The translations under genes were made by a program, and so were the position numbers. From assembly GCF_039522665.1 (NCBI RefSeq), contig NZ_BAAADV010000008.1:62001-126000 (forward strand): a DNA stretch of 64,000 nucleotides, in the 5' to 3' direction. The DNA comes from Natronoarchaeum mannanilyticum (GTDB lineage: Archaea > Halobacteriota > Halobacteria > Halobacteriales > Natronoarchaeaceae). Below the pieces are notes generated by a model. That model was not told the DNA's origin, ran no database searches, and saw nothing but the letters and a program-made list of their open reading frames with translations. Positions within the stretch are counted from its first letter, which is position 1. Each line of letters begins with the position of its first letter. This document shows, in pieces, positions 1-64,000 of this stretch.

Positions 1-585
1 GTCCAGCAGACCGCGGAGGGCAGTTACGTGTTCGTCACCGTGGACGACGCGTCGGTCGAATCCGTCGCGGACGTCGCCGCCGAACTGATTGCCGTCGACG
101 ACGCCCGGCCGATCAGCGCCGACGGATCGGGCGGCGTTCTTCGCTTGAAACTCGCCGAACCGTTTCTCGCGCTGGAACTGGCCGACCACGGCGCCGTCTT
201 CCGCGAGGCGACGGCGGATCCGTCCGCGACGACGCTCGTCGTCGACGTCCCGGGGAGCATCGACGTCCGGACCGTCACCCAGCTCGTCGGCGGGGCGTTC
301 TCGGACGTCGAACTACGCTCCAAACAGTCGATCGACCAGGCGTCGGAACGGACGCTGTACGCTCAGGTCCTCGACGAGCTGACCGACCGCCAGCTCGAGG
401 TCGTCCAGACGGCCTACTACAGCGGTTACTTCGAGTCGCCTCGCGACAGCACCGGCGAGGACGTCGCGGCGACGCTCGACATCTCGCCGCCCGCGTTCTA
501 CCAGCACGTCCGGGCCGCTCAGCGGAAGCTGTTCGCCGCACTGTTCGATGGAAGCCACCATCCCGTCGCCGCGCTCCCCGAGTAG
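1..585 (+). CDS. HTH_10 (bacterio-opsin activator type) regulator, 5' truncated by window
   Basis: The reading frame is open to the first base of the window, so the true start lies upstream and only the last 194 codons are seen. The visible part has a mixed alpha/beta domain, then a C-terminal helix-turn-helix from about the LTDRQLEVVQTAYYSGYF stretch to the end. That layout, with the YFESPR motif and the AATLDISPPAFYQHVRAAQRKL helices, is the HTH_10 domain of Bat-type regulators, very common in haloarchaea. Upstream sensor domains (PAS or GAF) are usual in the family but cannot be seen here. Targets are unknown. A neighbouring zinc-ribbon gene and glutamate dehydrogenase follow on the same strand, but about 120 bases separate them and co-regulation is not shown. 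Confidence 0.85.
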   Translation, partial: VQQTAEGSYVFVTVDDASVESVADVAAELIAVDDARPISADGSGGVLRLKLAEPFLALELADHGAVFREATADPSATTLVVDVPGSIDVRTVTQLVGGAFSDVELRSKQSIDQASERTLYAQVLDELTDRQLEVVQTAYYSGYFESPRDSTGEDVAATLDISPPAFYQHVRAAQRKLFAALFDGSHHPVAALPE

Positions 586-706
586 GTTCAATAACAAACC
601 TTCATATTGGGAACCGGTTCGGTAACGAACAGCCGAATATTCCCTTATACACTTATTATCCTTTGGTAGAGCGACCGGGCACGAACGCCGGCGCTCGCGA
701 CCAACA

Positions 707-850
707 ATGAAAGATGTCAAAGTGGACCCCGGCGAGAAGAGCCCCTACGAATGCTTCGAGTGCGGTAACATCGTCCGGTCGGCGGACAACCCCGACTACT
801 GTCCCGACTGCGGCGGCGAGATGCGCAATCGCCGCACGCCGATCGAGTAA
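707..850 (+). CDS. small zinc-ribbon (rubrerythrin-like domain) protein, 47 aa
   Basis: A 47-codon frame from ATG to TAA, with four cysteines in two pairs (CFECG and CPDCG) spaced like a rubredoxin or zinc-ribbon knuckle. Short proteins of this kind are annotated in haloarchaea as rubrerythrin-like domain proteins and usually carry one metal ion; their function is not established. It ends two bases before the GTG start of glutamate dehydrogenase, so the two are probably cotranscribed. The sequence before it is AT-rich and can hold its promoter. The gene is shorter than most gene-finder cut-offs. Confidence 0.8.
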
Positions 851-852
851 TC

Positions 853-2160
853 GTGGCTTCCGACTCGGAGGGTAGTCGCGACGGCCAGTCGGCGCCGGCA
901 GCATCGTCGACGTCGTCCGAACCGGAATCCGCCGTCGAGACGGCCCGCCGACAGCTCAAACGGGCCGCCGACCGGCTCGACATCGACCCGAACGTCGTCG
1001 AACGGTTGAGACACCCGACGACGGTCACTGAGGTCACGGTGCCGATCGAGCGCGACGACGGGACCGTCGAGGTGTTCACCGGCTATCGGGCTCAGCACGA
1101 CAGCGTCCGCGGACCCTACAAGGGCGGCCTCCGCTACCACCCCGACGTCACCCGCGACGAGTGCGTCGGCCTCGGGATGTGGATGACCTGGAAGTGCGCG
1201 GTGATGGACCTGCCGTTCGGTGGCGCGAAAGGCGGCATCGCCGTCGACCCGAAGTCGCTCAGCGCCGAGGAGAAGGAGCGGCTCACCCGCCGGTTCGCCG
1301 AGGAAATCCGGGAGGTGATCGGCCCCACGGTCGATATTCCTGCGCCGGACATGGGAACCGACCCGCAGACGATGGCGTGGCTGATGGACGCCTACTCGAT
1401 GCAGCAAGGCGAGACGATCCCCGGCGTCGTGACGGGCAAGCCGCCCGTGATCGGCGGCAGCGAGGGGCGCCAGGAAGCGCCGGGCCGCAGCGTCGCGATC
1501 GTCACCGAGCGGGTCTGCGACCACTACGACCGCCCGCTCGAAGACACCACGGTCGCAGTCCAGGGGTACGGGAGCGTCGGCGCCAACGCCGCCCGTCTGC
1601 TCGACGAGTGGGGCGCCACGATCGTCGCCGTGAGCGACGTCAACGGCGCGATGTACGATCCCGACGGCATCGATACGCAGGCGGTGCCCTCACACGACGA
1701 GGAGCCGGAAGCCGTCACCGACCACGCCGATACGGTGATCGGCAACGACGAGCTCCTGACGCTCGACGTCGACGTGCTGATCCCGGCGGCGCTGGGCAAC
1801 GTCATCACCGAGGCGAACGCCGACGCGATCGCCGCGGATATCGTCGTCGAAGGGGCGAACGGCCCGACGACGTCGACCGGCGACGCGATCCTGGCCGAGC
1901 GGGGCGTCCACGTCGTCCCCGACATCCTGGCGAACGCCGGCGGCGTCACGGTGAGCTACTTCGAGTGGCTTCAGGACATCAACCGGCGCGCGTGGTCGCT
2001 CGAGCGGGTCAACGACGAACTCGAGACCGAGATGCGCGCCGCGTGGCGCGCCGTTCGCGACGAGTACGAACGACGGGACGTCACGTGGCGCGAGGCGGCG
2101 TACGTGGTCGCGCTCTCGCGGATCGCGGAGGCCCACGACGCCAGAGGCCTCTGGCCCTGA
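853..2160 (+). CDS. gdhA: glutamate dehydrogenase (Glu/Leu/Phe/Val dehydrogenase family)
   Basis: Interconverts glutamate and 2-oxoglutarate plus ammonia in the cytoplasm, with NAD(P). The 435 residues match the hexameric family of about 420-430 residues. The substrate-binding segment [11 protein letters not shown] lies at 88-97, the catalytic-lysine segment PFGGAKGG at 121-128 (Lys126), and the dinucleotide-binding GYGSVG at 238-243. The GTG start was chosen because it sits two bases after the preceding zinc-ribbon gene; the first 25 residues are low-complexity and a later start is possible. Cofactor preference cannot be read reliably. Haloarchaea usually carry several paralogues, so this need not be the main assimilatory enzyme. 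Confidence 0.93.
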
Positions 2161-2832
2161 GCGGCCTCGATGCCGCTGCCGGACGAGGGGTTCGGCGTCG
2201 ACCCTCACAGTCGTGACACCGAGGCGAGGTCGCGAGTGACTCCGTCGATACGGGTCTACAGATGAACAAGGCGAGTGCCTCGGGGCTTGACCCCGAGGCG
2301 GTTCACAGAACGAGCGCCGTTGCCGACGCGGTTCGACCGATGTAACTTACGGATAATCTATATTTAGGGAAAACAGTCAGTATCGGATAGTATTCCGAGT
2401 GGGAACCGATGTCGGTGCGAACCCGGACCACCGGTTCGGTTGTTCTCCCATATTATGGATCTCAATTTGATCGAAGTTGGTCGTACGTCCGTGATTTGCT
2501 GAAAATACAGGACATTCTGGTAGAAAATCACGATCGTGGCGCGGGTACTGTATCGCCGCGTAACGATCAGAGTGATCCGCTCCGATACCCGGTTTTACGG
2601 GCACAAACCCATGATTCCGGAAGATCAGGTGTGACAGAAATATCGCAGTCGGTTTAGGGTGCTCGTCTACCATCGTCAGTTAGTGCGGCCGGTCTTCTCT
2701 GTTCTACATTATTATAATTTATCGAATGTTAAAGCGCCCACGGCTCGCTTCGAACGTCACCGCGTTCGATCGGTACCGAGGCCGTTTCGTCGGCGATCGA
2801 ACTCCGAACCCGGACGAGCGCGTCCGACTCGA
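2161..2832. other. intergenic region between gdhA and the galactonate dehydratase gene
   Basis: This 670-base gap holds a perfect hairpin at 2277-2299, listed separately, and then AT-richer DNA. Short open frames on both strands between about 2380 and 2670 overlap each other, lack acid-rich composition and match no family I know, so I do not call a gene. Both flanking genes point into or through the gap, so it may hold two terminators. It may also be a worn insertion site. Confidence 0.6.
2277..2299. terminator. perfect 9-bp stem hairpin downstream of gdhA
   Basis: Two nine-base arms, GCCTCGGGG and CCCCGAGGC, flank a five-base loop. No T-run follows, so a classic intrinsic terminator is not shown. 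Such hairpins also occur at the right end of IS200/IS605-group elements in haloarchaea, but no TnpA or TnpB gene lies nearby. The choice between terminator and element remnant is open. Confidence 0.4.
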
Positions 2833-3984
2833 TCACCACTCGGCGACGCTGCCGTCGTCGTGGCGCCAGACTGGGTTGTGCCAGTCGACGTCCTGCTGGG
2901 CCTGCTCGCGAACGTGTGCTTCGTCGACCTCGACGCCGAGGCCGGGCCCGTCGGGAATCTCGACGAACCCGTCCTCGTAGTCGAACACGGAGGGATCAGC
3001 CAGATAGTCCAGCACGTCGCTGGTTTCGTTATAGTGGATGTCGAGGCTCTGCTCCTGGATCAGCGCGTTCGGTGAGCAGGCGTCGACCTGGATGCACGAG
3101 GCGAGCGCGACCGGCCCGAGCGGACAGTGAGGCGCCATCGCGACGTCGTAGGCTTCCGCCATACTCGCGATCTTCTTGACCTCGGTGATCCCGCCGGCGT
3201 GGGAGAGATCAGGCTGAATCAGGTCGACGTGACCGTCCTCGAACAGCTGCTTGAAGTCGAACCGGGAGAACAGCCGCTCGCCCGTTGCGATCGAGGTCGT
3301 CGTGTGCTGGGCGATCTCTCCGAGGTCGTCGAGATGTTCGGGTAGGACGGGCTCCTCCACGAAGAACGGATCGTAGGGCTCGAGCGCTTCAACAAGCCGT
3401 TTCGCCATCGGCTTCGAGACTCGCCCGTGGAAGTCGACGCCGACGTCAACCTCGTCGCCGACTTCCTCACGCACCTCGCGCATCCGATCAGCCGCAGCGG
3501 AGACGGCCGCGGGCGAGTCGATACGCTCGAGTTCGCCCGTTCCGTTCATTTTCAGGGCGGTGAAGCCGGCCTCGACTTTCTCGCGGGCCTGGTCGGCGAC
3601 GTCGGCGGGGTCGTCGCCGCCGATCCACTGATAGACCCGAATCCGGTCGCGGGCCGCGCCGCCCAGCAGGTCGTGGACCGGCGCGCCGTAGTGCTTGCCC
3701 TTGATGTCCCAGAGCGCCTGATCGATGCCCGCGATGGCGGACATGAGGACGGGGCCCCCGCGGTAGAAGCCACCCCGATACATCGCCTGCCAGTGGTCCT
3801 CGATCCGCTGGGGATCTTCGCCCAGCAGGTAGTTGTCCATCAGTTCCTCGACCGCCGTCTTGACGGTCTTCGCGCGGCCTTCGACGACCGGCTCGCCCCA
3901 GCCGACCGTGCCGTCGCTCGTCGTCACTTTCAGAAACAACCAGCGCGGCGGCACCTCGAACAGCTCGTAGTCGGTTACGTGCAT
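2833..3984 (-). CDS. dgoD: D-galactonate dehydratase (enolase superfamily)
   Basis: Dehydrates D-galactonate to 2-keto-3-deoxygalactonate, the second step of the DeLey-Doudoroff galactose route. The protein follows Escherichia coli DgoD closely from end to end, including PPRW.FLK near the start, MYR.GFYRGGP, ALWDIKGK, GVDFHGRVS, FVEEPVLPE, GERLFSRFDFK, LQPDLSHAGGITE-like and APHCPLGP segments, and the C-terminal NP.WRH.D.SVAEW. Metal ligands (the Asp of VDFHG, the Glu of EEP and the Glu of GERLFS) and the catalytic His of APHCPLGP are present. The ATG at 3984 was preferred over an upstream GTG at 4002 because it matches the DgoD N-terminus and suits the TATA-like box near 4017-4026. The length, 383 residues, equals the family norm. 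Confidence 0.93.
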   Translation of the reverse strand: MHVTDYELFEVPPRWLFLKVTTSDGTVGWGEPVVEGRAKTVKTAVEELMDNYLLGEDPQRIEDHWQAMYRGGFYRGGPVLMSAIAGIDQALWDIKGKHYGAPVHDLLGGAARDRIRVYQWIGGDDPADVADQAREKVEAGFTALKMNGTGELERIDSPAAVSAAADRMREVREEVGDEVDVGVDFHGRVSKPMAKRLVEALEPYDPFFVEEPVLPEHLDDLGEIAQHTTTSIATGERLFSRFDFKQLFEDGHVDLIQPDLSHAGGITEVKKIASMAEAYDVAMAPHCPLGPVALASCIQVDACSPNALIQEQSLDIHYNETSDVLDYLADPSVFDYEDGFVEIPDGPGLGVEVDEAHVREQAQQDVDWHNPVWRHDDGSVAEW

Positions 3985-3998
3985 GGCGTGTCTATTGT

Positions 3999-4012
3999 TC
4001 ACTTTTGAGTGA
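3999..4012. promoter_or_regulatory. inverted repeat between TATA box and start of dgoD
   Basis: TCACT and AGTGA arms flank TTTG, lying between an AT-rich TATA-like box (about 4017-4026) and the dgoD start, where a repressor would block initiation. The partner regulator is not known. The IclR protein encoded at 12339 in the same locus is a plausible candidate. Confidence 0.4.
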
Positions 4013-4123
4013 CGGGTTTAATTTTGTTCGGTATCATTTACCGGTCGACAGCCGGGGCCTCGCGACCCCCGGATCTGACGGGACGAGTCCGTTCAGCGCG
4101 TGACGGGCTGCTTTTCTCTCCCC

Positions 4124-6115
4124 TCAGCGCTGTGTTACGGTGACGTCGCCGACCGATCCCGTGACGACTCCGACGTCGAACGCTTCGACGTTCGCATCGC
4201 CGATAACCCAGGTCGCGTCGGTCGGCGCGTCGACCGACACCGGTGAGTCCGAGAAGTTCGTCACCCAGACGTGGCCGTCCCGCTCGGCGATCCGGACGCC
4301 GTCGGGTAGCGGCGGATGGCTCGCGACGCCGGCCCGATCGAGGACCTCCCCGACGACGGCGTCGGCCAGCTCCCGCTCCGGCCAGACGCCGCAGTACGCC
4401 ACGCGCCCCTCACCGCGCTCGGCGTCGACGATCGCAGGCTGCTGATCGCCCGGGCCGCTCGCGTACCGGCCACGGATCGTGGCGTCGTCGGCGTCGAGCC
4501 ACTCGGCCCAAGTTCGGAAGTCGTACTCCTCCCCGTCGAAGGTGACCCGCGTCGGCACCTGCTCCGGGAGGCTCTCGTGCTGGTCGACGGTGGCGCCGAC
4601 GAGATCGGCGAGCGGGCCGGGTTGGGCGTCGACCAGCTTGTTGTGGGGATCCTTCTCGCCGCTCCGGGCGCCGACCAGGAGCTGCCCGCCGCTCTCGACG
4701 TACTCCTCCAGCCGGGCCGCCAGCGCGTCGTCGAGGAGGTACAGCGCCGGCGCGACGACCGCCGCGTACTGGTCGAGGGAGCGCTCCGGGGGAACGGCGT
4801 CGACCTGCACGCCGCGGCGACGGAGCGCCCGGTAGTAGGTGCCCGAGTGGTTCCAGTAGTCGAAGTCGGGCGAATGGGGCTGGATGTTCGTCGCCCAGAG
4901 GTTCTCGTAGCTGTGGAGCAGCGCGACCGGCGCGTCGACCGGGTCGAGATCGAACAGTTCTTCGGCGGCGGCGCTCGCGTCCGCGTACCCGCGATCGGGC
5001 GAGCCGCCCTGCTTACGCAGCCCCGCGTGGTACTGTTCCTGGCCCTCCTGACAGCGTCGCCACCTGAAATACATCACGGCGTCGCCCCCGTGCGCGACCG
5101 CGTGATGGGCCCACAGGCGCATCGCGCCGTCGGCGGGCTGTGGGGCGTGGGGCGGCCAGTTGATGTCGCCCGGTTGCTGTTCCATCACCCAGAACGGCCG
5201 GTCCAGCGCGCCGCGGTAGATGTCGTGGTCGAGACCTATCTGATCGGGGTCGCCGGCGCGCAGTTCCGCGACGGTCGGGTCGTCGGAACGGCGATCCTGA
5301 ACGAATCCGGTCGGGTAGGAGTCCCACGACACCAGATCGAGATCGTCGGCCACATCGTAGGCGTCCAGCGTCGGGAAGTGCCCCATGAAGTTGTGCGTCA
5401 GGAACCAGTCGTCGTCGATATCACGGAGTATCTCGGCCTGTAGGCGGTTGTACTCGACGACGCTGTCGCTGGCGAACCGATAGTACTCGAGCAGTCGCGA
5501 GGGATGGTGTTCGTCGGGCGTCGGACCGGGAGGGTCGATCGCTTCGAAGTCGCCGTACTGCTGGCTCCAGAAGGTCGTTCCCCACTTTTCGTTGAGCGCT
5601 CCGATGTCGTCGTAGCGATCGCCGAGCCACTCGCGAAATGCGTTCGCGCAGTCGTCACAGTAGCATCGAACGGTGCCGTGACAGCCGTACTCGTTGTCGA
5701 GTTGCCATCCTGCGACGTGGGGGTTGTCGGCGTAGCGTTCGGCCATCCGGGTGACGATCCGGTCGGTCTCCTCGCGATAGGCCGCGGAGTTGAAACAGTA
5801 GTGACGACGACTGCCGAACTCCCGCATCGTCCCGTCGAGATCCTCCTGCAGGATCTCGGGGCGTTCGTCGACGAGCCACTTCGGCGGCGTCGCAGTGGGC
5901 GTACAGAGGACGACCTCCATCCCGCGGTCGCCAATCAGTTCGATCGCCTCGTCGAGCCACTCGAAGCCGAACTGCCCGCGTTCGGGCTCGATGCGTCCCC
6001 ACGAGAACTCCCCCATGCGGACGTACTCCAGTCCCGCCGACGCCATCTGGTCGACGTCCCGCTCCCAGCGCTCGCGGGGCCAGTGCTCGGGGAAATAGCA
6101 GACTCCGATCGTCAT
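4124..6115 (-). CDS. bgaH: GH42 beta-galactosidase, BgaH type
   Basis: Hydrolyses terminal beta-D-galactosyl residues. At 663 residues it resembles Haloferax BgaH along its whole length. Domain A is a TIM barrel from the N-terminal GVCYFPEHWPRERW. The acid/base is Glu142 in WQLDNEYGCHG, and the nucleophile is Glu312 in FWVMEQQPGDINW. A zinc site is suggested by Cys151, Cys153 and Cys156 (CYCDDC). The trimerisation domain and C-terminal beta domain follow. No signal peptide is present, so it acts inside the cell on imported oligosaccharides. A TATA box (6137-6145) lies about 25 bases before the ATG, giving a leaderless transcript. It lies between galactonate dehydratase and a sugar ABC importer, all on the minus strand. 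Confidence 0.95.
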   Translation of the reverse strand: MTIGVCYFPEHWPRERWERDVDQMASAGLEYVRMGEFSWGRIEPERGQFGFEWLDEAIELIGDRGMEVVLCTPTATPPKWLVDERPEILQEDLDGTMREFGSRRHYCFNSAAYREETDRIVTRMAERYADNPHVAGWQLDNEYGCHGTVRCYCDDCANAFREWLGDRYDDIGALNEKWGTTFWSQQYGDFEAIDPPGPTPDEHHPSRLLEYYRFASDSVVEYNRLQAEILRDIDDDWFLTHNFMGHFPTLDAYDVADDLDLVSWDSYPTGFVQDRRSDDPTVAELRAGDPDQIGLDHDIYRGALDRPFWVMEQQPGDINWPPHAPQPADGAMRLWAHHAVAHGGDAVMYFRWRRCQEGQEQYHAGLRKQGGSPDRGYADASAAAEELFDLDPVDAPVALLHSYENLWATNIQPHSPDFDYWNHSGTYYRALRRRGVQVDAVPPERSLDQYAAVVAPALYLLDDALAARLEEYVESGGQLLVGARSGEKDPHNKLVDAQPGPLADLVGATVDQHESLPEQVPTRVTFDGEEYDFRTWAEWLDADDATIRGRYASGPGDQQPAIVDAERGEGRVAYCGVWPERELADAVVGEVLDRAGVASHPPLPDGVRIAERDGHVWVTNFSDSPVSVDAPTDATWVIGDANVEAFDVGVVTGSVGDVTVTQR

Positions 6116-6136
6116 ACCAGCTACGAGGCGGGCCAG

Positions 6137-6145
6137 AATTTAAAG
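6137..6145 (-). promoter_or_regulatory. TATA box of bgaH
   Basis: On the minus strand CTTTAAATT lies about 25 bases before the bgaH ATG, the normal haloarchaeal leaderless spacing. The beta-galactosidase can therefore be expressed independently of the transporter genes upstream. Confidence 0.55.
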
Positions 6146-6182
6146 GTTTCCATCGTCCCGCCGGAGGGGTGGAGAGGGCCGA

Positions 6183-7079
6183 TCAGCTGCCCTTCAGGCC
6201 GCCGCTGGCGAGCCCCTCGACGACCCACCGCTGGGCGACCGCGAACAGCAGGATGACCGGCGCCATCGTGATCACCGCCGCGGTGAGCAGCAGATTCCAC
6301 GCGACGGTGTTCTGCGCCTGGAACAGTTGCAGGCCGAACGGCAGCGTCCTGGTCATCGCCGTCTGCGAGAGGACGGACACCAGCAGGTAGTCATTCCAGG
6401 AGAGAATGAACGTGTAGAAGCCGGCGACCGCGATCCCCGGCATCGACAGCGGGACGATGACCCGCCGCAGGATGCTCAGGTGCGAACAGCCGTCCATTTT
6501 GGCCGCTTCGTCGAGCGACTCCGGGATGTCGTCGATGTATCCCTTCAGCAGCCACGTGCCGAGCGGGATCCCGATCACGGAGTGGGCGATCACGAGCCCG
6601 AGTAGCGAATCGACGAGGTTCAGCGAGAACATCAGGAGGTAAAACGGGATCAGAATGAGCACGATCGGAAGCATCTGCGTCGAGAGGAACGCGTACAGCA
6701 GTCCGTTCCGTCCCGGGTAGTCGAACCGGCTCATCGAGTAGCCCGCCAGGACCCCGACGGTCAACACCAACAGCGTCGTCGACGTCGCCACGATCATCGA
6801 GTTGACGAAGTACGTCCGGAAGTCGCCCCGGGAGAGGACGATCTCGTAGTTCCGGAGGGTGAAGTCGCTCGGCGACGGCACGAGTTCCGGCGAGAAGAGG
6901 AACTCTTGGGTGGTGAAGGTGACGATGACCATGTAGATCACCGGCAACAGCAGGAACGAGAAGTACAGCCCCAACACGAGGTAGGCGCCGAGCGCGCGGC
7001 GCGGAGATACGTCTTCGTTGAGCCACGCGTCGATCCGCTGGACGAGATTTCGGTCGTCCGAATCAGTGCTGGTTGCCAT
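6183..7079 (-). CDS. sugar ABC importer permease, MalG type
   Basis: One of two membrane subunits of a carbohydrate importer. The 298 residues hold a cytoplasmic N-terminus and about six transmembrane helices, with the ABC-loop EAA motif (DEAAKMDGCSHLSILRRVIVPLSMPGI region) in the last third, typical of CUT1 MalG/LacG subunits. The ATG begins one base after the stop of the partner permease, so the two are translated from one message. The gene ends about 65 bases before bgaH starts. Substrate cannot be read from the permease itself; flanking alpha- and beta-galactosidases suggest galactosides. Confidence 0.93.
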   Translation of the reverse strand: MATSTDSDDRNLVQRIDAWLNEDVSPRRALGAYLVLGLYFSFLLLPVIYMVIVTFTTQEFLFSPELVPSPSDFTLRNYEIVLSRGDFRTYFVNSMIVATSTTLLVLTVGVLAGYSMSRFDYPGRNGLLYAFLSTQMLPIVLILIPFYLLMFSLNLVDSLLGLVIAHSVIGIPLGTWLLKGYIDDIPESLDEAAKMDGCSHLSILRRVIVPLSMPGIAVAGFYTFILSWNDYLLVSVLSQTAMTRTLPFGLQLFQAQNTVAWNLLLTAAVITMAPVILLFAVAQRWVVEGLASGGLKGS

Positions 7080-7080
7080 G

Positions 7081-7995
7081 TTAGTCGGTCTCCTCCAGTT
7101 TGACGTACACGACCGTGAACGCGAGCATCAGAATCAGCATGACGACCCCGATGCTGGCGCCGTATCCGAGCGCGTACTGCTCGAAGGCCTGCTTGTAGAC
7201 GTACGTGGCCAACACCTCGGTGTTGCCCAGCGGCCCCCCGCCGGTCGAGAGGTACACGACGTCGAAGTTCTTGAACGTGAACGTGACGTGGAGCACGATC
7301 ATGATCATCGACACGTACGATATCTGGGGCAGCGTGATGTACCGGAACCGTTCGAGCGGTCCTGCCCCGTCCAAGCGCGCGGCCTCGTACTGTTCTTCGG
7401 GGATTGAGTTCATCGCAGCCAGGAGCGCGATCGCGTAGAACGGGATGTTCCGCCACACGTGCATGACCACGATCAGCGGAAACGCCACGCCCGGCTCGCC
7501 GAACCAGTAGGTCGTTCGCATTCCGAGGCTGTCGAGGATGATGTTGACCGGGCCGAACCCGTTCTGCATCATGAACTGGAAGATGATGACCATCACGATG
7601 ACGGGCATCACCCAGGTCACCATCGACAGGCTACGGAACACTCCCGCGCCCGGAACCTTCTCTCGGAGAGCCAGCGCCAGCCCGAGTCCGAGGAGGTACT
7701 GGAGCGAGACGACCAGTCCGGTCAACAGGACGGAGTGCCACAGAGCTTCCTTGAACACCGGATCGCCGGCGAGCGCGGCGAAGTTCTGAAGACCGACGAA
7801 CTCCATCTGCCCCGGGTTCAGCAACGACGCCTCGAAAAACGCCAGGTAGATCCCGCGGAGCGTGGGGTACCCGATGATGACCGCGAGGAGCACCGTCGCG
7901 GGAATCGCGAAGGCGTACCCGATCCACGTCTCCGTGAGAAACGACGAAAACTCCTCTTTGTACCGGCTGAATCGCGATTCTGTCTGCGTTGCCAT
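7081..7995 (-). CDS. sugar ABC importer permease, MalF type
   Basis: Partner permease of the CUT1 importer, 304 residues with about six membrane helices and the EAA loop (YEAARLDGAGPLERFRYITLPQI). It lacks the large periplasmic loop of enteric MalF, as is normal outside enterics. It follows the binding-protein gene by seven bases and is followed after one base by the MalG-type gene. This order (binding protein, MalF, MalG) on one strand is the classic sugar-importer operon. Confidence 0.93.
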   Translation of the reverse strand: MATQTESRFSRYKEEFSSFLTETWIGYAFAIPATVLLAVIIGYPTLRGIYLAFFEASLLNPGQMEFVGLQNFAALAGDPVFKEALWHSVLLTGLVVSLQYLLGLGLALALREKVPGAGVFRSLSMVTWVMPVIVMVIIFQFMMQNGFGPVNIILDSLGMRTTYWFGEPGVAFPLIVVMHVWRNIPFYAIALLAAMNSIPEEQYEAARLDGAGPLERFRYITLPQISYVSMIMIVLHVTFTFKNFDVVYLSTGGGPLGNTEVLATYVYKQAFEQYALGYGASIGVVMLILMLAFTVVYVKLEETD

Positions 7996-8002
7996 GTAAG
8001 GA

Positions 8003-9343
8003 TTAGATTTCGCTCTCCAGATCCTGCAGCGCTTCGTGGAACTGTTCGCCGGCGTCGTAGGGATCGGTCCGTCCGTACGCGACCTCCTGCATGTAGGTGT
8101 AGAACTCCTCGCGAACCGGTCCCCAGGTCACTTTCGCGAGCGCTCGACCGGTCGTGAAGATTTCGGTGAGCGGTTGCCAGTTCTCGTTTTCGATCGTCGA
8201 TTCGACGTCCTCGTGAACCGGTGTCATTGCCTTCCCCGCCGCCTCGGGATCCTGCGCCATCCCTTCGCTGAGTGTCTCCGGATGCGCGTACGCCTGGGCG
8301 GCGGCCTTGCCCTTCTCCAGTTGGTCGGAGTGGGTGTTGACCATGACCGGCTTGATTTCGAGGAACGTTCCCCTCGAGGCGCTCTCCGCATGCGCCGGAT
8401 GAGCGATCTGGGTCCTGTTGTTCAGGATGTCTTCTGCCGTATCGCCGCTCTGGATGTTCTCACCGGTCGTCCAGTTCCGCATCCAGGTACCGCTCTCGAC
8501 GAACGCGTAGTTCCCGTTGATGTACCCCGGATCGTTCGTCTGCCAACCGGTCCCCAGATCGTCCGGATCGCCGACGGGATTGTCCGCCGCGTAGATTTGG
8601 TAGTACCAGTTGTCGAAGACCTGCCCAAGCGCGTCGGCGCCGATGTTGAGCTGCCAGCCCTCGCCGTCCGGCACGTACAGCTGGTCCGTGTGCTGGTAAA
8701 TGTGGGTCATCCACTCCTGGAACGAGCGGGTGCCGCCGTCCTGCGTGCAGTTGTGGAATCCGACCACGTCGTCGTACTCCTCGTTGACCATCCGACCGAT
8801 TTCGTGGAGTTCCGCGGCCGTCTCCGGCACGTCCTGCCCGAGCTCGTCGAGGATGTCCTGACGGACGAACAGCGCTCTCGCGTTGCCCTCGTAGGGCAGT
8901 CCGTACAGCGTGTCCTGGTAAGTCACAGCCTCGACGGCGCTGTCGATGTACCCGTCGAAGTAATCGAGATCCTCGGCGAGATCGTCGAGGGGCTCGAGGT
9001 GATTCCCCGCGATGTACTCGGTCAGATGGTTCAGCGTCCCCTCGATCGCGTCGGGGTCGCCGGTACTCGCCCCCGTGAGGAACTTCTGGCGGAGATCCTC
9101 GTAGGCGTAGCGACTGATCTGGAGCTCTCCGTCAGCCAGCTCCTCGTACATCGACTCGAACTTGTTTCGCCACACCGGCTCGGCGCCCTCCGTGTTCGGG
9201 AAGCCGTACTCCCACATGAGCGCCTGATTACTGTTTCCGCCGCCGCGGAGTCCGTTACAACCGGCGAGCCCGGCCGTCGCGCCGACGCCGAGTGCCTTCA
9301 TGATCGACCGTCTGCTACGACCGCTACCAGTGGGTTCGTTCAT
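8003..9343 (-). CDS. sugar-binding lipoprotein of ABC importer (family 1 solute-binding protein)
   Basis: Captures the sugar outside the cell and delivers it to the permeases. The N-terminus has a twin-arginine motif (RRSIMK), a hydrophobic stretch and a lipobox (LAGC, Cys29), so it is a Tat-exported lipoprotein as usual in haloarchaea. The mature part has the two-lobe features of the UgpB/MalE class, including a long acidic surface and GMAQDPEAAGKAMTPV near the C-terminus. At 446 residues it is of normal size. It heads the permease operon, and the ATPase gene lies 85 bases upstream on the same strand. Confidence 0.92.
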   Translation of the reverse strand: MNEPTGSGRSRRSIMKALGVGATAGLAGCNGLRGGGNSNQALMWEYGFPNTEGAEPVWRNKFESMYEELADGELQISRYAYEDLRQKFLTGASTGDPDAIEGTLNHLTEYIAGNHLEPLDDLAEDLDYFDGYIDSAVEAVTYQDTLYGLPYEGNARALFVRQDILDELGQDVPETAAELHEIGRMVNEEYDDVVGFHNCTQDGGTRSFQEWMTHIYQHTDQLYVPDGEGWQLNIGADALGQVFDNWYYQIYAADNPVGDPDDLGTGWQTNDPGYINGNYAFVESGTWMRNWTTGENIQSGDTAEDILNNRTQIAHPAHAESASRGTFLEIKPVMVNTHSDQLEKGKAAAQAYAHPETLSEGMAQDPEAAGKAMTPVHEDVESTIENENWQPLTEIFTTGRALAKVTWGPVREEFYTYMQEVAYGRTDPYDAGEQFHEALQDLESEI

Positions 9344-9428
9344 ATTTAATCCTCGATTTCTGGATTTACTCCGATACTATTTATATCTTTCCCAGGGCGT
9401 CCCGGATATCCGGGGACGAACGCGGCGA

Positions 9429-10604
9429 TCATTCCGCCTCGACGTCGTTCGCGCTCTGGAACCCGGGAAGCGAGTCGACGTCGTCGTCGGCCGGACGAGA
9501 GCGGTTGCGGAGCGCCTCGCCCGTCTGTTCGTCGAAGACGTGGATGCGATCCTGGGGGAACTGAATCCGCAACGGCCGGCCGGGATCGATGACGAGGTCG
9601 CCTTCGAGGGTCGTCGTGTACTGTTGGCCGCCGATGTCCAGGTAGACGTACGTCACCTCCCCGAGCGGTTCGGTGACCTCGACGGAGGTGCTGATCGAGT
9701 TGCGATCGTCGGCCTCGGCCAGCTCGATATCTTCCGGACGGATCCCGAGCGTGAACCGGTCGCCGCGCCCTTCGATGTCCGCGTAGACGTCCTCGTCGAG
9801 TTCGTAGGTGAACCCCTCGTGGACGAACGCGGGCGTCCCGTCCGCGGCGTCCAGTTCGACGTCGAAGAAGTTCATGCTCGGCGAACCGATGAAGCCGGCG
9901 ACGAACTCGTTTTTCGGCTCGTGGTAGCACTCCAGGGGCGTCCCGATCTGCTGGAGTTCGCCGTTGTTGAGGATCGCGATCCGATCGGACATCGTCATCG
10001 CCTCGGTCTGATCGTGGGTGACGTACAGCGTCGTTACGCCGAGATCCTGCTGAAGCGCCTGAAGTTCGGTCCGCATCTGCGTCCGGAGCTTGGCGTCGAG
10101 ATTCGAGAGCGGTTCGTCCATCAGGAACACCTCTGGCTCCCGAACGATTGCCCGCCCGAGCGCGACGCGCTGTTGCTGACCGCCGGAGAGATCGCCCGGT
10201 TTCTTCCCCAGCAGATCGGAGATGCCCAGCATTTCCGCCGTCTCCTCGACCCGCGACCGGATTTCGTCTTTCGGCAGGTCGGTCGCCATCTTCAGCCCGA
10301 ACTCCATGTTCTCGCGAGTGGTCATGTGCGGGTACAGCGCGTAGGACTGGAACACCATGGCCATGTCCCGCTCTTTGGGCTTCTGGTCGGTCACGGCCGT
10401 CCCGTCGAGGACGATCTCGCCGCTGGTGGGGGACTCCAGCCCCGCGACGCACCGGAGCGTCGTCGACTTGCCACAGCCCGACGGGCCGACGAGAACGATC
10501 AGTTCTCCGTCTTCGATGCCGATGTCGAGGTCGTCGACGGCGACGATGTCGCCGCCGTCGTCGTTGAACACCTTGGTCAGGTTCTTTATCTCTAGCTCTC
10601 CCAT
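9429..10604 (-). CDS. sugar ABC importer ATPase, MalK/UgpC type
   Basis: Powers the importer encoded just downstream. The nucleotide-binding domain has Walker A GPSGCGKST (40-48), the Q-loop in VFQSYALYPHMT, signature LSGGQQQR (139-146), Walker B VFLMDEP (159-165) and switch His in VTHDQTEAM. A TOBE/OB-fold regulatory domain follows (about 235-391), as in MalK, UgpC and MsmX. Length, 391 residues, is normal. A TATA-like stretch (AATAAAGACATAAG on the minus strand, about 10629-10646) lies upstream in the divergent gap shared with the GH4 gene. Confidence 0.93.
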   Translation of the reverse strand: MGELEIKNLTKVFNDDGGDIVAVDDLDIGIEDGELIVLVGPSGCGKSTTLRCVAGLESPTSGEIVLDGTAVTDQKPKERDMAMVFQSYALYPHMTTRENMEFGLKMATDLPKDEIRSRVEETAEMLGISDLLGKKPGDLSGGQQQRVALGRAIVREPEVFLMDEPLSNLDAKLRTQMRTELQALQQDLGVTTLYVTHDQTEAMTMSDRIAILNNGELQQIGTPLECYHEPKNEFVAGFIGSPSMNFFDVELDAADGTPAFVHEGFTYELDEDVYADIEGRGDRFTLGIRPEDIELAEADDRNSISTSVEVTEPLGEVTYVYLDIGGQQYTTTLEGDLVIDPGRPLRIQFPQDRIHVFDEQTGEALRNRSRPADDDVDSLPGFQSANDVEAE

Positions 10605-10717
10605 GCAAGGGTACTCTTGGCACCACCACTTATGTCTTTATTATCCTCAACATTCTCGACCGGGGTCTAATCGGGAGGTAAACCGGTCAAGCTCCGCGCC
10701 CGCTGACAGGTGAGGAA

Positions 10718-10727
10718 GATTTATTAC
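10718..10727 (+). promoter_or_regulatory. TATA box of the GH4 alpha-galactosidase gene
   Basis: A TTTATTAC-like box is centred about 27 bases before the ATG, giving a leaderless transcript. It shares a 145-base divergent region with the ATPase gene on the other strand, so one regulator could control both. Confidence 0.5.
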
Positions 10728-10749
10728 TATCTGTTCACGACTCTTTTGC

Positions 10750-12102
10750 ATGCCAACGATCGCGTTTATCGGAGCCGGTAGTATGGTGTTCGCGACGAAC
10801 CTGATCGGTGACATTCTCTCGTACGAGGCGCTGGCCGACAGCGAGATACGGCTGATGGACATCGACGAACACAGGCTCGAACAGACCACCGAGGTCGCGG
10901 AGGCGATGGTCGACAACGAGGATCTCGACGCCGCCATCGAATCCACGACCGATCGCCGGGAGGCGCTCGACGGCGCCGATTACGTCCTCAACATGATCAA
11001 CGTCGGCGGGACGGAGCCGTTCGAAAACGAGATCCGGATCCCCGAAAAGTACGGGATCGAACAGGCTATCGGCGACACGACGGGACCGGGCGGCGTCTTC
11101 CGCGGGCTGCGGACGATCCCCGAGATGCTCGATATCGCTCGCGACATGGAGGAGCTCTGCCCCGACGCGCTGCTGATGAACTACACGAATCCGATGGCGA
11201 TCGTCTGCAAGGCCGTCTACGAGGCGACCGACATCGAAGTTGTCGGGCTGTGCCATTCGGTTCCCCACACCGTCGAGGCGATCGCCGAGTACGTCGACGT
11301 TCCGACGGACGAACTCGACTACTGGGTGGCGGGCATCAACCACATGGCGTTTTTCCTCGAAGCGGAACACGACGGGGAGTCGGTGTATCCCCAGCTCCGG
11401 GAGGCGTACCACGACGAGGAAACGTATCGAAAGGATACGGTTCGGTTCGAGATGCTGCGCCACTTCGGCCTGTTCCCGACCGAATCCAGCCACCACATGA
11501 GCGAGTACGTGCCGTACTTCCGCACCGACGAGGACGTCGTCGAGGAGCTGACGGGCACCGATTACGCAGAGCGGATGGCGACGGCGACGTACCTCGAGGG
11601 TTGGAAGGAACGATCCGCCGAACGGGACAGCTCCGAACTCGACGTGGACCTCGACGAGGTCGGAGTCGATCGCTCCGAGGAGTACGCGGCGCGGTTGATC
11701 CACTCGCTGGAAACCGGCACCCCCCGACGGTTCAACCTCAACGTCCGCAACGACGACGGCGCGATCACCAACCTGCCGAACGACGCGTGCGTCGAGGTCC
11801 CCGTCTTCGCCGACGGCTCCGGGCTCCACCGGTGTTCAGTCGGCGAGCTACCCACGGCGGTCGCGGCGCTCGATCAGCAACACACCGCGGTCTACGAGCT
11901 CGCCGTCGAGGGGGCGCTCGAAGGGGATCGCTCGAAAGTCCACAAGGCGATCAAGCTCGATCCGCTCTCCTCGGCGGCCTGTACCCTCGAGGAGCTCCAC
12001 GAGATGACCGAGGAACTGATCGAGGCAAATCGGGAGTACCTCCCTGCCTTGGAATTCCCCGAGAGCGAGCGCACCGCGATTCCGACCACCGCTGACGATT
12101 GA
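10750..12102 (+). CDS. melA: GH4 alpha-galactosidase, MelA type
   Basis: An NAD- and metal-dependent glycosidase of family GH4, which works by oxidation and elimination rather than by two carboxylates. The N-terminal Rossmann fold shows FIGAGSMVF (6-14) and the acidic strand end LMDID. The metal site is formed by Cys168-His169 (GLCHSV) and the Asn197-His198 pair of GINHM. In GH4 the CHS version of this loop is typical of alpha-galactosidases, as opposed to CN or CD loops of phospho-glycosidases. The 450 residues are of normal length, and no signal peptide is present. It diverges from the importer operon and fits intracellular hydrolysis of alpha-galactosides. Confidence 0.87.
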   Translation: MPTIAFIGAGSMVFATNLIGDILSYEALADSEIRLMDIDEHRLEQTTEVAEAMVDNEDLDAAIESTTDRREALDGADYVLNMINVGGTEPFENEIRIPEKYGIEQAIGDTTGPGGVFRGLRTIPEMLDIARDMEELCPDALLMNYTNPMAIVCKAVYEATDIEVVGLCHSVPHTVEAIAEYVDVPTDELDYWVAGINHMAFFLEAEHDGESVYPQLREAYHDEETYRKDTVRFEMLRHFGLFPTESSHHMSEYVPYFRTDEDVVEELTGTDYAERMATATYLEGWKERSAERDSSELDVDLDEVGVDRSEEYAARLIHSLETGTPRRFNLNVRNDDGAITNLPNDACVEVPVFADGSGLHRCSVGELPTAVAALDQQHTAVYELAVEGALEGDRSKVHKAIKLDPLSSAACTLEELHEMTEELIEANREYLPALEFPESERTAIPTTADD

Positions 12103-12290
12103 TCGGAGTTTCCGTTCCGAGTGCACCCCGTCGTTCTTCTCGTGTCGAGGAATCCGTCCAGAGCGATGAGTCTCTTCGCCAGATCGTTTGTATAGTATGA
12201 ACAGTATCAGAGGCGGCTCCTGTCGGCACCCTCCGAAACCGGTCGAGCGACCCGTTTCGGTCCGAGTGTTCGCGACCGACCGCCGAAAGC

Positions 12291-12307
12291 GTTCATGGAA
12301 CATGAAC
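12291..12307. promoter_or_regulatory. 17-bp perfect palindrome upstream of IclR gene
   Basis: GTTCATGGAACATGAAC is a perfect inverted repeat with seven-base arms, ending 31 bases before the ATG of the IclR-type regulator at 12339. A half-site-like ATGAACAG also occurs near 12197. The position suits autoregulation by the IclR protein. Confidence 0.5.
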
Positions 12308-12338
12308 AGTTATGGCGTCCGAACCATCTAGGTGAGAT

Positions 12339-13118
12339 ATGACCGAGATCCCGGAGGCGTCGACGTTCGATCGCCAGACCGCGAAGACGACCGTGACGAC
12401 GTTTCGGATCATCGAGGCCCTCAAGCGGCAGTCGCCGGCGGGGGTCAGCGATCTCGCGGCCGAACTCGACCTGGCGAAAGGGACCGTTCACAAGCACCTC
12501 TCGACGCTCCGAAAGGTGAACTACGTCGTCCAGGAGGGCGAGCAGTACCGACTGAGCCTCCGCTTCATCGGACTGGGAACGAGCGTCCGGACGAACCAGG
12601 ACGTCTACAGGATAGCGTACGAATCCGTCGAGAAGCTCGCCGAGGCGACCGGGGAAGTCGCGAGCATCATGATCCCCGAGCACGGATACGGCGTGTACGT
12701 CGTCCGGGTGAGCGCGTCGGGCCGTCCGGACATCGACATCCGAGAGGGCGAAAGCGTCCCGCTGACGGCGACCGCCGGCGGGAAGGCGATTCTCTCGTAC
12801 ATGGCGCCGGAGGAGCGCGACCGGATCATCGAGCGCCACGGACTCCCCGACCTGACCGAACACACCATCACCGATCCGGACGAACTCCGCGACGAACTCC
12901 GGCGAGTTCGGAACAAACGACAGGCGATCGACCGCGGCGAGTACCAGCCCAACCAGCGGTGCGTCGCCACGCCGATCACGGACGAGGAGGGGAACCCGCT
13001 GGCCGCCGTCACCGTATCGGGGCCGTCGGACCGGATGAGCGAGAAACTCGCCGACGCCGATTTCCCCAGTCTCGTCGGCAGCACCGCCGACTCGATCCAG
13101 AGCCGGCTCTACCGATAA
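12339..13118 (+). CDS. IclR-family transcriptional regulator
   Basis: A 259-residue regulator with an N-terminal winged helix (about 18-80; VSDLAAELDLAKGTVHKHLSTL is the recognition region) and a C-terminal GAF-like IclR effector domain (AEATGEVASIMIPEHG through TVSGPSDRM). IclR proteins bind small metabolites, often sugar-acid intermediates, and control catabolic operons. It lies between the GH4 gene and a sulfatase and probably controls this galactoside locus. A perfect 17-base palindrome precedes it. Effector and sign of regulation are unknown. Confidence 0.92.
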   Translation: MTEIPEASTFDRQTAKTTVTTFRIIEALKRQSPAGVSDLAAELDLAKGTVHKHLSTLRKVNYVVQEGEQYRLSLRFIGLGTSVRTNQDVYRIAYESVEKLAEATGEVASIMIPEHGYGVYVVRVSASGRPDIDIREGESVPLTATAGGKAILSYMAPEERDRIIERHGLPDLTEHTITDPDELRDELRRVRNKRQAIDRGEYQPNQRCVATPITDEEGNPLAAVTVSGPSDRMSEKLADADFPSLVGSTADSIQSRLYR

Positions 13119-13164
13119 TGCGCCGGACCGAAGGCTACATACAAGTCCGTCTACAGGTACGAGT

Positions 13165-14502
13165 ATGAACGGCGGCCGAACTCCCCCGAACGTTATCGTG
13201 GTTCTGACCGATCAACAGCGGTGGGACACGCTCGGAGCCTACCGGAACCCGATGGATCTGACGCCGACGCTCGACGAGCTCGCACGAGAGGGCACCCTCG
13301 TCGAGCAGGCCATCTCGCCCCAGCCGCTGTGTGGTCCCTTCCGCGCGGCGCTACAGACGGGGAAATATGCGACCGAAACCGGCGTCTGGCAGAGCGCGAT
13401 CCCGCTCGGTGAGGACGAAGAGACGCTCGCCGACCTGTTCTCGTCCGCGGGCTACGACGTCGGCTACGTCGGGAACTGGCACCTCGCGAGCACGTTCGAC
13501 GATCCGGTCCCGCCGGAACAGCGCGGCGGGTACGACGACTTCTGGCTCGCGGCCGACGTGCCCGAGTTCACGACGCGCCCGCACGAGGGACAGCTGTTCG
13601 ACGCGAACGGGAACGTGGTGAGCTACGAGGACTACCGCGTCGACGCGTTCACCGACTTCGCGATCGAGGGGATCGAAGAGCTCTCGGAGCCGTTCTTCCT
13701 CGTCGTCGGCTACGTCGAACCCCACGACCAGAACGACATGTGGACGTTCGTGGCGCCGGACGGATACGCCGATCGCCGCTCGAAAAACCCGTACGTTCCC
13801 GACGACCTGACGGACCGACCCGGCGAGTGGCACCAGGAGCTGCCGGACTACTACGGCATCGTCGAGCGCATCGACGAGCAGATCGACTACCTTCTCGGAG
13901 AGCTCTCCGAACGGGGACTGCGCGACCGGACGCTGCTCGCGTATACGTCCGATCACGGCTGTCACTTCCGAACGCGGCCGGGCGAACACAAACGCACACC
14001 GCACGAATCCGCGGTCCGGGTACCGCTCGTCCTCTCGGGCCCGGGCTTTACCGACGGCCACGACGTCCAGAGCGTCCGGAGCCTGCTCGACCTTCCGCCG
14101 ACGCTGCTCGACGTCGCCGGAATCGACATCCCTGATTACATGCGCGGCGACAGTCTGGTCCCCGTCGCCCGAGGCGGGACGGCCGACGACGGCGGGGAGG
14201 CGTTCGTCCAGGTCAGCGAATCGCAAGTCGGCCGCGCGCTTCGGACCGACCGCTGGAAGTACGCTGTCGCTGCGCCGTCGATGACCGGTTGGCGCGGCGG
14301 AAACGCCGACCAGTCGAGCGATACCTACGTCGAACGCTATCTCTACGACCTCTGGAAAGATCCGGGTGAGACGGTTAACCTCGCCGGACGGCCGGATTAC
14401 AGGGATGCCGCCGACGAGCTCAGAGAACGACTCCTCGAGTACATCGCCGACGTCGAGGACGAGCAGCCGACGATCAAACCGCTCGATCGGGGGTTTCCCT
14501 GA
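13165..14502 (+). CDS. type I sulfatase with an altered active-site lysine
   Basis: An alkaline-phosphatase-fold sulfatase expected to remove sulfate esters. The formylglycine motif C-x-P-x-R is present as CGPFR (56-60) followed by ALQTG, and N-terminal TDQQRWD supplies metal-binding Asp and Gln. TSDHG (261-265) and the Lys276 region (GEHKRTPHESAVRVPL) complete the site. In most sulfatases the next motif reads GKWHLG with an active-site lysine; here it reads GNWHLA, with Asn104 in place of Lys while His106 is kept. No signal peptide is seen, so it would act in the cytoplasm. It starts 46 bases after the IclR gene on the same strand. Cysteine-to-formylglycine maturation needs a partner enzyme that is not in the window. 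Confidence 0.88.
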   Translation: MNGGRTPPNVIVVLTDQQRWDTLGAYRNPMDLTPTLDELAREGTLVEQAISPQPLCGPFRAALQTGKYATETGVWQSAIPLGEDEETLADLFSSAGYDVGYVGNWHLASTFDDPVPPEQRGGYDDFWLAADVPEFTTRPHEGQLFDANGNVVSYEDYRVDAFTDFAIEGIEELSEPFFLVVGYVEPHDQNDMWTFVAPDGYADRRSKNPYVPDDLTDRPGEWHQELPDYYGIVERIDEQIDYLLGELSERGLRDRTLLAYTSDHGCHFRTRPGEHKRTPHESAVRVPLVLSGPGFTDGHDVQSVRSLLDLPPTLLDVAGIDIPDYMRGDSLVPVARGGTADDGGEAFVQVSESQVGRALRTDRWKYAVAAPSMTGWRGGNADQSSDTYVERYLYDLWKDPGETVNLAGRPDYRDAADELRERLLEYIADVEDEQPTIKPLDRGFP

Positions 14503-15333
14503 CAACATACTGTACGAGAGTGAATTACACTTGTATGGCTGTAAAGATAGTGGGCTACGGTAACTCGACAAATGTGCGTCACTGTTCCCTATCCATCATT
14601 GAACACATCGGACACGACGCTTAAGTATCGTAGATTAGATATCATCGCGCCTGGTAGAGTCCTGCTCGACCAGCGAATCACGGACTATCAAGAGACTCAT
14701 CAATATCTCAGGTAGCAATTAATATAGAATTGTAGCAATAAAATATATTCTTATAGTTTTCATACAGTGTTCGTCTAAGGGCCAAAACCAACGATCGACT
14801 GGTTATTAATAATCTCGTCATATATTCTTGGTATATGTATGAGGGACTACTATATTACAGAAGATAAATTGAGTATTATGCATAGGACTAGTTAGAAATG
14901 ACTTGTATGTCCCGATCACTGGGAAGCGATTAGACTGTATAGTTACGACCGGTCGTGCTGTTAACAGTATAGTTATAGCCCTCTATTTACGTAGTCTCAG
15001 AACCTACACGGTGTTAGTGGAGTACAGCTACGGTCCTTTTCGGGAGCAGCCCAGTACTATCGCTGATTGACACTGCCAGATATGATGTTCTACTGGGGCT
15101 AGACTATACGAGACAACTAAAATATAATGATTGGAAATTTATACTACAGTGCACGGATCGAATCCGAGGGCCGTGTAGGGGCCCTAGTCGAGATAACTTG
15201 AAAATATGACTAAAATCCAAGTTGTGTCGGCCAGTCATCACCGATCTGGGCGACCGTCCTGCTTGGCCGATTCCAACGAGCTCGCACCCTCTCGTTCGAG
15301 ACTGATCGGAGGGAAGGATCTCCTCGAGGCGGT
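14503..15333. other. 830-base AT-rich region without a recognisable gene
   Basis: From about 14580 to 15200 the composition drops well below that of the flanking genes, with many A/T runs and short TATA-like strings around 14715-14770 and 14810-14880. I found no plausible open frame on either strand, no tRNA-like T-arm and no terminal repeats. It separates the galactoside locus from the glucuronide locus and may be a decayed insertion. Confidence 0.6.
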
Positions 15334-16158
15334 TCACACTCCGCTATATGCGGAGAACCCTCCGTCGATGGGTATGACTGCCCCGTCGACGAACTCCGCA
15401 CCGGGAGAGATTAGCCACAGGACGGTCGTCGACAGGTCCTCCGGGTCTCCGAATCTGTCCTGTGGCGTGTGATCGATAATCGCTTGCCCCCGATCCGTAT
15501 ACTCGCCCGTCTCCTCGTCGATCAGTAGATAGCGATTCTGCTCGGTGAGGAAGAATCCCGGTGCGATCGCGTTGACGCGAATGTCCGGCGAGTACTCGTG
15601 TGCCATGTGGACCGCCAGCCATTCCGTGAAGTTCGAGACTGCCGCCTTCGCGCCAGAGTACCCCGGGATCTTCGTCAGCGGCGTGAACGCGTTCATCGAC
15701 GAGACGTTCAGGATGGCGCCCTCGCCCTGCTCGACCATGTATTGGCCGAACGCCTGTGACGCTAACACCGTCCCGACGAAGTTCACGTTCATGACCGTTT
15801 CGAGACCCTCCTTCGGAAGGTCGAAAAAGGACGTCTCAGACCCCGTGGTCGCGTCGGGACTGTTGCCGCCTGCAGCGTTGATCAGGACGTCGATCCGACC
15901 GTACTTCTCGACGACCGTCTCTGCGGCTGCGTCCAGTTCGACGCGGTCGAGTACCGATGCCGAGATCGTCATGTGCTCGATATCTAGCTCCGCAAGCTCG
16001 TCGCTGGTTTCCTGTAAGCCCTCCTCGCCCCGCGCCAGAATGACGACTTTCCCGCCGTTTTCACCGATCGCTTTCGCCATCTCCGTGCCAAGGACACCCG
16101 ATCCGCCTGTCAACACGCATACCTTCCCGTCGATATCGAAGTCGTTGGGCACACTCAT
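15334..16158 (-). CDS. SDR oxidoreductase, probable fructuronate reductase (mannonate oxidoreductase)
   Basis: A classical short-chain dehydrogenase of 274 residues: TGGSGVLG binds the dinucleotide, NAAGG lies in mid-domain, and the catalytic Ser (NVSSMN) and Tyr-x3-Lys (GYSGAK) follow. The family member used with UxuA in several bacteria reduces D-fructuronate to D-mannonate. Here the same window encodes glucuronate isomerase and mannonate dehydratase, the steps before and after, so that role fits. The ATG at 16158 was chosen over a frame start at 16197 because the extra residues have no SDR similarity. The reaction is inferred from context; SDR sequence alone does not fix the substrate. Confidence 0.8.
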   Translation of the reverse strand: MSVPNDFDIDGKVCVLTGGSGVLGTEMAKAIGENGGKVVILARGEEGLQETSDELAELDIEHMTISASVLDRVELDAAAETVVEKYGRIDVLINAAGGNSPDATTGSETSFFDLPKEGLETVMNVNFVGTVLASQAFGQYMVEQGEGAILNVSSMNAFTPLTKIPGYSGAKAAVSNFTEWLAVHMAHEYSPDIRVNAIAPGFFLTEQNRYLLIDEETGEYTDRGQAIIDHTPQDRFGDPEDLSTTVLWLISPGAEFVDGAVIPIDGGFSAYSGV

Positions 16159-16378
16159 TGTAATCGCTGTGGTAATAGTATCTGCACACAGTGGCATGAA
16201 TCTTTTCGTAATGGCCGTACGCGGTTATCGCAAGTAGGCCGATCGAACAGCGGTAAAGCCAATGCCTCGGGACGACCCGGATTGATCCTACTCCCACCAA
16301 ACGATCACCACTCTCTAGGTCGGCGATAGCCGTTCGATCCACCAGACGTGTGTCGACGGGGATCGCGTTGTCGCTGTG

Positions 16379-16393
16379 TTCAATATTGTTGAA
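16379..16393. promoter_or_regulatory. operator-like inverted repeat, copy 1
   Basis: TTCAATATTGTTGAA is a 15-base inverted repeat about 220 bases upstream of the SDR start and about 55 bases beyond the 3' end of the neighbouring IclR gene. It matches the repeat at 17288-17302 at 12 of 15 positions. Confidence 0.45.
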
Positions 16394-16447
16394 TTTCGGG
16401 GGGGGAGCTGTCCTTTACGGAGTTACTGGCGTAAACTACTTTGCGAT

Positions 16448-17230
16448 TCAGTAATGTCTGGACTGGAGTTCGATCACGTTCGCGGTGTTCCGAAGTTCGG
16501 GAAGCAGCTCTTCCTCGATCCGTTCTGCGCCGAATCGGTGTTTCGGGCCAGCGATCGAGATCGCGGAGTTTCCCGACCCCGATCCGTTGCCAGCGATGGG
16601 GACGGCGACGGACTTGATCCCAGTAACCCGTTCCTCGTCTTCGATAGCGTATCCCCGCGTCCGTATCTCGGCAACTTCCTCGAGCAGTTCGTCGAGCTCG
16701 GTGATGGTGTTTTCCGTCGCGGTAGGAAGTCCGTGCCGCTTGACGATAGTCTGGACCTCCTCGTCGGTGTGCTGTGCAAGGAGGACTTTCCCCACAGCGG
16801 TCCAGTGCATCTCGGTGAATTCGCCGGTCGGCGCGTTGTCCGAGACGCCTTCGACGGGCTCAGACCGATAGACGAGTACGCGCATCCCGTCTTCCTCGTA
16901 GCCGATGGTCCCCACTTCGCCCGTCGTCTGTGAGAGCGTATCGACTTCCGATCGCGCCGCTTGGTAGATACTGCGATTGTGACGAACGAGTCCACCGAGC
17001 TCAAGAAATCGCATACTGAGCCGGTACCGGCCGTTTTCCTTGACCACGTACCCGAGTTCTTCGAGCGTCTTGAGGTAGACGTGAGCGGTGCTCTTTGGGA
17101 TGTCGAGGGTGTCCGCCAGCTCGGAGACTCCGCACTGTTCTAGTTCCTGCATTCGTTCAATAATCGTGAACGCGTTTTCCACCGCGTTAATCCGGTTCCC
17201 CGTTTCCGTACCGTTCTCATCCTTGCCCAT
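16448..17230 (-). CDS. IclR-family transcriptional regulator
   Basis: A 260-residue IclR protein: winged helix near residues 18-75 (VSELADTLDIPKSTAHVYLKTLEELGYV) and the effector domain after it (TTGEVGTIGYEEDGMRVLVYRS through AISIAGPKHRFG). The ATG at 17230 was chosen because upstream in-frame codons precede the usual N-terminus of the family. It sits between the fructuronate-reductase-like gene and a divergent MFS carrier. Two copies of one inverted repeat flank it, at 16379-16393 and 17288-17302, which suits control of itself and its neighbours. Confidence 0.92.
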   Translation of the reverse strand: MGKDENGTETGNRINAVENAFTIIERMQELEQCGVSELADTLDIPKSTAHVYLKTLEELGYVVKENGRYRLSMRFLELGGLVRHNRSIYQAARSEVDTLSQTTGEVGTIGYEEDGMRVLVYRSEPVEGVSDNAPTGEFTEMHWTAVGKVLLAQHTDEEVQTIVKRHGLPTATENTITELDELLEEVAEIRTRGYAIEDEERVTGIKSVAVPIAGNGSGSGNSAISIAGPKHRFGAERIEEELLPELRNTANVIELQSRHY

Positions 17231-17741
17231 GATAATTAATACGCCCATCACCAGTTAACGATATCTTATTTTTGTTGGCACATTTCGTCCAATAGTATTG
17301 AACGAGGTCGCAGTTAGGGTGCAACGTCGGATACGCGGGGGTTAAAACTAGACAGGCAGCGGTCACTGCATCTGCTCTCCGAGGCGGTTCTAAACGGTCA
17401 ATTTCGAGCGTACAATTGTCAGTACGGCCGTCGAAGGATTCATTATCAACTCTGCTATTCAAACTTATCCAAGCGGCTTCGAAGCCTTTCCGTAGTTTTA
17501 TTATGATGAGTGATGAACGACCCGCTGTACCATGAACGAAGATGACGGTGTTCCGAGACACCGGTATATCCAACCAACCGGACAGTCGGTTCCAAATGCT
17601 CCCGTGGCCGGGGGATCGAGAGTAGTTGCTTTCGTCAGCGAGGCGTCGATTGGTCGGGGCGACAACGACGAGACGGACAGTAACTGCCAGTTCGGCAACC
17701 GATCGAAAAATCGGTTCATGTGCCAGTCTAGCTAACTAACG
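17231..17741. other. 510-base divergent promoter region between IclR and MFS genes
   Basis: This gap holds the inverted repeat at 17288-17302 close to the IclR start. A 67-codon open frame on the plus strand at 17532-17735 has no haloarchaeal acidity and no family match, so I leave it out. The rest should carry promoters of both genes. I see nothing else in it. Confidence 0.55.
17288..17302. promoter_or_regulatory. operator-like inverted repeat, copy 2
   Basis: TCCAATAGTATTGAA lies about 58 bases before the IclR start at 17230 and in the divergent region shared with the MFS gene. It shares 12 of 15 positions with the repeat at 16379-16393, so both may be sites for the same regulator. Confidence 0.45.
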
Positions 17742-18974
17742 ATGTCTACAAAAGATTCACACTCGTTCAACTATCCGCAGCTCATCACGCTTCTGCTCAT
17801 CCCCGTGATGGCCGCGTTCTCGGGGGCACTGATCAATCCGACCATCCCGGCGATCCAGGAGACGTTCTCGCACCTGCCGAACTCGGAGACGCTCGCACAG
17901 ATGGTCAGCACGATGTCGGCGCCGATCGTGGTGATCGTCGCACCGATCGTCGGCTACCTGCTCGATCGCTACAGGCGAAAGCCGGTGCTGATCGCCTCGA
18001 TCCTGATCTACGGATTCGGGACCAGCATCGCGTTCTTTCTGGACTCGATCTACCTGATCCTCCTCACGAGGGTCTTCGACGGGATCGCGGTGGCGACGCT
18101 CATGGTGACCGTGCCGACGCTCATTTCGGACTACTACTCCGGAAGGCGCCGCGAGTCCGTCATGGGTTGGTACGGCGCGATTCAGTCGGGCGGCGGCGCG
18201 GTCGCCGCGCTCATCGGGGGTGCGATCGCCTCCGTCAACTGGCGCTTCATCTTCCCGATCTACGCGCTGGCGCTTCTGTTGCTCCCGCCGGTCATCCGGT
18301 ACCTGCCCGAACCGAACGTGACGACGACCGTCAACGACGACGAGGTCGGCCGGGTCGAGGCCGCGATCAACATCGCGCGCGAGTCGCCCCTGCTGATCTT
18401 GCTCGTCGTGTACTTCCTGGTCACGTTCGGCATGCTGACGATGAACCTCATCCAGATCGAGGTGCCGTACTACCTGCGAGAGTCGATCGGGGTCAGCAGC
18501 GGGATGACCGGCATCGCGCTATCGGCCGCTATGGTCGCTATGGTCGTCTCCGCCTCAATGTACGGACGACTCCGGAAGAAGCTACAGCACGCGACGATCC
18601 TGATGGGTGCATTCGGGATCGCGGCGATCGGCTACGCGATCATCAGCGTGACGAACGTCTTCGCGATCGTCCTCGTCGGTATCCTCGTCGCGTCCGGCGG
18701 GATCGGATTTCTCCTGCCGACGGCCAACGACTGGGTGGCTGCGATCGTTCAAGAAGAGTATCGTGGGCGTGCGCTTAGTGGCGTCACGATGATGATGTAC
18801 CTCGGCTTCGCGATCTCGCCGTTCGTTCCCACCCCCCTAATCGACACGTTCGGCCGGAGTACGATGCTGCTCATCTGGGCCGGGTTCCTCCTCGTCGTCA
18901 CGGTCGGTCTCGGTGTGCTCGGACTGACCGACTGGGACTCGGATTCGTCGACTCACGCCTCCAAGGCCGATTAA
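17742..18974 (+). CDS. MFS transporter
   Basis: A 410-residue carrier with about twelve hydrophobic segments and the MFS loop signature between helices 2 and 3 (GYLLDRYRRKPVLI). Acidic N- and C-termini are cytoplasmic. It diverges from an IclR regulator and lies in a glucuronide locus, so uronate or glucuronide uptake, or efflux of a by-product, is possible. The general sequence resembles drug/sugar MFS carriers, and substrate is not determined. Confidence 0.9.
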   Translation: MSTKDSHSFNYPQLITLLLIPVMAAFSGALINPTIPAIQETFSHLPNSETLAQMVSTMSAPIVVIVAPIVGYLLDRYRRKPVLIASILIYGFGTSIAFFLDSIYLILLTRVFDGIAVATLMVTVPTLISDYYSGRRRESVMGWYGAIQSGGGAVAALIGGAIASVNWRFIFPIYALALLLLPPVIRYLPEPNVTTTVNDDEVGRVEAAINIARESPLLILLVVYFLVTFGMLTMNLIQIEVPYYLRESIGVSSGMTGIALSAAMVAMVVSASMYGRLRKKLQHATILMGAFGIAAIGYAIISVTNVFAIVLVGILVASGGIGFLLPTANDWVAAIVQEEYRGRALSGVTMMMYLGFAISPFVPTPLIDTFGRSTMLLIWAGFLLVVTVGLGVLGLTDWDSDSSTHASKAD

Positions 18975-19133
18975 TCGCGGCGATTCACTCTTTCTTCGCA
19001 CCGCCAATCTGCTACGGTACCGGAACTTACGTCGTCACGGACACGCCTCGCAGATCCCGCGGTACTGAAAAAAGGAACTCTGATCTGCCATCTCCGCCGC
19101 AGAGTACTCGTTAGCCACTACGTGCAACGCGAG

Positions 19134-19643
19134 TCAGTTATCGCGGACGAACGTGACCGGGGCGGGCGACTTGAGCAGCACGGACTGGGCGACGCTCCCG
19201 AAGATCACCTTGTCTGTGGGTGAGCGATGTCGGCCGCTGACGACGACTCGATCAGCGGCAACTTCGTCTGCCAAGGCGACGATCCCGTCGCCCGGTTCGC
19301 CCACTGCCCCGCGGATCTGGTAGTCGACGCCGGTGTCGGCTAGCCTGTCGACGGCCGACTGGACCGTCTTCTGGTGAGCGACGACGTCATCGACGTCGTA
19401 CTCCTCGAGCGGGTACTCGTCGAGCAGATCGGCGTACTCGTCGTCAGAAAGGATGTACGGGGCCGACGATCCCGCGAGCGGTACGGAGCTCGTCGAGAGC
19501 TCCTCGTGGTCCTCCGGGATGACGTGAGCGATGACGACCGTCGCGTCGAGCGGCTTTGCGACATCGAGGACTACGTCAATCATTCGTTCTATGCGTTCGT
19601 CGTCTTCGTCGTTAACGGCAAGCAGGACTGTCTCGATTGCCAT
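19134..19643 (-). CDS. UspA-family universal stress protein
   Basis: A 169-residue single Usp domain: MAIETVLLAVNDEDD at the start, VDYQIRGAVGEPGDGIVALADEVAADRVVVSGRHRSPTDKVIFGSVAQSVLLKSPAPVTFV at the end, with the ATP-binding-like G-x2-G-x8-G-S/T arrangement represented by GRHRSPTDKVIFGSVAQS. The ATG at 19643 fits the family start. Usp proteins are abundant in haloarchaea and bind nucleotides; their roles are mostly unknown. It lies convergently with the MFS gene and divergently from mannonate dehydratase. Confidence 0.9.
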   Translation of the reverse strand: MAIETVLLAVNDEDDERIERMIDVVLDVAKPLDATVVIAHVIPEDHEELSTSSVPLAGSSAPYILSDDEYADLLDEYPLEEYDVDDVVAHQKTVQSAVDRLADTGVDYQIRGAVGEPGDGIVALADEVAADRVVVSGRHRSPTDKVIFGSVAQSVLLKSPAPVTFVRDN

Positions 19644-19804
19644 GGAAGGGACTAACCTTTCCGAAAGCAAAAGGGTGTACGTATCTGCAAACGATACCGG
19701 TGTCGGTCAGTGTCGCTCTGCACTGTTCCCAGATACCCGAGAGCTTCTCGTAGCTGGCATCAGATTCCGGATTCCTCACCTCTGCGGACTGCTGGGAGGG
19801 AAAG

Positions 19805-19811
19805 TTATATA
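19805..19811 (+). promoter_or_regulatory. TATA box of uxuA
   Basis: TTATATA lies about 27 bases before the uxuA ATG, indicating a leaderless transcript. Confidence 0.55.
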
Positions 19812-19834
19812 CAGAACGACGGCCACCATCCTGT

Positions 19835-20794
19835 ATGGTTCGCCCAGCGCTAGTGCTGCCGCCAGAGCCCGACGAACGGTGGGAACTGGCAAAGCAGATG
19901 GGAGTTAGAGACGCCGTCATCCACCCCCTGGAGATCGGCGACGACAAGACCAACTGGACGTTCGACGAGCTTCGAGGGCTCAAGAACTGGCTCGAAGCTG
20001 ACGGCCTCGAATTTTCCGTTATCGAGGGCAGCGTCCCGTTGACCGACCGCGTCCGGCTCGGACTGGAGGGCCGCGACGAGGACATCGCGGAGTTCAAGCA
20101 GTTCGTCCGGGACTGCGGTGAACTCGGCATCTCGACGATTTGCTACGACTGGATGGGCGGCGTCCGGTGGGCCCGTACCGAAGCGCACAACGAGGCTCGG
20201 GGCGGCTCGCTGGTGACCGGCTACGACAACGCGAAGATGCAGGGTGGGCCGACCGTCCCCGCCTCCGAACAGTCCCGGGAGGACATCTTCTCGGCGCTGG
20301 CGTACTTCCTCGAGGAGGTCGTCCCCGTCGCCGAAGAAGCGGGCGTCAAGCTGGGACTGCATCCCGACGACCCGCCCCGCGAATCCGTCCGTGGCGTCCC
20401 CAGAATCGCCAACAGCGTCGAGAACTACGAGCGGATCCTGAACGTCGTCGACAGCGAGCACAACGGCGTGACGTTCTGCCAGGGCAACTTCGCGGCGATG
20501 GGCGCCGACGTCCCGGCCGCGATCCGCCGGTTCGGCGAGAAGATCAACTTCGTCCACTTCCGCGACGTCGAGGGCGACGCCGACGAGTTCGTGGAGACCT
20601 GGCACGACAACGGTCCGACCGACATGCACGCGGCGATGGCAGCCTATCAAGAGGCGGTCGGTCCCGACGTCGTGATGCGGCCGGACCACGTCCCGACGAT
20701 GGCCGGCGAGGACAACTCCAACCCGGGCTACCACACGAAGGGGCGGATGTTCGCGATCGGGTACATGCGAGGTCTCCTCGAATCGGTCGAGTAA
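19835..20794 (+). CDS. uxuA: mannonate dehydratase
   Basis: Dehydrates D-mannonate to 2-keto-3-deoxygluconate, third step of the isomerase route of glucuronate breakdown. The 319-residue TIM-barrel protein has the UxuA landmarks in order: CYDWMGGVRWARTEA, LGLHPDDPP, the Cys-containing FCQGNFAAMG, FVHFRDVEG and RPDHVPTM near the C-terminus. The His, Cys, His and Asp residues in these motifs match the metal site of the family. A second family member at 35777 differs in the first motif, so this copy is the better candidate for true mannonate dehydratase. Neighbours encode uronate-route enzymes and glucuronidase. Confidence 0.92.
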   Translation: MVRPALVLPPEPDERWELAKQMGVRDAVIHPLEIGDDKTNWTFDELRGLKNWLEADGLEFSVIEGSVPLTDRVRLGLEGRDEDIAEFKQFVRDCGELGISTICYDWMGGVRWARTEAHNEARGGSLVTGYDNAKMQGGPTVPASEQSREDIFSALAYFLEEVVPVAEEAGVKLGLHPDDPPRESVRGVPRIANSVENYERILNVVDSEHNGVTFCQGNFAAMGADVPAAIRRFGEKINFVHFRDVEGDADEFVETWHDNGPTDMHAAMAAYQEAVGPDVVMRPDHVPTMAGEDNSNPGYHTKGRMFAIGYMRGLLESVE

Positions 20795-20975
20795 TCGGTC
20801 GATCGCGAAAGCGACCGCGACGAAAAAGACCTCAGAGGTACTGGCGTTCCCGAAACCCCGTATCCCCGTCGCCGGTTTCCCGGAATCCAATCCCCCGTCG
20901 ATGACCCTTCTGGAATCCCCGTGGACGGTCGATCAGAGAGATCGCGTCAGAGCGCGAAGATAGCGTTCGAGCGCG

Positions 20976-22772
20976 TTAGAGTTCCTCGGACTCGTAGAAC
21001 TCCCGGAGGACGTGGAACGCCTGCTTCTTGCGACCGTGCTGGTCGACGACGCCCTTCCGGTTGTACCCACGCTGGTACTCGTTCTGTCGCATCGGCGCGC
21101 GGAAATCGAAGAGGATCCACGGCGACATGCCGGCGATTTGGTCGTTGGTGCTGGCGCCTTCGATCTGGCCGCGGTAGATCTCGGCCTGGAACTCCTCGGT
21201 CCAGCGGTCCTCCTCGCTCCCGTGGTTGCCCCACTTGGCGCCACCGCCCGTCTCGGAGATGACGATCGGCGTCCCGTCGGACTCTTCCTGGAGCCCCTGA
21301 AGGTCGTCCGCATCGCCGTAGTACCAGCCGTAGTACTCGTTGACGCCGACGACGTCGAGGTGTTCCTCGAGGGGGTCCTGCAGGACGATCCCGTCGTCGG
21401 TTTCGTCGACGAAACAGGCCGCGGTCACGAGGCGCGTGTCGTCGAGGTCGCGGACGTAGTCGGCCATTTCGGGAAGCACTTCGTTCCGCGTCTCGTCGTT
21501 GTGGTCGGTCTCGTTGGCGATCGACCACAGTGCAACGGAGGCGCGGTTCCAGTCGCGCTGGATCAGCTCGCGGAGCTGCTGGCGGTACAGCTCCTGAATC
21601 TCCTCGTCGCCGAAGTTGATGTCCCAGTAGGCCGGGACCTCTTCCCACAGGAGGATCCCCTCCTCGTCGGCCGTTCGGGCCATCTCTTCGGTGTGGGGAT
21701 AGTGTGCAAGCCGCGCGAAGTTACAGCCCAGCTCGTTGATCCACTGGAAGCGCGTCTGCACGTCTTCGGTGTCGAGCGCGCGTCCCTTGCCGGCAGCTTC
21801 TTCGTGGAGCGCGATCCCGCGGAGCCACACCGTCTCGCCGTTGACCAGCACGTCGCTCCCCTGAACGTCGATCTCGCGCAGTCCGACGCGATCGGTGATG
21901 GCGTCCTCGCCGTAGGTGACCTCGACGTCGTACAGCCGCGGGCTCTCGGGGCTCCACAGCGTCACGTCGTCTCGGTCGATCGTGAACTCGGCGCTGAGGC
22001 GGCCGTCGCCGTCGGACGCGAGCGGCTCGTCGACGCCGAGCTCCGGGAGCGCGACCGAGCCGTCGGCACCCGTCTCGGGGCCGTCGATCCAGGCGTCGAC
22101 CTGCACGTTGACCGAGTCGTCAGCGAGCGAGGTCTCGACCTTGAAGTTCCGGAGGTGCGATTCGGGGACCGAGACGAGATCGACCGAGCGGTTGATGCCG
22201 CCGAAGTTGTACCAGTCGGTGCTCTCGTTCGGAATCCCGTCCTCGTAGCGGCTGTTGTCCATCCGGACGACGATGACGTTCTCGCCGTCTTCGAGTTCGT
22301 CGGTGATCTCAAAGCTGAAAGGCGTGTAGCCGCCTTCGTGGTCGCCGAGGCGCTCGCCGTTGAGCCAGACTTCGGCCTTGTAGTTGACGGCGCCGAAGCG
22401 CAGGAAGGTGCGGTCGTCCTCGTCGAATTCGGCTCTGTCGAACGTCCGGGCGAACCAGACCCAGCCCTCGAAGTGGCGGAACTCGGGAATCTCCTCGCCC
22501 CAGCTGGCGGGCAGATCGACCGAGTAGCCGTCGTAGATGTTGAAGTCGGTGATGTCGTCGTCGCCCGAGGCGCTGGGCTCGTAGATCGACTCGAAACTCA
22601 GCGCCGGCTGCCCCTCCTCGTCGTTGCCATCGTCGGGGAGCGCTGCCGACTCGCCATCGTCGTCTTCGACGAAGTCGTCGAAGTAGTCCCGAAACATCTC
22701 GTACTGGTCGGGAATCGCCTGCCAGGTGCCGTCGAGCGAGTGGCTGTCTCGCGGATACTCTAACAGTTGCAT
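20976..22772 (-). CDS. GH2 beta-glucuronidase (intact tandem copy)
   Basis: Releases glucuronic acid from beta-glucuronides inside the cell; no signal peptide is present. The 598 residues carry the GH2 sugar-binding jelly-roll (about 10-205), an immunoglobulin-like domain (about 206-300) and a TIM barrel (about 301-598). The acid/base is Glu421 in WSIANETD and the nucleophile Glu507 in VISETGGG. Asn571-Arg-Lys573 (YNRKG) is the NxK motif that in GH2 glucuronidases holds the substrate carboxylate, separating them from GH2 beta-galactosidases. The second of two adjacent ATGs (22772) was chosen by similarity to UidA-type starts. A TATA box sits about 26 bases upstream. A near-identical broken copy follows at 22929-24716. 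Confidence 0.9.
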   Translation of the reverse strand: MQLLEYPRDSHSLDGTWQAIPDQYEMFRDYFDDFVEDDDGESAALPDDGNDEEGQPALSFESIYEPSASGDDDITDFNIYDGYSVDLPASWGEEIPEFRHFEGWVWFARTFDRAEFDEDDRTFLRFGAVNYKAEVWLNGERLGDHEGGYTPFSFEITDELEDGENVIVVRMDNSRYEDGIPNESTDWYNFGGINRSVDLVSVPESHLRNFKVETSLADDSVNVQVDAWIDGPETGADGSVALPELGVDEPLASDGDGRLSAEFTIDRDDVTLWSPESPRLYDVEVTYGEDAITDRVGLREIDVQGSDVLVNGETVWLRGIALHEEAAGKGRALDTEDVQTRFQWINELGCNFARLAHYPHTEEMARTADEEGILLWEEVPAYWDINFGDEEIQELYRQQLRELIQRDWNRASVALWSIANETDHNDETRNEVLPEMADYVRDLDDTRLVTAACFVDETDDGIVLQDPLEEHLDVVGVNEYYGWYYGDADDLQGLQEESDGTPIVISETGGGAKWGNHGSEEDRWTEEFQAEIYRGQIEGASTNDQIAGMSPWILFDFRAPMRQNEYQRGYNRKGVVDQHGRKKQAFHVLREFYESEEL

Positions 22773-22797
22773 CATTACTGGTATTCCGTGACACGGC

Positions 22798-22810
22798 ATA
22801 AAAATATACT
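22798..22810 (-). promoter_or_regulatory. TATA region of the intact GH2 gene
   Basis: AGTATATTTTTAT on the minus strand lies about 26 bases before the start. The same arrangement, with a few changes, precedes the broken copy at 24741-24753, so the duplication included the promoter. Confidence 0.5.
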
Positions 22811-22928
22811 GAATTACTGCGCCGGGTATCGGTGCACAACGATTCATATCGGGGTTCGGTCGGCGGTGTCGCGATACGGCGAACCGTCGCCCGACTGGCT
22901 GGCGAGGAGAACTCCAATCCCGGCTGCG

Positions 22929-24716
22929 TCAGAGTTCTTCGGACTCGTAGAACTCCCGGAGGACGTGGAACGCCTGCTTCTTGCGACCCCGCTGGTCGAC
23001 GACGCCCTTCCGGTTGTACCCGCGCTGGTACTCGCTCTGGCGTAGCGGCGCGCGGAAATCGAAGAGGATCCACGGCGACATGCCGGCGATCTGGTCGATC
23101 TCGCTGAGGGCCTTGGTCTGGCCGCGGTAGATCTCGGCCTGGAACTCCTCGGTCCAGCGGTCCTCCTCGCTCCCGTGGTTGCCCCACTTGGCGCCGCCGC
23201 CTGTCTCGGAGACGACCACCGGCGTTCCGTCGGGATTGTCCTGGAAGTGTTCCATGTCGTCGGCGTCGCCGTAGTACCATCCGAAGTACTCGTTAATGCC
23301 GATCACGTCGAGGTGCTCCTCGAGGGGGTCCTGCAGGACGATCCCGTCGTCGGTTTCGTCGACGAAACAGGCCGCGGTCACGAGGCGCGTATCGTCGAGG
23401 TCGCGAACGTAGTCGGCCATCTCGGGAAGGACCTCGTTTCGGGTCTCGTCCGTGTGATCGGTCTCGTTGGCGATCGACCACAGCACGACCGACGCGCGGT
23501 TCCAGTCGCGCTGGATCAGTTCTCGGAGTTGCTGGCGGTACAACTTCTGGACCTCTTCGTCACCGAAGTTGATGTTGTGGTACGGCGGGATCTCTTCCCA
23601 CAGGAGGATCCCCTCTTCGTCCGCCCGCCGGGCCATCTTCTCGGTGTGAGGGTAGTGAGCGAACCGCGCGTAGTTACAGCCCAGCTCGTCGATCCACTGG
23701 AAGCGCGTGTCGACGTCCTAATCGTCGAGCGCGCGCCCCTTGCCGTCGGCTTCCTCGTGGAGTGCGATGCCGCGAAGCTCCACCGCCTCGCCGTTGACCA
23801 GCACGTCGCTCCCCTGAACGTCGATCTCGCGGAGGCCGACGCGGTCGGTGACGGCGTCCTCGCCGTACGTAACCTCGACGTCGTACAGCTTCGGATCTTC
23901 GGGGCTCCACAGCGTCACGTCGTCTCGATCGATCGTGAACTCGGCGCTGAGGCGACCGTCGCCGTCGGACGCGAGCGGCTCGTCGACGCCGAACTCCGGG
24001 AGCGCGACCGAGCTGTCGGCACCCGTCTCGGGCCCGTCAAGCCAGGCGTCGACGCGGATGTCGACGTCGTCACCCGCGATCGAGGTCTCGATCTTGAAGT
24101 TCCGGAGATACGACTCAGGGACCGAGACGAGATCGACTGAGCGGTTGATGCCGCCGAAGTTGTACCAGTCGGTGAACTCGTCAGGGATGCCGTCCTCGTA
24201 GCGCTGGTTGTCCATCCGGACGACGATGACGTTCTCGCTGTCTTCGAGTTCGTCGGTGATCTCAAAGCTGAAAGGCGTGTAGCCGCCTTCGTGGTCGCCG
24301 AGGTGCTCGCCGTTGAGCCAGACTTCGGCCTTGTAGTTGACGGCGCCGAAGCGCAGGAAGGTGCGGTCGTCCTCGTCGAATTCGGCTCTGTCGAACGTCC
24401 GGGCGAACCAGACCCAGCCCTCGAAGTGGCGGAACTCGGGGATCTCCTCGCCCCAGCTTGCGGGCAGATCGACCGAGTAGCCGTCGTAGATGTTGAAGTC
24501 GGTCATGTCGTCGCTGGCCGAGGCGCTGGGCTCGTAGATCGGCTCGAGGCTCATCGCTGGCTGCCCGTCCTCGTCGGGGAGTCCTGTCACGTCCCCATCG
24601 TCGTCTTCGTCGGAGATGGCTTCGAGGGGGTCTCGAAACCTCTCGTACTGGTCGGGAATCGCCTGCCAGGTGCTGTCGAGCGAGTAGCTGTCTCGCGGAT
24701 GCTCTAACAGTTACAT
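22929..24716 (-). pseudogene. GH2 beta-glucuronidase, tandem copy broken by two in-frame stops
   Basis: This copy matches the intact GH2 gene at 20976-22772 over its full length and stays in one frame. Codon 2 is TAA where the intact gene has CAA, directly after the ATG at 24716. A second stop, TAG at 23718-23720 (codon 333), lies where the intact copy has an Asp-Thr-Glu-Asp stretch. Both catalytic glutamates (WSIANETD, VVSETGGG) and the NxK motif (YNRKG) remain, and there are no frameshifts, so inactivation looks recent. Translation from an internal GTG at 24590 or ATG at 23636 could give fragments only. Its promoter-like upstream DNA is also copied. Confidence 0.88.
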
Positions 24717-24740
24717 CGTACTGGTATACAATGACATTAT

Positions 24741-24753
24741 ATAAAAAGATACT
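24741..24753 (-). promoter_or_regulatory. TATA region of the broken GH2 copy
   Basis: AGTATCTTTTTAT on the minus strand lies 25 bases before the ATG of the pseudogene and aligns with the promoter of the intact copy. Confidence 0.45.
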
Positions 24754-24860
24754 GAACAATAGCATCGAACCCCGACGCGTGATGACCGGGAACGTACGCG
24801 TTGAGTGTGCTTACAGCCCGTGCCGGTTCGACCGGCGGAAGAAGTACGCCCCGCGTTCCG

Positions 24861-26021
<1,161 letters not shown>

Positions 26022-26052
26022 TGTATCCTGTGAGTAGTTGGTTTCGTACGTG

Positions 26053-26976
26053 TCATCCTTTGAGCGATCCCGAGGAGAGGCCGCTGACGATCCGGCGCTG
26101 GGCGAACAGCACGAGCAGCGCGACCGGGATGACGCCGACGAGGCTCGCCGCCGCCATCAGGTCGTAGCGGATCGCAACCTGTGACTGATAGCTCGTCAGC
26201 CCCCAGACTAGCGGCGACCAGTCTTCGGCCGCGCCGGTCGTCATCAGCTGGGAGAAGAAGAACTCGTTGTACGCGGTAATGAAAGTCAGGACCCCCGCCG
26301 TGACCAGTCCCGGTGCCGAGAGTGGCGCGATGACGCGATACAGCGCGCCGATCCGCGTCGACCCCGTGACCCGCGCCGCATCCTCGAGCCCGTCCGGAAT
26401 CTGGCTGTAGAACGTGGTTAACAGTAGGACTGCGAAGGGGAGCGCCAGCGACGTGATGGGGAGTCCGGCGGCTGCGGGCGTGTTGAACAGGTTCGGACTG
26501 CTGATGCCCATGACCGTCACGTTCCCCGTGAGTAGCTTGAACAGCCCGACGAGGAACGTCGCGCCGGGGAAGTACGAGATCGCGACGATCGCGAGGAACA
26601 GCGGCTGTCGACCGCGGAACTCCATGCGGCCGAACACGTAGCCGGCGAAGCTCCCCACGAAGAGCACGAACACCGTGACCGAGCTGGCGATAAAGAGGCT
26701 GTTGAAGATGAACCGATGGAGCGGGATCACCTGGAAGATCTCGACGAACGAGGACGGGTCGAACCCCGCCGGCAACAGCCCGGCCTCAGTCGTCCTGCCG
26801 TTCGGCGTGAGCGCCACGACGATCATGTAGTAGAACGGGAACAGGGCGATCAAAAGAACGATCGCCGTCGCGACCCGGAACAGGTTCCTGTAGAACGATT
26901 CGGACTCGGTGAGGCTGTAGGACACCCACCGCTGGGCGAGCGATCCGTCGTCGGAGGATTGGGATTTCGTTGCCAT
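26053..26976 (-). CDS. sugar ABC importer permease, MalG type (second system)
   Basis: A 307-residue permease with about six membrane helices and an EAA loop (LEDAARVTGSTRIGALYRVIAPLSAPGL). The ATG at 26976 was chosen because it lies one base after the stop of the upstream permease, as in the first importer. It forms a unit with the genes on both sides. The polar N-terminus is cytoplasmic. Confidence 0.92.
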   Translation of the reverse strand: MATKSQSSDDGSLAQRWVSYSLTESESFYRNLFRVATAIVLLIALFPFYYMIVVALTPNGRTTEAGLLPAGFDPSSFVEIFQVIPLHRFIFNSLFIASSVTVFVLFVGSFAGYVFGRMEFRGRQPLFLAIVAISYFPGATFLVGLFKLLTGNVTVMGISSPNLFNTPAAAGLPITSLALPFAVLLLTTFYSQIPDGLEDAARVTGSTRIGALYRVIAPLSAPGLVTAGVLTFITAYNEFFFSQLMTTGAAEDWSPLVWGLTSYQSQVAIRYDLMAAASLVGVIPVALLVLFAQRRIVSGLSSGSLKG

Positions 26977-26977
26977 G

Positions 26978-27973
26978 TTAGAGACCACCCGCGTTCGACC
27001 GGCTGAACTTGACGAGGTAGAGCATCGAGACGAGCCCGATCAGCGCCGCCGTAATCGCCGCCAGCGCGGATGCGGTGCCGTACAGGCTGCCGTTGAACGT
27101 CCCGACGACCGCACAGGTCAGCGACGGGACGGTGCTGCAGTTGCTGATGGCGTCGATCTGACCGTACACTCGCATCGATCCGATCGACGACAGCAGCATC
27201 GCGACGAGCAACAGCGGCATCACCTGCGGCAGCGTGATGAGGCGGAACTGCTCCCAGCGCGACGCGCCGGCGACGTCGCCGACGTCGTAGAGCCGCTGAT
27301 CGATGCTCTGTAGCCCCGAGAGCACGATCAGCGCGACGAACGCCGAGCGCTTCCAGATCGCCGAAAGCGCGACGACGCCCATCGCCGGCGCGCTGTTGTT
27401 GAGCGGACGCGTTCCGATCAGCCCGAGGTCGTTGAAGATCTGCGTTCCGAGCCCCGCATCGGGGATGAACAGCAGGTAGAAGATCATCCCCTGAACGACG
27501 ATCGGGACGGCCCACGGGAGCAAGACGGCCACCCGGACGATCGACCGCCCTCGGAACGCCTTGTTGAGGATCAGCGCCTGGATCAGACCCAGGGCGGTGA
27601 CCAGTACGACGGTCACGACCGTGTAGATCATCGTGACCGGAAGAATGCTCTGGAACGGCTTACTCAGGTCGAGGAACGGTCGAATCAACAGCGCGTCGCG
27701 CTGCCCGGTCAGCAGCTCGACGTAGTTCTGGAGGCCGACGAACTCCCCTCTGAACTGCGAGAAGCTGTCGGCGAACAGCGACGTCTCCAACGTGAACACT
27801 ACTGGCCACGCCGCCAGTACGCCGAAGACCAGGAGCACCGGCAGTAGCACGAAGTACGCGAACCCGGTGTCGGAGAGGTTCTCGATCCAGTCGTTGAACC
27901 TCGCTCCGCCGGCCCGCAGCGGCGCCGGAACCCTGCTTGCGGAGCGCGGAGCGCGTGTCTCGTTGCTAGGCAT
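26978..27973 (-). CDS. sugar ABC importer permease, MalF type (second system)
   Basis: A 331-residue permease with about six membrane helices and the EAA-type loop (YDVGDVAGASRWEQFRLITLPQVMPLL). In this loop the usual E-A-A is replaced by D-V-G-D-V-A, yet the downstream Gly is kept. Its start overlaps the end of the binding-protein gene by eight bases, implying coupled translation. It pairs with the MalG-type subunit that follows. Confidence 0.91.
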   Translation of the reverse strand: MPSNETRAPRSASRVPAPLRAGGARFNDWIENLSDTGFAYFVLLPVLLVFGVLAAWPVVFTLETSLFADSFSQFRGEFVGLQNYVELLTGQRDALLIRPFLDLSKPFQSILPVTMIYTVVTVVLVTALGLIQALILNKAFRGRSIVRVAVLLPWAVPIVVQGMIFYLLFIPDAGLGTQIFNDLGLIGTRPLNNSAPAMGVVALSAIWKRSAFVALIVLSGLQSIDQRLYDVGDVAGASRWEQFRLITLPQVMPLLLVAMLLSSIGSMRVYGQIDAISNCSTVPSLTCAVVGTFNGSLYGTASALAAITAALIGLVSMLYLVKFSRSNAGGL

Positions 27974-29414
27974 TTTGGTCTTCGATCTCCTGGAGCTGGC
28001 TTTTCAGATCGCTCATCCCGCTCTCGGGCGTCTTGCTCTGGGAGACGACGTTGTGGACTTCCTGGGCGATGATATCCGACTGCTGGAAGTAGATCGGCGT
28101 GACGGGCCGCGGGATCGCGTTGTCCGCGGCGACGGACATCGCGTCCATGTACTGGCCGAACATCTCGTGTTGCGCGGCGCGATCCGACGACAGGAGCGAC
28201 GGTTTCGGCGGTAGCGTCCCCGAGAGCTCGTACCAGTTCATGTGGAACTCGTCGGTCATCACTGTCCGAAGCACTTCGAGCGCCGTATCGATCTTGTTCG
28301 AGTTCGGATTGATCGAGAGGTTGTACCCGGCCAGGGGTGACATCGTCCCGCCGATGCTGTCGTACTGGGACTCCGATTCCGGCACGCCGTAGGGGTACGG
28401 CATGATGCCGAGCTTCTCGTTGACCTGATCGCCGAAGTTTTGTTCACTCGCACCGAGCCGAACGAAGGCCGGACTGCCGACCGAATACGCGAAGGCATCG
28501 CCGTTCAGGAACGACTCCATGTCGGACGTGTACCGCCATCCCAGCGAGTCCGGCGGAACGATTCCGCCCGTGTACGTCGACTCGTCGAGCGAGTGCTCGT
28601 CGTCGTGCCCGTGGAAGAACGTCCGGAGCATCCGAAGCGCGTTCAACACGGGCTCCTCGTCGACGGTGACGGGCCGGTCGCCGATCGGTCCGAAGAGGTT
28701 TTCGCGACCGCCGAAGTACGCGCCACCCCACTGGGACATCATCCCGTTGAACGCACAGCAGGTGATCGTCTGGGAGAGCTCGAACGGCATCGTCATCCCG
28801 TAGTCGAGGCCCTGCGAGTCGCGCACGTCGGCGATTATCTGGGACGCCTCCCCCCACGACATCGGCTCGGATCCCCAGTTGCTGCCCTCGGGATCGTACC
28901 CGGCCGACTCGGCCAGGTCCTTCCGGTACAGGAGCCCGCGGACGTCGAACATGAACGGCACGCCGTAGATGTTGCCGTCCCGACCGCGGCTCGAATTGAC
29001 GCTCGGGCCGTTGTAATCGTTCTCCAGCGTGTCGATTTCGCTCTCGTCGAGATGGTCGTTGAGGTTGAGCAGCTGCCCGCGGCGGATGAACGGAATCGAC
29101 CACCCGACGTCCATCAGCAGGATGTCGGGCTCGCTACGCCCCGCGTTGAGCCACTGCCGGTACTGGGTTTCGAGTTGCCCCGGCGTCGCGGTGTTGATCT
29201 CGATGTCGATGTCTTCTGAGAGACCGGCCTCCTTGAGCGTCGGTTCGAGCTGTTGGCGAACCGACTCGGGCGTCTGGGTGTGTAGCGTCATCTGCAGCGG
29301 TCCGTCGCTGCCACTACCGCCGCCTCCCAGACAGCCTGCGATCGACGTCGTCAGTCCTGCACCACCGGCCGCTTTCAAAATCTGGCGTCTCCGCACACTG
29401 TTGTGGCTTGTCAT
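27966..29414 (-). CDS. sugar-binding lipoprotein of ABC importer (second system)
   Basis: A family 1 solute-binding protein of 482 residues. A Tat motif (RRRQILK), hydrophobic segment and lipobox (IAGC) at the N-terminus mark it as an exported lipoprotein, followed by a Gly/Ser linker. A TATA-like AATAAATA (about 29443-29450) precedes it by roughly 30 bases, so it heads the order binding protein, MalF, MalG, ATPase. The nearby glucuronidase and uronate enzymes suggest that it binds glucuronides or oligosaccharides containing uronic acid; this is inference from context. Confidence 0.91.
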   Translation of the reverse strand: MTSHNSVRRRQILKAAGGAGLTTSIAGCLGGGGSGSDGPLQMTLHTQTPESVRQQLEPTLKEAGLSEDIDIEINTATPGQLETQYRQWLNAGRSEPDILLMDVGWSIPFIRRGQLLNLNDHLDESEIDTLENDYNGPSVNSSRGRDGNIYGVPFMFDVRGLLYRKDLAESAGYDPEGSNWGSEPMSWGEASQIIADVRDSQGLDYGMTMPFELSQTITCCAFNGMMSQWGGAYFGGRENLFGPIGDRPVTVDEEPVLNALRMLRTFFHGHDDEHSLDESTYTGGIVPPDSLGWRYTSDMESFLNGDAFAYSVGSPAFVRLGASEQNFGDQVNEKLGIMPYPYGVPESESQYDSIGGTMSPLAGYNLSINPNSNKIDTALEVLRTVMTDEFHMNWYELSGTLPPKPSLLSSDRAAQHEMFGQYMDAMSVAADNAIPRPVTPIYFQQSDIIAQEVHNVVSQSKTPESGMSDLKSQLQEIEDQNA

Positions 29415-29556
29415 GCCTCACTTCCCCCATTCCTGTTCCCCATATTTATTCATTTTCATTACCTGACCAACCGTTCGGTCAGTGAAACACCCCGCTCAAC
29501 GACGAGGCGAGACGACGTGAACGGGCGCAAAAGAAGCGAGTCGCGTCCCGAAACGA

Positions 29557-30921
29557 CTAGAACTCGTACAGTGAACGAGGACGATCGTACGCCAGATGCG
29601 TCGCGAGCTGTTTCGCGTGGTCCATCGGCATCCGACGTTGCTCGACCATCTCGCCGAGGACGTTCGCGAGCACTCGCCGGAACATCTCGAAGCGCGAGCC
29701 GTAGGAGATCAGCTTCCGCGAGTCGCTGACCATCCCCGCATGGTTCGCGAGCAGGTCGACCGAGCCCATCTGGCGCAGCTGCTCGTCCATGCCGTAGGGA
29801 CTGTCGTTGAACCACCACGCTGGACCGACGCTCACGCTGGGGAACGCGCGCGACAGCGTCGTGAGCGTCGGGTAGTGCGTCGGGTCGACGGTGTAGAGGA
29901 TGATCTCCATGTCGCCGTCGAACTCGTTGAGGAAGTATCGCAGATTGTCGGCGAGTTCGATCGACTGCGTGGAGACGTCGCCGCCGGCGTCGGCGCCGAC
30001 CGTCTCGTAGAGCTCGTCGCGGTAATCGCGGACCGCGCCGATGTGAAGCTGCGTGACCCAGTCTTTCTCCCGGTTGAGCCGGCCGATCTCCTCGAGCAGG
30101 AACGCCTGGAAGTCGACGATCTCCGCTCGCGAGAGGTTTTCTCCGGCGAGCGCGGCGTCGTACACCTCTTCGGCCCGCTGTTCGCCGACCGGGCGGGTCA
30201 CGACCTCCTCGAGGCTCAGGTCGCACGCTCGGCAGCCGTGCTCGGCGAAGTGGTCGTGGGTGTCCTCGAGCGCGGAGAGATACCCCGAAAGGCTGGCCGT
30301 GTCGGTCCCGGTCGCCGCTTCGAGTTCGTCGACGAACTCTCTCCAGGACGGCTGATCGATCTTTAGCGCTCGATCGACGCGCCAGGTCGGGCGCGTGTCG
30401 ATGCCGTCGACGGCGTCCTCGGCCGTCTTGTGGTCGGCGAGATCCGACGTCGGATCGTCGGTCGTACAGAGGACTTCGACGTCCAGATCGTCCAGCAGCG
30501 ACTGAGGTTTCATGGACTGCTCCGAGAGCCGGGCCTTGGTCTCCTCCCAGATTTCTTCGCCCGTCTCGGCGGAGAGCGGCTTCTCGATGCCGAATCGGCG
30601 TCGGAGATCGAGTTGGATCCACTCGTAGGTGGGATTCCCGGCGAGCTCCGGGAACACCTCGGCGAGCGCCATCCACTTTTCCTTGTTCGAGGCGTCACCC
30701 GTGATCTTGCGTTCCGGCACGCCCCGCTTTCGCATCATCGACCAGACGTAGTGGTCCGTCGCTCCCTCCACTTCCCAGATGTCGTCCCACCCGTCGTTCT
30801 CGACGATTTCGGAGAGGTCGGCGTGGCTGTGGGGATCCACGACGGGGAGGGATTCGATCTCCGCGTACAGCGTTTTGGCTGCATCGGATTCGAGCAGATA
30901 CTCGTCGGCTTCGAAGGCCAT
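29557..30921 (-). CDS. uxaC: glucuronate isomerase
   Basis: Isomerises D-glucuronate to D-fructuronate, first step of the isomerase route. The 454 residues belong to the amidohydrolase-fold UxaC family: VDPHSHADL near the start (His31, His33), WEEFVDELEAATG-like mid segment, then YSGPAWWFNDSP-type motif (GPAWWFNDSPYGM) and the C-terminal GMVSDSRKLISYGSRFEMFRRVL. The ATG at 30921 matches the family start better than a frame start 27 bases earlier. The gene lies 140 bases upstream of nothing on its strand but just beyond the ABC importer promoter. With the SDR at 15334 and UxuA at 19835 the three-step route is complete. Confidence 0.94.
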   Translation of the reverse strand: MAFEADEYLLESDAAKTLYAEIESLPVVDPHSHADLSEIVENDGWDDIWEVEGATDHYVWSMMRKRGVPERKITGDASNKEKWMALAEVFPELAGNPTYEWIQLDLRRRFGIEKPLSAETGEEIWEETKARLSEQSMKPQSLLDDLDVEVLCTTDDPTSDLADHKTAEDAVDGIDTRPTWRVDRALKIDQPSWREFVDELEAATGTDTASLSGYLSALEDTHDHFAEHGCRACDLSLEEVVTRPVGEQRAEEVYDAALAGENLSRAEIVDFQAFLLEEIGRLNREKDWVTQLHIGAVRDYRDELYETVGADAGGDVSTQSIELADNLRYFLNEFDGDMEIILYTVDPTHYPTLTTLSRAFPSVSVGPAWWFNDSPYGMDEQLRQMGSVDLLANHAGMVSDSRKLISYGSRFEMFRRVLANVLGEMVEQRRMPMDHAKQLATHLAYDRPRSLYEF

Positions 30922-31083
30922 GTCTACTACTGCCCCGCGGTCGGACAAAAAACTACTGACTGCCTTCGAGTAACCGGTTGCGCCGGCGTTGAGAGGATCA
31001 CAAGTGACTCCGGGCAGGGACTACTCCAGTAGCCAGCGCTTGCTCGGCGTTCGGTTGAGCAGGGTGCTCTCGGACGGCTCGGT

Positions 31084-31350
31084 TCAGTGAATCGGGGAAA
31101 CGCGAACTGCACCGGTCTCGTCGACTGTCACTTTGTGGCCGACGTACGTGAACGTGATTTTCAGCGATTGCGCGTGGTTCGAGGCGGAGTCGACGAGTTC
31201 GCCGAGCGCCTCGGGATCGACCGCGTTGTACAGCGGCGGCAACTCCGTGGCTTCCTCGTCCGTGATTTCAGAGACGCGTTCGACGATTCGTCTCGTGACA
31301 GTCGTGTTCGGTCCGGTCGCCGGTTCGCGACGTGCAACTGGTGGAACCAT
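31084..31350 (-). CDS. HalOD1 output-domain protein, 88 aa
   Basis: A single small alpha/beta domain with the haloarchaeal HalOD1 layout: TRRIVERVSEITDEEATELPPLYNAVDPEALGELVDS, then two beta strands (LKITFTYVGHKVTVDETGAVRV). These stand-alone domains are common in haloarchaea, have been proposed as signalling outputs, and have no established biochemical role. It is not obviously linked to the sugar genes around it. Confidence 0.87.
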   Translation of the reverse strand: MVPPVARREPATGPNTTVTRRIVERVSEITDEEATELPPLYNAVDPEALGELVDSASNHAQSLKITFTYVGHKVTVDETGAVRVSPIH

Positions 31351-32254
31351 CTATCTCAACCTGAGAGAGCAGACGCGTAAAAAGATTTCTTAGCGACTCT
31401 GACACTGAAACAATACTGCCTTATTTTTCAATAAGTTCCGAATCTACGATGGGTGATCGCGCTCGTAGTTCCGTTAGTGCCGTCAATCTTCGTTCTCTAG
31501 AGACGAATAGGACGTGTTGGGGTTTCTACCGCCAGTCTCTGGTAGAAGCATCAAGGCCTGAAGTTGTTTCCTGAGGCGAGATCCCAGGCGAAACTCCGGT
31601 TGATACCGTCTGTCCGACGGTGTGCGGTAATCCTGATAGAACGACGACCGGCTCGTTGCTCGTTTCCTTCTGTACGTCGAAACCATCACTCATACGCGAT
31701 GATTCGCCAGAGTCGAACGCATCGGTGGAGGATCGGCAGTAGAAGGGAGCGGCCCCACCGCCTCTGTCTCAACGAATGGTCGCCGTTATATTACAACAGT
31801 AGCGCTGTAAACCACCAACCACAAAATTTCTGGGAACGTCCCCACGATATAGTCCTTACATAGTTATGTGTGTAATACAAAGGGGTCCTTACAATCCGCG
31901 GGACGACCGACGGGCGAGTGCCGACCTGCTGCGTCTCGTAGGCGGGCTCGGACCAAAGGACGAAATCAGCCTATATTCGCCCTACACCACAAGATTCGAT
32001 TCTGTCGAACGGATTGGCGATCGGCGGCGCAATAATACTGGCTGCAGGTGTCTGCTCATCTGTCAGTCTCAGAAAACCAGACGGGAACGCGCCATTCGAC
32101 AAACGTCCTTGTGAGCTGTTCACTCGTCTATTCTCCTCCGGCAACTGGCAATCATCGAACTATATCGGTCGGGAACTGTGCTCGTGAGAGCTTCTACCGA
32201 ATGATTCGACACTGTAGAACAAGCGTTTTATGCGCTGGTGTCAAACGTTCGCAC
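31351..32254. other. 900-base region before the third IclR gene
   Basis: Short frames on both strands here (for example 31483-31689, 31564-31863 and 31866-32114) overlap, are arginine-rich or mixed in composition and match nothing I know. The IclR frame can be extended back to 32048, but those codons precede the normal family N-terminus. I see no repeats or RNA genes; only the promoter close to 32226 is supported. Confidence 0.55.
32226..32232 (+). promoter_or_regulatory. TATA box of the third IclR gene
   Basis: TTTTATG is placed about 26 bases before the ATG at 32255. Together with protein similarity this decides the start against the longer open frame. Confidence 0.5.
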
Positions 32255-33019
32255 ATGCCCACGAACACGCCGCGGCAGATCGACGCAGTCCAGAAGACCT
32301 GTCGCATACTCGAATACCTCCAGGACAGCGGCGGTGCAGGCGTCACGGAGATCGCCGAGGAACTCGAATTCTCGAAGAGCGTCGTCCACGCGCACCTGGC
32401 GACGCTCAACGAGGAAAATCTCGTCGTCAAAGACGGGTACACGTACTCGCTCGGCCTCAAGTTTCTCGATATCGCGGAAACGGCCAAGAACGGCGTGGCG
32501 GACCACGAGATCGTCCGAAATCAGGTTCGTGAACTGGCGGAAGGCACCGGCGAAGTTGTCCACTTCGGCGCCGAAGAGAACGGTCGCGTCGTCTACGTCG
32601 CAAAGTCGAAAGGGGAATCCGCGGTCGAGACCGCATCGAGGGTCGGGAAGCGGATGCCGATGCACTCGACCTCGCTCGGCAAGGCTATCCTGGCGGAATT
32701 CTCGGAGGATGCGGTCGAGCAGATCGTCGATCAGCACGGACTCCCCGAACAGACGGAACACACGATCACCGACGAGGAGCGCCTCTACGAGGATCTGGAT
32801 ACGATCAGGGACCGCGGATACTCGATCGACAATCAGGAGAACATTCCCGGCGTTCGCTGCATCGGCATCTCGGTCTCCGCACCGGAGGCTGGCGTTCTGG
32901 GCGCCCTGAGCATTTCGGGACCGTCACAACGGATGACCGACGACCGGATCGAGAACGAACTGAAAGAGACGATCGCCCAGGCGGCCAACGTCATCGAAGT
33001 AAATTCGCGATATCAGTGA
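32255..33019 (+). CDS. IclR-family transcriptional regulator
   Basis: A 254-residue IclR protein with winged helix (about 10-65; VTEIAEELEFSKSVVHAHLATLNEENLV) and effector domain (AEGTGEVVHFGAEENGRVVYVAKS through LSISGPSQRM). It sits 101 bases before the aldehyde dehydrogenase and points in the same direction as the oxidative uronate cluster, so that cluster is the natural target. IclR relatives in sugar-acid operons usually sense a pathway intermediate. Confidence 0.92.
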   Translation: MPTNTPRQIDAVQKTCRILEYLQDSGGAGVTEIAEELEFSKSVVHAHLATLNEENLVVKDGYTYSLGLKFLDIAETAKNGVADHEIVRNQVRELAEGTGEVVHFGAEENGRVVYVAKSKGESAVETASRVGKRMPMHSTSLGKAILAEFSEDAVEQIVDQHGLPEQTEHTITDEERLYEDLDTIRDRGYSIDNQENIPGVRCIGISVSAPEAGVLGALSISGPSQRMTDDRIENELKETIAQAANVIEVNSRYQ

Positions 33020-33120
33020 GCACCACTGCGGAACGCCGCCGCTCGGTTTCCCCTTCGGTACTCCACGCGACGATCGCTTGATCAAAACATTTGTATAGAC
33101 GGCAGCGGAAGCTTCTCGGG

Positions 33121-34572
33121 ATGCCAACAGTCTACGAGAACTACGTGGACGGCGAGTGGGTCGTCTCCGAATCGGGCGACACGTTCGACGTACAGAACCC
33201 GGCGGAGCCGTCGTCGATCGTCGGGCGGTTCCAGTCCTCGTCGCCCGCGGACGTCGACGCTGCGATCGACGCTGCGGTCGCCGCGCAGGAAACGTGGGCA
33301 AACACGCCCGGCCCTGAGCGCGGCGACGTTCTCAAGCGGACCGGCGAACTCCTCGAAGAGCGAAAGGAGTCCGCGACCGAAGCCCTCGTACGCGAAGAGG
33401 GGAAGACGCGGTCCGAAGCCGCCGGCGAGGTCCAGCGCGCGATCGACATCTTCGCGTACTACGCCCAGAAGTCCCTCGATCTCGGCGGGATCAGCAAGTC
33501 ACCCAGCGGGCGGAACAAGGATCTGTACACCAAGCGCGAACCGCTCGGAACCGTCGGGCTGATCACGCCCTGGAACTACCCGGTCGCGATTCCCGCCTGG
33601 AAACTCGCCCCCGCGCTGGCCGCGGGGAACACGGCGGTCGTCAAGCCCGCGTCCGCCGCCCCGGGCATGACGGCGATCCTCTTCGAGTGTCTCGACGAGG
33701 CGGGGCTGCCGGACGGCGTCGCGAACATGGTGACCGGATCGGGCAGCAGCGTCGGGACGCCGCTGGCCGAACACGACGACGTCGACGGCGTCTCCTTTAC
33801 CGGGAGTACCGCCGTCGGGACGAGCGTCGCACAGACCGCTGCGGACGATCTCAAGCGCGTCCAGTGCGAGATGGGCGGCAAGAACCCGACCGTCGTGATG
33901 CCGAGCGCCGACATCGAGGAGGCGGTCGAGATTCTCGGCGTCGGCGCCTTCGGCACGACGGGCCAGTCCTGTACGGCGGCGTCCCGGGCGATCGTCCACG
34001 AGGAGATCTACGACGAGTTCGTCGACGCGATGGTCGAGTACGCGACCGACGTCGAGATCGGGGCCGGACTCGACGATCCCGACATGGGACCGCACGTCTC
34101 GAAGAGCGAGCTCGAGTCGACGCTCGAATACGTCGAGCTCGGGCAGCAGGAGGGTGCGACGCTCGAAACCGGCGGTGAGCGGCCCTCCGGTGCGGAGTAC
34201 GAGGAGGGATACTACGTCGAGCCGGCGGTGTTCTCGGACGTCGACAACGATATGCAGATCGCCCAGGAGGAAATCTTCGGGCCGGTCCTCTCGGTCATCG
34301 AGGCGACCGACTTCGAGGACGCCCTGGCGCTGGCCAACGACGTCGAGTACGGGCTCTCGGCGAGCATCGTCACGCAGGATCTCACCGAGGCCGACGAGTT
34401 CGTCGACCGCATCGAGGCGGGCGTCGCGAAGGTCAACGAGAAGACGACCGGACTGGAACTACACGTCCCCTTCGGCGGCTACAAGAACTCGTCGACGAAC
34501 ACGTACCGCGAACAGGGCGACGCCGGACTCGACTTCTTCACGTCCACGAAGACGGTATACCGGAACTACTGA
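33121..34572 (+). CDS. aldehyde dehydrogenase, candidate 2-oxoglutarate semialdehyde dehydrogenase
   Basis: Oxidises an aldehyde to the acid with NAD(P). The 483-residue protein has Asn152 (PWNYP), Glu250 (CEMGGKNP) and catalytic Cys284 (TTGQSCTAASR), and the C-terminal LHVPFGGYKNSS. It belongs with the semialdehyde dehydrogenases that oxidise 2-oxoglutarate semialdehyde or related compounds. The ATG at 33121 suits family similarity and a TATA-like box (about 33088-33098). The next gene encodes a DapA-family enzyme; the pairing is typical of the last two steps of the oxidative uronate or pentose routes. Specificity is inferred from this context. Confidence 0.9.
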   Translation: MPTVYENYVDGEWVVSESGDTFDVQNPAEPSSIVGRFQSSSPADVDAAIDAAVAAQETWANTPGPERGDVLKRTGELLEERKESATEALVREEGKTRSEAAGEVQRAIDIFAYYAQKSLDLGGISKSPSGRNKDLYTKREPLGTVGLITPWNYPVAIPAWKLAPALAAGNTAVVKPASAAPGMTAILFECLDEAGLPDGVANMVTGSGSSVGTPLAEHDDVDGVSFTGSTAVGTSVAQTAADDLKRVQCEMGGKNPTVVMPSADIEEAVEILGVGAFGTTGQSCTAASRAIVHEEIYDEFVDAMVEYATDVEIGAGLDDPDMGPHVSKSELESTLEYVELGQQEGATLETGGERPSGAEYEEGYYVEPAVFSDVDNDMQIAQEEIFGPVLSVIEATDFEDALALANDVEYGLSASIVTQDLTEADEFVDRIEAGVAKVNEKTTGLELHVPFGGYKNSSTNTYREQGDAGLDFFTSTKTVYRNY

Positions 34573-34698
34573 CCGCGTTGACCGAAGTCGGTTACCTGAC
34601 ACGGATCTTGGGGGTGCCCCCGTCTGTTCGATCTCGGGCACTACCGGCTCATCGGTGATCGTTTCCGCTGCGGCCCTCTCCGGATCCGGTGGCGATGG

Positions 34699-34706
34699 GT
34701 TTATTG
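34699..34706 (+). promoter_or_regulatory. TATA box of the DapA-family gene
   Basis: GTTTATTG lies about 28 bases before the ATG at 34731, so the operon part from 34731 on can be transcribed separately from the aldehyde dehydrogenase. Confidence 0.5.
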
Positions 34707-34730
34707 CCTATGGCCGTAACGTGACAAGTG

Positions 34731-35669
34731 ATGTCATTGCCAGCAGCGCAGGTCAAAGAGCAGTTGCGAGGCGTCGCCGTCGGACTGCTCACGCCGTTCG
34801 ACGAGGCTCTGGAGATCGAGCACCGGAAGATCGCGGAGAACGCCCAGTCGCTCTACGACGACGGGATGCGTACTTTCCTTGCGGCCGCGAACATCAGCGA
34901 GTACCACTCTCTCTCCCAGCAAGAGCGCGTCGACAGCGTCGAGACGATCGTCGACGCGCTGCCGTCGGACGCGTGCGTTCTCGCCGGCGTCGGGGGGAGC
35001 ACGGCCGGCGCCCGAGAGCTGATCGAGGCGTACGATCGGATCGGCGCCGACGCGATGATGATCATGCCGCCGGATCACACGTACCTCCACGAGCGGGGGT
35101 TGCTGGAGTACTATCGCAGCCTGTCGTCGGCGACCGACGCGCCGCTGGTGCCGTACGTACGCGGCTTCGATCCGTCGGCCGAGTACCTCGCCGATCTGAC
35201 CAGGATCGACGGCATCGTCGGGATCAAGTACGCCCTGAAGGACTCAGTGAAGCTGGGGGAAGCGATTCAGGCTGGCGACGACGACGTCGTCTGGGTCAAC
35301 GGACTTGCGGAACCGTACGCGGTCGCCTACTGGGCGGAAGGTGTCGAAGGGTTCACCGCGGGTGTCAGCAACTTCCGTCCCGAAGTCGGCCAGGAGCTGT
35401 TTCAGGCACTGTCTGAGGAGAACTGGGAGCGCGCACGTACGATCAGGGACGTCTGCCTTCCGTATCAGCGCTTTCGGGACGAAACCGGCCAGAACAACAC
35501 GCTCGGCGGAGCGATCAGCGTGCCGGCCGTCAAGAAGGGCCTCGAACTCGCCGGCCTCCACGGCGGGAACGTGAGAGAGCCGATTCGCCCGCTCACCGAG
35601 GACGAAGCTGCCCGCGCCGAGGAGATCTACAACAAGCTCGACGACGACATTGATCGGCTCGTCTCCTGA
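34731..35669 (+). CDS. DapA/NAL-family lyase, candidate 5-keto-4-deoxyglucarate dehydratase or KDG aldolase
   Basis: A TIM-barrel class I aldolase-fold enzyme of 312 residues. The Schiff-base lysine is Lys166 (GIVGIKYAL) and the catalytic tyrosine Tyr142 (PYVRG); GVGGST (87-91) is also typical. The C-terminal PAVKKGLELAGLHGGNVREPIRPLTEDE resembles the KdgD branch, which dehydrates and decarboxylates 5-keto-4-deoxyglucarate to 2-oxoglutarate semialdehyde. Cleavage of 2-keto-3-deoxygluconate is the main alternative. The flanking semialdehyde dehydrogenase favours the first. The ATG at 34731 follows an in-frame GTG by one codon and suits the TATA box. Confidence 0.85.
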   Translation: MSLPAAQVKEQLRGVAVGLLTPFDEALEIEHRKIAENAQSLYDDGMRTFLAAANISEYHSLSQQERVDSVETIVDALPSDACVLAGVGGSTAGARELIEAYDRIGADAMMIMPPDHTYLHERGLLEYYRSLSSATDAPLVPYVRGFDPSAEYLADLTRIDGIVGIKYALKDSVKLGEAIQAGDDDVVWVNGLAEPYAVAYWAEGVEGFTAGVSNFRPEVGQELFQALSEENWERARTIRDVCLPYQRFRDETGQNNTLGGAISVPAVKKGLELAGLHGGNVREPIRPLTEDEAARAEEIYNKLDDDIDRLVS

Positions 35670-35776
35670 TACTGCGTAGTCTGTCCCAGCACAGGGCCAG
35701 CCGTGTCGAGCGCCCCGCCGGACCATCCGAAGGGAATTCCAAAACACCTAAGCCCCGCTCAGAGAGAGACAATACC

Positions 35777-36856
35777 ATGCAACGAGAACGACCAGAGACT
35801 GACATAGACGAACTGCCGCTCCGCACCGGTCTTCGGACCCGGACGCTGTCCGACGAGCGTCTCGCGTTCTGCCGCCAGATCGGCGTCGAGGACATCTTCC
35901 TCGATCACCGCTCCCCGCGCGGCGACGTGTTCGAAGACGAAGGAAGCAACGACGACGAGACGATCACGATCGACGACGGCGTCGTGCCGAGCGTCTCCGA
36001 CCTCGTCCAGGCTCGTCGGCGCGCGGAGGACGCCGGGCTCCGACTGATGGGGATCCAGTCGTTGAGCTACAACGTCTACGGGAAGATTATGCTCGACAAG
36101 GAGGGCAAGGAGAGCCAACTCGAGACGATCAAACAGCTGATCCGGAACCTCGGACAGGCGGACATCCCGATCCTCGGCTACCAGTGGAACCCCCGGGGCG
36201 TCGTCCCGATGCGTACCTCGCAGACAGTTCGGCTGCGCGGCGGGGCTCGCGGGCGCGAGTTCGACATCGACGACCTCGACGCGCCGTACGACCCCGTCGA
36301 CGAGCTAGAACGAGAGTACACCGAGGAAGAGCTCTGGGAGAACTACGAGCAGTTCCTCGAGGAGGTACTTCCCGTCGCGGAGGACGCCGGCGTGCGGATG
36401 GCGCTCCACCCCGCCGATCCGCCGTCGGTCGAGCAACTGGGCGGGATCCCCCGCTTATTCCGGAATCGCGAGGCCTTCGAGCGAGCGATGGAGATCGTCC
36501 CGAGCGACAACCACGGGCTCAAGCTCTGCCTGGGGTGCTTCTCGGAGATGCCGGACGCCGACGTCAAGGACGTGATCGTCCACTTCGGCGGCAACGACGA
36601 CATCGTGTTCGTCCACTTCCGCGACGTGGTGGGCACCTGGCCGCGGTTCACCGAGACGTTCCTCGACGACGATCAAAGCAATTTCGACCCGAAAGTGGCG
36701 ATCGACAAACTCCGAGAGGTCGGGTTCGACGGCGTCGTCGTCCCGGATCACGTCCCCGACGTGGTCGGCGACACGGAGTGGGGCCACCGGTCGCGAGCCC
36801 ACGCGGTCGCCTATCTGAACGGACTCCTGGCGAGGACGGACGACGCATCCCGATAA
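35777..36856 (+). CDS. UxuA-family sugar-acid dehydratase paralogue, substrate uncertain
   Basis: A 359-residue homologue of mannonate dehydratase. It keeps MALHPADPP, LCLGCFSEM, FVHFRDVVG and VPDHVP, so the metal-binding His, Cys, His and Asp are all present. The segment that reads CYDWMGGVRWART in the other copy is here GYQWNPRGVVPMRT, and a highly charged insertion (about 53-70 and 155-185) is added. These changes affect the substrate pocket in the family. It lies between the DapA-type enzyme and the uronate-dehydrogenase-like gene, where the oxidative route needs an aldarate dehydratase. Whether it acts on glucarate, on mannonate or on something else cannot be settled from sequence. Confidence 0.85.
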   Translation: MQRERPETDIDELPLRTGLRTRTLSDERLAFCRQIGVEDIFLDHRSPRGDVFEDEGSNDDETITIDDGVVPSVSDLVQARRRAEDAGLRLMGIQSLSYNVYGKIMLDKEGKESQLETIKQLIRNLGQADIPILGYQWNPRGVVPMRTSQTVRLRGGARGREFDIDDLDAPYDPVDELEREYTEEELWENYEQFLEEVLPVAEDAGVRMALHPADPPSVEQLGGIPRLFRNREAFERAMEIVPSDNHGLKLCLGCFSEMPDADVKDVIVHFGGNDDIVFVHFRDVVGTWPRFTETFLDDDQSNFDPKVAIDKLREVGFDGVVVPDHVPDVVGDTEWGHRSRAHAVAYLNGLLARTDDASR

Positions 36857-36872
36857 CGAATCACATCGCAAG

Positions 36873-36879
36873 TTTATTT
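36873..36879 (+). promoter_or_regulatory. TATA box of the uronate-dehydrogenase-like gene
   Basis: TTTATTT lies about 28 bases before the ATG at 36904 and decides that start against a much longer frame reaching back to 36184. Confidence 0.5.
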
Positions 36880-36903
36880 CCGTTGTCCACTGACTACGTT
36901 GGT

Positions 36904-37764
36904 ATGAACGTCCTCGTAACCGGGTCCTACGGCAGGTGCGGGACCGCGATCATCGATCACCTCGACGGCGAGCCGAGCTACGAGTTCACCTATCTGAATC
37001 GATCCGATCGTCCGTCCGATCACCGATACGGCGGCTTCGACACCCACGTCGCGAACATCTCCGAGTACGACGCGATCCGTCCCGCGTTCGACGAGCAGGA
37101 CGCCGTCGTACATCTGGCGGCGTACCCCTACACGGACGGCGAGTGGCAGGACGTTCTGGAACCGAACGTCATCGGGATGTACAACGCGCTCGAAGCGGCT
37201 CGCACCGCCGAAGTCGAGACGTTCGTGTTCGCGTCGACGAACCACGTGATGGGGATGTACGAGGAAGAGCACGCGCCGGAGCTCTACGAGCCGGAGTACG
37301 ATCTCCGGCTCGAGCCGACCGACCCGGTCCGGCCGGACTCGTGCTACGGCGCGACGAAATCGTTCGGGGAGGATCTCGGCCGGTACTACGTCGAACGATA
37401 CGAATACCCGAAGCAGTTCTACGCGCTGCGGATCTGCTCTGTCCTTCCGTACGGGTGCGATCACCCGTACGGACGAGCCGAGCGCCACGTCGCGAACGGC
37501 GACTACGAGCGCGATAGCTCCGAATACGGCCGTTCGGTGGCTCGAATAAAAGCGATGTGGCATTCCCGGCGAGATTTCGCCCAGTTGGTCGAGCGTTGCC
37601 TCGAGGACGAGCAAGTGACGTTCGATATCTTCAACGGCGTCAGCGACAACGATCGTCGCTGGTTCTCGATCCAAAACGCTCGGGAGCGGCTCGGCTACGA
37701 TCCGGTCGACAACGGTGAGACGTGGACCGAACCGCCGTCGAATTCGAGCGAGCAACCCCGATGA
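36904..37764 (+). CDS. uronate-dehydrogenase-like NAD-dependent SDR
   Basis: An extended SDR of 286 residues that follows bacterial uronate dehydrogenase (Udh), which oxidises glucuronate or galacturonate to the aldaro-lactone. The dinucleotide motif is GSYGRCG (7-13). FASTNHVMGMYEE (109-121) resembles the substrate loop of Udh (FASSNHTIG-type), and Tyr148/Lys152 (CYGATK) are catalytic. The WHSRRDFAQLVERCLED and FNGVSDNDRRWFS segments also match Udh. It begins 47 bases after the UxuA paralogue and ends 30 bases before a lactonase. Sugar 1-dehydrogenases of the same superfamily are the alternative. Confidence 0.85.
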   Translation: MNVLVTGSYGRCGTAIIDHLDGEPSYEFTYLNRSDRPSDHRYGGFDTHVANISEYDAIRPAFDEQDAVVHLAAYPYTDGEWQDVLEPNVIGMYNALEAARTAEVETFVFASTNHVMGMYEEEHAPELYEPEYDLRLEPTDPVRPDSCYGATKSFGEDLGRYYVERYEYPKQFYALRICSVLPYGCDHPYGRAERHVANGDYERDSSEYGRSVARIKAMWHSRRDFAQLVERCLEDEQVTFDIFNGVSDNDRRWFSIQNARERLGYDPVDNGETWTEPPSNSSEQPR

Positions 37765-37794
37765 CCGAAAGAAAGCTACACGCGAGACAACACC

Positions 37795-38847
37795 ATGGCA
37801 ACTGAAGAGCACATAGCGGCTGTCGGAACGTACAGCGCGGCGACCGAGGAGGGCGTTTACACCGTGGCGATCGATCCCGAGACTGGCGCGATGCGTCGCC
37901 TCGACGCGGTAGCGGCCGGGCCGGACCCGACGTTCGTTGCGTTTCACCCGTCCGGACGCTATCTCTACGCGGCCGTTCGCGAGGACGGCGAAGGCGCCAT
38001 CCGATCCTACGAGGTCGACCGTAGCACCGGCGAACTGACGGAACGGGACGCCGCTCCGAGCGGCGCGACGGCTCCCTGTTACTGTTCGGTCGACGAAACG
38101 GGGCAGTTCCTGTTCGTCGCTCATTACACCGGCGGAGCCGTCTCGATGCTCCCGATCGATTCCGAGGGCGGACTCGAAACGCCGAGCGAAGTAATCGAAC
38201 ATCGGGGCTCGAGTGTCGACCCGGACCGCCAGACTGCACCCCACCCCCACTCGATCACGCTCGGTCCCGAAAATCGCTTCGCGTACGTCCCGGATCTCGG
38301 GACCGATCAGGTGGTCGTCTACGAGGTGCAGTACGACGACGGCTCGCTCGCCCGCGTCGACGCCGTCGACTGTACTCCGGGCTCGGGACCGCGGCATCTC
38401 GACTTCTCCGCGGACGGCGAGCGGGTGTTCCTGATCAACGAACTCGACTCGACTGTGACCGTCTTCGATCGGGAATCGGACGGACTGTTGTCCGAGTGCG
38501 CTACAGTGTCGACGCTCCCGGAGGATTTCGACGCTGATAACAAGACCGCCGAAGTCGCCGTGCATCCCGCTGGTGAGTACGTGTACGGTTCGAACCGTGG
38601 ACAAGATACGATCGTCACGTTCTCCGTCGGAGACGGGACGATCACTAGAATCGACCGGACGGCTACCGGCGGCGAGTGGCCCCGCCACTTCGCGCTCTCC
38701 CCCGACGGTGAGCTCCTGTTCGTCGAGAATCGCGACACGGACAACATCGTCGCGTTCGACGTGGATACGGCGACCGGCGACCTATCGCCGAACGGTGAAT
38801 CGCTGTCGATACGAGAACCGGTCTGTATGCGATGGTTGCCGGAATAG
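37795..38847 (+). CDS. beta-propeller lactonase (Pgl/3-carboxymuconate cyclase family)
   Basis: Expected to open a sugar-acid lactone. The 350 residues form seven short beta-sheet repeats, with blade motifs such as DPTFVAFHPSGRYLYAA, APHPHSITLGPENRFAYVPDLGTDQV, GPRHLDFSADGERVFLINE, VAVHPAGEYVYGSNRG and WPRHFALSPDGELLFVENRDTD. The conserved His of PHPHSI and Arg/His of GPRH suit the family active site. No signal peptide is present. As the last gene after the Udh-like dehydrogenase it would hydrolyse the aldarolactone product. Confidence 0.9.
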   Translation: MATEEHIAAVGTYSAATEEGVYTVAIDPETGAMRRLDAVAAGPDPTFVAFHPSGRYLYAAVREDGEGAIRSYEVDRSTGELTERDAAPSGATAPCYCSVDETGQFLFVAHYTGGAVSMLPIDSEGGLETPSEVIEHRGSSVDPDRQTAPHPHSITLGPENRFAYVPDLGTDQVVVYEVQYDDGSLARVDAVDCTPGSGPRHLDFSADGERVFLINELDSTVTVFDRESDGLLSECATVSTLPEDFDADNKTAEVAVHPAGEYVYGSNRGQDTIVTFSVGDGTITRIDRTATGGEWPRHFALSPDGELLFVENRDTDNIVAFDVDTATGDLSPNGESLSIREPVCMRWLPE

Positions 38848-38901
38848 AAACCGAGCCGGATCGTCGTGACCGTAGCGACGAGCGCCGAGGGTCACTACCG
38901 G

Positions 38902-39141
38902 ATGAAAACTGAGATGTCAAACGAGGCCATCGACGACGTGGTATTCATCACGAGGGGCGGGGACACGTATCACACCTCGATCGATTGCTCGACGTTGAAC
39001 AGCGCGGCGTACGTGGAGGAAATCGACAGGTACGAGCTACCGGAAGACCGATCGATCTGTAAGATGTGTTCGGATACTCATATCGTTTCCAGCGGGCTCG
39101 GACGCATGCTCGAGGACCTCGATCCCGAAGAAGTCGGCTAA
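38902..39141 (+). CDS. small Cys/His protein, probable metal site, unknown role
   Basis: A 79-residue protein containing TYHTSIDCSTLN and SICKMCSDTH, so one His and three Cys could bind a metal ion, in the manner of small zinc knuckles. The family is not one I recognise by name. Starts at 38866 (GTG), 38902 and 38914 are possible; 38902 was chosen because GAGGG lies at a fitting distance upstream. The gene follows the lactonase by 54 bases. Confidence 0.65.
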   Translation: MKTEMSNEAIDDVVFITRGGDTYHTSIDCSTLNSAAYVEEIDRYELPEDRSICKMCSDTHIVSSGLGRMLEDLDPEEVG

Positions 39142-39316
39142 CGGATACCTCGGGCAGTTATCGCGTTCCAGTGATAGACCGGGGTCGGGCAGTGAGGAAT
39201 GTCGCCCCGCTCGCTCGCCCGGGCTCCGATCGCGCGTTCGGTTCCCAAGTCCGCGAGGCGCTCGTCACTGACTTGAGTCGTAGTACTCAAGATCCCAGGC
39301 GCTATAGACGTAGCTA

Positions 39317-39976
39317 ATGGTTGAGGGCGTCATCGAAGTACTGTTCGGGGACCCGTTTGCCGTTATGAATGCAATCGGGCTAGTTGCGTTTGCCTTCGTC
39401 GGGGCGTCGAAAGCAATCCGCGAGGAGTTCGACTTATTTGGCATTACTATCGTCGGGCTGATGATGGCGTTTGCAGGTGGAGCGACACGGGATCTTCTCG
39501 TAACGCGCGTTCCATTGGCTCTTCAGTCACCGATCGAGATCTACTTAGGCCTTCTCGGAGTCGGGTTAGCGGTCGTTTTTAGCGTGATCTTCTCGACCCC
39601 GGACACTCATCCGGTCACTCTGGTCTCGGATGCTCTCGGACTTGCCGCCTTCACTACGACCGGTGCGATCGTCGCAACTGAGGCGAGCGTTTCGACATTT
39701 GGCGTCCTCGCGATCGCGACCATCAACGCCGTGGGCGGCGGTGCGGTCGCGGATATTCTCCTGAATCGTTCTCCGTTCGTTCTTTTCGATGACTTCTACG
39801 CGAGTTGCACAGTACTTGGCGGGATTGCTTACTGCCTCACATCCGGTGTCGGTGTCGCCGGAAGCACCGCGGTTGCAGCGTGTGCGGGCGTAACGTTGCT
39901 GTCTCGACTGGCCGCAGTCTCGTACGACTGGAGGGTTCCGACTGTGCAGGCTCTGTTCAGACAAGATACGGAGTGA
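39317..39976 (+). CDS. TRIC/UPF0126 family membrane protein
   Basis: A 219-residue membrane protein with about seven hydrophobic segments and two repeats of the family motif: FAGGATRDLLV (about residues 52-62) and VGGGAVADILL (about 138-148). The UPF0126 group includes trimeric cation-channel relatives and YadS-like glycine carriers. The second repeat lacks the usual Arg-Asp (it has ADI). It stands apart from the sugar cluster and runs convergently with the next gene. Confidence 0.9.
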   Translation: MVEGVIEVLFGDPFAVMNAIGLVAFAFVGASKAIREEFDLFGITIVGLMMAFAGGATRDLLVTRVPLALQSPIEIYLGLLGVGLAVVFSVIFSTPDTHPVTLVSDALGLAAFTTTGAIVATEASVSTFGVLAIATINAVGGGAVADILLNRSPFVLFDDFYASCTVLGGIAYCLTSGVGVAGSTAVAACAGVTLLSRLAAVSYDWRVPTVQALFRQDTE

Positions 39977-39985
39977 GATCAGTCG

Positions 39986-40819
39986 TTACCGCCACAGACC
40001 TGCGATCAATCCGGATCCGACGACGCAGATGAACGAAAAGACGAGGACCACCGTGAGGACCTTCGGATCCGAAAAGCCGGTCGTAGCGATAAACAGGGCG
40101 ATCGCAGCATTTCGAGCGGCTGTCGTCGTCGCCAGCACCTCTCGTGTAGTCCGTGCGGGACCGCCAAGGAGATAGCCGAGCGATAACGATACTCCCACAA
40201 CGGCTACTGAGATTCCCAGTGTCCCGGTCCCGATCAGTGAAACCATATCGTCGCTGTAGACGATCAGTAGTAGCACGATCAACCCGACGAACGAATAATC
40301 CGAGAGCCGCTGAATCGGGCGATACAGGCGGTCTGCAAACGGCGAGTGGTAGACTGTCAGTCCGAGACCGGCCAATAATGGAACGAGTTGGATACCCAGA
40401 ACCATCTGCCCGATCGCGAGCGGGTCTACGACGACATTGCCGGGGACGAGAACCACCAGTGAGAGTGGTATCGTCACAACCGAAAGCATACAGAGGATTG
40501 CCATGAGGCCGCTTGCGAATGCTGTATCGCTGTCCGATATTTCCGCAAACTTCGGGCCGAACGGCGCTCCTGGAGCGACAGCGAGTAGCAGAATCCCGGC
40601 CGCATACCCCGTCTCTATCGGAATATTACGGACTAAAGAATAAGAAAGTAATGGGATAACAACGAGGTTTAGCACCAGGGATTTTGCCAGAAGTTGCCGT
40701 CTCCGGAGTGCAGCACAAAGTTGACTGACTGACACGTCCATCCCCATCGAGACCATCGTCGAGAGGACGAAGACCATCGTGACGGACTCAACGATCGCCT
40801 CACCGGATACTCCATCCAT
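39986..40819 (-). CDS. bile acid:sodium symporter (BASS) family protein
   Basis: A 277-residue membrane protein with about nine hydrophobic segments. The GMDVSVSQL region near the start and TTTAARNAAIALFIAT near the C-terminus match the BASS fold, whose members move organic anions with sodium. Its substrate is unknown; in archaea and bacteria the family takes up pantoate, pyruvate or other small acids. It ends nine bases from the convergent TRIC gene. Confidence 0.85.
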   Translation of the reverse strand: MDGVSGEAIVESVTMVFVLSTMVSMGMDVSVSQLCAALRRRQLLAKSLVLNLVVIPLLSYSLVRNIPIETGYAAGILLLAVAPGAPFGPKFAEISDSDTAFASGLMAILCMLSVVTIPLSLVVLVPGNVVVDPLAIGQMVLGIQLVPLLAGLGLTVYHSPFADRLYRPIQRLSDYSFVGLIVLLLIVYSDDMVSLIGTGTLGISVAVVGVSLSLGYLLGGPARTTREVLATTTAARNAAIALFIATTGFSDPKVLTVVLVFSFICVVGSGLIAGLWR

Positions 40820-41941
40820 TGCTCACCTAGATCCGTTTGCAACTGTACACTGTAACTACTTGACTGCTGCTCTTTCGGACAACGGCGGTGTTCAGAGCCG
40901 GTCTGCAGGCCGAAGTGGCGTGGTTTCTATGTATCCCGGTCGAAATCGTTACCTCAACTGAGTCACCGACTGCTTCGAGTTAGATCTGTGTGGCGAGACG
41001 CGACACCCGTACTTGCGACGAAGCTCGGCATCGGCTTCACCAGGTAATACTATCAATTTAAAATACAACACATATTACCTATAGTTTGGGTGTCAAACGC
41101 TGTTGACGACCGTTCATAGCTGGGTACGGACGGCGGCGTTACAGCCGCTCGAAGCCGCCGATCCGGGTCACGTCACGGTTGACGAAACCGCCATCCGGCT
41201 CACTAACGAGTGGTCCCGGCTGTACCCCGCGTTCCATCCTATAACGACCCGATTCTGCATATCGAGCTTTTTCCGACGAGAACCCGAGCAATGACCGAAC
41301 TGGCTCTCAGACCTCGGCGGGATACATACTGTCGATGATTCGCTCTTTATCGTCGATTCTGTGCCGTGGCTGCAAGCGGTACTTCATCGCCATGGTCTCG
41401 GATCCCCATACGAACGTCGTGGGAATCGGATCGCGCTAAACGCGCCTTCTAAGCACTAAGGCGACGACTAGCCCGTTCTCAAATCCCCGCGGGTTTGAAG
41501 CGGATCTCTCTCTCTGAGAAACTCGAAAGGGCCACTGATATCAACCTATTTATATAATGTGGACGAACTGCAGTTCAACGACGGCCAGAATATAAAATAT
41601 ATTATGGTAGTGACGAGTCATCAGTTACATAGAATAACAACTGCCGCAAACGGTCAACCGCGTCCTCAAGCGGCAACGCGACCGTGACCACGTCGGCACG
41701 GACGACGATTGCTACGACTTCAACGTCGACTTCGATTGATTCCACGACTTCGCACGCGAACCGGCCCACCGCCACCGGTAACGGCCGGCTCCACGATTAC
41801 TGTTGGCAACAAATCGATAGCGGTGTGTTGTTCCTCGACTACCCCTCCTCGATCACGGGGGACTCGTGGTGAACCACACTCACGCCTTCGAGCCCGCGAG
41901 AAAGAGTCTCCCACGCCGCGGCACGGCATCGCTGTCCGGGA
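40820..41941. other. 1.1-kb AT-mixed region with decayed mobile DNA
   Basis: Apart from the transposase remnant at 41088-41455 there is no convincing gene. A short stretch around 41642-41740 reads acid-rich in one frame (ending NVDFD then stop) and may be a fragment of another lost gene. AT-rich segments lie at 41040-41090 and 41560-41640. The region looks like a place where insertions have come and decayed. Confidence 0.6.
41088..41455 (+). pseudogene. remnant of an IS6-type DDE transposase
   Basis: Pieces of one transposase appear in shifting frames: GVKRC, then TVHSWVRTAALQP, GHVTVDETAIRL (first catalytic Asp), a gap, then TVDDSLFIVDSVPWLQAVLHRHGL (second Asp) and GNRIALNAPS. This order matches haloarchaeal transposases of the IS6 group. 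At least two frameshifts and internal deletion make it inactive, and the third catalytic residue is lost. No clear ends were found. Confidence 0.75.
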
Positions 41942-43231
41942 TCAGCTCGTCGGAAGCCGTGCTATGCCGCCGCGATCGCGCTGAGAAACGTACAGTGCGC
42001 CATCAGCCGTCGTCACACCGAGTCGTCTGGACGCCGGATCGTACCGCCACCGGCGGTTCCCGGTCGCAGGGTCGTAGGCGGCGAGTTCGGTATCGCTGGC
42101 CGCAAAGAGAAGCTCGCCGGCCCGACCCAGAGCCTCGACCGTCCCGCCGATCGCGACGTCGGTCGTCGTCTGCCATCGCCGCGTCCCATCGAGGTCGAAG
42201 GCGTCCAGCCGGATGAGGATGCCACCGTCGGGGTCGTCGACCGAGCTCGCAACGAACACACCTTCTGAGGTCGCTATCACCGTCTCGAGTTCGTCCCCGA
42301 CGGCTCGGCGCCACCGTACGGCTCCCCCGTCGCGCTCGATGGCAACCAGCTCGTCCGAGCGATCATCGCGGTGGATACGTACGTAGACGTGCTCGCCGAG
42401 CCAGACCGGCGGCTCGAAGTAGCTCGTCACCTCGCCGTCCACCGCGGTCCGCCACAGGACGTGTCCATCGCGGGCCCGGCGCATCCGGACGGTAGAACGG
42501 CGGACCGTCACGATCCGGTCGCCGGCAGCCACGACGTAGGGGAAGACCGCGCGAGGTTGCGACTCCCACAGCACCTCGCCGGTCGCCGGAGCGAGCGTCA
42601 CCAGCTTCCTGTCGCCATCCGAGTTCGTGACGTGGAAGACACTGGTAGAGTCACTGAGTACGGGGGCCGGATACTCGCTTCCGGAGCGCTGGAAACGACG
42701 GGTCCCGTCGCGCGCATCGTAGCCGGTGATCGCCTCGTCGGACGGATCGATGCTGACCAGCAGCGATCCGTGGCGACCGAGCCATCCGTTCCGGGCCTGG
42801 CCCTCCACGTGCCACAGTCGCTCCCCCGACAGCCCGGCCGTGTAGAGGTCACCGTCGGTGCTGTGGACGTGGACCGGGCCGCCCGACGTCGGGACGGCCG
42901 GTCGCGCCTCGATGGGACCTCCGGTTTCGACGGAGAGGATCCGCTCCCCATCGGCCGTGAACCCGTGGAGGCGTTTGTCCTGGCCCCCGACGACGACGTG
43001 CTCGTCGGTCGCGGCCGGTGGGCCCGCCGCCGTCGCGGTCGCAAACTCGCGCTCCCAGAGGGGTTCGACGCCGGACGTCGATGCTCGCAGGCTACATCCT
43101 GCCAGCGCGACCGTTCCCGCCGCCGCGAACGAGGCGAGCGCCCCACGGCGCGACCAGTCCCGGCTGTCCCGTCGCTCGGTCGTGCGCCGTGGCAAACCGG
43201 GATCGTCGGCAGCGGCGTCGTCGTCACGCAT
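41942..43231 (-). CDS. PQQ-type beta-propeller lipoprotein
   Basis: A 429-residue exported protein. After a charged N-terminus, SRRGALASFAAAGTVALAGC carries a twin-arginine motif and a lipobox. The rest is a run of PQQ/BamB-like blades, for example GYDARDGTRRFQRSG, LAPATGEVLWESQP, RARDGHVLWRT and YDPATGNRRWRYDP, each with the tryptophan docking pattern. Such propellers bind partners or substrates outside the cell; enzyme activity is not implied. Its start overlaps the end of the related gene at 43224 by eight bases. Confidence 0.88.
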   Translation of the reverse strand: MRDDDAAADDPGLPRRTTERRDSRDWSRRGALASFAAAGTVALAGCSLRASTSGVEPLWEREFATATAAGPPAATDEHVVVGGQDKRLHGFTADGERILSVETGGPIEARPAVPTSGGPVHVHSTDGDLYTAGLSGERLWHVEGQARNGWLGRHGSLLVSIDPSDEAITGYDARDGTRRFQRSGSEYPAPVLSDSTSVFHVTNSDGDRKLVTLAPATGEVLWESQPRAVFPYVVAAGDRIVTVRRSTVRMRRARDGHVLWRTAVDGEVTSYFEPPVWLGEHVYVRIHRDDRSDELVAIERDGGAVRWRRAVGDELETVIATSEGVFVASSVDDPDGGILIRLDAFDLDGTRRWQTTTDVAIGGTVEALGRAGELLFAASDTELAAYDPATGNRRWRYDPASRRLGVTTADGALYVSQRDRGGIARLPTS

Positions 43232-44396
43232 CGGTGATCGCCTCCGGAGCGACCCGCGTCAGACCGTACGTCTGCCCCAGATACACCGTCTCACCGGTCG
43301 CCTGTGCCCATTCGATGCTGCCGCCATCGAACCGCTTCCCGTCGAACCGGATCTTCCGGACGCGCGTGCCGTCCTGTTCGTGGACGTAGAGCGCCGTCGG
43401 GCTGAACGGGATGGTACCGCTCGAGCCGCGGATGTGGTGCGTCCCGCCGACCAGCGTCACCAGGCGGTCGCCGACCTGCATCGGCCCGTGGGTCACGGCG
43501 TTCCCGAGGTCGTCGCGCCACAACTGCCGGCCCGAGTCGGGGTCGAACGCCCGGAGGGTGTAGTCTGCGCCGCCGACGTACACCCGGTCGTCGGTCACCA
43601 GCGGCCGTGCGAACACGGTGTTGGCCAGCGAGCTATCCCAGGCGACGCTGCCGGTCGCGGTCTCCAGCGCCAGTAGCTCCTCGGTGGCGGCGCCGAGGTA
43701 TGCGGTCCCGTCAGCAGTTCCGACGGCCGACAGCGGAGCGCCGATATCCCGCGTCCATCCGACTGCGCCGGTCCGGTCGAGGAACAGCACGCGGCCGTCG
43801 ACCAGGGGCGCGACCACGCCGTCGGATGTCGCGCCGGGAGCGCCCGACAGCGATGCGGGCAGGTCGTGGGTGAACAGCGTCTCACCGTCCGACCGGGCGA
43901 CGCCGACCAGTCGGTCGGGCACGTCATCTTCGGTGCCGGAGATCGGGACCATGATGCGATCACCGAGCGGGATGGGGGCGAACTCGACGACCCCAGGGTC
44001 GGCCGCATCGATCGGTGCGAGCCGACGCCGCCAGACCGGCTCGCCCGTGGCCGCGTCGACGGCGACCATCGTTTCGGCCTTCGAGATCGCGTAGGCTCGC
44101 CCCTCACCGACGCCGAGCGGCGATTTCTCTCCCTTCGCGACCGTCACGGACCAGGTGGTCTCACCGGTCCGGGGGTCCAGGCCAGCGACGATTGGCCGCT
44201 CGCGGAATGGACTGTGCGAGCCGGCCAACAGCTGTCCGGCTGCTGTCGTGGCGACGGACGACGGATCACGAATCCCCGCCTGCCACGACTGCTGGATGGG
44301 GAACGATTCCTCGTCGCGGAGACCAGTACAACCGGCGATGCCGCCGACGAATCCGGCTACCGCACCGAGGGCCGTACGGCGTGTGGTGGAGGGCAT
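43224..44396 (-). CDS. PQQ-type beta-propeller lipoprotein
   Basis: A 390-residue sister of the next gene. The N-terminus has a Tat motif (TRRTALG) and lipobox (IAGC). Blades include LDPRTGETTWSVTV, VDAATGEPVWRRRL, LETATGSVAWDSSL and FDPDSGRQLWRDDL. The two genes overlap and are surely cotranslated; they probably arose by duplication, though they now differ considerably. An ABC exporter operon lies about 100 bases upstream on the same strand but with no shown link. Confidence 0.88.
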   Translation of the reverse strand: MPSTTRRTALGAVAGFVGGIAGCTGLRDEESFPIQQSWQAGIRDPSSVATTAAGQLLAGSHSPFRERPIVAGLDPRTGETTWSVTVAKGEKSPLGVGEGRAYAISKAETMVAVDAATGEPVWRRRLAPIDAADPGVVEFAPIPLGDRIMVPISGTEDDVPDRLVGVARSDGETLFTHDLPASLSGAPGATSDGVVAPLVDGRVLFLDRTGAVGWTRDIGAPLSAVGTADGTAYLGAATEELLALETATGSVAWDSSLANTVFARPLVTDDRVYVGGADYTLRAFDPDSGRQLWRDDLGNAVTHGPMQVGDRLVTLVGGTHHIRGSSGTIPFSPTALYVHEQDGTRVRKIRFDGKRFDGGSIEWAQATGETVYLGQTYGLTRVAPEAITDA

Positions 44397-44497
44397 TTCT
44401 TCGCCGTTGTGACGGCGGTAGTATCAGTCTTGGTGCTTTGGGCTACAAATTGACTGGTGGTATTACGTCAGCGGGATAGACGCCGCCGCCTCGGCGC

Positions 44498-45406
44498 TCA
44501 CTGCACGGCGGAACTCGACGCGCGGTTGAGCAGGTAGACCATGACGCCGCCGAGCACGACGTCGAGCGCGAGGAGCACGGCGATCGCCGGGACGAGCGTG
44601 TCCCAGATGCCGCCGAAGCGGGTGACCTCGACGACGGTCATGACGTCCTGGTCGAGCATGAGCGCGCGTGCGGCGTCCACGCCGTAGGTGATCGGGTTGT
44701 ACGTCGCGACGACCTGGATCCAGTCGGGCATCGCGTTCAGCGGGAGGAAGGCGGTCGAAACGAACAGCAGGGGAAACTGCAGGAGGTTCGCGCCGATGAT
44801 CGTCGATTCCTGGTCGCGGGTTACGATGGCCATGATGTTCGAGAGCGCGATGAACCACAGCGAAAAGAGGATTCCAATGCCGAGGATCCCCACGGCGCCG
44901 AGGAACCCGGTGGCGACGTTCGCGCCGAGCACCGCGCCCAGCACGAGGATGATGGCGATCTGGACGACGATCCGGAGGATCTCGGCGGCGGTCTTGCCGA
45001 GGAACATCGCCGAGCGGCTCATCGGCATCACGAGCGTCTTCTCGAACATCCCTTCCTCCATGTCGTTGACGAGACCGATCCCCGACCCCGCGGCGGCCGC
45101 CAGCGACACCTGCATCGCGATGGCGGGCAGCAGGAACGTCTCGTAGGTGATGCCCCCCGCCCCGCCACCGCCGCCGAGCGCGCTCGTCGCGATCTGGCCG
45201 AACACCTGCGTGAACAGGACGAGGAAGATGATCGGCTGGATGAGCGACCCGACGACGACGAACGGGTTGCGTATCGCCTTCAGGTTCCAGCGGACGAAGT
45301 TCACCCAGAAATCGCTGATAAAGGAGTTGCGCGACGGCGTCGTGCGGGCGTGCCCGCCGTCGGCGCGGGCTTCGTCGGCGGCCGTGTCTCCCGCGGCCTC
45401 GCTCAT
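44498..45406 (-). CDS. ABC-2 type exporter permease (DrrB-like)
   Basis: A 302-residue membrane subunit with about six helices and the ABC-2 signature region (GMFEKTLVMPMSRSAMFLGKTAAEILRIVVQ). A Gly-rich loop (SALGGGGGAGGITYETFL) faces outside between helices 1 and 2, where DrrB proteins usually have a short loop. It overlaps the ATPase gene by four bases (ATGA). The family exports drugs, lipids or polysaccharides. Confidence 0.9.
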   Translation of the reverse strand: MSEAAGDTAADEARADGGHARTTPSRNSFISDFWVNFVRWNLKAIRNPFVVVGSLIQPIIFLVLFTQVFGQIATSALGGGGGAGGITYETFLLPAIAMQVSLAAAAGSGIGLVNDMEEGMFEKTLVMPMSRSAMFLGKTAAEILRIVVQIAIILVLGAVLGANVATGFLGAVGILGIGILFSLWFIALSNIMAIVTRDQESTIIGANLLQFPLLFVSTAFLPLNAMPDWIQVVATYNPITYGVDAARALMLDQDVMTVVEVTRFGGIWDTLVPAIAVLLALDVVLGGVMVYLLNRASSSAVQ

Positions 45407-46443
45407 TCGGCGCTCACCTCCGATTCCGTCACGTCGGCGGCGTCGGCCGACCGGTCCTCGGAGTCGAGTTCCTCGCCGGTGATCGCGAGGAAGACGTCGT
45501 CGAGCGTCGGCGCGCGGATGTTGAACCCGGTGACGGTGATCCCGGCGTCGCGCAGGGCGACGAGCAGGTCCGTCCCGTGCTCGCGCGCCCGCTCGGCGGT
45601 GACGCTGATCCCGTCGTCGGTGACGGTCACGTCCGCGTCGGCGTCGAAGACGTCGCCTCCACGGGCGATCTCGGCGGCGCGCTCGCGGGCGTCCTCCCCG
45701 GCGGGGACGTCCACGTCGAGGATCTCCCCGCCGACCCGCCGTTTCAGCTCCGCGGGCGAGCCCGTGGCGACGATCTCGCCGTCCATGATGACGGCGATGC
45801 GGTCGCAGAGCTGGTCGGCCTCCTCGAGATACTGCGTGGTGAGAAACAGCGTCGTCCCGCGCTCGTTGATGCGCTCGAAGTACTCCCAGAGGCGGTTGCG
45901 CGCCTTCGGATCCAGCCCGGTCGTCGGTTCGTCGAGGAAGACGAGCGGCGGGTTGTGGACGAGCGCGGTCGCGGCGTCCAGTCGCTTCTTCATCCCGCCT
46001 GAGAACTCGCTGGCCTGCTTGTCGCCCACGTCCGCCAGGTCAACCAGGTCGAGCAGTTCGTCGATGCGCTCGACCCGTTCGCTCTTGGGGACGCCGTAGG
46101 CCCGCGCGGCGAAGCGGATGTTCTCGCGGGCGGTGAGCTCCTCGTCGACGCTGGTCTCCTGGGCCATGTAGCCGATCGTCTCGCGGATCCTGCGGGGCTC
46201 GTCCCGTACGTCGAAGCCGTTGACGGTGATCGACCCCGCGGTCGGCGACAGCAGCGTCGAGAACGTCTTGATCGTCGTCGTTTTCCCCGCGCCGTTCGCG
46301 CCGAGAAAGCCGAAGAACTCGCCCTCCGGGATCGTCAGATCGATCCCTTTCACCGCCTCCGTCCCGTCGGCGTAGGTGAGTTCCACGCCCTCGGCGTCGA
46401 TGGCGGCACCGCGCCCGTCCGTCCGTAGCGTGTCGTCGGTCAC
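45403..46443 (-). CDS. ABC exporter ATPase (DrrA-like)
   Basis: A 346-residue ATPase: Walker A GANGAGKT (48-55), signature EFSGGMKKR, Walker B VFLDEPTTGLD, and the DrrA-type C-terminal extension of about 100 residues. It pairs with the permease at 44498. A HTH_10 regulator lies 36 bases upstream on the same strand, so the three may be one transcription unit. Confidence 0.92.
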   Translation of the reverse strand: MTDDTLRTDGRGAAIDAEGVELTYADGTEAVKGIDLTIPEGEFFGFLGANGAGKTTTIKTFSTLLSPTAGSITVNGFDVRDEPRRIRETIGYMAQETSVDEELTARENIRFAARAYGVPKSERVERIDELLDLVDLADVGDKQASEFSGGMKKRLDAATALVHNPPLVFLDEPTTGLDPKARNRLWEYFERINERGTTLFLTTQYLEEADQLCDRIAVIMDGEIVATGSPAELKRRVGGEILDVDVPAGEDARERAAEIARGGDVFDADADVTVTDDGISVTAERAREHGTDLLVALRDAGITVTGFNIRAPTLDDVFLAITGEELDSEDRSADAADVTESEVSAE

Positions 46444-46479
46444 AGGGGTCTTTGTAACCTCAGACCAGTAGTCAGTGCC

Positions 46480-47184
46480 CTAATTTGTTCGGGGTTTTAT
46501 ACCAGATGTCCGTCGAAACTCCGTCACGAGGTGATTCTGCGCGCGGCGCAGGCGCTCGGAGAGCGACGCGGACGCGACGCCGAGTTCGTCGGCGACGTCC
46601 GCCATCGTAGCGGCTCGCGGCGTGTCGAAGTAGCCCATCTCGTGGGCGGTGACGAGCGCCTCCCGCTGGGCGTCGGTCATCTCGCGCGGCCAGGAGCGGT
46701 CGCTGGTCCCGAACGGACCGGTCGCCCGTCCGTCCGATCCTTCGTCGGTCTCCACGAGCCGGTCCAGCCGGAATCCGTAGTCGTTGGCCCGGCAGAACGT
46801 CCGGAACTGGTCGAACTCCTCGCGGTCGGCGAACCAGCGCCGCTCCTCCCAGCCGCTCGGCGTGGCGAGCACCCGGTCGGGGATCGACCCGTTGTCCGCG
46901 AGCAGTTCCAGCTCCGTCGGCGGGCCGCCGGTCGGGCGACAGCGGTACCGCCGCGTCGCCCCGTCGGCGACGATCAGCGAGTGGTCGGTCACCGAGTCGG
47001 CGTCGGCGAACGCCGCCTCGATCGCGTCGGCGTCGGCGTCCACGATCCGCACGATGAACGTTGGCGCCCCCGACGGGCGTCCCTGGACCGACTCGAACTC
47101 GACGGTCGCGTCGGGGACGCCCTCCGCCACGTCGACCAGCGGCAACTCCTTGGAGGTCATCCGGAACTCCGCAATCAGGCCCAT
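46480..47184 (-). CDS. HTH_10 (bacterio-opsin activator type) regulator
   Basis: A 234-residue regulator. The N-terminal domain (MGLIAEFRMTSKELPL onward) is the beta-rich module usual in this group; the C-terminal HTH_10 begins at about 170 (MTDAQREALVTAHEMGYFDTPRAATMADVADELGVASASLSERLRRAQNHLV). The ATG at 47184 matches the family start. It is next to the DrrAB-type exporter, an arrangement typical when the regulator controls the exporter. Confidence 0.9.
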   Translation of the reverse strand: MGLIAEFRMTSKELPLVDVAEGVPDATVEFESVQGRPSGAPTFIVRIVDADADAIEAAFADADSVTDHSLIVADGATRRYRCRPTGGPPTELELLADNGSIPDRVLATPSGWEERRWFADREEFDQFRTFCRANDYGFRLDRLVETDEGSDGRATGPFGTSDRSWPREMTDAQREALVTAHEMGYFDTPRAATMADVADELGVASASLSERLRRAQNHLVTEFRRTSGIKPRTN

Positions 47185-47394
47185 GGCGGTCAAAGGACGG
47201 ACAGGCAGTTAGCGCTGGCGGAGGAGTCTGTCTCGTAGAACAGTTGGAAGGGTCACTGCTGTCCAGTAACCACGAGCACTCATCACCTGCAATGTTGCCG
47301 ATATCCGACGGCCCCGAACGTTGATGAGAGAGACTCCTCGCTCATGTCTAGTTCATCAGCTAGTTCTTGGACTGTGACTTCCTGTCCCCAGCTG

Positions 47395-48819
47395 TTACCC
47401 TCCGACGTTAATGGTTCCACCCTCGAGAATGGCAACGATATCGGAGAGATCGAATAGCCGGAGATCATCACGCTCGTCTGCGGCTTCCTCGACGGAGCGT
47501 TTGAACCCGGAGCGGCTGAACAAGGCGAATTCATACGTCTGCTCACCACCTCCGGTGGGTGTCCAATCGATTTGCTCCACGTCGTCTTCGAGGTCCGCGA
47601 GCACATCATAACCGAGGGGGGTGTTGGTAAATTTCGCTTCGCCAGCGATCAGCGTCGACTCGTCAGTTGGTGCGACGACATCTACTTCCTGACCCTTGTA
47701 CCACCACTGGCTTGGCACCTGTGTGAGCTGGTAGTCTGCATAGAGCGCCGGCACCGCCTGGTGACAGAGCGATTCGAACGTTTCGCTGACGAAGTCGGGC
47801 AATTCCGGTTCGATGAGATCCGCGTAGGCGTTCTCGCCGTAGAGTTCGTACTGTCCCCCGCGGCCGTAGAGATAGCGGAAGTAAAACCGGAATACGGGAT
47901 CTCGAATCTTGTATCGAGTCCGCTTGCTGCGCGCCGGATCGGCGAGTGCCGGATGATGTTTCTCGATGATCTGGAGGGTTTCCAGCCGGTCGAAGTAGTA
48001 CGACGTGTTGGTGCTCTCGATGCCGGCTCCCTGAGCGATCTCGTTTCGACTGCGATTCCCGCTGGCCATCGACTCCAGAACCGAAAAATACGTGTTCACC
48101 TCGTTGAGCTCCATCTGGAGGACGGTCTCGGGCTCGTCGTGGAGTGGGCCATCCGGGTCGCACAGCAGCCGCGTGATGTTCTCTCCGAGACTCTGGGATG
48201 GATCGAGCGGGCTGAGATAGCGGGGTGTGCCGCCGAAGACGCCATAGACGAACACCCGTTCTTCGGGATCATACGTTGGCACGAACTCTTGGATGGAGCG
48301 AAACGGCAGCTGGGTGAGTTCGAGGCGGCCATTCGGTGTCTGGGACACCCGTCCGTAGAGTGGCGCACCGCCATCGAGGACGTGGGTATGGATCATGCCG
48401 ATTGCAGAGCCTGTGAGTACGAGCGTCGCCTGACTCTCGTCGATAGCTGTATCCCACAGATGTTGAATGACCGAGGGAAGTCCCTCGTTCGATTCGATGA
48501 GATACGGAAATTCGTCGATGACGATGACGGCGTCTCTGTCGGTGAGGTACGTTAAGAGCGGTTCCCACTCCTCTTTGACGGCCGTGATGTCGGGATAGGT
48601 CGACGCTGCTGCCTCGACGAATCGCCTGAGCTGTGTCGTCGCTGTCCCCTGGACTGCCTGATAGTACACGGCATCGTCGCGGTCGGCAATCGATTGGCGG
48701 ACGAGTTCGCTCTTGCCGATCTGGCGGCGCCCATAGATGATTGCGAGTTCTGCAGTGCCACTCTCATAGAGGGTCTGCAACCGATCGAGTTCATCGATAC
48801 GATTGACGAACTGGTCCAT
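47395..48819 (-). CDS. AAA ATPase with C-terminal DUF234-like PD-(D/E)XK domain
   Basis: A 474-residue archaeal ATPase. Walker A is YGRRQIGKSEL (Gly30-Ser37), Walker B VIVIDEFP (Asp102, Glu103), followed by a sensor segment (LVLTGSAIGM) and a winged-helix part (RNEIAQGAGIESTNTSYYFDRLETLQII). The C-terminus has the nuclease-like pattern EVDVVAPTDESTLIAGEAKF, in which Asp and Glu-x-Lys could form a PD-(D/E)XK site. Such proteins are widespread in archaea and often sit among mobile or defence genes; no function is established. The ATG at 48819 was chosen by similarity. Confidence 0.9.
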   Translation of the reverse strand: MDQFVNRIDELDRLQTLYESGTAELAIIYGRRQIGKSELVRQSIADRDDAVYYQAVQGTATTQLRRFVEAAASTYPDITAVKEEWEPLLTYLTDRDAVIVIDEFPYLIESNEGLPSVIQHLWDTAIDESQATLVLTGSAIGMIHTHVLDGGAPLYGRVSQTPNGRLELTQLPFRSIQEFVPTYDPEERVFVYGVFGGTPRYLSPLDPSQSLGENITRLLCDPDGPLHDEPETVLQMELNEVNTYFSVLESMASGNRSRNEIAQGAGIESTNTSYYFDRLETLQIIEKHHPALADPARSKRTRYKIRDPVFRFYFRYLYGRGGQYELYGENAYADLIEPELPDFVSETFESLCHQAVPALYADYQLTQVPSQWWYKGQEVDVVAPTDESTLIAGEAKFTNTPLGYDVLADLEDDVEQIDWTPTGGGEQTYEFALFSRSGFKRSVEEAADERDDLRLFDLSDIVAILEGGTINVGG

Positions 48820-48972
48820 ACCTCTAGGTCGTGGCGGGAGATACATATGTGCTCCGAAGTTAGAAACTAGACTATAATAGTCTGAACTATAATATTCTGA
48901 TCCCTAATACGGTGGGTCAATCATTCGATCTTTCATCTACTAATGCTCCGACAGACATCCCCGAATGTTCCG

Positions 48973-49429
48973 TTAGTCGTCCTGTGAGCGGATTTCGCTG
49001 GCCCGCTGTTCAAGCCGGCGGAGAATCTGGATGCGCTGCTGATTCGCGTTCTCATAGGCGACGCAGGCTCGGAGCGTCTCCACGTCGTGAATCGTCGCGA
49101 TACCAGCGTTGATGAGCCGGGTATTTGGCGGTTCGAGACGCTGTTCCGGTGTGAGACCGTCTGATTCGGCGGATAGATCTGACGAGTGTCCTCAGCAAGG
49201 TCGTGGATATACTCGCGGAGGGTTTCCATATCCTCGCGGGCGCCTTCGAGCGTCTTACCCTCACTTTGGCCGTGATCTTGTCTTGATCGCGAGTACCAGT
49301 ACCGCGAGTGAGTTTGACGGTGAGTGAGACGCCGACATCGCTTCGCTCGACGTACTCGGTTGGTGCCTGACGCTCACGGTTCTGCGGCGATTCTGCGCCC
49401 GTACGAGGCTGCTGGCTGTGTTCTGACAT
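48973..49429 (-). pseudogene. conserved haloarchaeal small protein broken by two single-base deletions
   Basis: The 5' part reads PTEYVERSDVGVSLTVKLTRG and DQDKITAKV in one frame. Near 49258-49262 the frame must shift to give KTLEGAREDMETLREYIHDLA. Near 49168-49173 it must shift again to give ESDGLTPEQRLEPPNTRLINA and the acid-rich end RIQILRRLEQRASEIRSQDD, which stops at 48973. Each shift is repaired by one inserted base. The joined protein of about 150 residues looks like a normal haloarchaeal hypothetical, common on plasmids and integrated elements. Sequencing error is the alternative explanation. Confidence 0.75.
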
Positions 49430-49500
49430 TGATCGCTCCTGTGATCGTTAGTTGACGGACGGTGCGACTGGATCGTCGACTCTCTCACGAAGGACTGCAT

Positions 49501-49854
49501 CTATCTCGCGTCCCGTGAGTCGCCAGCAGCCGTCGGGTCCTGTAGCAACTCTAGCTGGCTCACTACTTCGGTCTTGAACGCCTTGTACTCCGCAAGCGCC
49601 ACCTCCTCATTATCAGTGTAATCGAGCAGGAGGGCGAGTGCGAGTTGGGCTGGCCCGCTGCCACCATCTCCCCATTCGAAGCCCGAAGGACTGTGATTCG
49701 CCAGCTCGAGGCTCCGCTCTGGCGTGAGCTGTTCTTGGTCCGATTGCCTCTCGACAATGGCGCGGCCTCGACGACGGGAACCGACGTAGATGACGTCGGG
49801 ATCAGCCGAGGTTCGTGACTGTACGTGTGAGCGTGCGTCGCTGATTCCACTCAT
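49501..49854 (-). CDS. DUF6166-like protein
   Basis: A 117-residue acidic protein. The central SPSGFEWGDGGSGPAQLALALLLDYTDNEEVALAEYKAFKTEVVSQL is the conserved core I associate with DUF6166, frequent on haloarchaeal plasmids and accessory regions. The N-terminal IYVGSRRRGRAIVER also belongs to it. Function unknown. It lies between the frameshifted gene and the divergent nuclease gene. Confidence 0.75.
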   Translation of the reverse strand: MSGISDARSHVQSRTSADPDVIYVGSRRRGRAIVERQSDQEQLTPERSLELANHSPSGFEWGDGGSGPAQLALALLLDYTDNEEVALAEYKAFKTEVVSQLELLQDPTAAGDSRDAR

Positions 49855-49976
49855 AGGTTGGTTCGCGGGAGGCTCGTTCGATCACCCCCGTACCCCTCTC
49901 GTGGGTCCAAAAACAGGACGGAGCTGCGTTCGGCAACGTATTTGACAGTTGCAACGTACTGTCCAGGTATATCGGG

Positions 49977-51341
49977 ATGGCTGTACTGGATGATCTCTCA
50001 GGGTTCGAGTTCGAAGATGTAATAGAGGACGTCTTCCGTAATCTCGGCTACGAGAACGTCCGCCAGGCAGCGCGGACGGCCGACGAGGGCCGCGACGTCA
50101 TCATGGAGGAGGTTGTCGACGGTACCCGCCGCGCGATCATTGTAGAATGCAAGCATACAGGGACGGTCGGGCGGCCGGTCGTCCAGAAGCTCCACTCGGC
50201 GATCGCGACGTTCGACTTCGACGGCCCCAAACGCGGAATGGTCGTCACGACCGGCCGGTTCACGAACCCTGCTCAGGAGTACGCCGACCGCCTCCAGCAG
50301 AACGACGACCCGCACCCAATCGAGTTGCTCGACGGCGAGGATCTCCGGGAGATTGCCGACGAGATCGGGCTCGACCTCTACAACGGGCGCATCGAGATTC
50401 TCTGCGACGAGACCTTGCGCCCGTACGACCCGGCCGCCGACGTCGACGCGGCCGTCGCGGAGGCGTTCCGCGACATCGAGAACATCGAGGCTGCCGACCT
50501 CCCAGACCCACACTCATCGGTGACGTTCCGCCCGGTGGTCGCGGTTACCGCGGACACGAACGCCGTCTTCGAGACGTCGGTAGGCGTCATTCACCGGATC
50601 AACGACCGGCCCCGATTCGTTGCCCACGCCGAACGCGGGCAGCCCCAGGTCGTCGACGAGGACGTCGGGACGCTGGTCACCGAGAATCTCCACGCGACGG
50701 TCGACCTCGACACCGAGCAGTTCGGAGCGGTGTTCGACGACGTCGAGGAGCGACGGTTCGGGCAGACCCAAACGGAGTACAAGGAATGGGCCGTCGAGCG
50801 GCTCCAGCAGCACCACACGACGACGGTCTCCTACACGGGCGACAATAACGTCACCTACAACAAGACCTGCGAGCCGAACCGCTCGGACATCTCCGTCCAA
50901 TCAATTGAACCAGTGTACCTCCCCGAAGTTCGGCACACCACCGACATCCAAGCGTACACCTACCCCTACGAGTACTACGCGGCAGGACCATCAAGGGTGA
51001 CTGCCGAGGACGGCATCCATCAGTGCGTCCACTGTGACACGAGCGGCGGCGACGAGACGTACACCTACTGTTCGAACTGCGGGGCAATCGCCTGCTCCAG
51101 CCACATCAAAACGGAGCGGCTGGAAGGCGAGCCGATCTGTACGGGCTGTGCAGTCACCGAGCGGTTCGCGCTGAAGACGAAGTACTTCTACGACGAGGAG
51201 AATCTCGAAGCGTTCCGCGAAGAGTACGCGGATATGTCGATTCACGAGAGGGCGATGGAGAATACACTGCTAGTCGGTGGTGGTATTGTGACGACGCTGC
51301 TGGTGATCCTCGGCCTCCTTGTTATATCGGGGATGATCTAG
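49977..51341 (+). CDS. Mrr-type nuclease with zinc ribbon and C-terminal membrane anchor
   Basis: A 454-residue protein. The N-terminal 130 residues form an Mrr-like PD-(D/E)XK nuclease: FEFEDVIEDVFRNLGYE, then EGRDVIM (Asp40), IIVECKHTG (Glu57, Lys59) and the downstream VQKLHSA. A middle region of unknown fold follows. Residues about 345-395 have cysteine pairs (CVHC, CSNC, CTGC) like a zinc ribbon, and the last 25 residues (TLLVGGGIVTTLLVILGLLVISGMI) form a membrane helix. Mrr-type enzymes cut modified or foreign DNA. Membrane anchoring is unusual. Role in DNA entry or phage defence is inference. Confidence 0.82.
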   Translation: MAVLDDLSGFEFEDVIEDVFRNLGYENVRQAARTADEGRDVIMEEVVDGTRRAIIVECKHTGTVGRPVVQKLHSAIATFDFDGPKRGMVVTTGRFTNPAQEYADRLQQNDDPHPIELLDGEDLREIADEIGLDLYNGRIEILCDETLRPYDPAADVDAAVAEAFRDIENIEAADLPDPHSSVTFRPVVAVTADTNAVFETSVGVIHRINDRPRFVAHAERGQPQVVDEDVGTLVTENLHATVDLDTEQFGAVFDDVEERRFGQTQTEYKEWAVERLQQHHTTTVSYTGDNNVTYNKTCEPNRSDISVQSIEPVYLPEVRHTTDIQAYTYPYEYYAAGPSRVTAEDGIHQCVHCDTSGGDETYTYCSNCGAIACSSHIKTERLEGEPICTGCAVTERFALKTKYFYDEENLEAFREEYADMSIHERAMENTLLVGGGIVTTLLVILGLLVISGMI

Positions 51342-51357
51342 GTGCCGCCAGTAGCCG

Positions 51358-51705
51358 TCAAAACTCTGCGAGACTTCGGTTCTGTGCTGGCGTCGTCGCT
51401 CTCCCTACCTGGATGAGTTCGAACTGCGCCAGATCGACATCGACCGCTCCGCCGATTTGGTTCCGAAGCTCGTCGTCCAGCGATGCGACCTCGATCGCTG
51501 TTAGTGTCCGCTGAGTCAACGCGTAACTGCTCGCCAACCCTGTTGGTCTGATAGCGAGCACGGAATCGGCTGGCGCGTCCCCGAGCGCACATTCCGCATC
51601 TCGGTGGGTGTAAACTCTCGCCTGTAGCTCTTCCACCGGCAACAACGGAGTCGCATCTCCGTAGTCGAGATAACCGCCCGCATCGGAGAAATGCCTTATG
51701 CTCAT
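51358..51705 (-). CDS. hypothetical protein, 115 aa
   Basis: An acidic 115-residue protein with no motif that I recognise. Composition (many Asp, Glu, Ala) is like a real haloarchaeal protein. It is convergent with the Mrr-type gene (16 bases apart) and divergent from the CBS-HEPN gene, so the AT-rich DNA between 51706 and 51786 can hold both promoters. It has no membrane segment and no signal peptide. Confidence 0.6.
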   Translation of the reverse strand: MSIRHFSDAGGYLDYGDATPLLPVEELQARVYTHRDAECALGDAPADSVLAIRPTGLASSYALTQRTLTAIEVASLDDELRNQIGGAVDVDLAQFELIQVGRATTPAQNRSLAEF

Positions 51706-51786
51706 CAAGCTATACTAATTAATTACTTCTACTTATTTCTTATGCTGGCCAAAGGATTATTCGCCGCGAAGCCGGAGGCTGGGATA

Positions 51787-52569
51787 ATGGGACGAGACCT
51801 CTACGTCTGTACCGCGGGTGATCTCGCTACGCGGTCGATTGCGTCACAATCACCGGATGCCACGGTCGCTGCGACCACTGACTGGCTTGAGTCGGAGGGA
51901 TATGATGTAGCACCTGTCATCGACGGAGAGACAGTTGTCGGATACGTCGAACTCGACCACCTGCAGGATGCAGCGGCTGACGATCAAATTGCAGCGCACA
52001 CGAACCCAGTAACGTTCGAGGAGATCATCAGTACCGACGCCACGTTCGATGAGGTACTCTCGGCACTCTACGAGTCCCCGTTTTATTTTCTGGGCGGGCG
52101 GAATCGGCTGACGGGCATCCTGACGCGCGCGGACCTGAACACGTCGCCCGCGCTGATCCACCTCTTCGACCGCATCACACTACTCGAAGAGCGCTTCCGT
52201 GAGCTCATTCTTGACGAGGTCCCTGACTGGAAGGAGCGTATATCTCTCGATCCAAATATTGTGGAAGATATCGAAGAGAGACACGCTGACGCCCGGCAAT
52301 CAAACATCGAACTCGATGAAATCCATTACGCTCAGTTCTCAACGCTTGCGACGATCATCAGTAATATCGAGGTCTGCTGGGACGCCTGTGGCTTTTCGAG
52401 CGATCACCGAGCGTCGAGCCAACTCGACGATCTGACCGAGTTGCGAAACTCCGTCGCTCACTCACAACTGATCGTCCAGCACACTGGCGAGGGGTTGGGA
52501 AAGGGGAGAACGATCGGTAAAGTCGAACAGACCTACACGACGCTTACGGACTGTCTGGACGCTCTCTAG
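51787..52569 (+). CDS. CBS-domain pair fused to a HEPN-like domain
   Basis: A 260-residue protein. The first part has two CBS domains (about residues 10-55 and 70-115; VAPVIDGETVVGYVELDHL and FLGGRNRLTGILTRADL are typical strands), which in other proteins bind AMP, ATP or related nucleotides. The last part has LTELRNSVAHSQ, with Arg220-x4-His225, the catalytic pattern of HEPN ribonucleases. The start at 51787 was preferred; an ATG at 51742 within AT-rich DNA is possible. A nucleotide-sensing RNase or a toxin-like effector is possible but unproven. Confidence 0.72.
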   Translation: MGRDLYVCTAGDLATRSIASQSPDATVAATTDWLESEGYDVAPVIDGETVVGYVELDHLQDAAADDQIAAHTNPVTFEEIISTDATFDEVLSALYESPFYFLGGRNRLTGILTRADLNTSPALIHLFDRITLLEERFRELILDEVPDWKERISLDPNIVEDIEERHADARQSNIELDEIHYAQFSTLATIISNIEVCWDACGFSSDHRASSQLDDLTELRNSVAHSQLIVQHTGEGLGKGRTIGKVEQTYTTLTDCLDAL

Positions 52570-52661
52570 ACGTGGCCATGGACAACCTCGGGAACATTCT
52601 CGAACCCTCATCTGCCTTCGAGAATTCCTGAAGTGCCGATCAGACCATTTCCTACGCAGGT

Positions 52662-53197
52662 TTAACGAGCCGTTTGTCGAGAGCGGCCGTCAACGAACCT
52701 TCGAAACTGCCAGGACGCCTGCTCGAAGGCTTCCTCAGTGGGGCCATCCCACCGGGGGAACGCAGAATGACCGCTCACCTTGACGGTCCACTCGGATGGC
52801 TCCTCGAACGGATTCCGTGCGGGGAGTTCGACGACGTAGAGATACTCCTCGTCGCCGTGAATGCCGTCTGCTGGATTTTCGACGCCGTGACCGAGCAGGA
52901 ACAGCGGCTGGTCGAGATGCCCCATATTGTCCGGGTCGAGGAGACCCGAGGGTTGGTCAGCGTGGATGCTCCGATCACGACCTTCATCCACGTAGAGGGT
53001 CATCGTCGAGAGCGTGTCGAGGAACTGGGCAGCGGCGTACGCAGGCCTGCGCTCTGTTCGTGTCTCGTCGAGCAGCTGCTTCAGCTGGTCCAGGTCACGG
53101 GGGACGCTATCGGGATACCCGTCCGAGTGGCGGTAGATTTGTGCAATGCGGTCGGTATCGGACTGTTCGCCTGCGGTCTCGCTCCGTTGGATGAATC
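52662..53197 (-). pseudogene. 3' part of a conserved haloarchaeal hypothetical gene, cut by IS6 element
   Basis: An open frame runs without a stop from the IS edge to TGA at 52662. It reads FIQRSETAGEQSD, then DRIAQIYRHSDGYPDSVPRD, LYVVELPARNPFEEPSEWTV and FPRWDGPTEEAFEQASWQF. This is the typical C-terminal two thirds of a haloarchaeal protein family of unknown function. The first Met in frame (53003) is internal. The 5' end should lie beyond the element, but DNA after 53932 does not continue it, so the gene is truncated. Confidence 0.78.
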
Positions 53198-53209
53198 GGC
53201 ACCGTCTAG
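53198..53209 (+). repeat. left terminal inverted repeat of the IS6 element
   Basis: GGCACCGTCTAG matches the right end at 11 of 12 positions. It overlaps the transposase stop codon at 53206-53208. Confidence 0.85.
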
Positions 53210-53892
53210 TTTAGCACCTCCTCAGCCGGCGTGCGGTGGTTGAGTGCCTGATGCGGTCGCTGTCGATTGTAATACTTGACGAAGACAGCGAGCCACTGCT
53301 GGGCGCTAGCCCGACTGCCCACCCATGAGGCGTGAAAGCGGTCGATCCGCATTCTGAGGGTCTGAAACCACTTTTCGATGTGGTTTCGGAACGAGTAGTC
53401 GAGCCGACCGCTGAGATCGAGGCGCGCGAGGGCAGTCAAATAGCCGTAGTCATCGACCAGAAACACGGTGTCTGTAAACTCGTGTTTCCGGTCGAGGGAG
53501 CGCAGAAACGCCGTTGCAGCGTCGGTGCCACGGTGTTCGAAGAGTTCAGCGCCCAGTACGAGTTTTGTGTCGGTGTCGATCGCGGCGTAGAGCCAGTGGA
53601 GCTCACCGTTAATCCTGACAGCCAGCTCATCGACAGCGACCCGCGACGGCGTTGCCGTCGGCGGGTCTGCCAGGCTGTCGGCCAGCCGGTGAATCCACTG
53701 CCAAACCGCTCCGTGCGAGCGGTCAACGCCCAGCAGCCGTAACACCGCGGTTGTTTCCCTGATCGATAAGCCGGCAGCGGTGAGCCGGACGCCGAACGCC
53801 CTGACGGGCGTCGGCGTCCGCTCACGCTGCCAACACTCAAGATCATCCGTCGCGAAACTCTCTTTGAGCAGGTCTGAGAGTGGCATAGACAC
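53206..53892 (-). CDS. IS6-family transposase
   Basis: A 228-residue DDE transposase with Asp88 (VAVDEL), Asp147 (FLVDDYGY) and Glu173 (HIEKWFQTLRMRID) as the catalytic triad. An N-terminal HTH (GLSIRETTAVLRLLGVDRSHGAVWQWIHRL) precedes the core. It is intact and of full family length; the start at 53886 (MPLSDLL) is an alternative. IS6 elements move by replicative cointegrate formation. It is more complete than and different from the remnant at 41088. Confidence 0.93.
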   Translation of the reverse strand: MSMPLSDLLKESFATDDLECWQRERTPTPVRAFGVRLTAAGLSIRETTAVLRLLGVDRSHGAVWQWIHRLADSLADPPTATPSRVAVDELAVRINGELHWLYAAIDTDTKLVLGAELFEHRGTDAATAFLRSLDRKHEFTDTVFLVDDYGYLTALARLDLSGRLDYSFRNHIEKWFQTLRMRIDRFHASWVGSRASAQQWLAVFVKYYNRQRPHQALNHRTPAEEVLN

Positions 53893-53920
53893 CTACCTCT
53901 TCGACCTGCTCACTCCTTAG

Positions 53921-53932
53921 CTAGACAGTGCC
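53921..53932 (-). repeat. right terminal inverted repeat of the IS6 element
   Basis: Reads GGCACTGTCTAG inward on the minus strand, pairing with the left end at 53198-53209 with one mismatch. Confidence 0.85.
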
Positions 53933-53992
53933 GCTTTCAGCATCTCTTTGACCTCCCGATTGTAGTCAAATAAGCTGATTTTGTCGACTCCC

Positions 53993-54574
53993 TTACTGTG
54001 AGGAGGCCAAATATCCGCCGATTCCAGCCGAGAGGACCGCGAGCAGCGACGCCGCGAGGCGCAGCAATTGTGGCGTCGATCCAAGCGGAGGTGGTCCCTT
54101 CGAGACCTCCATCATATCGTAGCGCATCACCGTTTTGTGGTGGCTCTCAGCTCCTTCATCTCGTGCTCGACGATCCTGATTGAACGGTTCGTCTGCCGTC
54201 GGAAGGGTCGCGTTCTCGGGACGTTCGATCGCAACATACCCGGGTCTCGTATCCGGGTTCTCTCTCCGAGCCTGTGACCGCTCCGCGCCGGTCATGTAGT
54301 CAAATTCGGGCGCTCCTTGTCCCGGCGAAGTGCGGTACGTCCCACCATTTTCGAGCGTTCGAACGTACAGCTCTTGCCCTCGATCGGAAAGATTCTCGTA
54401 CGGGATAATCGTCACACCGTCTTCCTCAAGTTTGTCTCGGCCGTCGAAGGTGACTGCCGTCGTGTCGTGCGTGAGCACCGCCTGAACGGGAAACAGTGTG
54501 GGCACTGTGAACAGGATGATCGCAAGAGCGAGGAGCGCCGTTCCGACCGCAGTGCGTCGATCCATCGATCTCAT
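53993..54574 (-). CDS. membrane protein of an ABC operon, unknown role
   Basis: A 193-residue protein with an N-terminal membrane helix (TALLALAIILFTVPTLFPVQAVL), an external polar domain of about 120 residues rich in charged residues, and a C-terminal helix (LLRLAASLLAVLSAGIGGYLAS). Its ATG overlaps the stop of the ABC permease by four bases (ATGA), so it belongs to the operon; this decides the start at 54574 over 54565. I do not recognise the family. It ends 60 bases from the IS6 element. Confidence 0.78.
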   Translation of the reverse strand: MRSMDRRTAVGTALLALAIILFTVPTLFPVQAVLTHDTTAVTFDGRDKLEEDGVTIIPYENLSDRGQELYVRTLENGGTYRTSPGQGAPEFDYMTGAERSQARRENPDTRPGYVAIERPENATLPTADEPFNQDRRARDEGAESHHKTVMRYDMMEVSKGPPPLGSTPQLLRLAASLLAVLSAGIGGYLASSQ

Positions 54575-55461
54575 TCTAGATCAGCTCGATTAAACGCCCA
54601 ATATCCAGCGAACAACGGGATCACGAGCCAAAACGCGAGGATGACGAGAGAAAACTCGTCGGTAAGGTACACCGGAAGATTAAGATCGGTCGTCGCTGCC
54701 TGCGTGCGCGTACTCGCTGCCGCGTTCGTGGCGCTATCGCGGAAGAGTTGCTGTTGCAGCCTGTCGGGCAAGACGAGGTTGATCGACTTCCGGTACGCGA
54801 GGAACGGGCTTGTGTACTGAACTGCATTGTAGAGATCCGGATTGCTCTTCATACCAAGTATGGACGTGTGAATCCCACGGACCAGGTTTTTGATCTGGAT
54901 CAGGGGAAATACGTAGAGGATGACGAGGACGAAGTACGACGTCAGCGAACTGGCGATCGCTCGGCTTCGCGTCGCCGCCGCCGCCGACACTGCGATGGCG
55001 ATGCTCACGAACACCGAACCATAGATGATCGTTAGCAGAAGCGTCCCAAGAATAACACCAGCGGGGAACACACCGAATTTGGCCAGCGAAATGCTGATCG
55101 CGGCGATGTACATGAATACGACGCCCGATGCGACGATCCCGAGTCGGCTTAGAAGCTTCCCGACGAAGACGTCCCGACGGGTGTTCGGGAACGACAGCAA
55201 GAACTTGATCCCGCCGCCTTCGCGTTCCCCGGCGATAGCCATGTACGTCGCGGCCAACGCGATGATAGGTAGCAGTACCGCCAGTAGCTGCGTTAACATC
55301 CGGAACGAACTCTGGACAGTCTCGATCCCGGTCAATCGGTAGCCTCGAGCCGTAAACCCGAGGAGGACTGCAATCTGTCCGAGGAGGACAGCAGCGACCC
55401 AGAGCGTCCGGGACCGCCGGGCACCTTTGAAGTCCTTTTTTGCGACGGTGAGCACACTCAT
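54571..55461 (-). CDS. ABC-2 type exporter permease
   Basis: A 296-residue membrane protein with about six helices. The N-terminal AKKDFKGARRSRTLWVAAVLLGQIAVLL and the ERE.G..K.LLSFPNTRRDVFVGKLLSRL loop belong to the ABC-2/NosY-like group found in haloarchaea. A large external loop after helix 5 contains the Asn/Ala/Thr-rich stretch. Four-base overlaps link it to ATPase and to the small membrane protein. Confidence 0.9.
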   Translation of the reverse strand: MSVLTVAKKDFKGARRSRTLWVAAVLLGQIAVLLGFTARGYRLTGIETVQSSFRMLTQLLAVLLPIIALAATYMAIAGEREGGGIKFLLSFPNTRRDVFVGKLLSRLGIVASGVVFMYIAAISISLAKFGVFPAGVILGTLLLTIIYGSVFVSIAIAVSAAAATRSRAIASSLTSYFVLVILYVFPLIQIKNLVRGIHTSILGMKSNPDLYNAVQYTSPFLAYRKSINLVLPDRLQQQLFRDSATNAAASTRTQAATTDLNLPVYLTDEFSLVILAFWLVIPLFAGYWAFNRADLE

Positions 55462-56414
55462 GCGGAGACCCCTTGAGACGCTCTCTCCGTTTCGTCCGTG
55501 CCCGATCCGTCGCGGCCACCGCTCGTATACCGGTTGAACAGTTCCTCAAGCGAGGTTTCCTCGACGAAGATGTCGACGACATCGGCCTGATCGTCGACCA
55601 GCCTGACTACGTCCGCCTTAACGGACGAATCAGTGCAGTAAGCGGTCAGCGTCGTCTCCTTGAGGACCACTTCTGCGACGCCATCCAACGTTTCGACATT
55701 GTCGACCGTTGGCTGTCCTGCACATTCGAGTTCGATGCTGGAACGACCACCTGCTTTCTTTCGAAGCCCCTCAATAGTATCTTCCGCGACAAGTTGGCCG
55801 TCGCTCATGACGCCGACTCGATCGCAAACGGCTTCGACCTCCGAGAGAAGGTGACTCGAGAAGAACACGGTCGTTCCGTCATCGGCTCGGTCACGGAGAA
55901 TCGACCGCATCCGCTGGATACCATTTGGATCGAGTCCCGCTGAGGGTTCGTCGAGAATGAGGAGATCAGGATCGTCAACTAGCGCCATCCCAAAGGCGAG
56001 TCGCTGGGCCATCCCCGTAGAATAGCTGGCGGCCGTTCGGTCTGCATCGTCATGGATGCCGACTGTCTCAAGTATCTCATCTGGGTCGTCGTCAGCTCCC
56101 TTGGTCTCGATAGCCCACTCGACGTATTCGCGTCCGGTCAGGTACTCGTCGAACTCGTATCCTTCCGGAAGGACACCGATACGCTCCCGGATCGCGGTGA
56201 TCTCCGTCTGCGTATCCATTCCGAGGATCTCTGCGGAGCCGTCGGTCGGCCTGATGAAGTCGAGCAGCATGTTGATCGTCGTCGACTTGCCCGCGCCGTT
56301 TGGACCGAGGAACCCGAATATCTCCCCGGTGTCGACGGTCAGGTCTAGATCTTCGACCGCGACCGTGCCGTCACCGAATCGTTTCGTCAATTCGTTCGTC
56401 TGAATGGAGGGCAT
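55458..56414 (-). CDS. ABC exporter ATPase
   Basis: A 318-residue ATPase: Walker A GPNGAGKST (37-45), signature YSTGMAQR, Walker B LLILDEPSAGLD and switch His in FFSSHLLSEVE. The signature has Thr-Gly where many have Ser-Gly-Gly, as in CcmA/NosF-type exporters. It heads the operon ATPase, permease, membrane protein. Confidence 0.92.
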   Translation of the reverse strand: MPSIQTNELTKRFGDGTVAVEDLDLTVDTGEIFGFLGPNGAGKSTTINMLLDFIRPTDGSAEILGMDTQTEITAIRERIGVLPEGYEFDEYLTGREYVEWAIETKGADDDPDEILETVGIHDDADRTAASYSTGMAQRLAFGMALVDDPDLLILDEPSAGLDPNGIQRMRSILRDRADDGTTVFFSSHLLSEVEAVCDRVGVMSDGQLVAEDTIEGLRKKAGGRSSIELECAGQPTVDNVETLDGVAEVVLKETTLTAYCTDSSVKADVVRLVDDQADVVDIFVEETSLEELFNRYTSGGRDGSGTDETERASQGVSA

Positions 56415-56727
56415 ACTTCGGCTTCGGAGTTACTAGTTATATGTGTTAAAATCTTTGATAAGATATCACAAGCTCATATGGGCGGTTTAAATAACCGGAT
56501 CTCATGAATTCTGAGGATCCGCCTTGACGAGTATTGTCAACTACATCCCGCACGTTGTGCGGTAGGAGATCAGCGCCCTCGCTGTGTCGTATCATCAGTA
56601 GAAACCGTCGTTGTGAAAGAACCTGCCATCTACGACAACAGGGGTGTGCTCAGTACAGATGAAACCCTTCACAGATAGCCACCTGAGATTGATAAAACAT
56701 TTATCTATTCATAACAGAATATAACTC
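56415..56727. other. 313-base gap between the ABC operon and a lipoprotein gene
   Basis: An AT-rich stretch next to 56414 (56430-56480) should carry the ABC operon promoter, and another near 56690-56725 (ATTTATCTATTC) the promoter of the lipoprotein gene. I see no gene or repeat in between. Confidence 0.55.
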
Positions 56728-57117
56728 ATGAATCGCCGTTCTCTTCTCCAGTATTGTGGGGTCAGCACACTCTCTTTGGGAAGCGGCTGCCTTGATTTAT
56801 CAAAGAAGTCAGTACGAATCTGCGAGATATTCGCATGGACTACATACGAAACAAGCCACGAGATACAGCTACGACTCTCTGACGCGGAAGAGATAGTCTA
56901 CGAGGAGCCGTATGAAATCGGACCTCAAGGAGGATTTGAAATTGAAGGGTCTGACCTTCCAGACCGCGAAGGTCGGTTTACCATTCAGGTGAAGATAGAC
57001 GGATACGATTGGAAAGAGTGGTTCCTTCCAGAATACGCTGAGGAGTCTATCTCTGTTAGCCTTCGGTTTTTAGAGAACCCACCTACTGTTGGTATGGGGT
57101 ACTCCACAAATTGTTAG
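56728..57117 (+). CDS. small Tat-exported lipoprotein, unknown role
   Basis: A 129-residue protein with a Tat motif (NRRSLLQ) and lipobox (SGC, Cys21). The mature part is a beta-rich acidic domain (HEIQLRLSDAEEIVYEEPYEIGPQGGFEIEG), probably immunoglobulin-like. Its GC content is clearly lower than that of neighbours, which suggests recent transfer. TATA-like ATTTATC lies about 28 bases before the ATG. No family known to me. Confidence 0.75.
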   Translation: MNRRSLLQYCGVSTLSLGSGCLDLSKKSVRICEIFAWTTYETSHEIQLRLSDAEEIVYEEPYEIGPQGGFEIEGSDLPDREGRFTIQVKIDGYDWKEWFLPEYAEESISVSLRFLENPPTVGMGYSTNC

Positions 57118-57349
57118 GTTCGCAGTTCTAACTAACGGCTGTTTCAGCGGGAAGGTGTCGAACCAATAGGATTTCAACAGCGCCCGCGATTTTAGTTTAC
57201 GAAAGTTCTCTCGCAGTAGACAGTTAGATATAAAGTATTTTATATTTATAGGAGTCGCAAGGTTGAAAACTCGCTAGGAGCGGGTACCGATGGAATGATC
57301 CCAGCGTCGCAACAGCACAGCACGGCGGACGGATTGTTTACTTGAACTC

Positions 57350-58966
57350 ATGAGTCTAGTACACGAGGCTTTAGAGGGGACAGATTCAGCGATATTTTTC
57401 GGATCACTGTCCATCCTCCTTGTCATCGCAGCAGTCATCATCGCATGGCCAGAAGCGACGGCTTCGCACCTAGCGACCGTTAATACCGCCGTCGTATCGA
57501 ATGTTAGTTGGCTCTTCCTCTGGCTCGTCTTCGTTTCATTTTGTTTCTTGATGTATATCTTGCTCGGACCGTGGGGGAACATCAAGTTGGGCAGTCCAGA
57601 TGAAGAGCCTGATCTCTCATATGCCGGGTACCTTGTGATGATCTTTACTGCAGGCCTGTCCTCTGGCGGTCTCGAGTACTGGGGCCCAGTGGAGCCGCTG
57701 GTCCATTATCAAACTGCACCTCCATTCTTCGGGTCCAATGTCGGTACATGGGCAGGAATGACGAATGCACTCCAATATGCGATCTTCCACTACGGGACCT
57801 CAGCATGGTCCGTGTATTTGGTGTTCGGCATTGCCGTCTCCTACTTTGCATATCGTAAAGACATGCCGTTTCGGCCCGCAGTCATCCTCGCCCCATTTGT
57901 CGGCACAGACAATGTCGATGGATGGCTCGGCAAAACAGTCGATACGCTTGCCGTGGTCGTTTCGGTGAGTGGAATCACGATCTCGTTCGGGCTCGGCGTC
58001 AATCAGTTCTTGGCTGGCCTGTCGTACAACTGGGGAGTCCATGTTGGGACACTCGGCGAAGTCCTGTTCATCCTCCTCATCACAGTGGTATTCCTGCTAT
58101 CGGTTACCGCCGGAATACAGGAAGGAATCCAGCGGTTTGCAAATCTGAACGTGATCGTCCTCTTGGTGCTCATGGCAGTAGCGCTGGTGTTCGGCCCGAT
58201 GTCATTTCTTCTCAATGTCGGGACACAGGCAATCAAAGGATACATGACTGACTTCGTCGGTATGAGTCTGTACTTCACACCGGCTGCCACCAGTTGGTAT
58301 GGATCGTGGACGGTGTTCTTCTGGGCGTGGTGGCTCACGTTTGCGCCCATGGTCGGCGTGTTCATGGCGCGAATCTCCCGTGGGCGAACTCTTCGACAAC
58401 TCGTGTTCGCCGGGATGCTTGGCTCGTTCGCACTCACCGTACCGTGGTACGTCGCGACCGGCGGGTCGGCACTCTGGCTACAAACCACTGGTCAGGCTGA
58501 TCTGCTAGGTGTATACTCCGAAGTTGGCCTAGCCGGTGTCAGCTTTGCCCTGTTCGATCAGTTGCTTCCATTTGCCAATCTATTTTCTGCGATCCTATTG
58601 CTCCTCGTGTTGAGCTTCCTCATAACGACCCTCGATTCGGCGACGTTTAGCTTCTCTATGATCGCCAACAAAGGCGAGCCGTCGCCCTCAACTCTCAACC
58701 GGATCACATGGGGTATAGTGCTGGCAGCCCTGACGATCGCACTCAGTCTTGCTGGCGGCATTTCGGTGCTCCGCTCATTTACTGTCCTTGCCGGAATCCC
58801 CGCTGCCGGGTTATGTCTGATCGCTCTAGTCGGGATGATCATTCAACTCGAACGCCACGCCCCAGTTCTATTGGAAGAGACAGACGATATGGACGACAAA
58901 ATGATCTCAAGCGTTCGGAGTCGATTGCCCAATCGGATAACGGAGCAACAGCCAACAGATGATTAG
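57350..58966 (+). CDS. BCCT-family transporter (betaine/choline/carnitine)
   Basis: Imports glycine betaine or a related compatible solute with sodium or protons, as an osmotic-stress carrier. The 538 residues have about twelve membrane helices and the family signature (GSWTVFFWAWWLTFAPMVGVFMARISRGRT), and the aromatic betaine-box SLYFTPAATSWYGSWT nearby. The charged C-terminus faces the cytoplasm. Base composition is lower in GC than that of the sugar loci. Confidence 0.93.
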   Translation: MSLVHEALEGTDSAIFFGSLSILLVIAAVIIAWPEATASHLATVNTAVVSNVSWLFLWLVFVSFCFLMYILLGPWGNIKLGSPDEEPDLSYAGYLVMIFTAGLSSGGLEYWGPVEPLVHYQTAPPFFGSNVGTWAGMTNALQYAIFHYGTSAWSVYLVFGIAVSYFAYRKDMPFRPAVILAPFVGTDNVDGWLGKTVDTLAVVVSVSGITISFGLGVNQFLAGLSYNWGVHVGTLGEVLFILLITVVFLLSVTAGIQEGIQRFANLNVIVLLVLMAVALVFGPMSFLLNVGTQAIKGYMTDFVGMSLYFTPAATSWYGSWTVFFWAWWLTFAPMVGVFMARISRGRTLRQLVFAGMLGSFALTVPWYVATGGSALWLQTTGQADLLGVYSEVGLAGVSFALFDQLLPFANLFSAILLLLVLSFLITTLDSATFSFSMIANKGEPSPSTLNRITWGIVLAALTIALSLAGGISVLRSFTVLAGIPAAGLCLIALVGMIIQLERHAPVLLEETDDMDDKMISSVRSRLPNRITEQQPTDD

Positions 58967-58992
58967 AATGGTGGCAGAATTAACTAAACCAG

Positions 58993-59895
58993 TTATTCAA
59001 CGGCAGCAGAACAGATTTTGAGCTCGTCGGTAACAGTAATTTCAGCAACTGCGTCGTCATACGAGATGGAGATCGTGGCATAGAACGGGTCATCGGAGCT
59101 GACCCAACCGGTGACATCGGGGAGCACTTGCTCCGTCGCTCGCATGCTACTCGACTCACTGAGCGGAACATCGAGTTCGATCAGCGCCTTCGTCACCTGC
59201 GGTTCGAACTGTAGTGCACTGATGATATCGACAGTGACGAACCACGAGCATGTCTCACAAGTCATCTCCGCAGTCGGTGTCGAGTCCCTATCGAGCCGCT
59301 CTCGCGGCACAGTGATGCTGGTGATGCCAGCACACGACGGGCATTGCCCCGTGCGGGCCAGTCCGACGTGGTGCATCATCCGGTCGTAGAGTGCTTTGTA
59401 GATCCCCTCGCCCTCGCGGACAGCGAGCCCGTTTTTCGGAAACCGGTACGTGGCACCCCAAAACAGGTCACACGCGGGGCATTCAACGGTTAGAAACTCC
59501 TGTTCGTACTTCCCTCGGAGTCCAGACGTACAGTTCGGGCACGACTCTTCGATCTCGAATTCGACCGGGACCGACTTCATCGGCCGGTTCGCCATGACGG
59601 CTTCGTAGAGGGCGATAGCGCTCGCCGTTGGAACATACCCGCTCTCGACTTCTTCGACGTAGACGCCGCGGAGTTTCTCCAAGTGATAGTTGAATTTCCC
59701 GCTGTCTTCCATATCTGTTGCTGCCATCAGCTCCGCGTACGAAAGTGTGCGCTCCTTCCGTACCTCGTGAAGTGAATCCGGATCGAGTGGGACGTAGTTG
59801 TCGAAGAACGCACGAAGAATGGCAAGTCTGATCTCGTGGCCGAGCAACGCGAACGCCTCCTCAGGCGCCGTTCGATTCCGTTCATCGTTAGTCAT
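58993..59895 (-). CDS. winged-helix regulator with zinc-finger-like C-terminal half
   Basis: A 300-residue protein. An ArsR-like winged helix occupies about 12-85 (AFALLGHEIRLAILRAFFDN, then FNYHLEKLRGVYVEEVESGYV). The rest holds four CxxC pairs (CPNC, CPAC, CPSC and CETC), which suggest two metal sites. This layout is common among haloarchaeal regulators of unknown signal. It converges on the BCCT gene (26 bases apart) and diverges from the M23-type gene. Confidence 0.85.
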   Translation of the reverse strand: MTNDERNRTAPEEAFALLGHEIRLAILRAFFDNYVPLDPDSLHEVRKERTLSYAELMAATDMEDSGKFNYHLEKLRGVYVEEVESGYVPTASAIALYEAVMANRPMKSVPVEFEIEESCPNCTSGLRGKYEQEFLTVECPACDLFWGATYRFPKNGLAVREGEGIYKALYDRMMHHVGLARTGQCPSCAGITSITVPRERLDRDSTPTAEMTCETCSWFVTVDIISALQFEPQVTKALIELDVPLSESSSMRATEQVLPDVTGWVSSDDPFYATISISYDDAVAEITVTDELKICSAAVE

Positions 59896-60021
59896 ACGTA
59901 CCCGTTGAACCGAGGTCCCATTGAGTGCTGGCCTCTCCGAAGTGTGTGGGTCTTTCTCGTGAAGTTAGGTTCACAGAACGCTTACAGCCCGGCACGCCCA
60001 TTTCTTGCGTAGTAACTACGT

Positions 60022-61515
60022 ATGTCGAATCAAGCTACGTCACCGTCTCTGGGTTCGCGTCTCCGCGAGCGGATACAGTCTATGAGCCCGCTTTCCCTGA
60101 CGCTGCTGGGACTACTCGGAATCATCGGGAGTTGGTTCCCGTCACTGGAGATCCTCAAGCTGTTCCATGTGTTCTGGTTCTTTGCATTATGGCCGCTCGT
60201 GTCGATACTACTACGCGACAGCAAGCAATCGCTCGGATTCGACACTGGCGACGAGGGACCGCGGGACTGGCTCGAAATGGATAATGGATGGCGAGGTCAC
60301 GTCGCCTTTCTTCTGGGTGTTCCTCTATCGTTTTTCAATCCACTCGTGTTTCGCCAGGACGCGATGCAACTTCTGGGAAGCCTCGTCGCTATCGGGAGAC
60401 ACCGTGGGTCGCTCCCCAATCCAGAAACCCACGACCAGTCGACGAGCTATCGACTGCCCGTCGAGGGAACGTGGACAGTCGTGAACGGGAGTCCGATCAA
60501 AGAGTACTCCCACTCGTGGTTTCCGGCGACCCAGCGCTACGCCTACGACCTCGTGATCACCGACGACGAGGGGCGTAGCCGTCCAGCAGGCACAGATACG
60601 AGCATCGAAAACTACTACTGCTACGACCAGCCTGTCCTCGCACCTGCCGACGGCGTCGTCATCGATGTCCACGACGATGACCCGGAACTCGGGCGAGCCG
60701 GTGGATTTTCCCATCCGCTCAAACGGAGTATGACCGGGAACGCCGTCACGATCCGTCACGCGGAAGACGAGTATAGCAGTCTCATTCACCTCGTCCCGGG
60801 TAGCATCAAGGTTGAACCCGGAGATCGCGTAACGCGCGGCGAGCAGATCGGTCGGTGTGGGCATTCGGGGAACTCCGCAGAGCCACATCTCCACTTCCAG
60901 CTCCAGGATCACCCGACGTTCGAGATCTCGGCGGGATTACCGATCCGGTTCGACGACATTGACGTGGACACGCAGGGGGTAGATGTTGTTGAAGAGACTG
61001 GCTGGACGGAACCGGATGGTTCTGGTCGCTACATTCACGTCGGCCAGCAGGTGGCACATACTACCGACGGTGAGCCGCATCGATCCGAGGACATAGCTGG
61101 TCCGTCCGAGGTGACGGCTTCCGCAGGACTCAGTCGCGTCCGGACGCTTGGACGGGTCGCTACGGGTGTCTCCATCGGCGGCTTCGTCACCGTCCTCGCG
61201 GGGTTTGTCGTGCCGTCGTTACAGACGATTGCACCCGCGCTCGCAGGACTTGCCGGTCTCGGACTCGTGTATCAGGTCGGGCAAGGCCTCGTGAACGGTG
61301 ACCGAGTCCGTCTCGAGTCTCTCGAAACAGTTTGTGGTGTCGGCGTGGCGGCAGCGTTGGTCGGTGTCTTTGTCGCTCTAGATACACTTCCGGCACTTGA
61401 TTCATATAGGGTCGGAACGGGGATGTTCGTGACTGGGTTCCTGTTGTATATCGCTGTCTGGGATTACGGGCGGCGAGACCTGTTCCGACTTATTGGTGGG
61501 GTAACTGACAAATGA
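60022..61515 (+). CDS. membrane protein with an M23-type peptidase domain
   Basis: A 497-residue protein with two or three membrane helices at the N-terminus, a central M23/LytM domain (about 140-310) and four helices at the C-terminus. The domain keeps LIHLVPGS (like the YAHL of LytM) and EPHLHFQLQ (H-x-H zinc ligands). Where peptidases have H-x3-D, here stands ATQRYAYDL, with Arg at the His position; SHSW lies just before. Archaea lack murein, so peptidoglycan is not the target; protein binding or another peptide bond are options. A membrane permease and ATPase gene follow on the same strand. Confidence 0.8.
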   Translation: MSNQATSPSLGSRLRERIQSMSPLSLTLLGLLGIIGSWFPSLEILKLFHVFWFFALWPLVSILLRDSKQSLGFDTGDEGPRDWLEMDNGWRGHVAFLLGVPLSFFNPLVFRQDAMQLLGSLVAIGRHRGSLPNPETHDQSTSYRLPVEGTWTVVNGSPIKEYSHSWFPATQRYAYDLVITDDEGRSRPAGTDTSIENYYCYDQPVLAPADGVVIDVHDDDPELGRAGGFSHPLKRSMTGNAVTIRHAEDEYSSLIHLVPGSIKVEPGDRVTRGEQIGRCGHSGNSAEPHLHFQLQDHPTFEISAGLPIRFDDIDVDTQGVDVVEETGWTEPDGSGRYIHVGQQVAHTTDGEPHRSEDIAGPSEVTASAGLSRVRTLGRVATGVSIGGFVTVLAGFVVPSLQTIAPALAGLAGLGLVYQVGQGLVNGDRVRLESLETVCGVGVAAALVGVFVALDTLPALDSYRVGTGMFVTGFLLYIAVWDYGRRDLFRLIGGVTDK

Positions 61516-61707
61516 TGGCGTCGCCAAGACCGCGCTGTACGTCTACGCGACCGAACGCACTGCGTCGGGATTTGTCGACGACATTGACTTCAGTGCGCTT
61601 GGCGGTGACAACTCAGCGTCCACCCACGGGTTTGGAGATCGGTTCGGCGGTCCGGGGAACGGGCGAATCGAACGACTGGTTCCGCTCAACTGCGGGCTTT
61701 GAGATAC
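61516..61707 (+). other. acid-rich open stretch without a start, possible gene fragment
   Basis: Between the M23-type gene and the permease gene one frame reads KTALYVYATERTASGFVDD then GFGDRFGGPGNGRIERLVPLN, ending in TGA. The composition is like coding haloarchaeal DNA, but no ATG or GTG stands at its head. It may be the end of a lost gene. A competing frame from ATG at 61512 is Ser/Arg-rich and unconvincing. Confidence 0.35.
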
Positions 61708-61708
61708 G

Positions 61709-63358
61709 ATGCTCCGACTAACTCACATACCCACGGATGTCCGGCAGGGAATGAAAATCGCGCGGGCGGAGTGGATACGCCATCATCGTGAATTCGAAAC
61801 TCCACTGACTGGTCGTCCGGTCATACTTGTCATCCTGGTCGGAATCGCCAGCACTCTCGGGTGGTGTGGGTACTCACTGGGCCGCGACCTCATCGCCGGA
61901 CAGCCACTTCCAGATGGCGTGGTAAGTCTCTTTGTCAGTGCTGCGTTTGTCTGGATGGTTTGGCGAAGTTCGAAGTACACGCACGTTCGGTTCGAACGTC
62001 TGAACCCGAATTTCCTGTTGACGACTGTTTCCACCAGAACCGCTGCTCTGGGTCTGTTGGGGTTCGTCTACGCGCGACTGCTCACTACGCTCGTCGTGCC
62101 GACGCTCGGGATCGCAATCGGCACCGCAATCGGACTCCGGTCGCCAACGGTCGTACTCACGATCACTCTCGCAAGCGCGTGCGTAGCTATGCTTGCCGCT
62201 GTACTCGGAGCCACCAGTAGACTCGCCGCCCGACTCGTCGCGCTTCGACTCGTGCGAGCACGGTACTATCGAGATCTCCTCATCGTGTTCGGCTGGATTC
62301 CGCTCATCACCGCTGCGATGCTTCTGCAAGAGCTGTCATTCTCACTTGCTCCGTTGGCCGGACTCTTCGGTGCGTTACCGCTGGCATGGTTCGTGGACCT
62401 AGCGCTCATCGGTACTCCGACTGATACGGTCAGCTCACCTCGTCACACGCTGCGTGTATTTGCTCTCCTCGGTACCACAGTCCCGATTTTCACGGCCGGG
62501 ACGACGCTTCTCGCTCGCCAGGTCTGGGAACACGATTCTACCAGTTCGACAGGGACTCGCGGTTCACACTCACTTCTCAAAACAGGGGTGGTCGAGCGAT
62601 TTGTCGGTGAACGCATCCCGCGAGCGATGTACACCGTCGCTCGGGAGCGATGGCTGATGGAACGCCGGGTTCCACAGGGACTTCTATCCACGGGCTATGC
62701 CCTCCTATTCATGGGCGTGGTTGGGTTCCCAGTGGTCGCACTTGCCGGTGGTACAACCAGCCTGCTGGTGTTTTTCGCAGTTACGCTCGGCCTCGTCACT
62801 GGTGTCGCGTTCAGTTCGGATCCAATCGGCACCGAATATCGCGCATTGCCGATGCTGTTCACGTCGGTCACGGGCCGGCAATTCGTTGGTAGCTCACTTC
62901 TCGCCGCGACCGTAGTCGGTATCCCGCTCATCGCCCTTATCATCGTTCCACTTGGCATCGTCGGTCCCGTTGGGTTTGGACAAACGTTCTTGATTGCGCT
63001 CCTCGGCAGTGCCGTCTGTACTTGTACCGCAGCAGTCGCCACTATGGTCGGGCTGGGCGTCGAGCGGTTCAACTACGCTCCAGTTCCGTTTTTCTTCACC
63101 GACGTACCGATTTACGCAGAGGTAGGCGCTGCTGCATTCCTTCGTCACGGACTGGTTCTTACCATCGGGGTGTTCGTCAGTATACCAGCCTTCGTGGGAA
63201 CCGCTCCGCCTATCTACGAGGCCATCACAGCCTACGGGGTGCCGACCGCCGTCGTCCAGATCGGCGCGCTTCTCCTCACACTGTTGCTTGCCGCCATTAT
63301 CACGAGAACCGCGTTCAGGGCTGCAGTACAGCGGTTCCGAGACTATCAACTCAGGTGA
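61709..63358 (+). CDS. ABC exporter membrane subunit
   Basis: A 549-residue protein with about twelve hydrophobic segments arranged as two halves; an N-terminal cytoplasmic part (DVRQGMKIARAEWIRHHREF) resembles the large permeases paired with CcmA-type ATPases. Hydrophilic loops include VERFVGERIPRAMYTVARERWLMERR in the middle. The ATPase gene follows after ten bases, which supports a common complex. Substrate unknown. Confidence 0.82.
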   Translation: MLRLTHIPTDVRQGMKIARAEWIRHHREFETPLTGRPVILVILVGIASTLGWCGYSLGRDLIAGQPLPDGVVSLFVSAAFVWMVWRSSKYTHVRFERLNPNFLLTTVSTRTAALGLLGFVYARLLTTLVVPTLGIAIGTAIGLRSPTVVLTITLASACVAMLAAVLGATSRLAARLVALRLVRARYYRDLLIVFGWIPLITAAMLLQELSFSLAPLAGLFGALPLAWFVDLALIGTPTDTVSSPRHTLRVFALLGTTVPIFTAGTTLLARQVWEHDSTSSTGTRGSHSLLKTGVVERFVGERIPRAMYTVARERWLMERRVPQGLLSTGYALLFMGVVGFPVVALAGGTTSLLVFFAVTLGLVTGVAFSSDPIGTEYRALPMLFTSVTGRQFVGSSLLAATVVGIPLIALIIVPLGIVGPVGFGQTFLIALLGSAVCTCTAAVATMVGLGVERFNYAPVPFFFTDVPIYAEVGAAAFLRHGLVLTIGVFVSIPAFVGTAPPIYEAITAYGVPTAVVQIGALLLTLLLAAIITRTAFRAAVQRFRDYQLR

Positions 63359-63368
63359 CCTCCAGACG

Positions 63369-64000
63369 ATGACCAACAGAACAAACGACACACCGAGTGC
63401 GGATGACCGAGACCCTCGCACTGGAATGGATACGCAACCAGCAATCAGCACGGACGATCTGACGAAGACGTACAGCGACACGACAGCCGTCGATAGCCTC
63501 AATCTCACAGTCGAACGGGGAGCGGTGTACGGGTTCCTCGGTCCGAATGGGGCGGGAAAAACGACGACGATCCGAATGTTGACGGCATTGCTGCCACCGA
63601 CCAGTGGCACCGGACGCGTTGCGGGAGCGTCAATCGCTGACCGCGAGGCGCTCATCGAACATATCGGCTATCTGCCCGAGTCACCACCGATCCACGAGGA
63701 GTTCACCGCCCGTGAGCAACTCGAATACCACGGTGGGTTACGCAATATGACTCCAGATGCCATCGACGACCGAATCGAAACACTCCTCGCCCGATTCGAG
63801 TTGACCGACGCTGCCGACCAGCGGATCGCCACGTACTCAAAAGGGATGCGACAGAAAACGGGGTTAATTCAGGCGATTATGCACGATCCTGAGGTGGTCT
63901 TTCTCGACGAACCGACGTCCGGGCTTGATCCGCGTGCCGCCCGAACAGTGCGGGAGACGATTACGAACTTGGCTGCAGGAGACACCACCGTGTTCCTCTC
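63369..64000 (+). CDS. ABC exporter ATPase, 3' truncated by window
   Basis: An open frame from ATG at 63369 (a second ATG at 63426 is possible) to the window end, about 210 codons seen. Walker A GPNGAGKTT, signature YSKGMRQK and Walker B VVFLDEPTSGLD are present; the switch region is still to come. The C-terminal part is missing only because the window ends. It pairs with the membrane subunit just before it. Confidence 0.92.
   Translation, partial: MTNRTNDTPSADDRDPRTGMDTQPAISTDDLTKTYSDTTAVDSLNLTVERGAVYGFLGPNGAGKTTTIRMLTALLPPTSGTGRVAGASIADREALIEHIGYLPESPPIHEEFTAREQLEYHGGLRNMTPDAIDDRIETLLARFELTDAADQRIATYSKGMRQKTGLIQAIMHDPEVVFLDEPTSGLDPRAARTVRETITNLAAGDTTVFL

What the first reader, a model, noticed from the sequence alone, without database searches (positions are those of the whole stretch)
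20976..24753. Tandem GH2 glucuronidase duplication including promoters, second copy killed by two stops
The copies align through promoter and coding region without frameshift. The second has TAA at codon 2 and TAG at codon 333, with all catalytic motifs kept. Two stops in an otherwise clean frame indicate recent loss, or in principle selection for silencing by a start-adjacent stop. The copy could also serve as donor for gene conversion.
Basis: seen in the sequence. Interest (0 to 1): 0.5.

Follow-up and report, generated by a model that had tools for sequence, protein, structure and literature searches.

The report
Decaying tandem copy of sugar-acid enzyme
A salt-loving archaeon carries two neighbouring copies of a gene for an enzyme that releases sugar acids, and one copy has been disabled by two stop codons; this is an ordinary pseudogene, with an informative history because a related locus in another archaeon has lost the same copy by deletion.

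Summary
Copy 1 (20976-22772, minus) is an intact 598-codon GH2 beta-hexuronidase. Copy 2 (22929-24716, minus) has TAA at codon 2 and TAG at codon 333, with no frameshift. Copy 2 is a pseudogene. Independently of the stops, its branch shows relaxed constraint: omega 0.11-0.15 against about 0.05 elsewhere, yet far below 1, so it was functional for most of its life and died late. (1) The duplication is older than this genome. The collinear locus in Natrinema salsiterrestre keeps copy 1 intact, but its copy 2 is a 76-codon stub fused at a 7-base microhomology to a stub of the neighbouring ABC transporter's binding-protein gene. The same copy was thus lost in both lineages, most simply independently. 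(2) In the window's lineage the copies exchanged sequence: a tract at about nt 234-512 of the coding region is nearly identical between them, against a different tree elsewhere. The donor is undetermined. (3) No relative searched carries an intact copy-2 ortholog; an apparently independent intact tandem pair exists in another genus. Selection for silencing is not excluded but has no support. This is ordinary duplicate-gene decay.

The parts
20976..22772 (-). Copy 1: intact GH2 beta-hexuronidase gene, 598 codons plus stop
   Evidence: Translation without internal stops; Pfam GH2 N, middle and TIM-barrel domains
22773..22822 (-). Copy 1 proximal promoter region (TATA-like TTTTTAT upstream of ATG; near-leaderless start inferred)
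   Evidence: Alignment with copy 2 and 13 relatives; leaderless start is inference
22929..24716 (-). Copy 2: GH2 pseudogene, 596 codons including the normal stop
   Evidence: Translation with stops at codons 2 and 333; relaxed constraint
24711..24713 (-). Premature TAA, codon 2 of copy 2
23718..23720 (-). Premature TAG, codon 333 of copy 2
24717..24766 (-). Copy 2 proximal promoter region, TATA-like element kept
   Evidence: 38 nt at 79% identity to copy 1 promoter; upstream alignment
22261..22539 (-). Gene-conversion tract in copy 1 (coding nt about 234-512), nearly identical to the matching part of copy 2
   Evidence: Segment with 25 of 27 informative sites grouping the copies, 0 of 20000 shuffles; tract tree
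24861..29414 (-). ABC transporter genes (ATPase, two permeases, solute-binding protein) upstream of copy 2; deleted together with copy 2 in Natrinema except for stubs
   Evidence: Pfam; Natrinema junction
29557..30948 (-). Glucuronate isomerase (UxaC) gene of the same cluster
   Evidence: PF02614, NF002794 above cut-off
19835..20794 (+). Mannonate dehydratase-like (UxuA) gene next to copy 1
   Evidence: PF03786; NF003027 above cut-off, TIGR00695 below its cut-off

Best explanation
A GH2 beta-hexuronidase gene in a haloarchaeal glucuronate-use cluster was duplicated in tandem, with about 50 bases of promoter, before the loci of this genome and Natrinema salsiterrestre separated. Both copies were long under purifying selection and occasionally exchanged sequence by gene conversion. 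Copy 2, next to the ABC transporter, then became dispensable: here by nonsense mutations at codons 2 and 333, in Natrinema by a deletion that removed most of copy 2 and of the transporter. Copy 1 continues to supply the enzyme. Shown: both stops, relaxed constraint, the older duplication, the Natrinema stub, the mosaic tract. Inferred: that copy 2 makes no active protein, that the two losses were independent, and that the enzyme acts on glucuronides.
For: Stops. Branch-specific omega for copy 2 against the rest: 0.144 vs 0.041 on 591 codons and 0.149 vs 0.052 on 441 codons outside nt 193-642; 0.106 vs 0.049 on 381 codons (nt 643-1794, 2dL 5.6) and 0.133 vs 0.047 on 493 codons (2dL 15.0); none of 4 control tip branches is raised to a like degree. 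Omega 1 for the whole branch is rejected (2dL 23-29 on the sets outside the tract). Copy 2 breaks 7 of 252 columns invariant in the other 16 proteins, copy 1 breaks none. Expected nonsense changes from the inferred neutral share of the branch: 0.6-1.4 against 2 seen. Natrinema stub and junction; the C-terminal tree pairs the stub with copy 2 at 92/86 and copy 1 with the Natrinema gene at 89/86. Copy 1 with the Natrinema gene 96/97 in the full tree, 100/98 for nt 643-1794. Mosaic tract: copies are sisters at 99/99. No PylS match over cut-off in the genome.
Against: No reads to confirm the stops. Omega of copy 2 is only moderately raised, and in the cleanest part (nt 643-1794) the 2dL is 5.6. 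The C-terminal tree rests on 228 columns. The AU test against copy 1 + Natrinema within the tract gives only p 0.0503, and the tract was chosen after looking. The losses could share an already dead ancestor: the Natrinema stub does not cover either stop.
Confidence: 0.88

Rival explanations
1. Sequencing or assembly error: copy 2 is intact in the organism.
For: No reads available; the genome is a 10-contig draft.
Against: Two separate substitutions outside homopolymers; the copies differ by 11%, so reads should not be confused except in the conversion tract, which holds neither stop; copy 2 shows relaxed constraint in its other codons.
Confidence: 0.06
2. Selected silencing: the start-adjacent stop was favoured because an extra dose of enzyme is harmful, or the transcribed AUG-UAA copy acts as RNA.
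For: Promoter with TATA-like element kept in copy 2; frame otherwise open; purifying selection on most of the branch.
Against: A second stop and changes at conserved residues fit plain decay; deletion of the same copy in Natrinema shows dispensability; most of the preserved frame is explained by time before death.
Confidence: 0.03
3. Copy 2 still yields useful fragments: a 290-codon N-terminal piece from an internal GTG and a 235-codon C-terminal piece from an internal ATG.
For: Both open frames exist and match GH2 domains.
Against: The C-terminal piece lacks the first part of the TIM barrel (Pfam positions 82-297 only); no promoter or start signal was shown for either; relaxed constraint.
Confidence: 0.02
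4. Duplication only in the window's lineage, after separation from Natrinema; fast decay of copy 2 makes the tree misleading.
For: Copy 1 and copy 2 are sisters in the tract.
Against: Natrinema has a copy-2-like stub at the same place (92.5% to copy 2, 86.4% to its own full copy), and the copies as sisters is rejected for nt 643-1794 (p-AU 0.0024).
Confidence: 0.06

Closest known systems
Tandem-duplicate pseudogenes of prokaryotes
   Same: A redundant neighbour copy with premature stops and raised omega while the other stays intact
   Different: Only in detail: loss of the same copy by two routes in two lineages, and a conversion tract shared with the live copy
GH2 beta-hexuronidases (beta-glucuronidase and beta-galacturonidase; PDB 6d89, 6d1n, 7vqm, 6ncy)
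   Same: Domain make-up, NxK motif and catalytic motifs
   Different: Haloarchaeal, with an acidic N-terminal linker; substrate untested; PRK10150 beta-glucuronidase model matched below its cut-off (262 against 544 bits)
Gene conversion in haloarchaea (Haloferax volcanii; PMC11276520, outline and abstract read)
   Same: Homologous sequences become equalised
   Different: That work concerns genome copies of one locus, here two tandem paralogs

Membership tests
Pseudogene (duplicated type) | Homology to a functional paralog along the gene | tested here: met
   89.1% aligned bases, full length
Pseudogene (duplicated type) | Disabling mutations | tested here: met
   TAA codon 2, TAG codon 333
Pseudogene (duplicated type) | Relaxed selective constraint | tested here: met
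   Omega 0.11-0.15 vs about 0.05; below 1 because averaged over the time before death (inference)
Pseudogene (duplicated type) | No functional product | not testable with these tools
   Needs proteomics or enzyme assay
GH2 beta-hexuronidase (copy 1) | GH2 N-terminal, middle and TIM-barrel domains | tested here: met
   PF02837, PF00703, PF02836 above cut-off
GH2 beta-hexuronidase (copy 1) | NxK motif that marks hexuronidases (PMC12243196, passages read) | tested here: met
   YNRKG from residue 570, aligned with NRKG of 6d89 and 6d1n
GH2 beta-hexuronidase (copy 1) | Catalytic glutamates | tested here: met
   ANETDH and SETGGGAKWG motifs present; their catalytic role is recalled and comes from no call
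GH2 beta-hexuronidase (copy 1) | Activity on beta-glucuronides or beta-galacturonides | not testable with these tools
   Context of UxaC and UxuA-like genes favours glucuronate
NCBIfam equivalog beta-glucuronidase PRK10150 | Score over curated cut-off | tested here: not met
   262 bits against 544

The most novel reading that the evidence does not exclude
Copy 2 is kept as a transcribed but untranslated AUG-UAA gene that serves as a sequence reservoir, repeatedly donating tracts to the live copy by gene conversion, so that the 'dead' gene still shapes the enzyme.
Probability: 0.03. Interest if true: 0.55.

Novelty: new member of a known kind. Interest (0 to 1): 0.22.

Why it matters
It is a clean example of how a tandem duplicate decays in haloarchaea: the same copy lost in two lineages by different routes, with conversion between a live and a dying copy. 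It cautions against counting copy 2 as an enzyme in annotation. It does not point to a new mechanism.

Tried and rejected
Pyrrolysine or other readthrough: the PylS model gave only two weak matches, none over cut-off, in the genome, and a stop at codon 2 would hardly be helped; rejected. Recent duplication private to this genome: rejected by the Natrinema stub and by nt 643-1794. Direction of conversion: within nt 193-486 there are 10 sites where the two copies share a state that differs from Natrinema and the outgroup, and 10 where Natrinema alone differs; rough expectations worked out by hand from the counts for nt 643-1794 fit both directions about equally, so it is left open. Intact copy-2 ortholog in relatives: not found (98 genomes; 391 drawn from a larger class; 125; 146; 9), nor (54 loci, genome collection); these sets overlap. 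The tandem pair of G113 (L079) was considered as the same duplication and rejected: its two copies are 68.8% identical in bases and fall in different places of the tree, though the deep placement of the first one is weakly supported. Viral contigs: no match. Literature: the searches showed no description of this duplicate; this covers only the open library searched, and only listings plus passages were read. Structure prediction was not run, as it would not decide anything here.

L090-L092 (found later) were not added.

Full report
What is there. The window lies in a haloarchaeal-type genome of 3.57 Mb in 10 contigs (G000:C8:62001-126000; 'haloarchaeal' is inferred from the relatives found). 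On the minus strand lie two tandem genes of glycoside hydrolase family 2. Copy 1, 20976-22772, reads through 598 codons and carries the three GH2 domains. Copy 2, 22929-24716, reads M-stop, then open to a TAG at codon 333, then open to the normal stop. Every other row in the codon alignment (16 of 16, copy 1 included) has a sense codon at both places. There is no frameshift; there are in-frame length differences in the acidic linker near codons 31-50.

Surroundings. Next to copy 1 is a UxuA-like gene; upstream of copy 2 are an ABC transporter (ATPase, two permeases, binding protein) and a glucuronate isomerase gene. Further out lie an aldehyde dehydrogenase that matches the haloarchaeal 2,5-dioxovalerate dehydrogenase model above its cut-off, a KdgD-like gene below its cut-off, and an IclR-type regulator at 16448-17251. 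The enzyme is thus most likely a beta-hexuronidase feeding a glucuronate pathway (inference). It has the NxK motif that separates hexuronidases from galactosidases (PMC12243196, passages). The nearest solved structures include both beta-glucuronidase-type and beta-galacturonidase entries, so the exact substrate is open.

Is copy 2 really decaying? Two premature stops alone could be an error. I therefore asked whether its other codons look relaxed. A codon model with a separate omega for copy 2, on six genes, gave 0.144 against 0.041 on all 591 codons, and 0.149 against 0.052 on 441 codons outside nt 193-642. In a re-run, nt 643-1794 (381 codons) gave 0.106 against 0.049 (2dL 5.6), and all but nt 193-486 (493 codons) gave 0.133 against 0.047 (2dL 15.0). 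The four control tip branches were at or below the background, the highest being 0.057 against 0.055. Omega 1 over the whole branch is rejected. If the excess is read as a final neutral period, that period is 6-9% of the branch, and 0.6 to 1.4 nonsense changes are expected in it; two are seen. Copy 2 differs at 7 of 252 columns that are invariant in the 16 other proteins; copy 1 at none, the Natrinema gene at one (two distant rows differ at more, 13 and 9, in the like count for each).

History. Among relatives, Natrinema salsiterrestre (L010) has a collinear cluster, at 81-89% DNA identity. It has an intact copy-1 ortholog at 7388-9169, and just upstream of it, where copy 2 stands in the window, a 228-base piece that encodes residues 523-598. 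That piece is 92.5% identical to copy 2, 89.0% to copy 1 and 86.4% to Natrinema's own full gene, and pairs with copy 2 in a 228-column tree at 92/86. It is joined directly to a piece of about 180-190 bases of the ABC binding-protein gene; the two parent sequences share CGCTGGA at the joint. So Natrinema once had the transporter and copy 2 in the window's order and lost most of both. In window coordinates the missing stretch between the two stubs corresponds to about 5.9 kb (worked out by hand). The duplication therefore predates the separation of the two loci. Copy 2 has been lost in both, most simply independently, although a shared early loss cannot be excluded because the stub covers neither stop.

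Conversion. Along the gene the tree changes. In nt 643-1794 copy 1 pairs with Natrinema (100/98) and a copy 1 + copy 2 clade is rejected (p-AU 0.0024). In nt 193-486 the two window copies pair at 99/99. The segment nt 234-512 holds 25 sites grouping the copies against 2 grouping copy 1 with Natrinema; 0 of 20000 shuffles of the 261 informative sites reach its score. The longest identical run between the copies is 136 bases, reached by 1 of 5000 codon shuffles. Against this: the AU test for the tract is only borderline (p 0.0503), nt 1-192 weakly groups the copies too (84/59), and the tract was picked after seeing the profile. Natrinema differs from copy 1 by about 9% inside the tract, so strong constraint alone does not explain the identity. 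The direction is not resolved.

Promoters and starts. Both copies, and most of the 13 relatives shown, keep a TATA-like element about 25-35 bases before the ATG (judged by eye). In Haloferax volcanii 72% of protein-coding transcripts are leaderless (PMC4983044, passages), so these genes are probably leaderless too (inference). On such a message the UAA would come directly after the first AUG. Copy 2 may still be transcribed; nothing here tests it.

Distribution. Matches to copy 1 at E 1e-150 or better occur in 15 of 391 genomes drawn from the class, 5 of 125 in Natrinema's family and 9 of 146 in the family of G386. In the window's own family only the window's genome matches, 1 of 9 at E 1e-100. 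This patchiness, and the near collinearity with a genome of another family, suggest transfer of the cluster between families (inference). Only one other tandem pair was seen among the 391: G113 (L079), both copies intact, 68.8% identical and apparently of separate origin.

Verdict. Confirmed observation; ordinary mechanism. Copy 2 is a late-dying tandem duplicate with a conversion tract, lost also in Natrinema by deletion.

Noticed in passing
L010:6815-7228: In Natrinema salsiterrestre a deletion with 7-base microhomology fused a stub of the ABC solute-binding protein gene to a stub of GH2 copy 2, leaving the cluster without this transporter.
   Followed up: yes
L079:6505-10244: A second, apparently independent tandem pair of intact GH2 genes at the same place beside the ABC transporter in another genus; the transporter-proximal copy again has the longer branch.
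   Followed up: partly
window 35777-36856: A second UxuA-like gene in the window, below NCBIfam mannonate dehydratase cut-offs.
   Followed up: no
window 2833-12102: A separate sugar cluster with a galactonate dehydratase gene (NF010624 above cut-off) and an alpha-galactosidase-like gene (NF011657 above cut-off), with another ABC transporter between them by reading of the ORFs.
   Followed up: no
L010:9434-10285: A 283-codon membrane-protein-like ORF between the GH2 and UxuA-like genes in Natrinema is missing at that place in the window; similar ORFs lie near the cluster in L011 and L079 (judged by eye).
   Followed up: no
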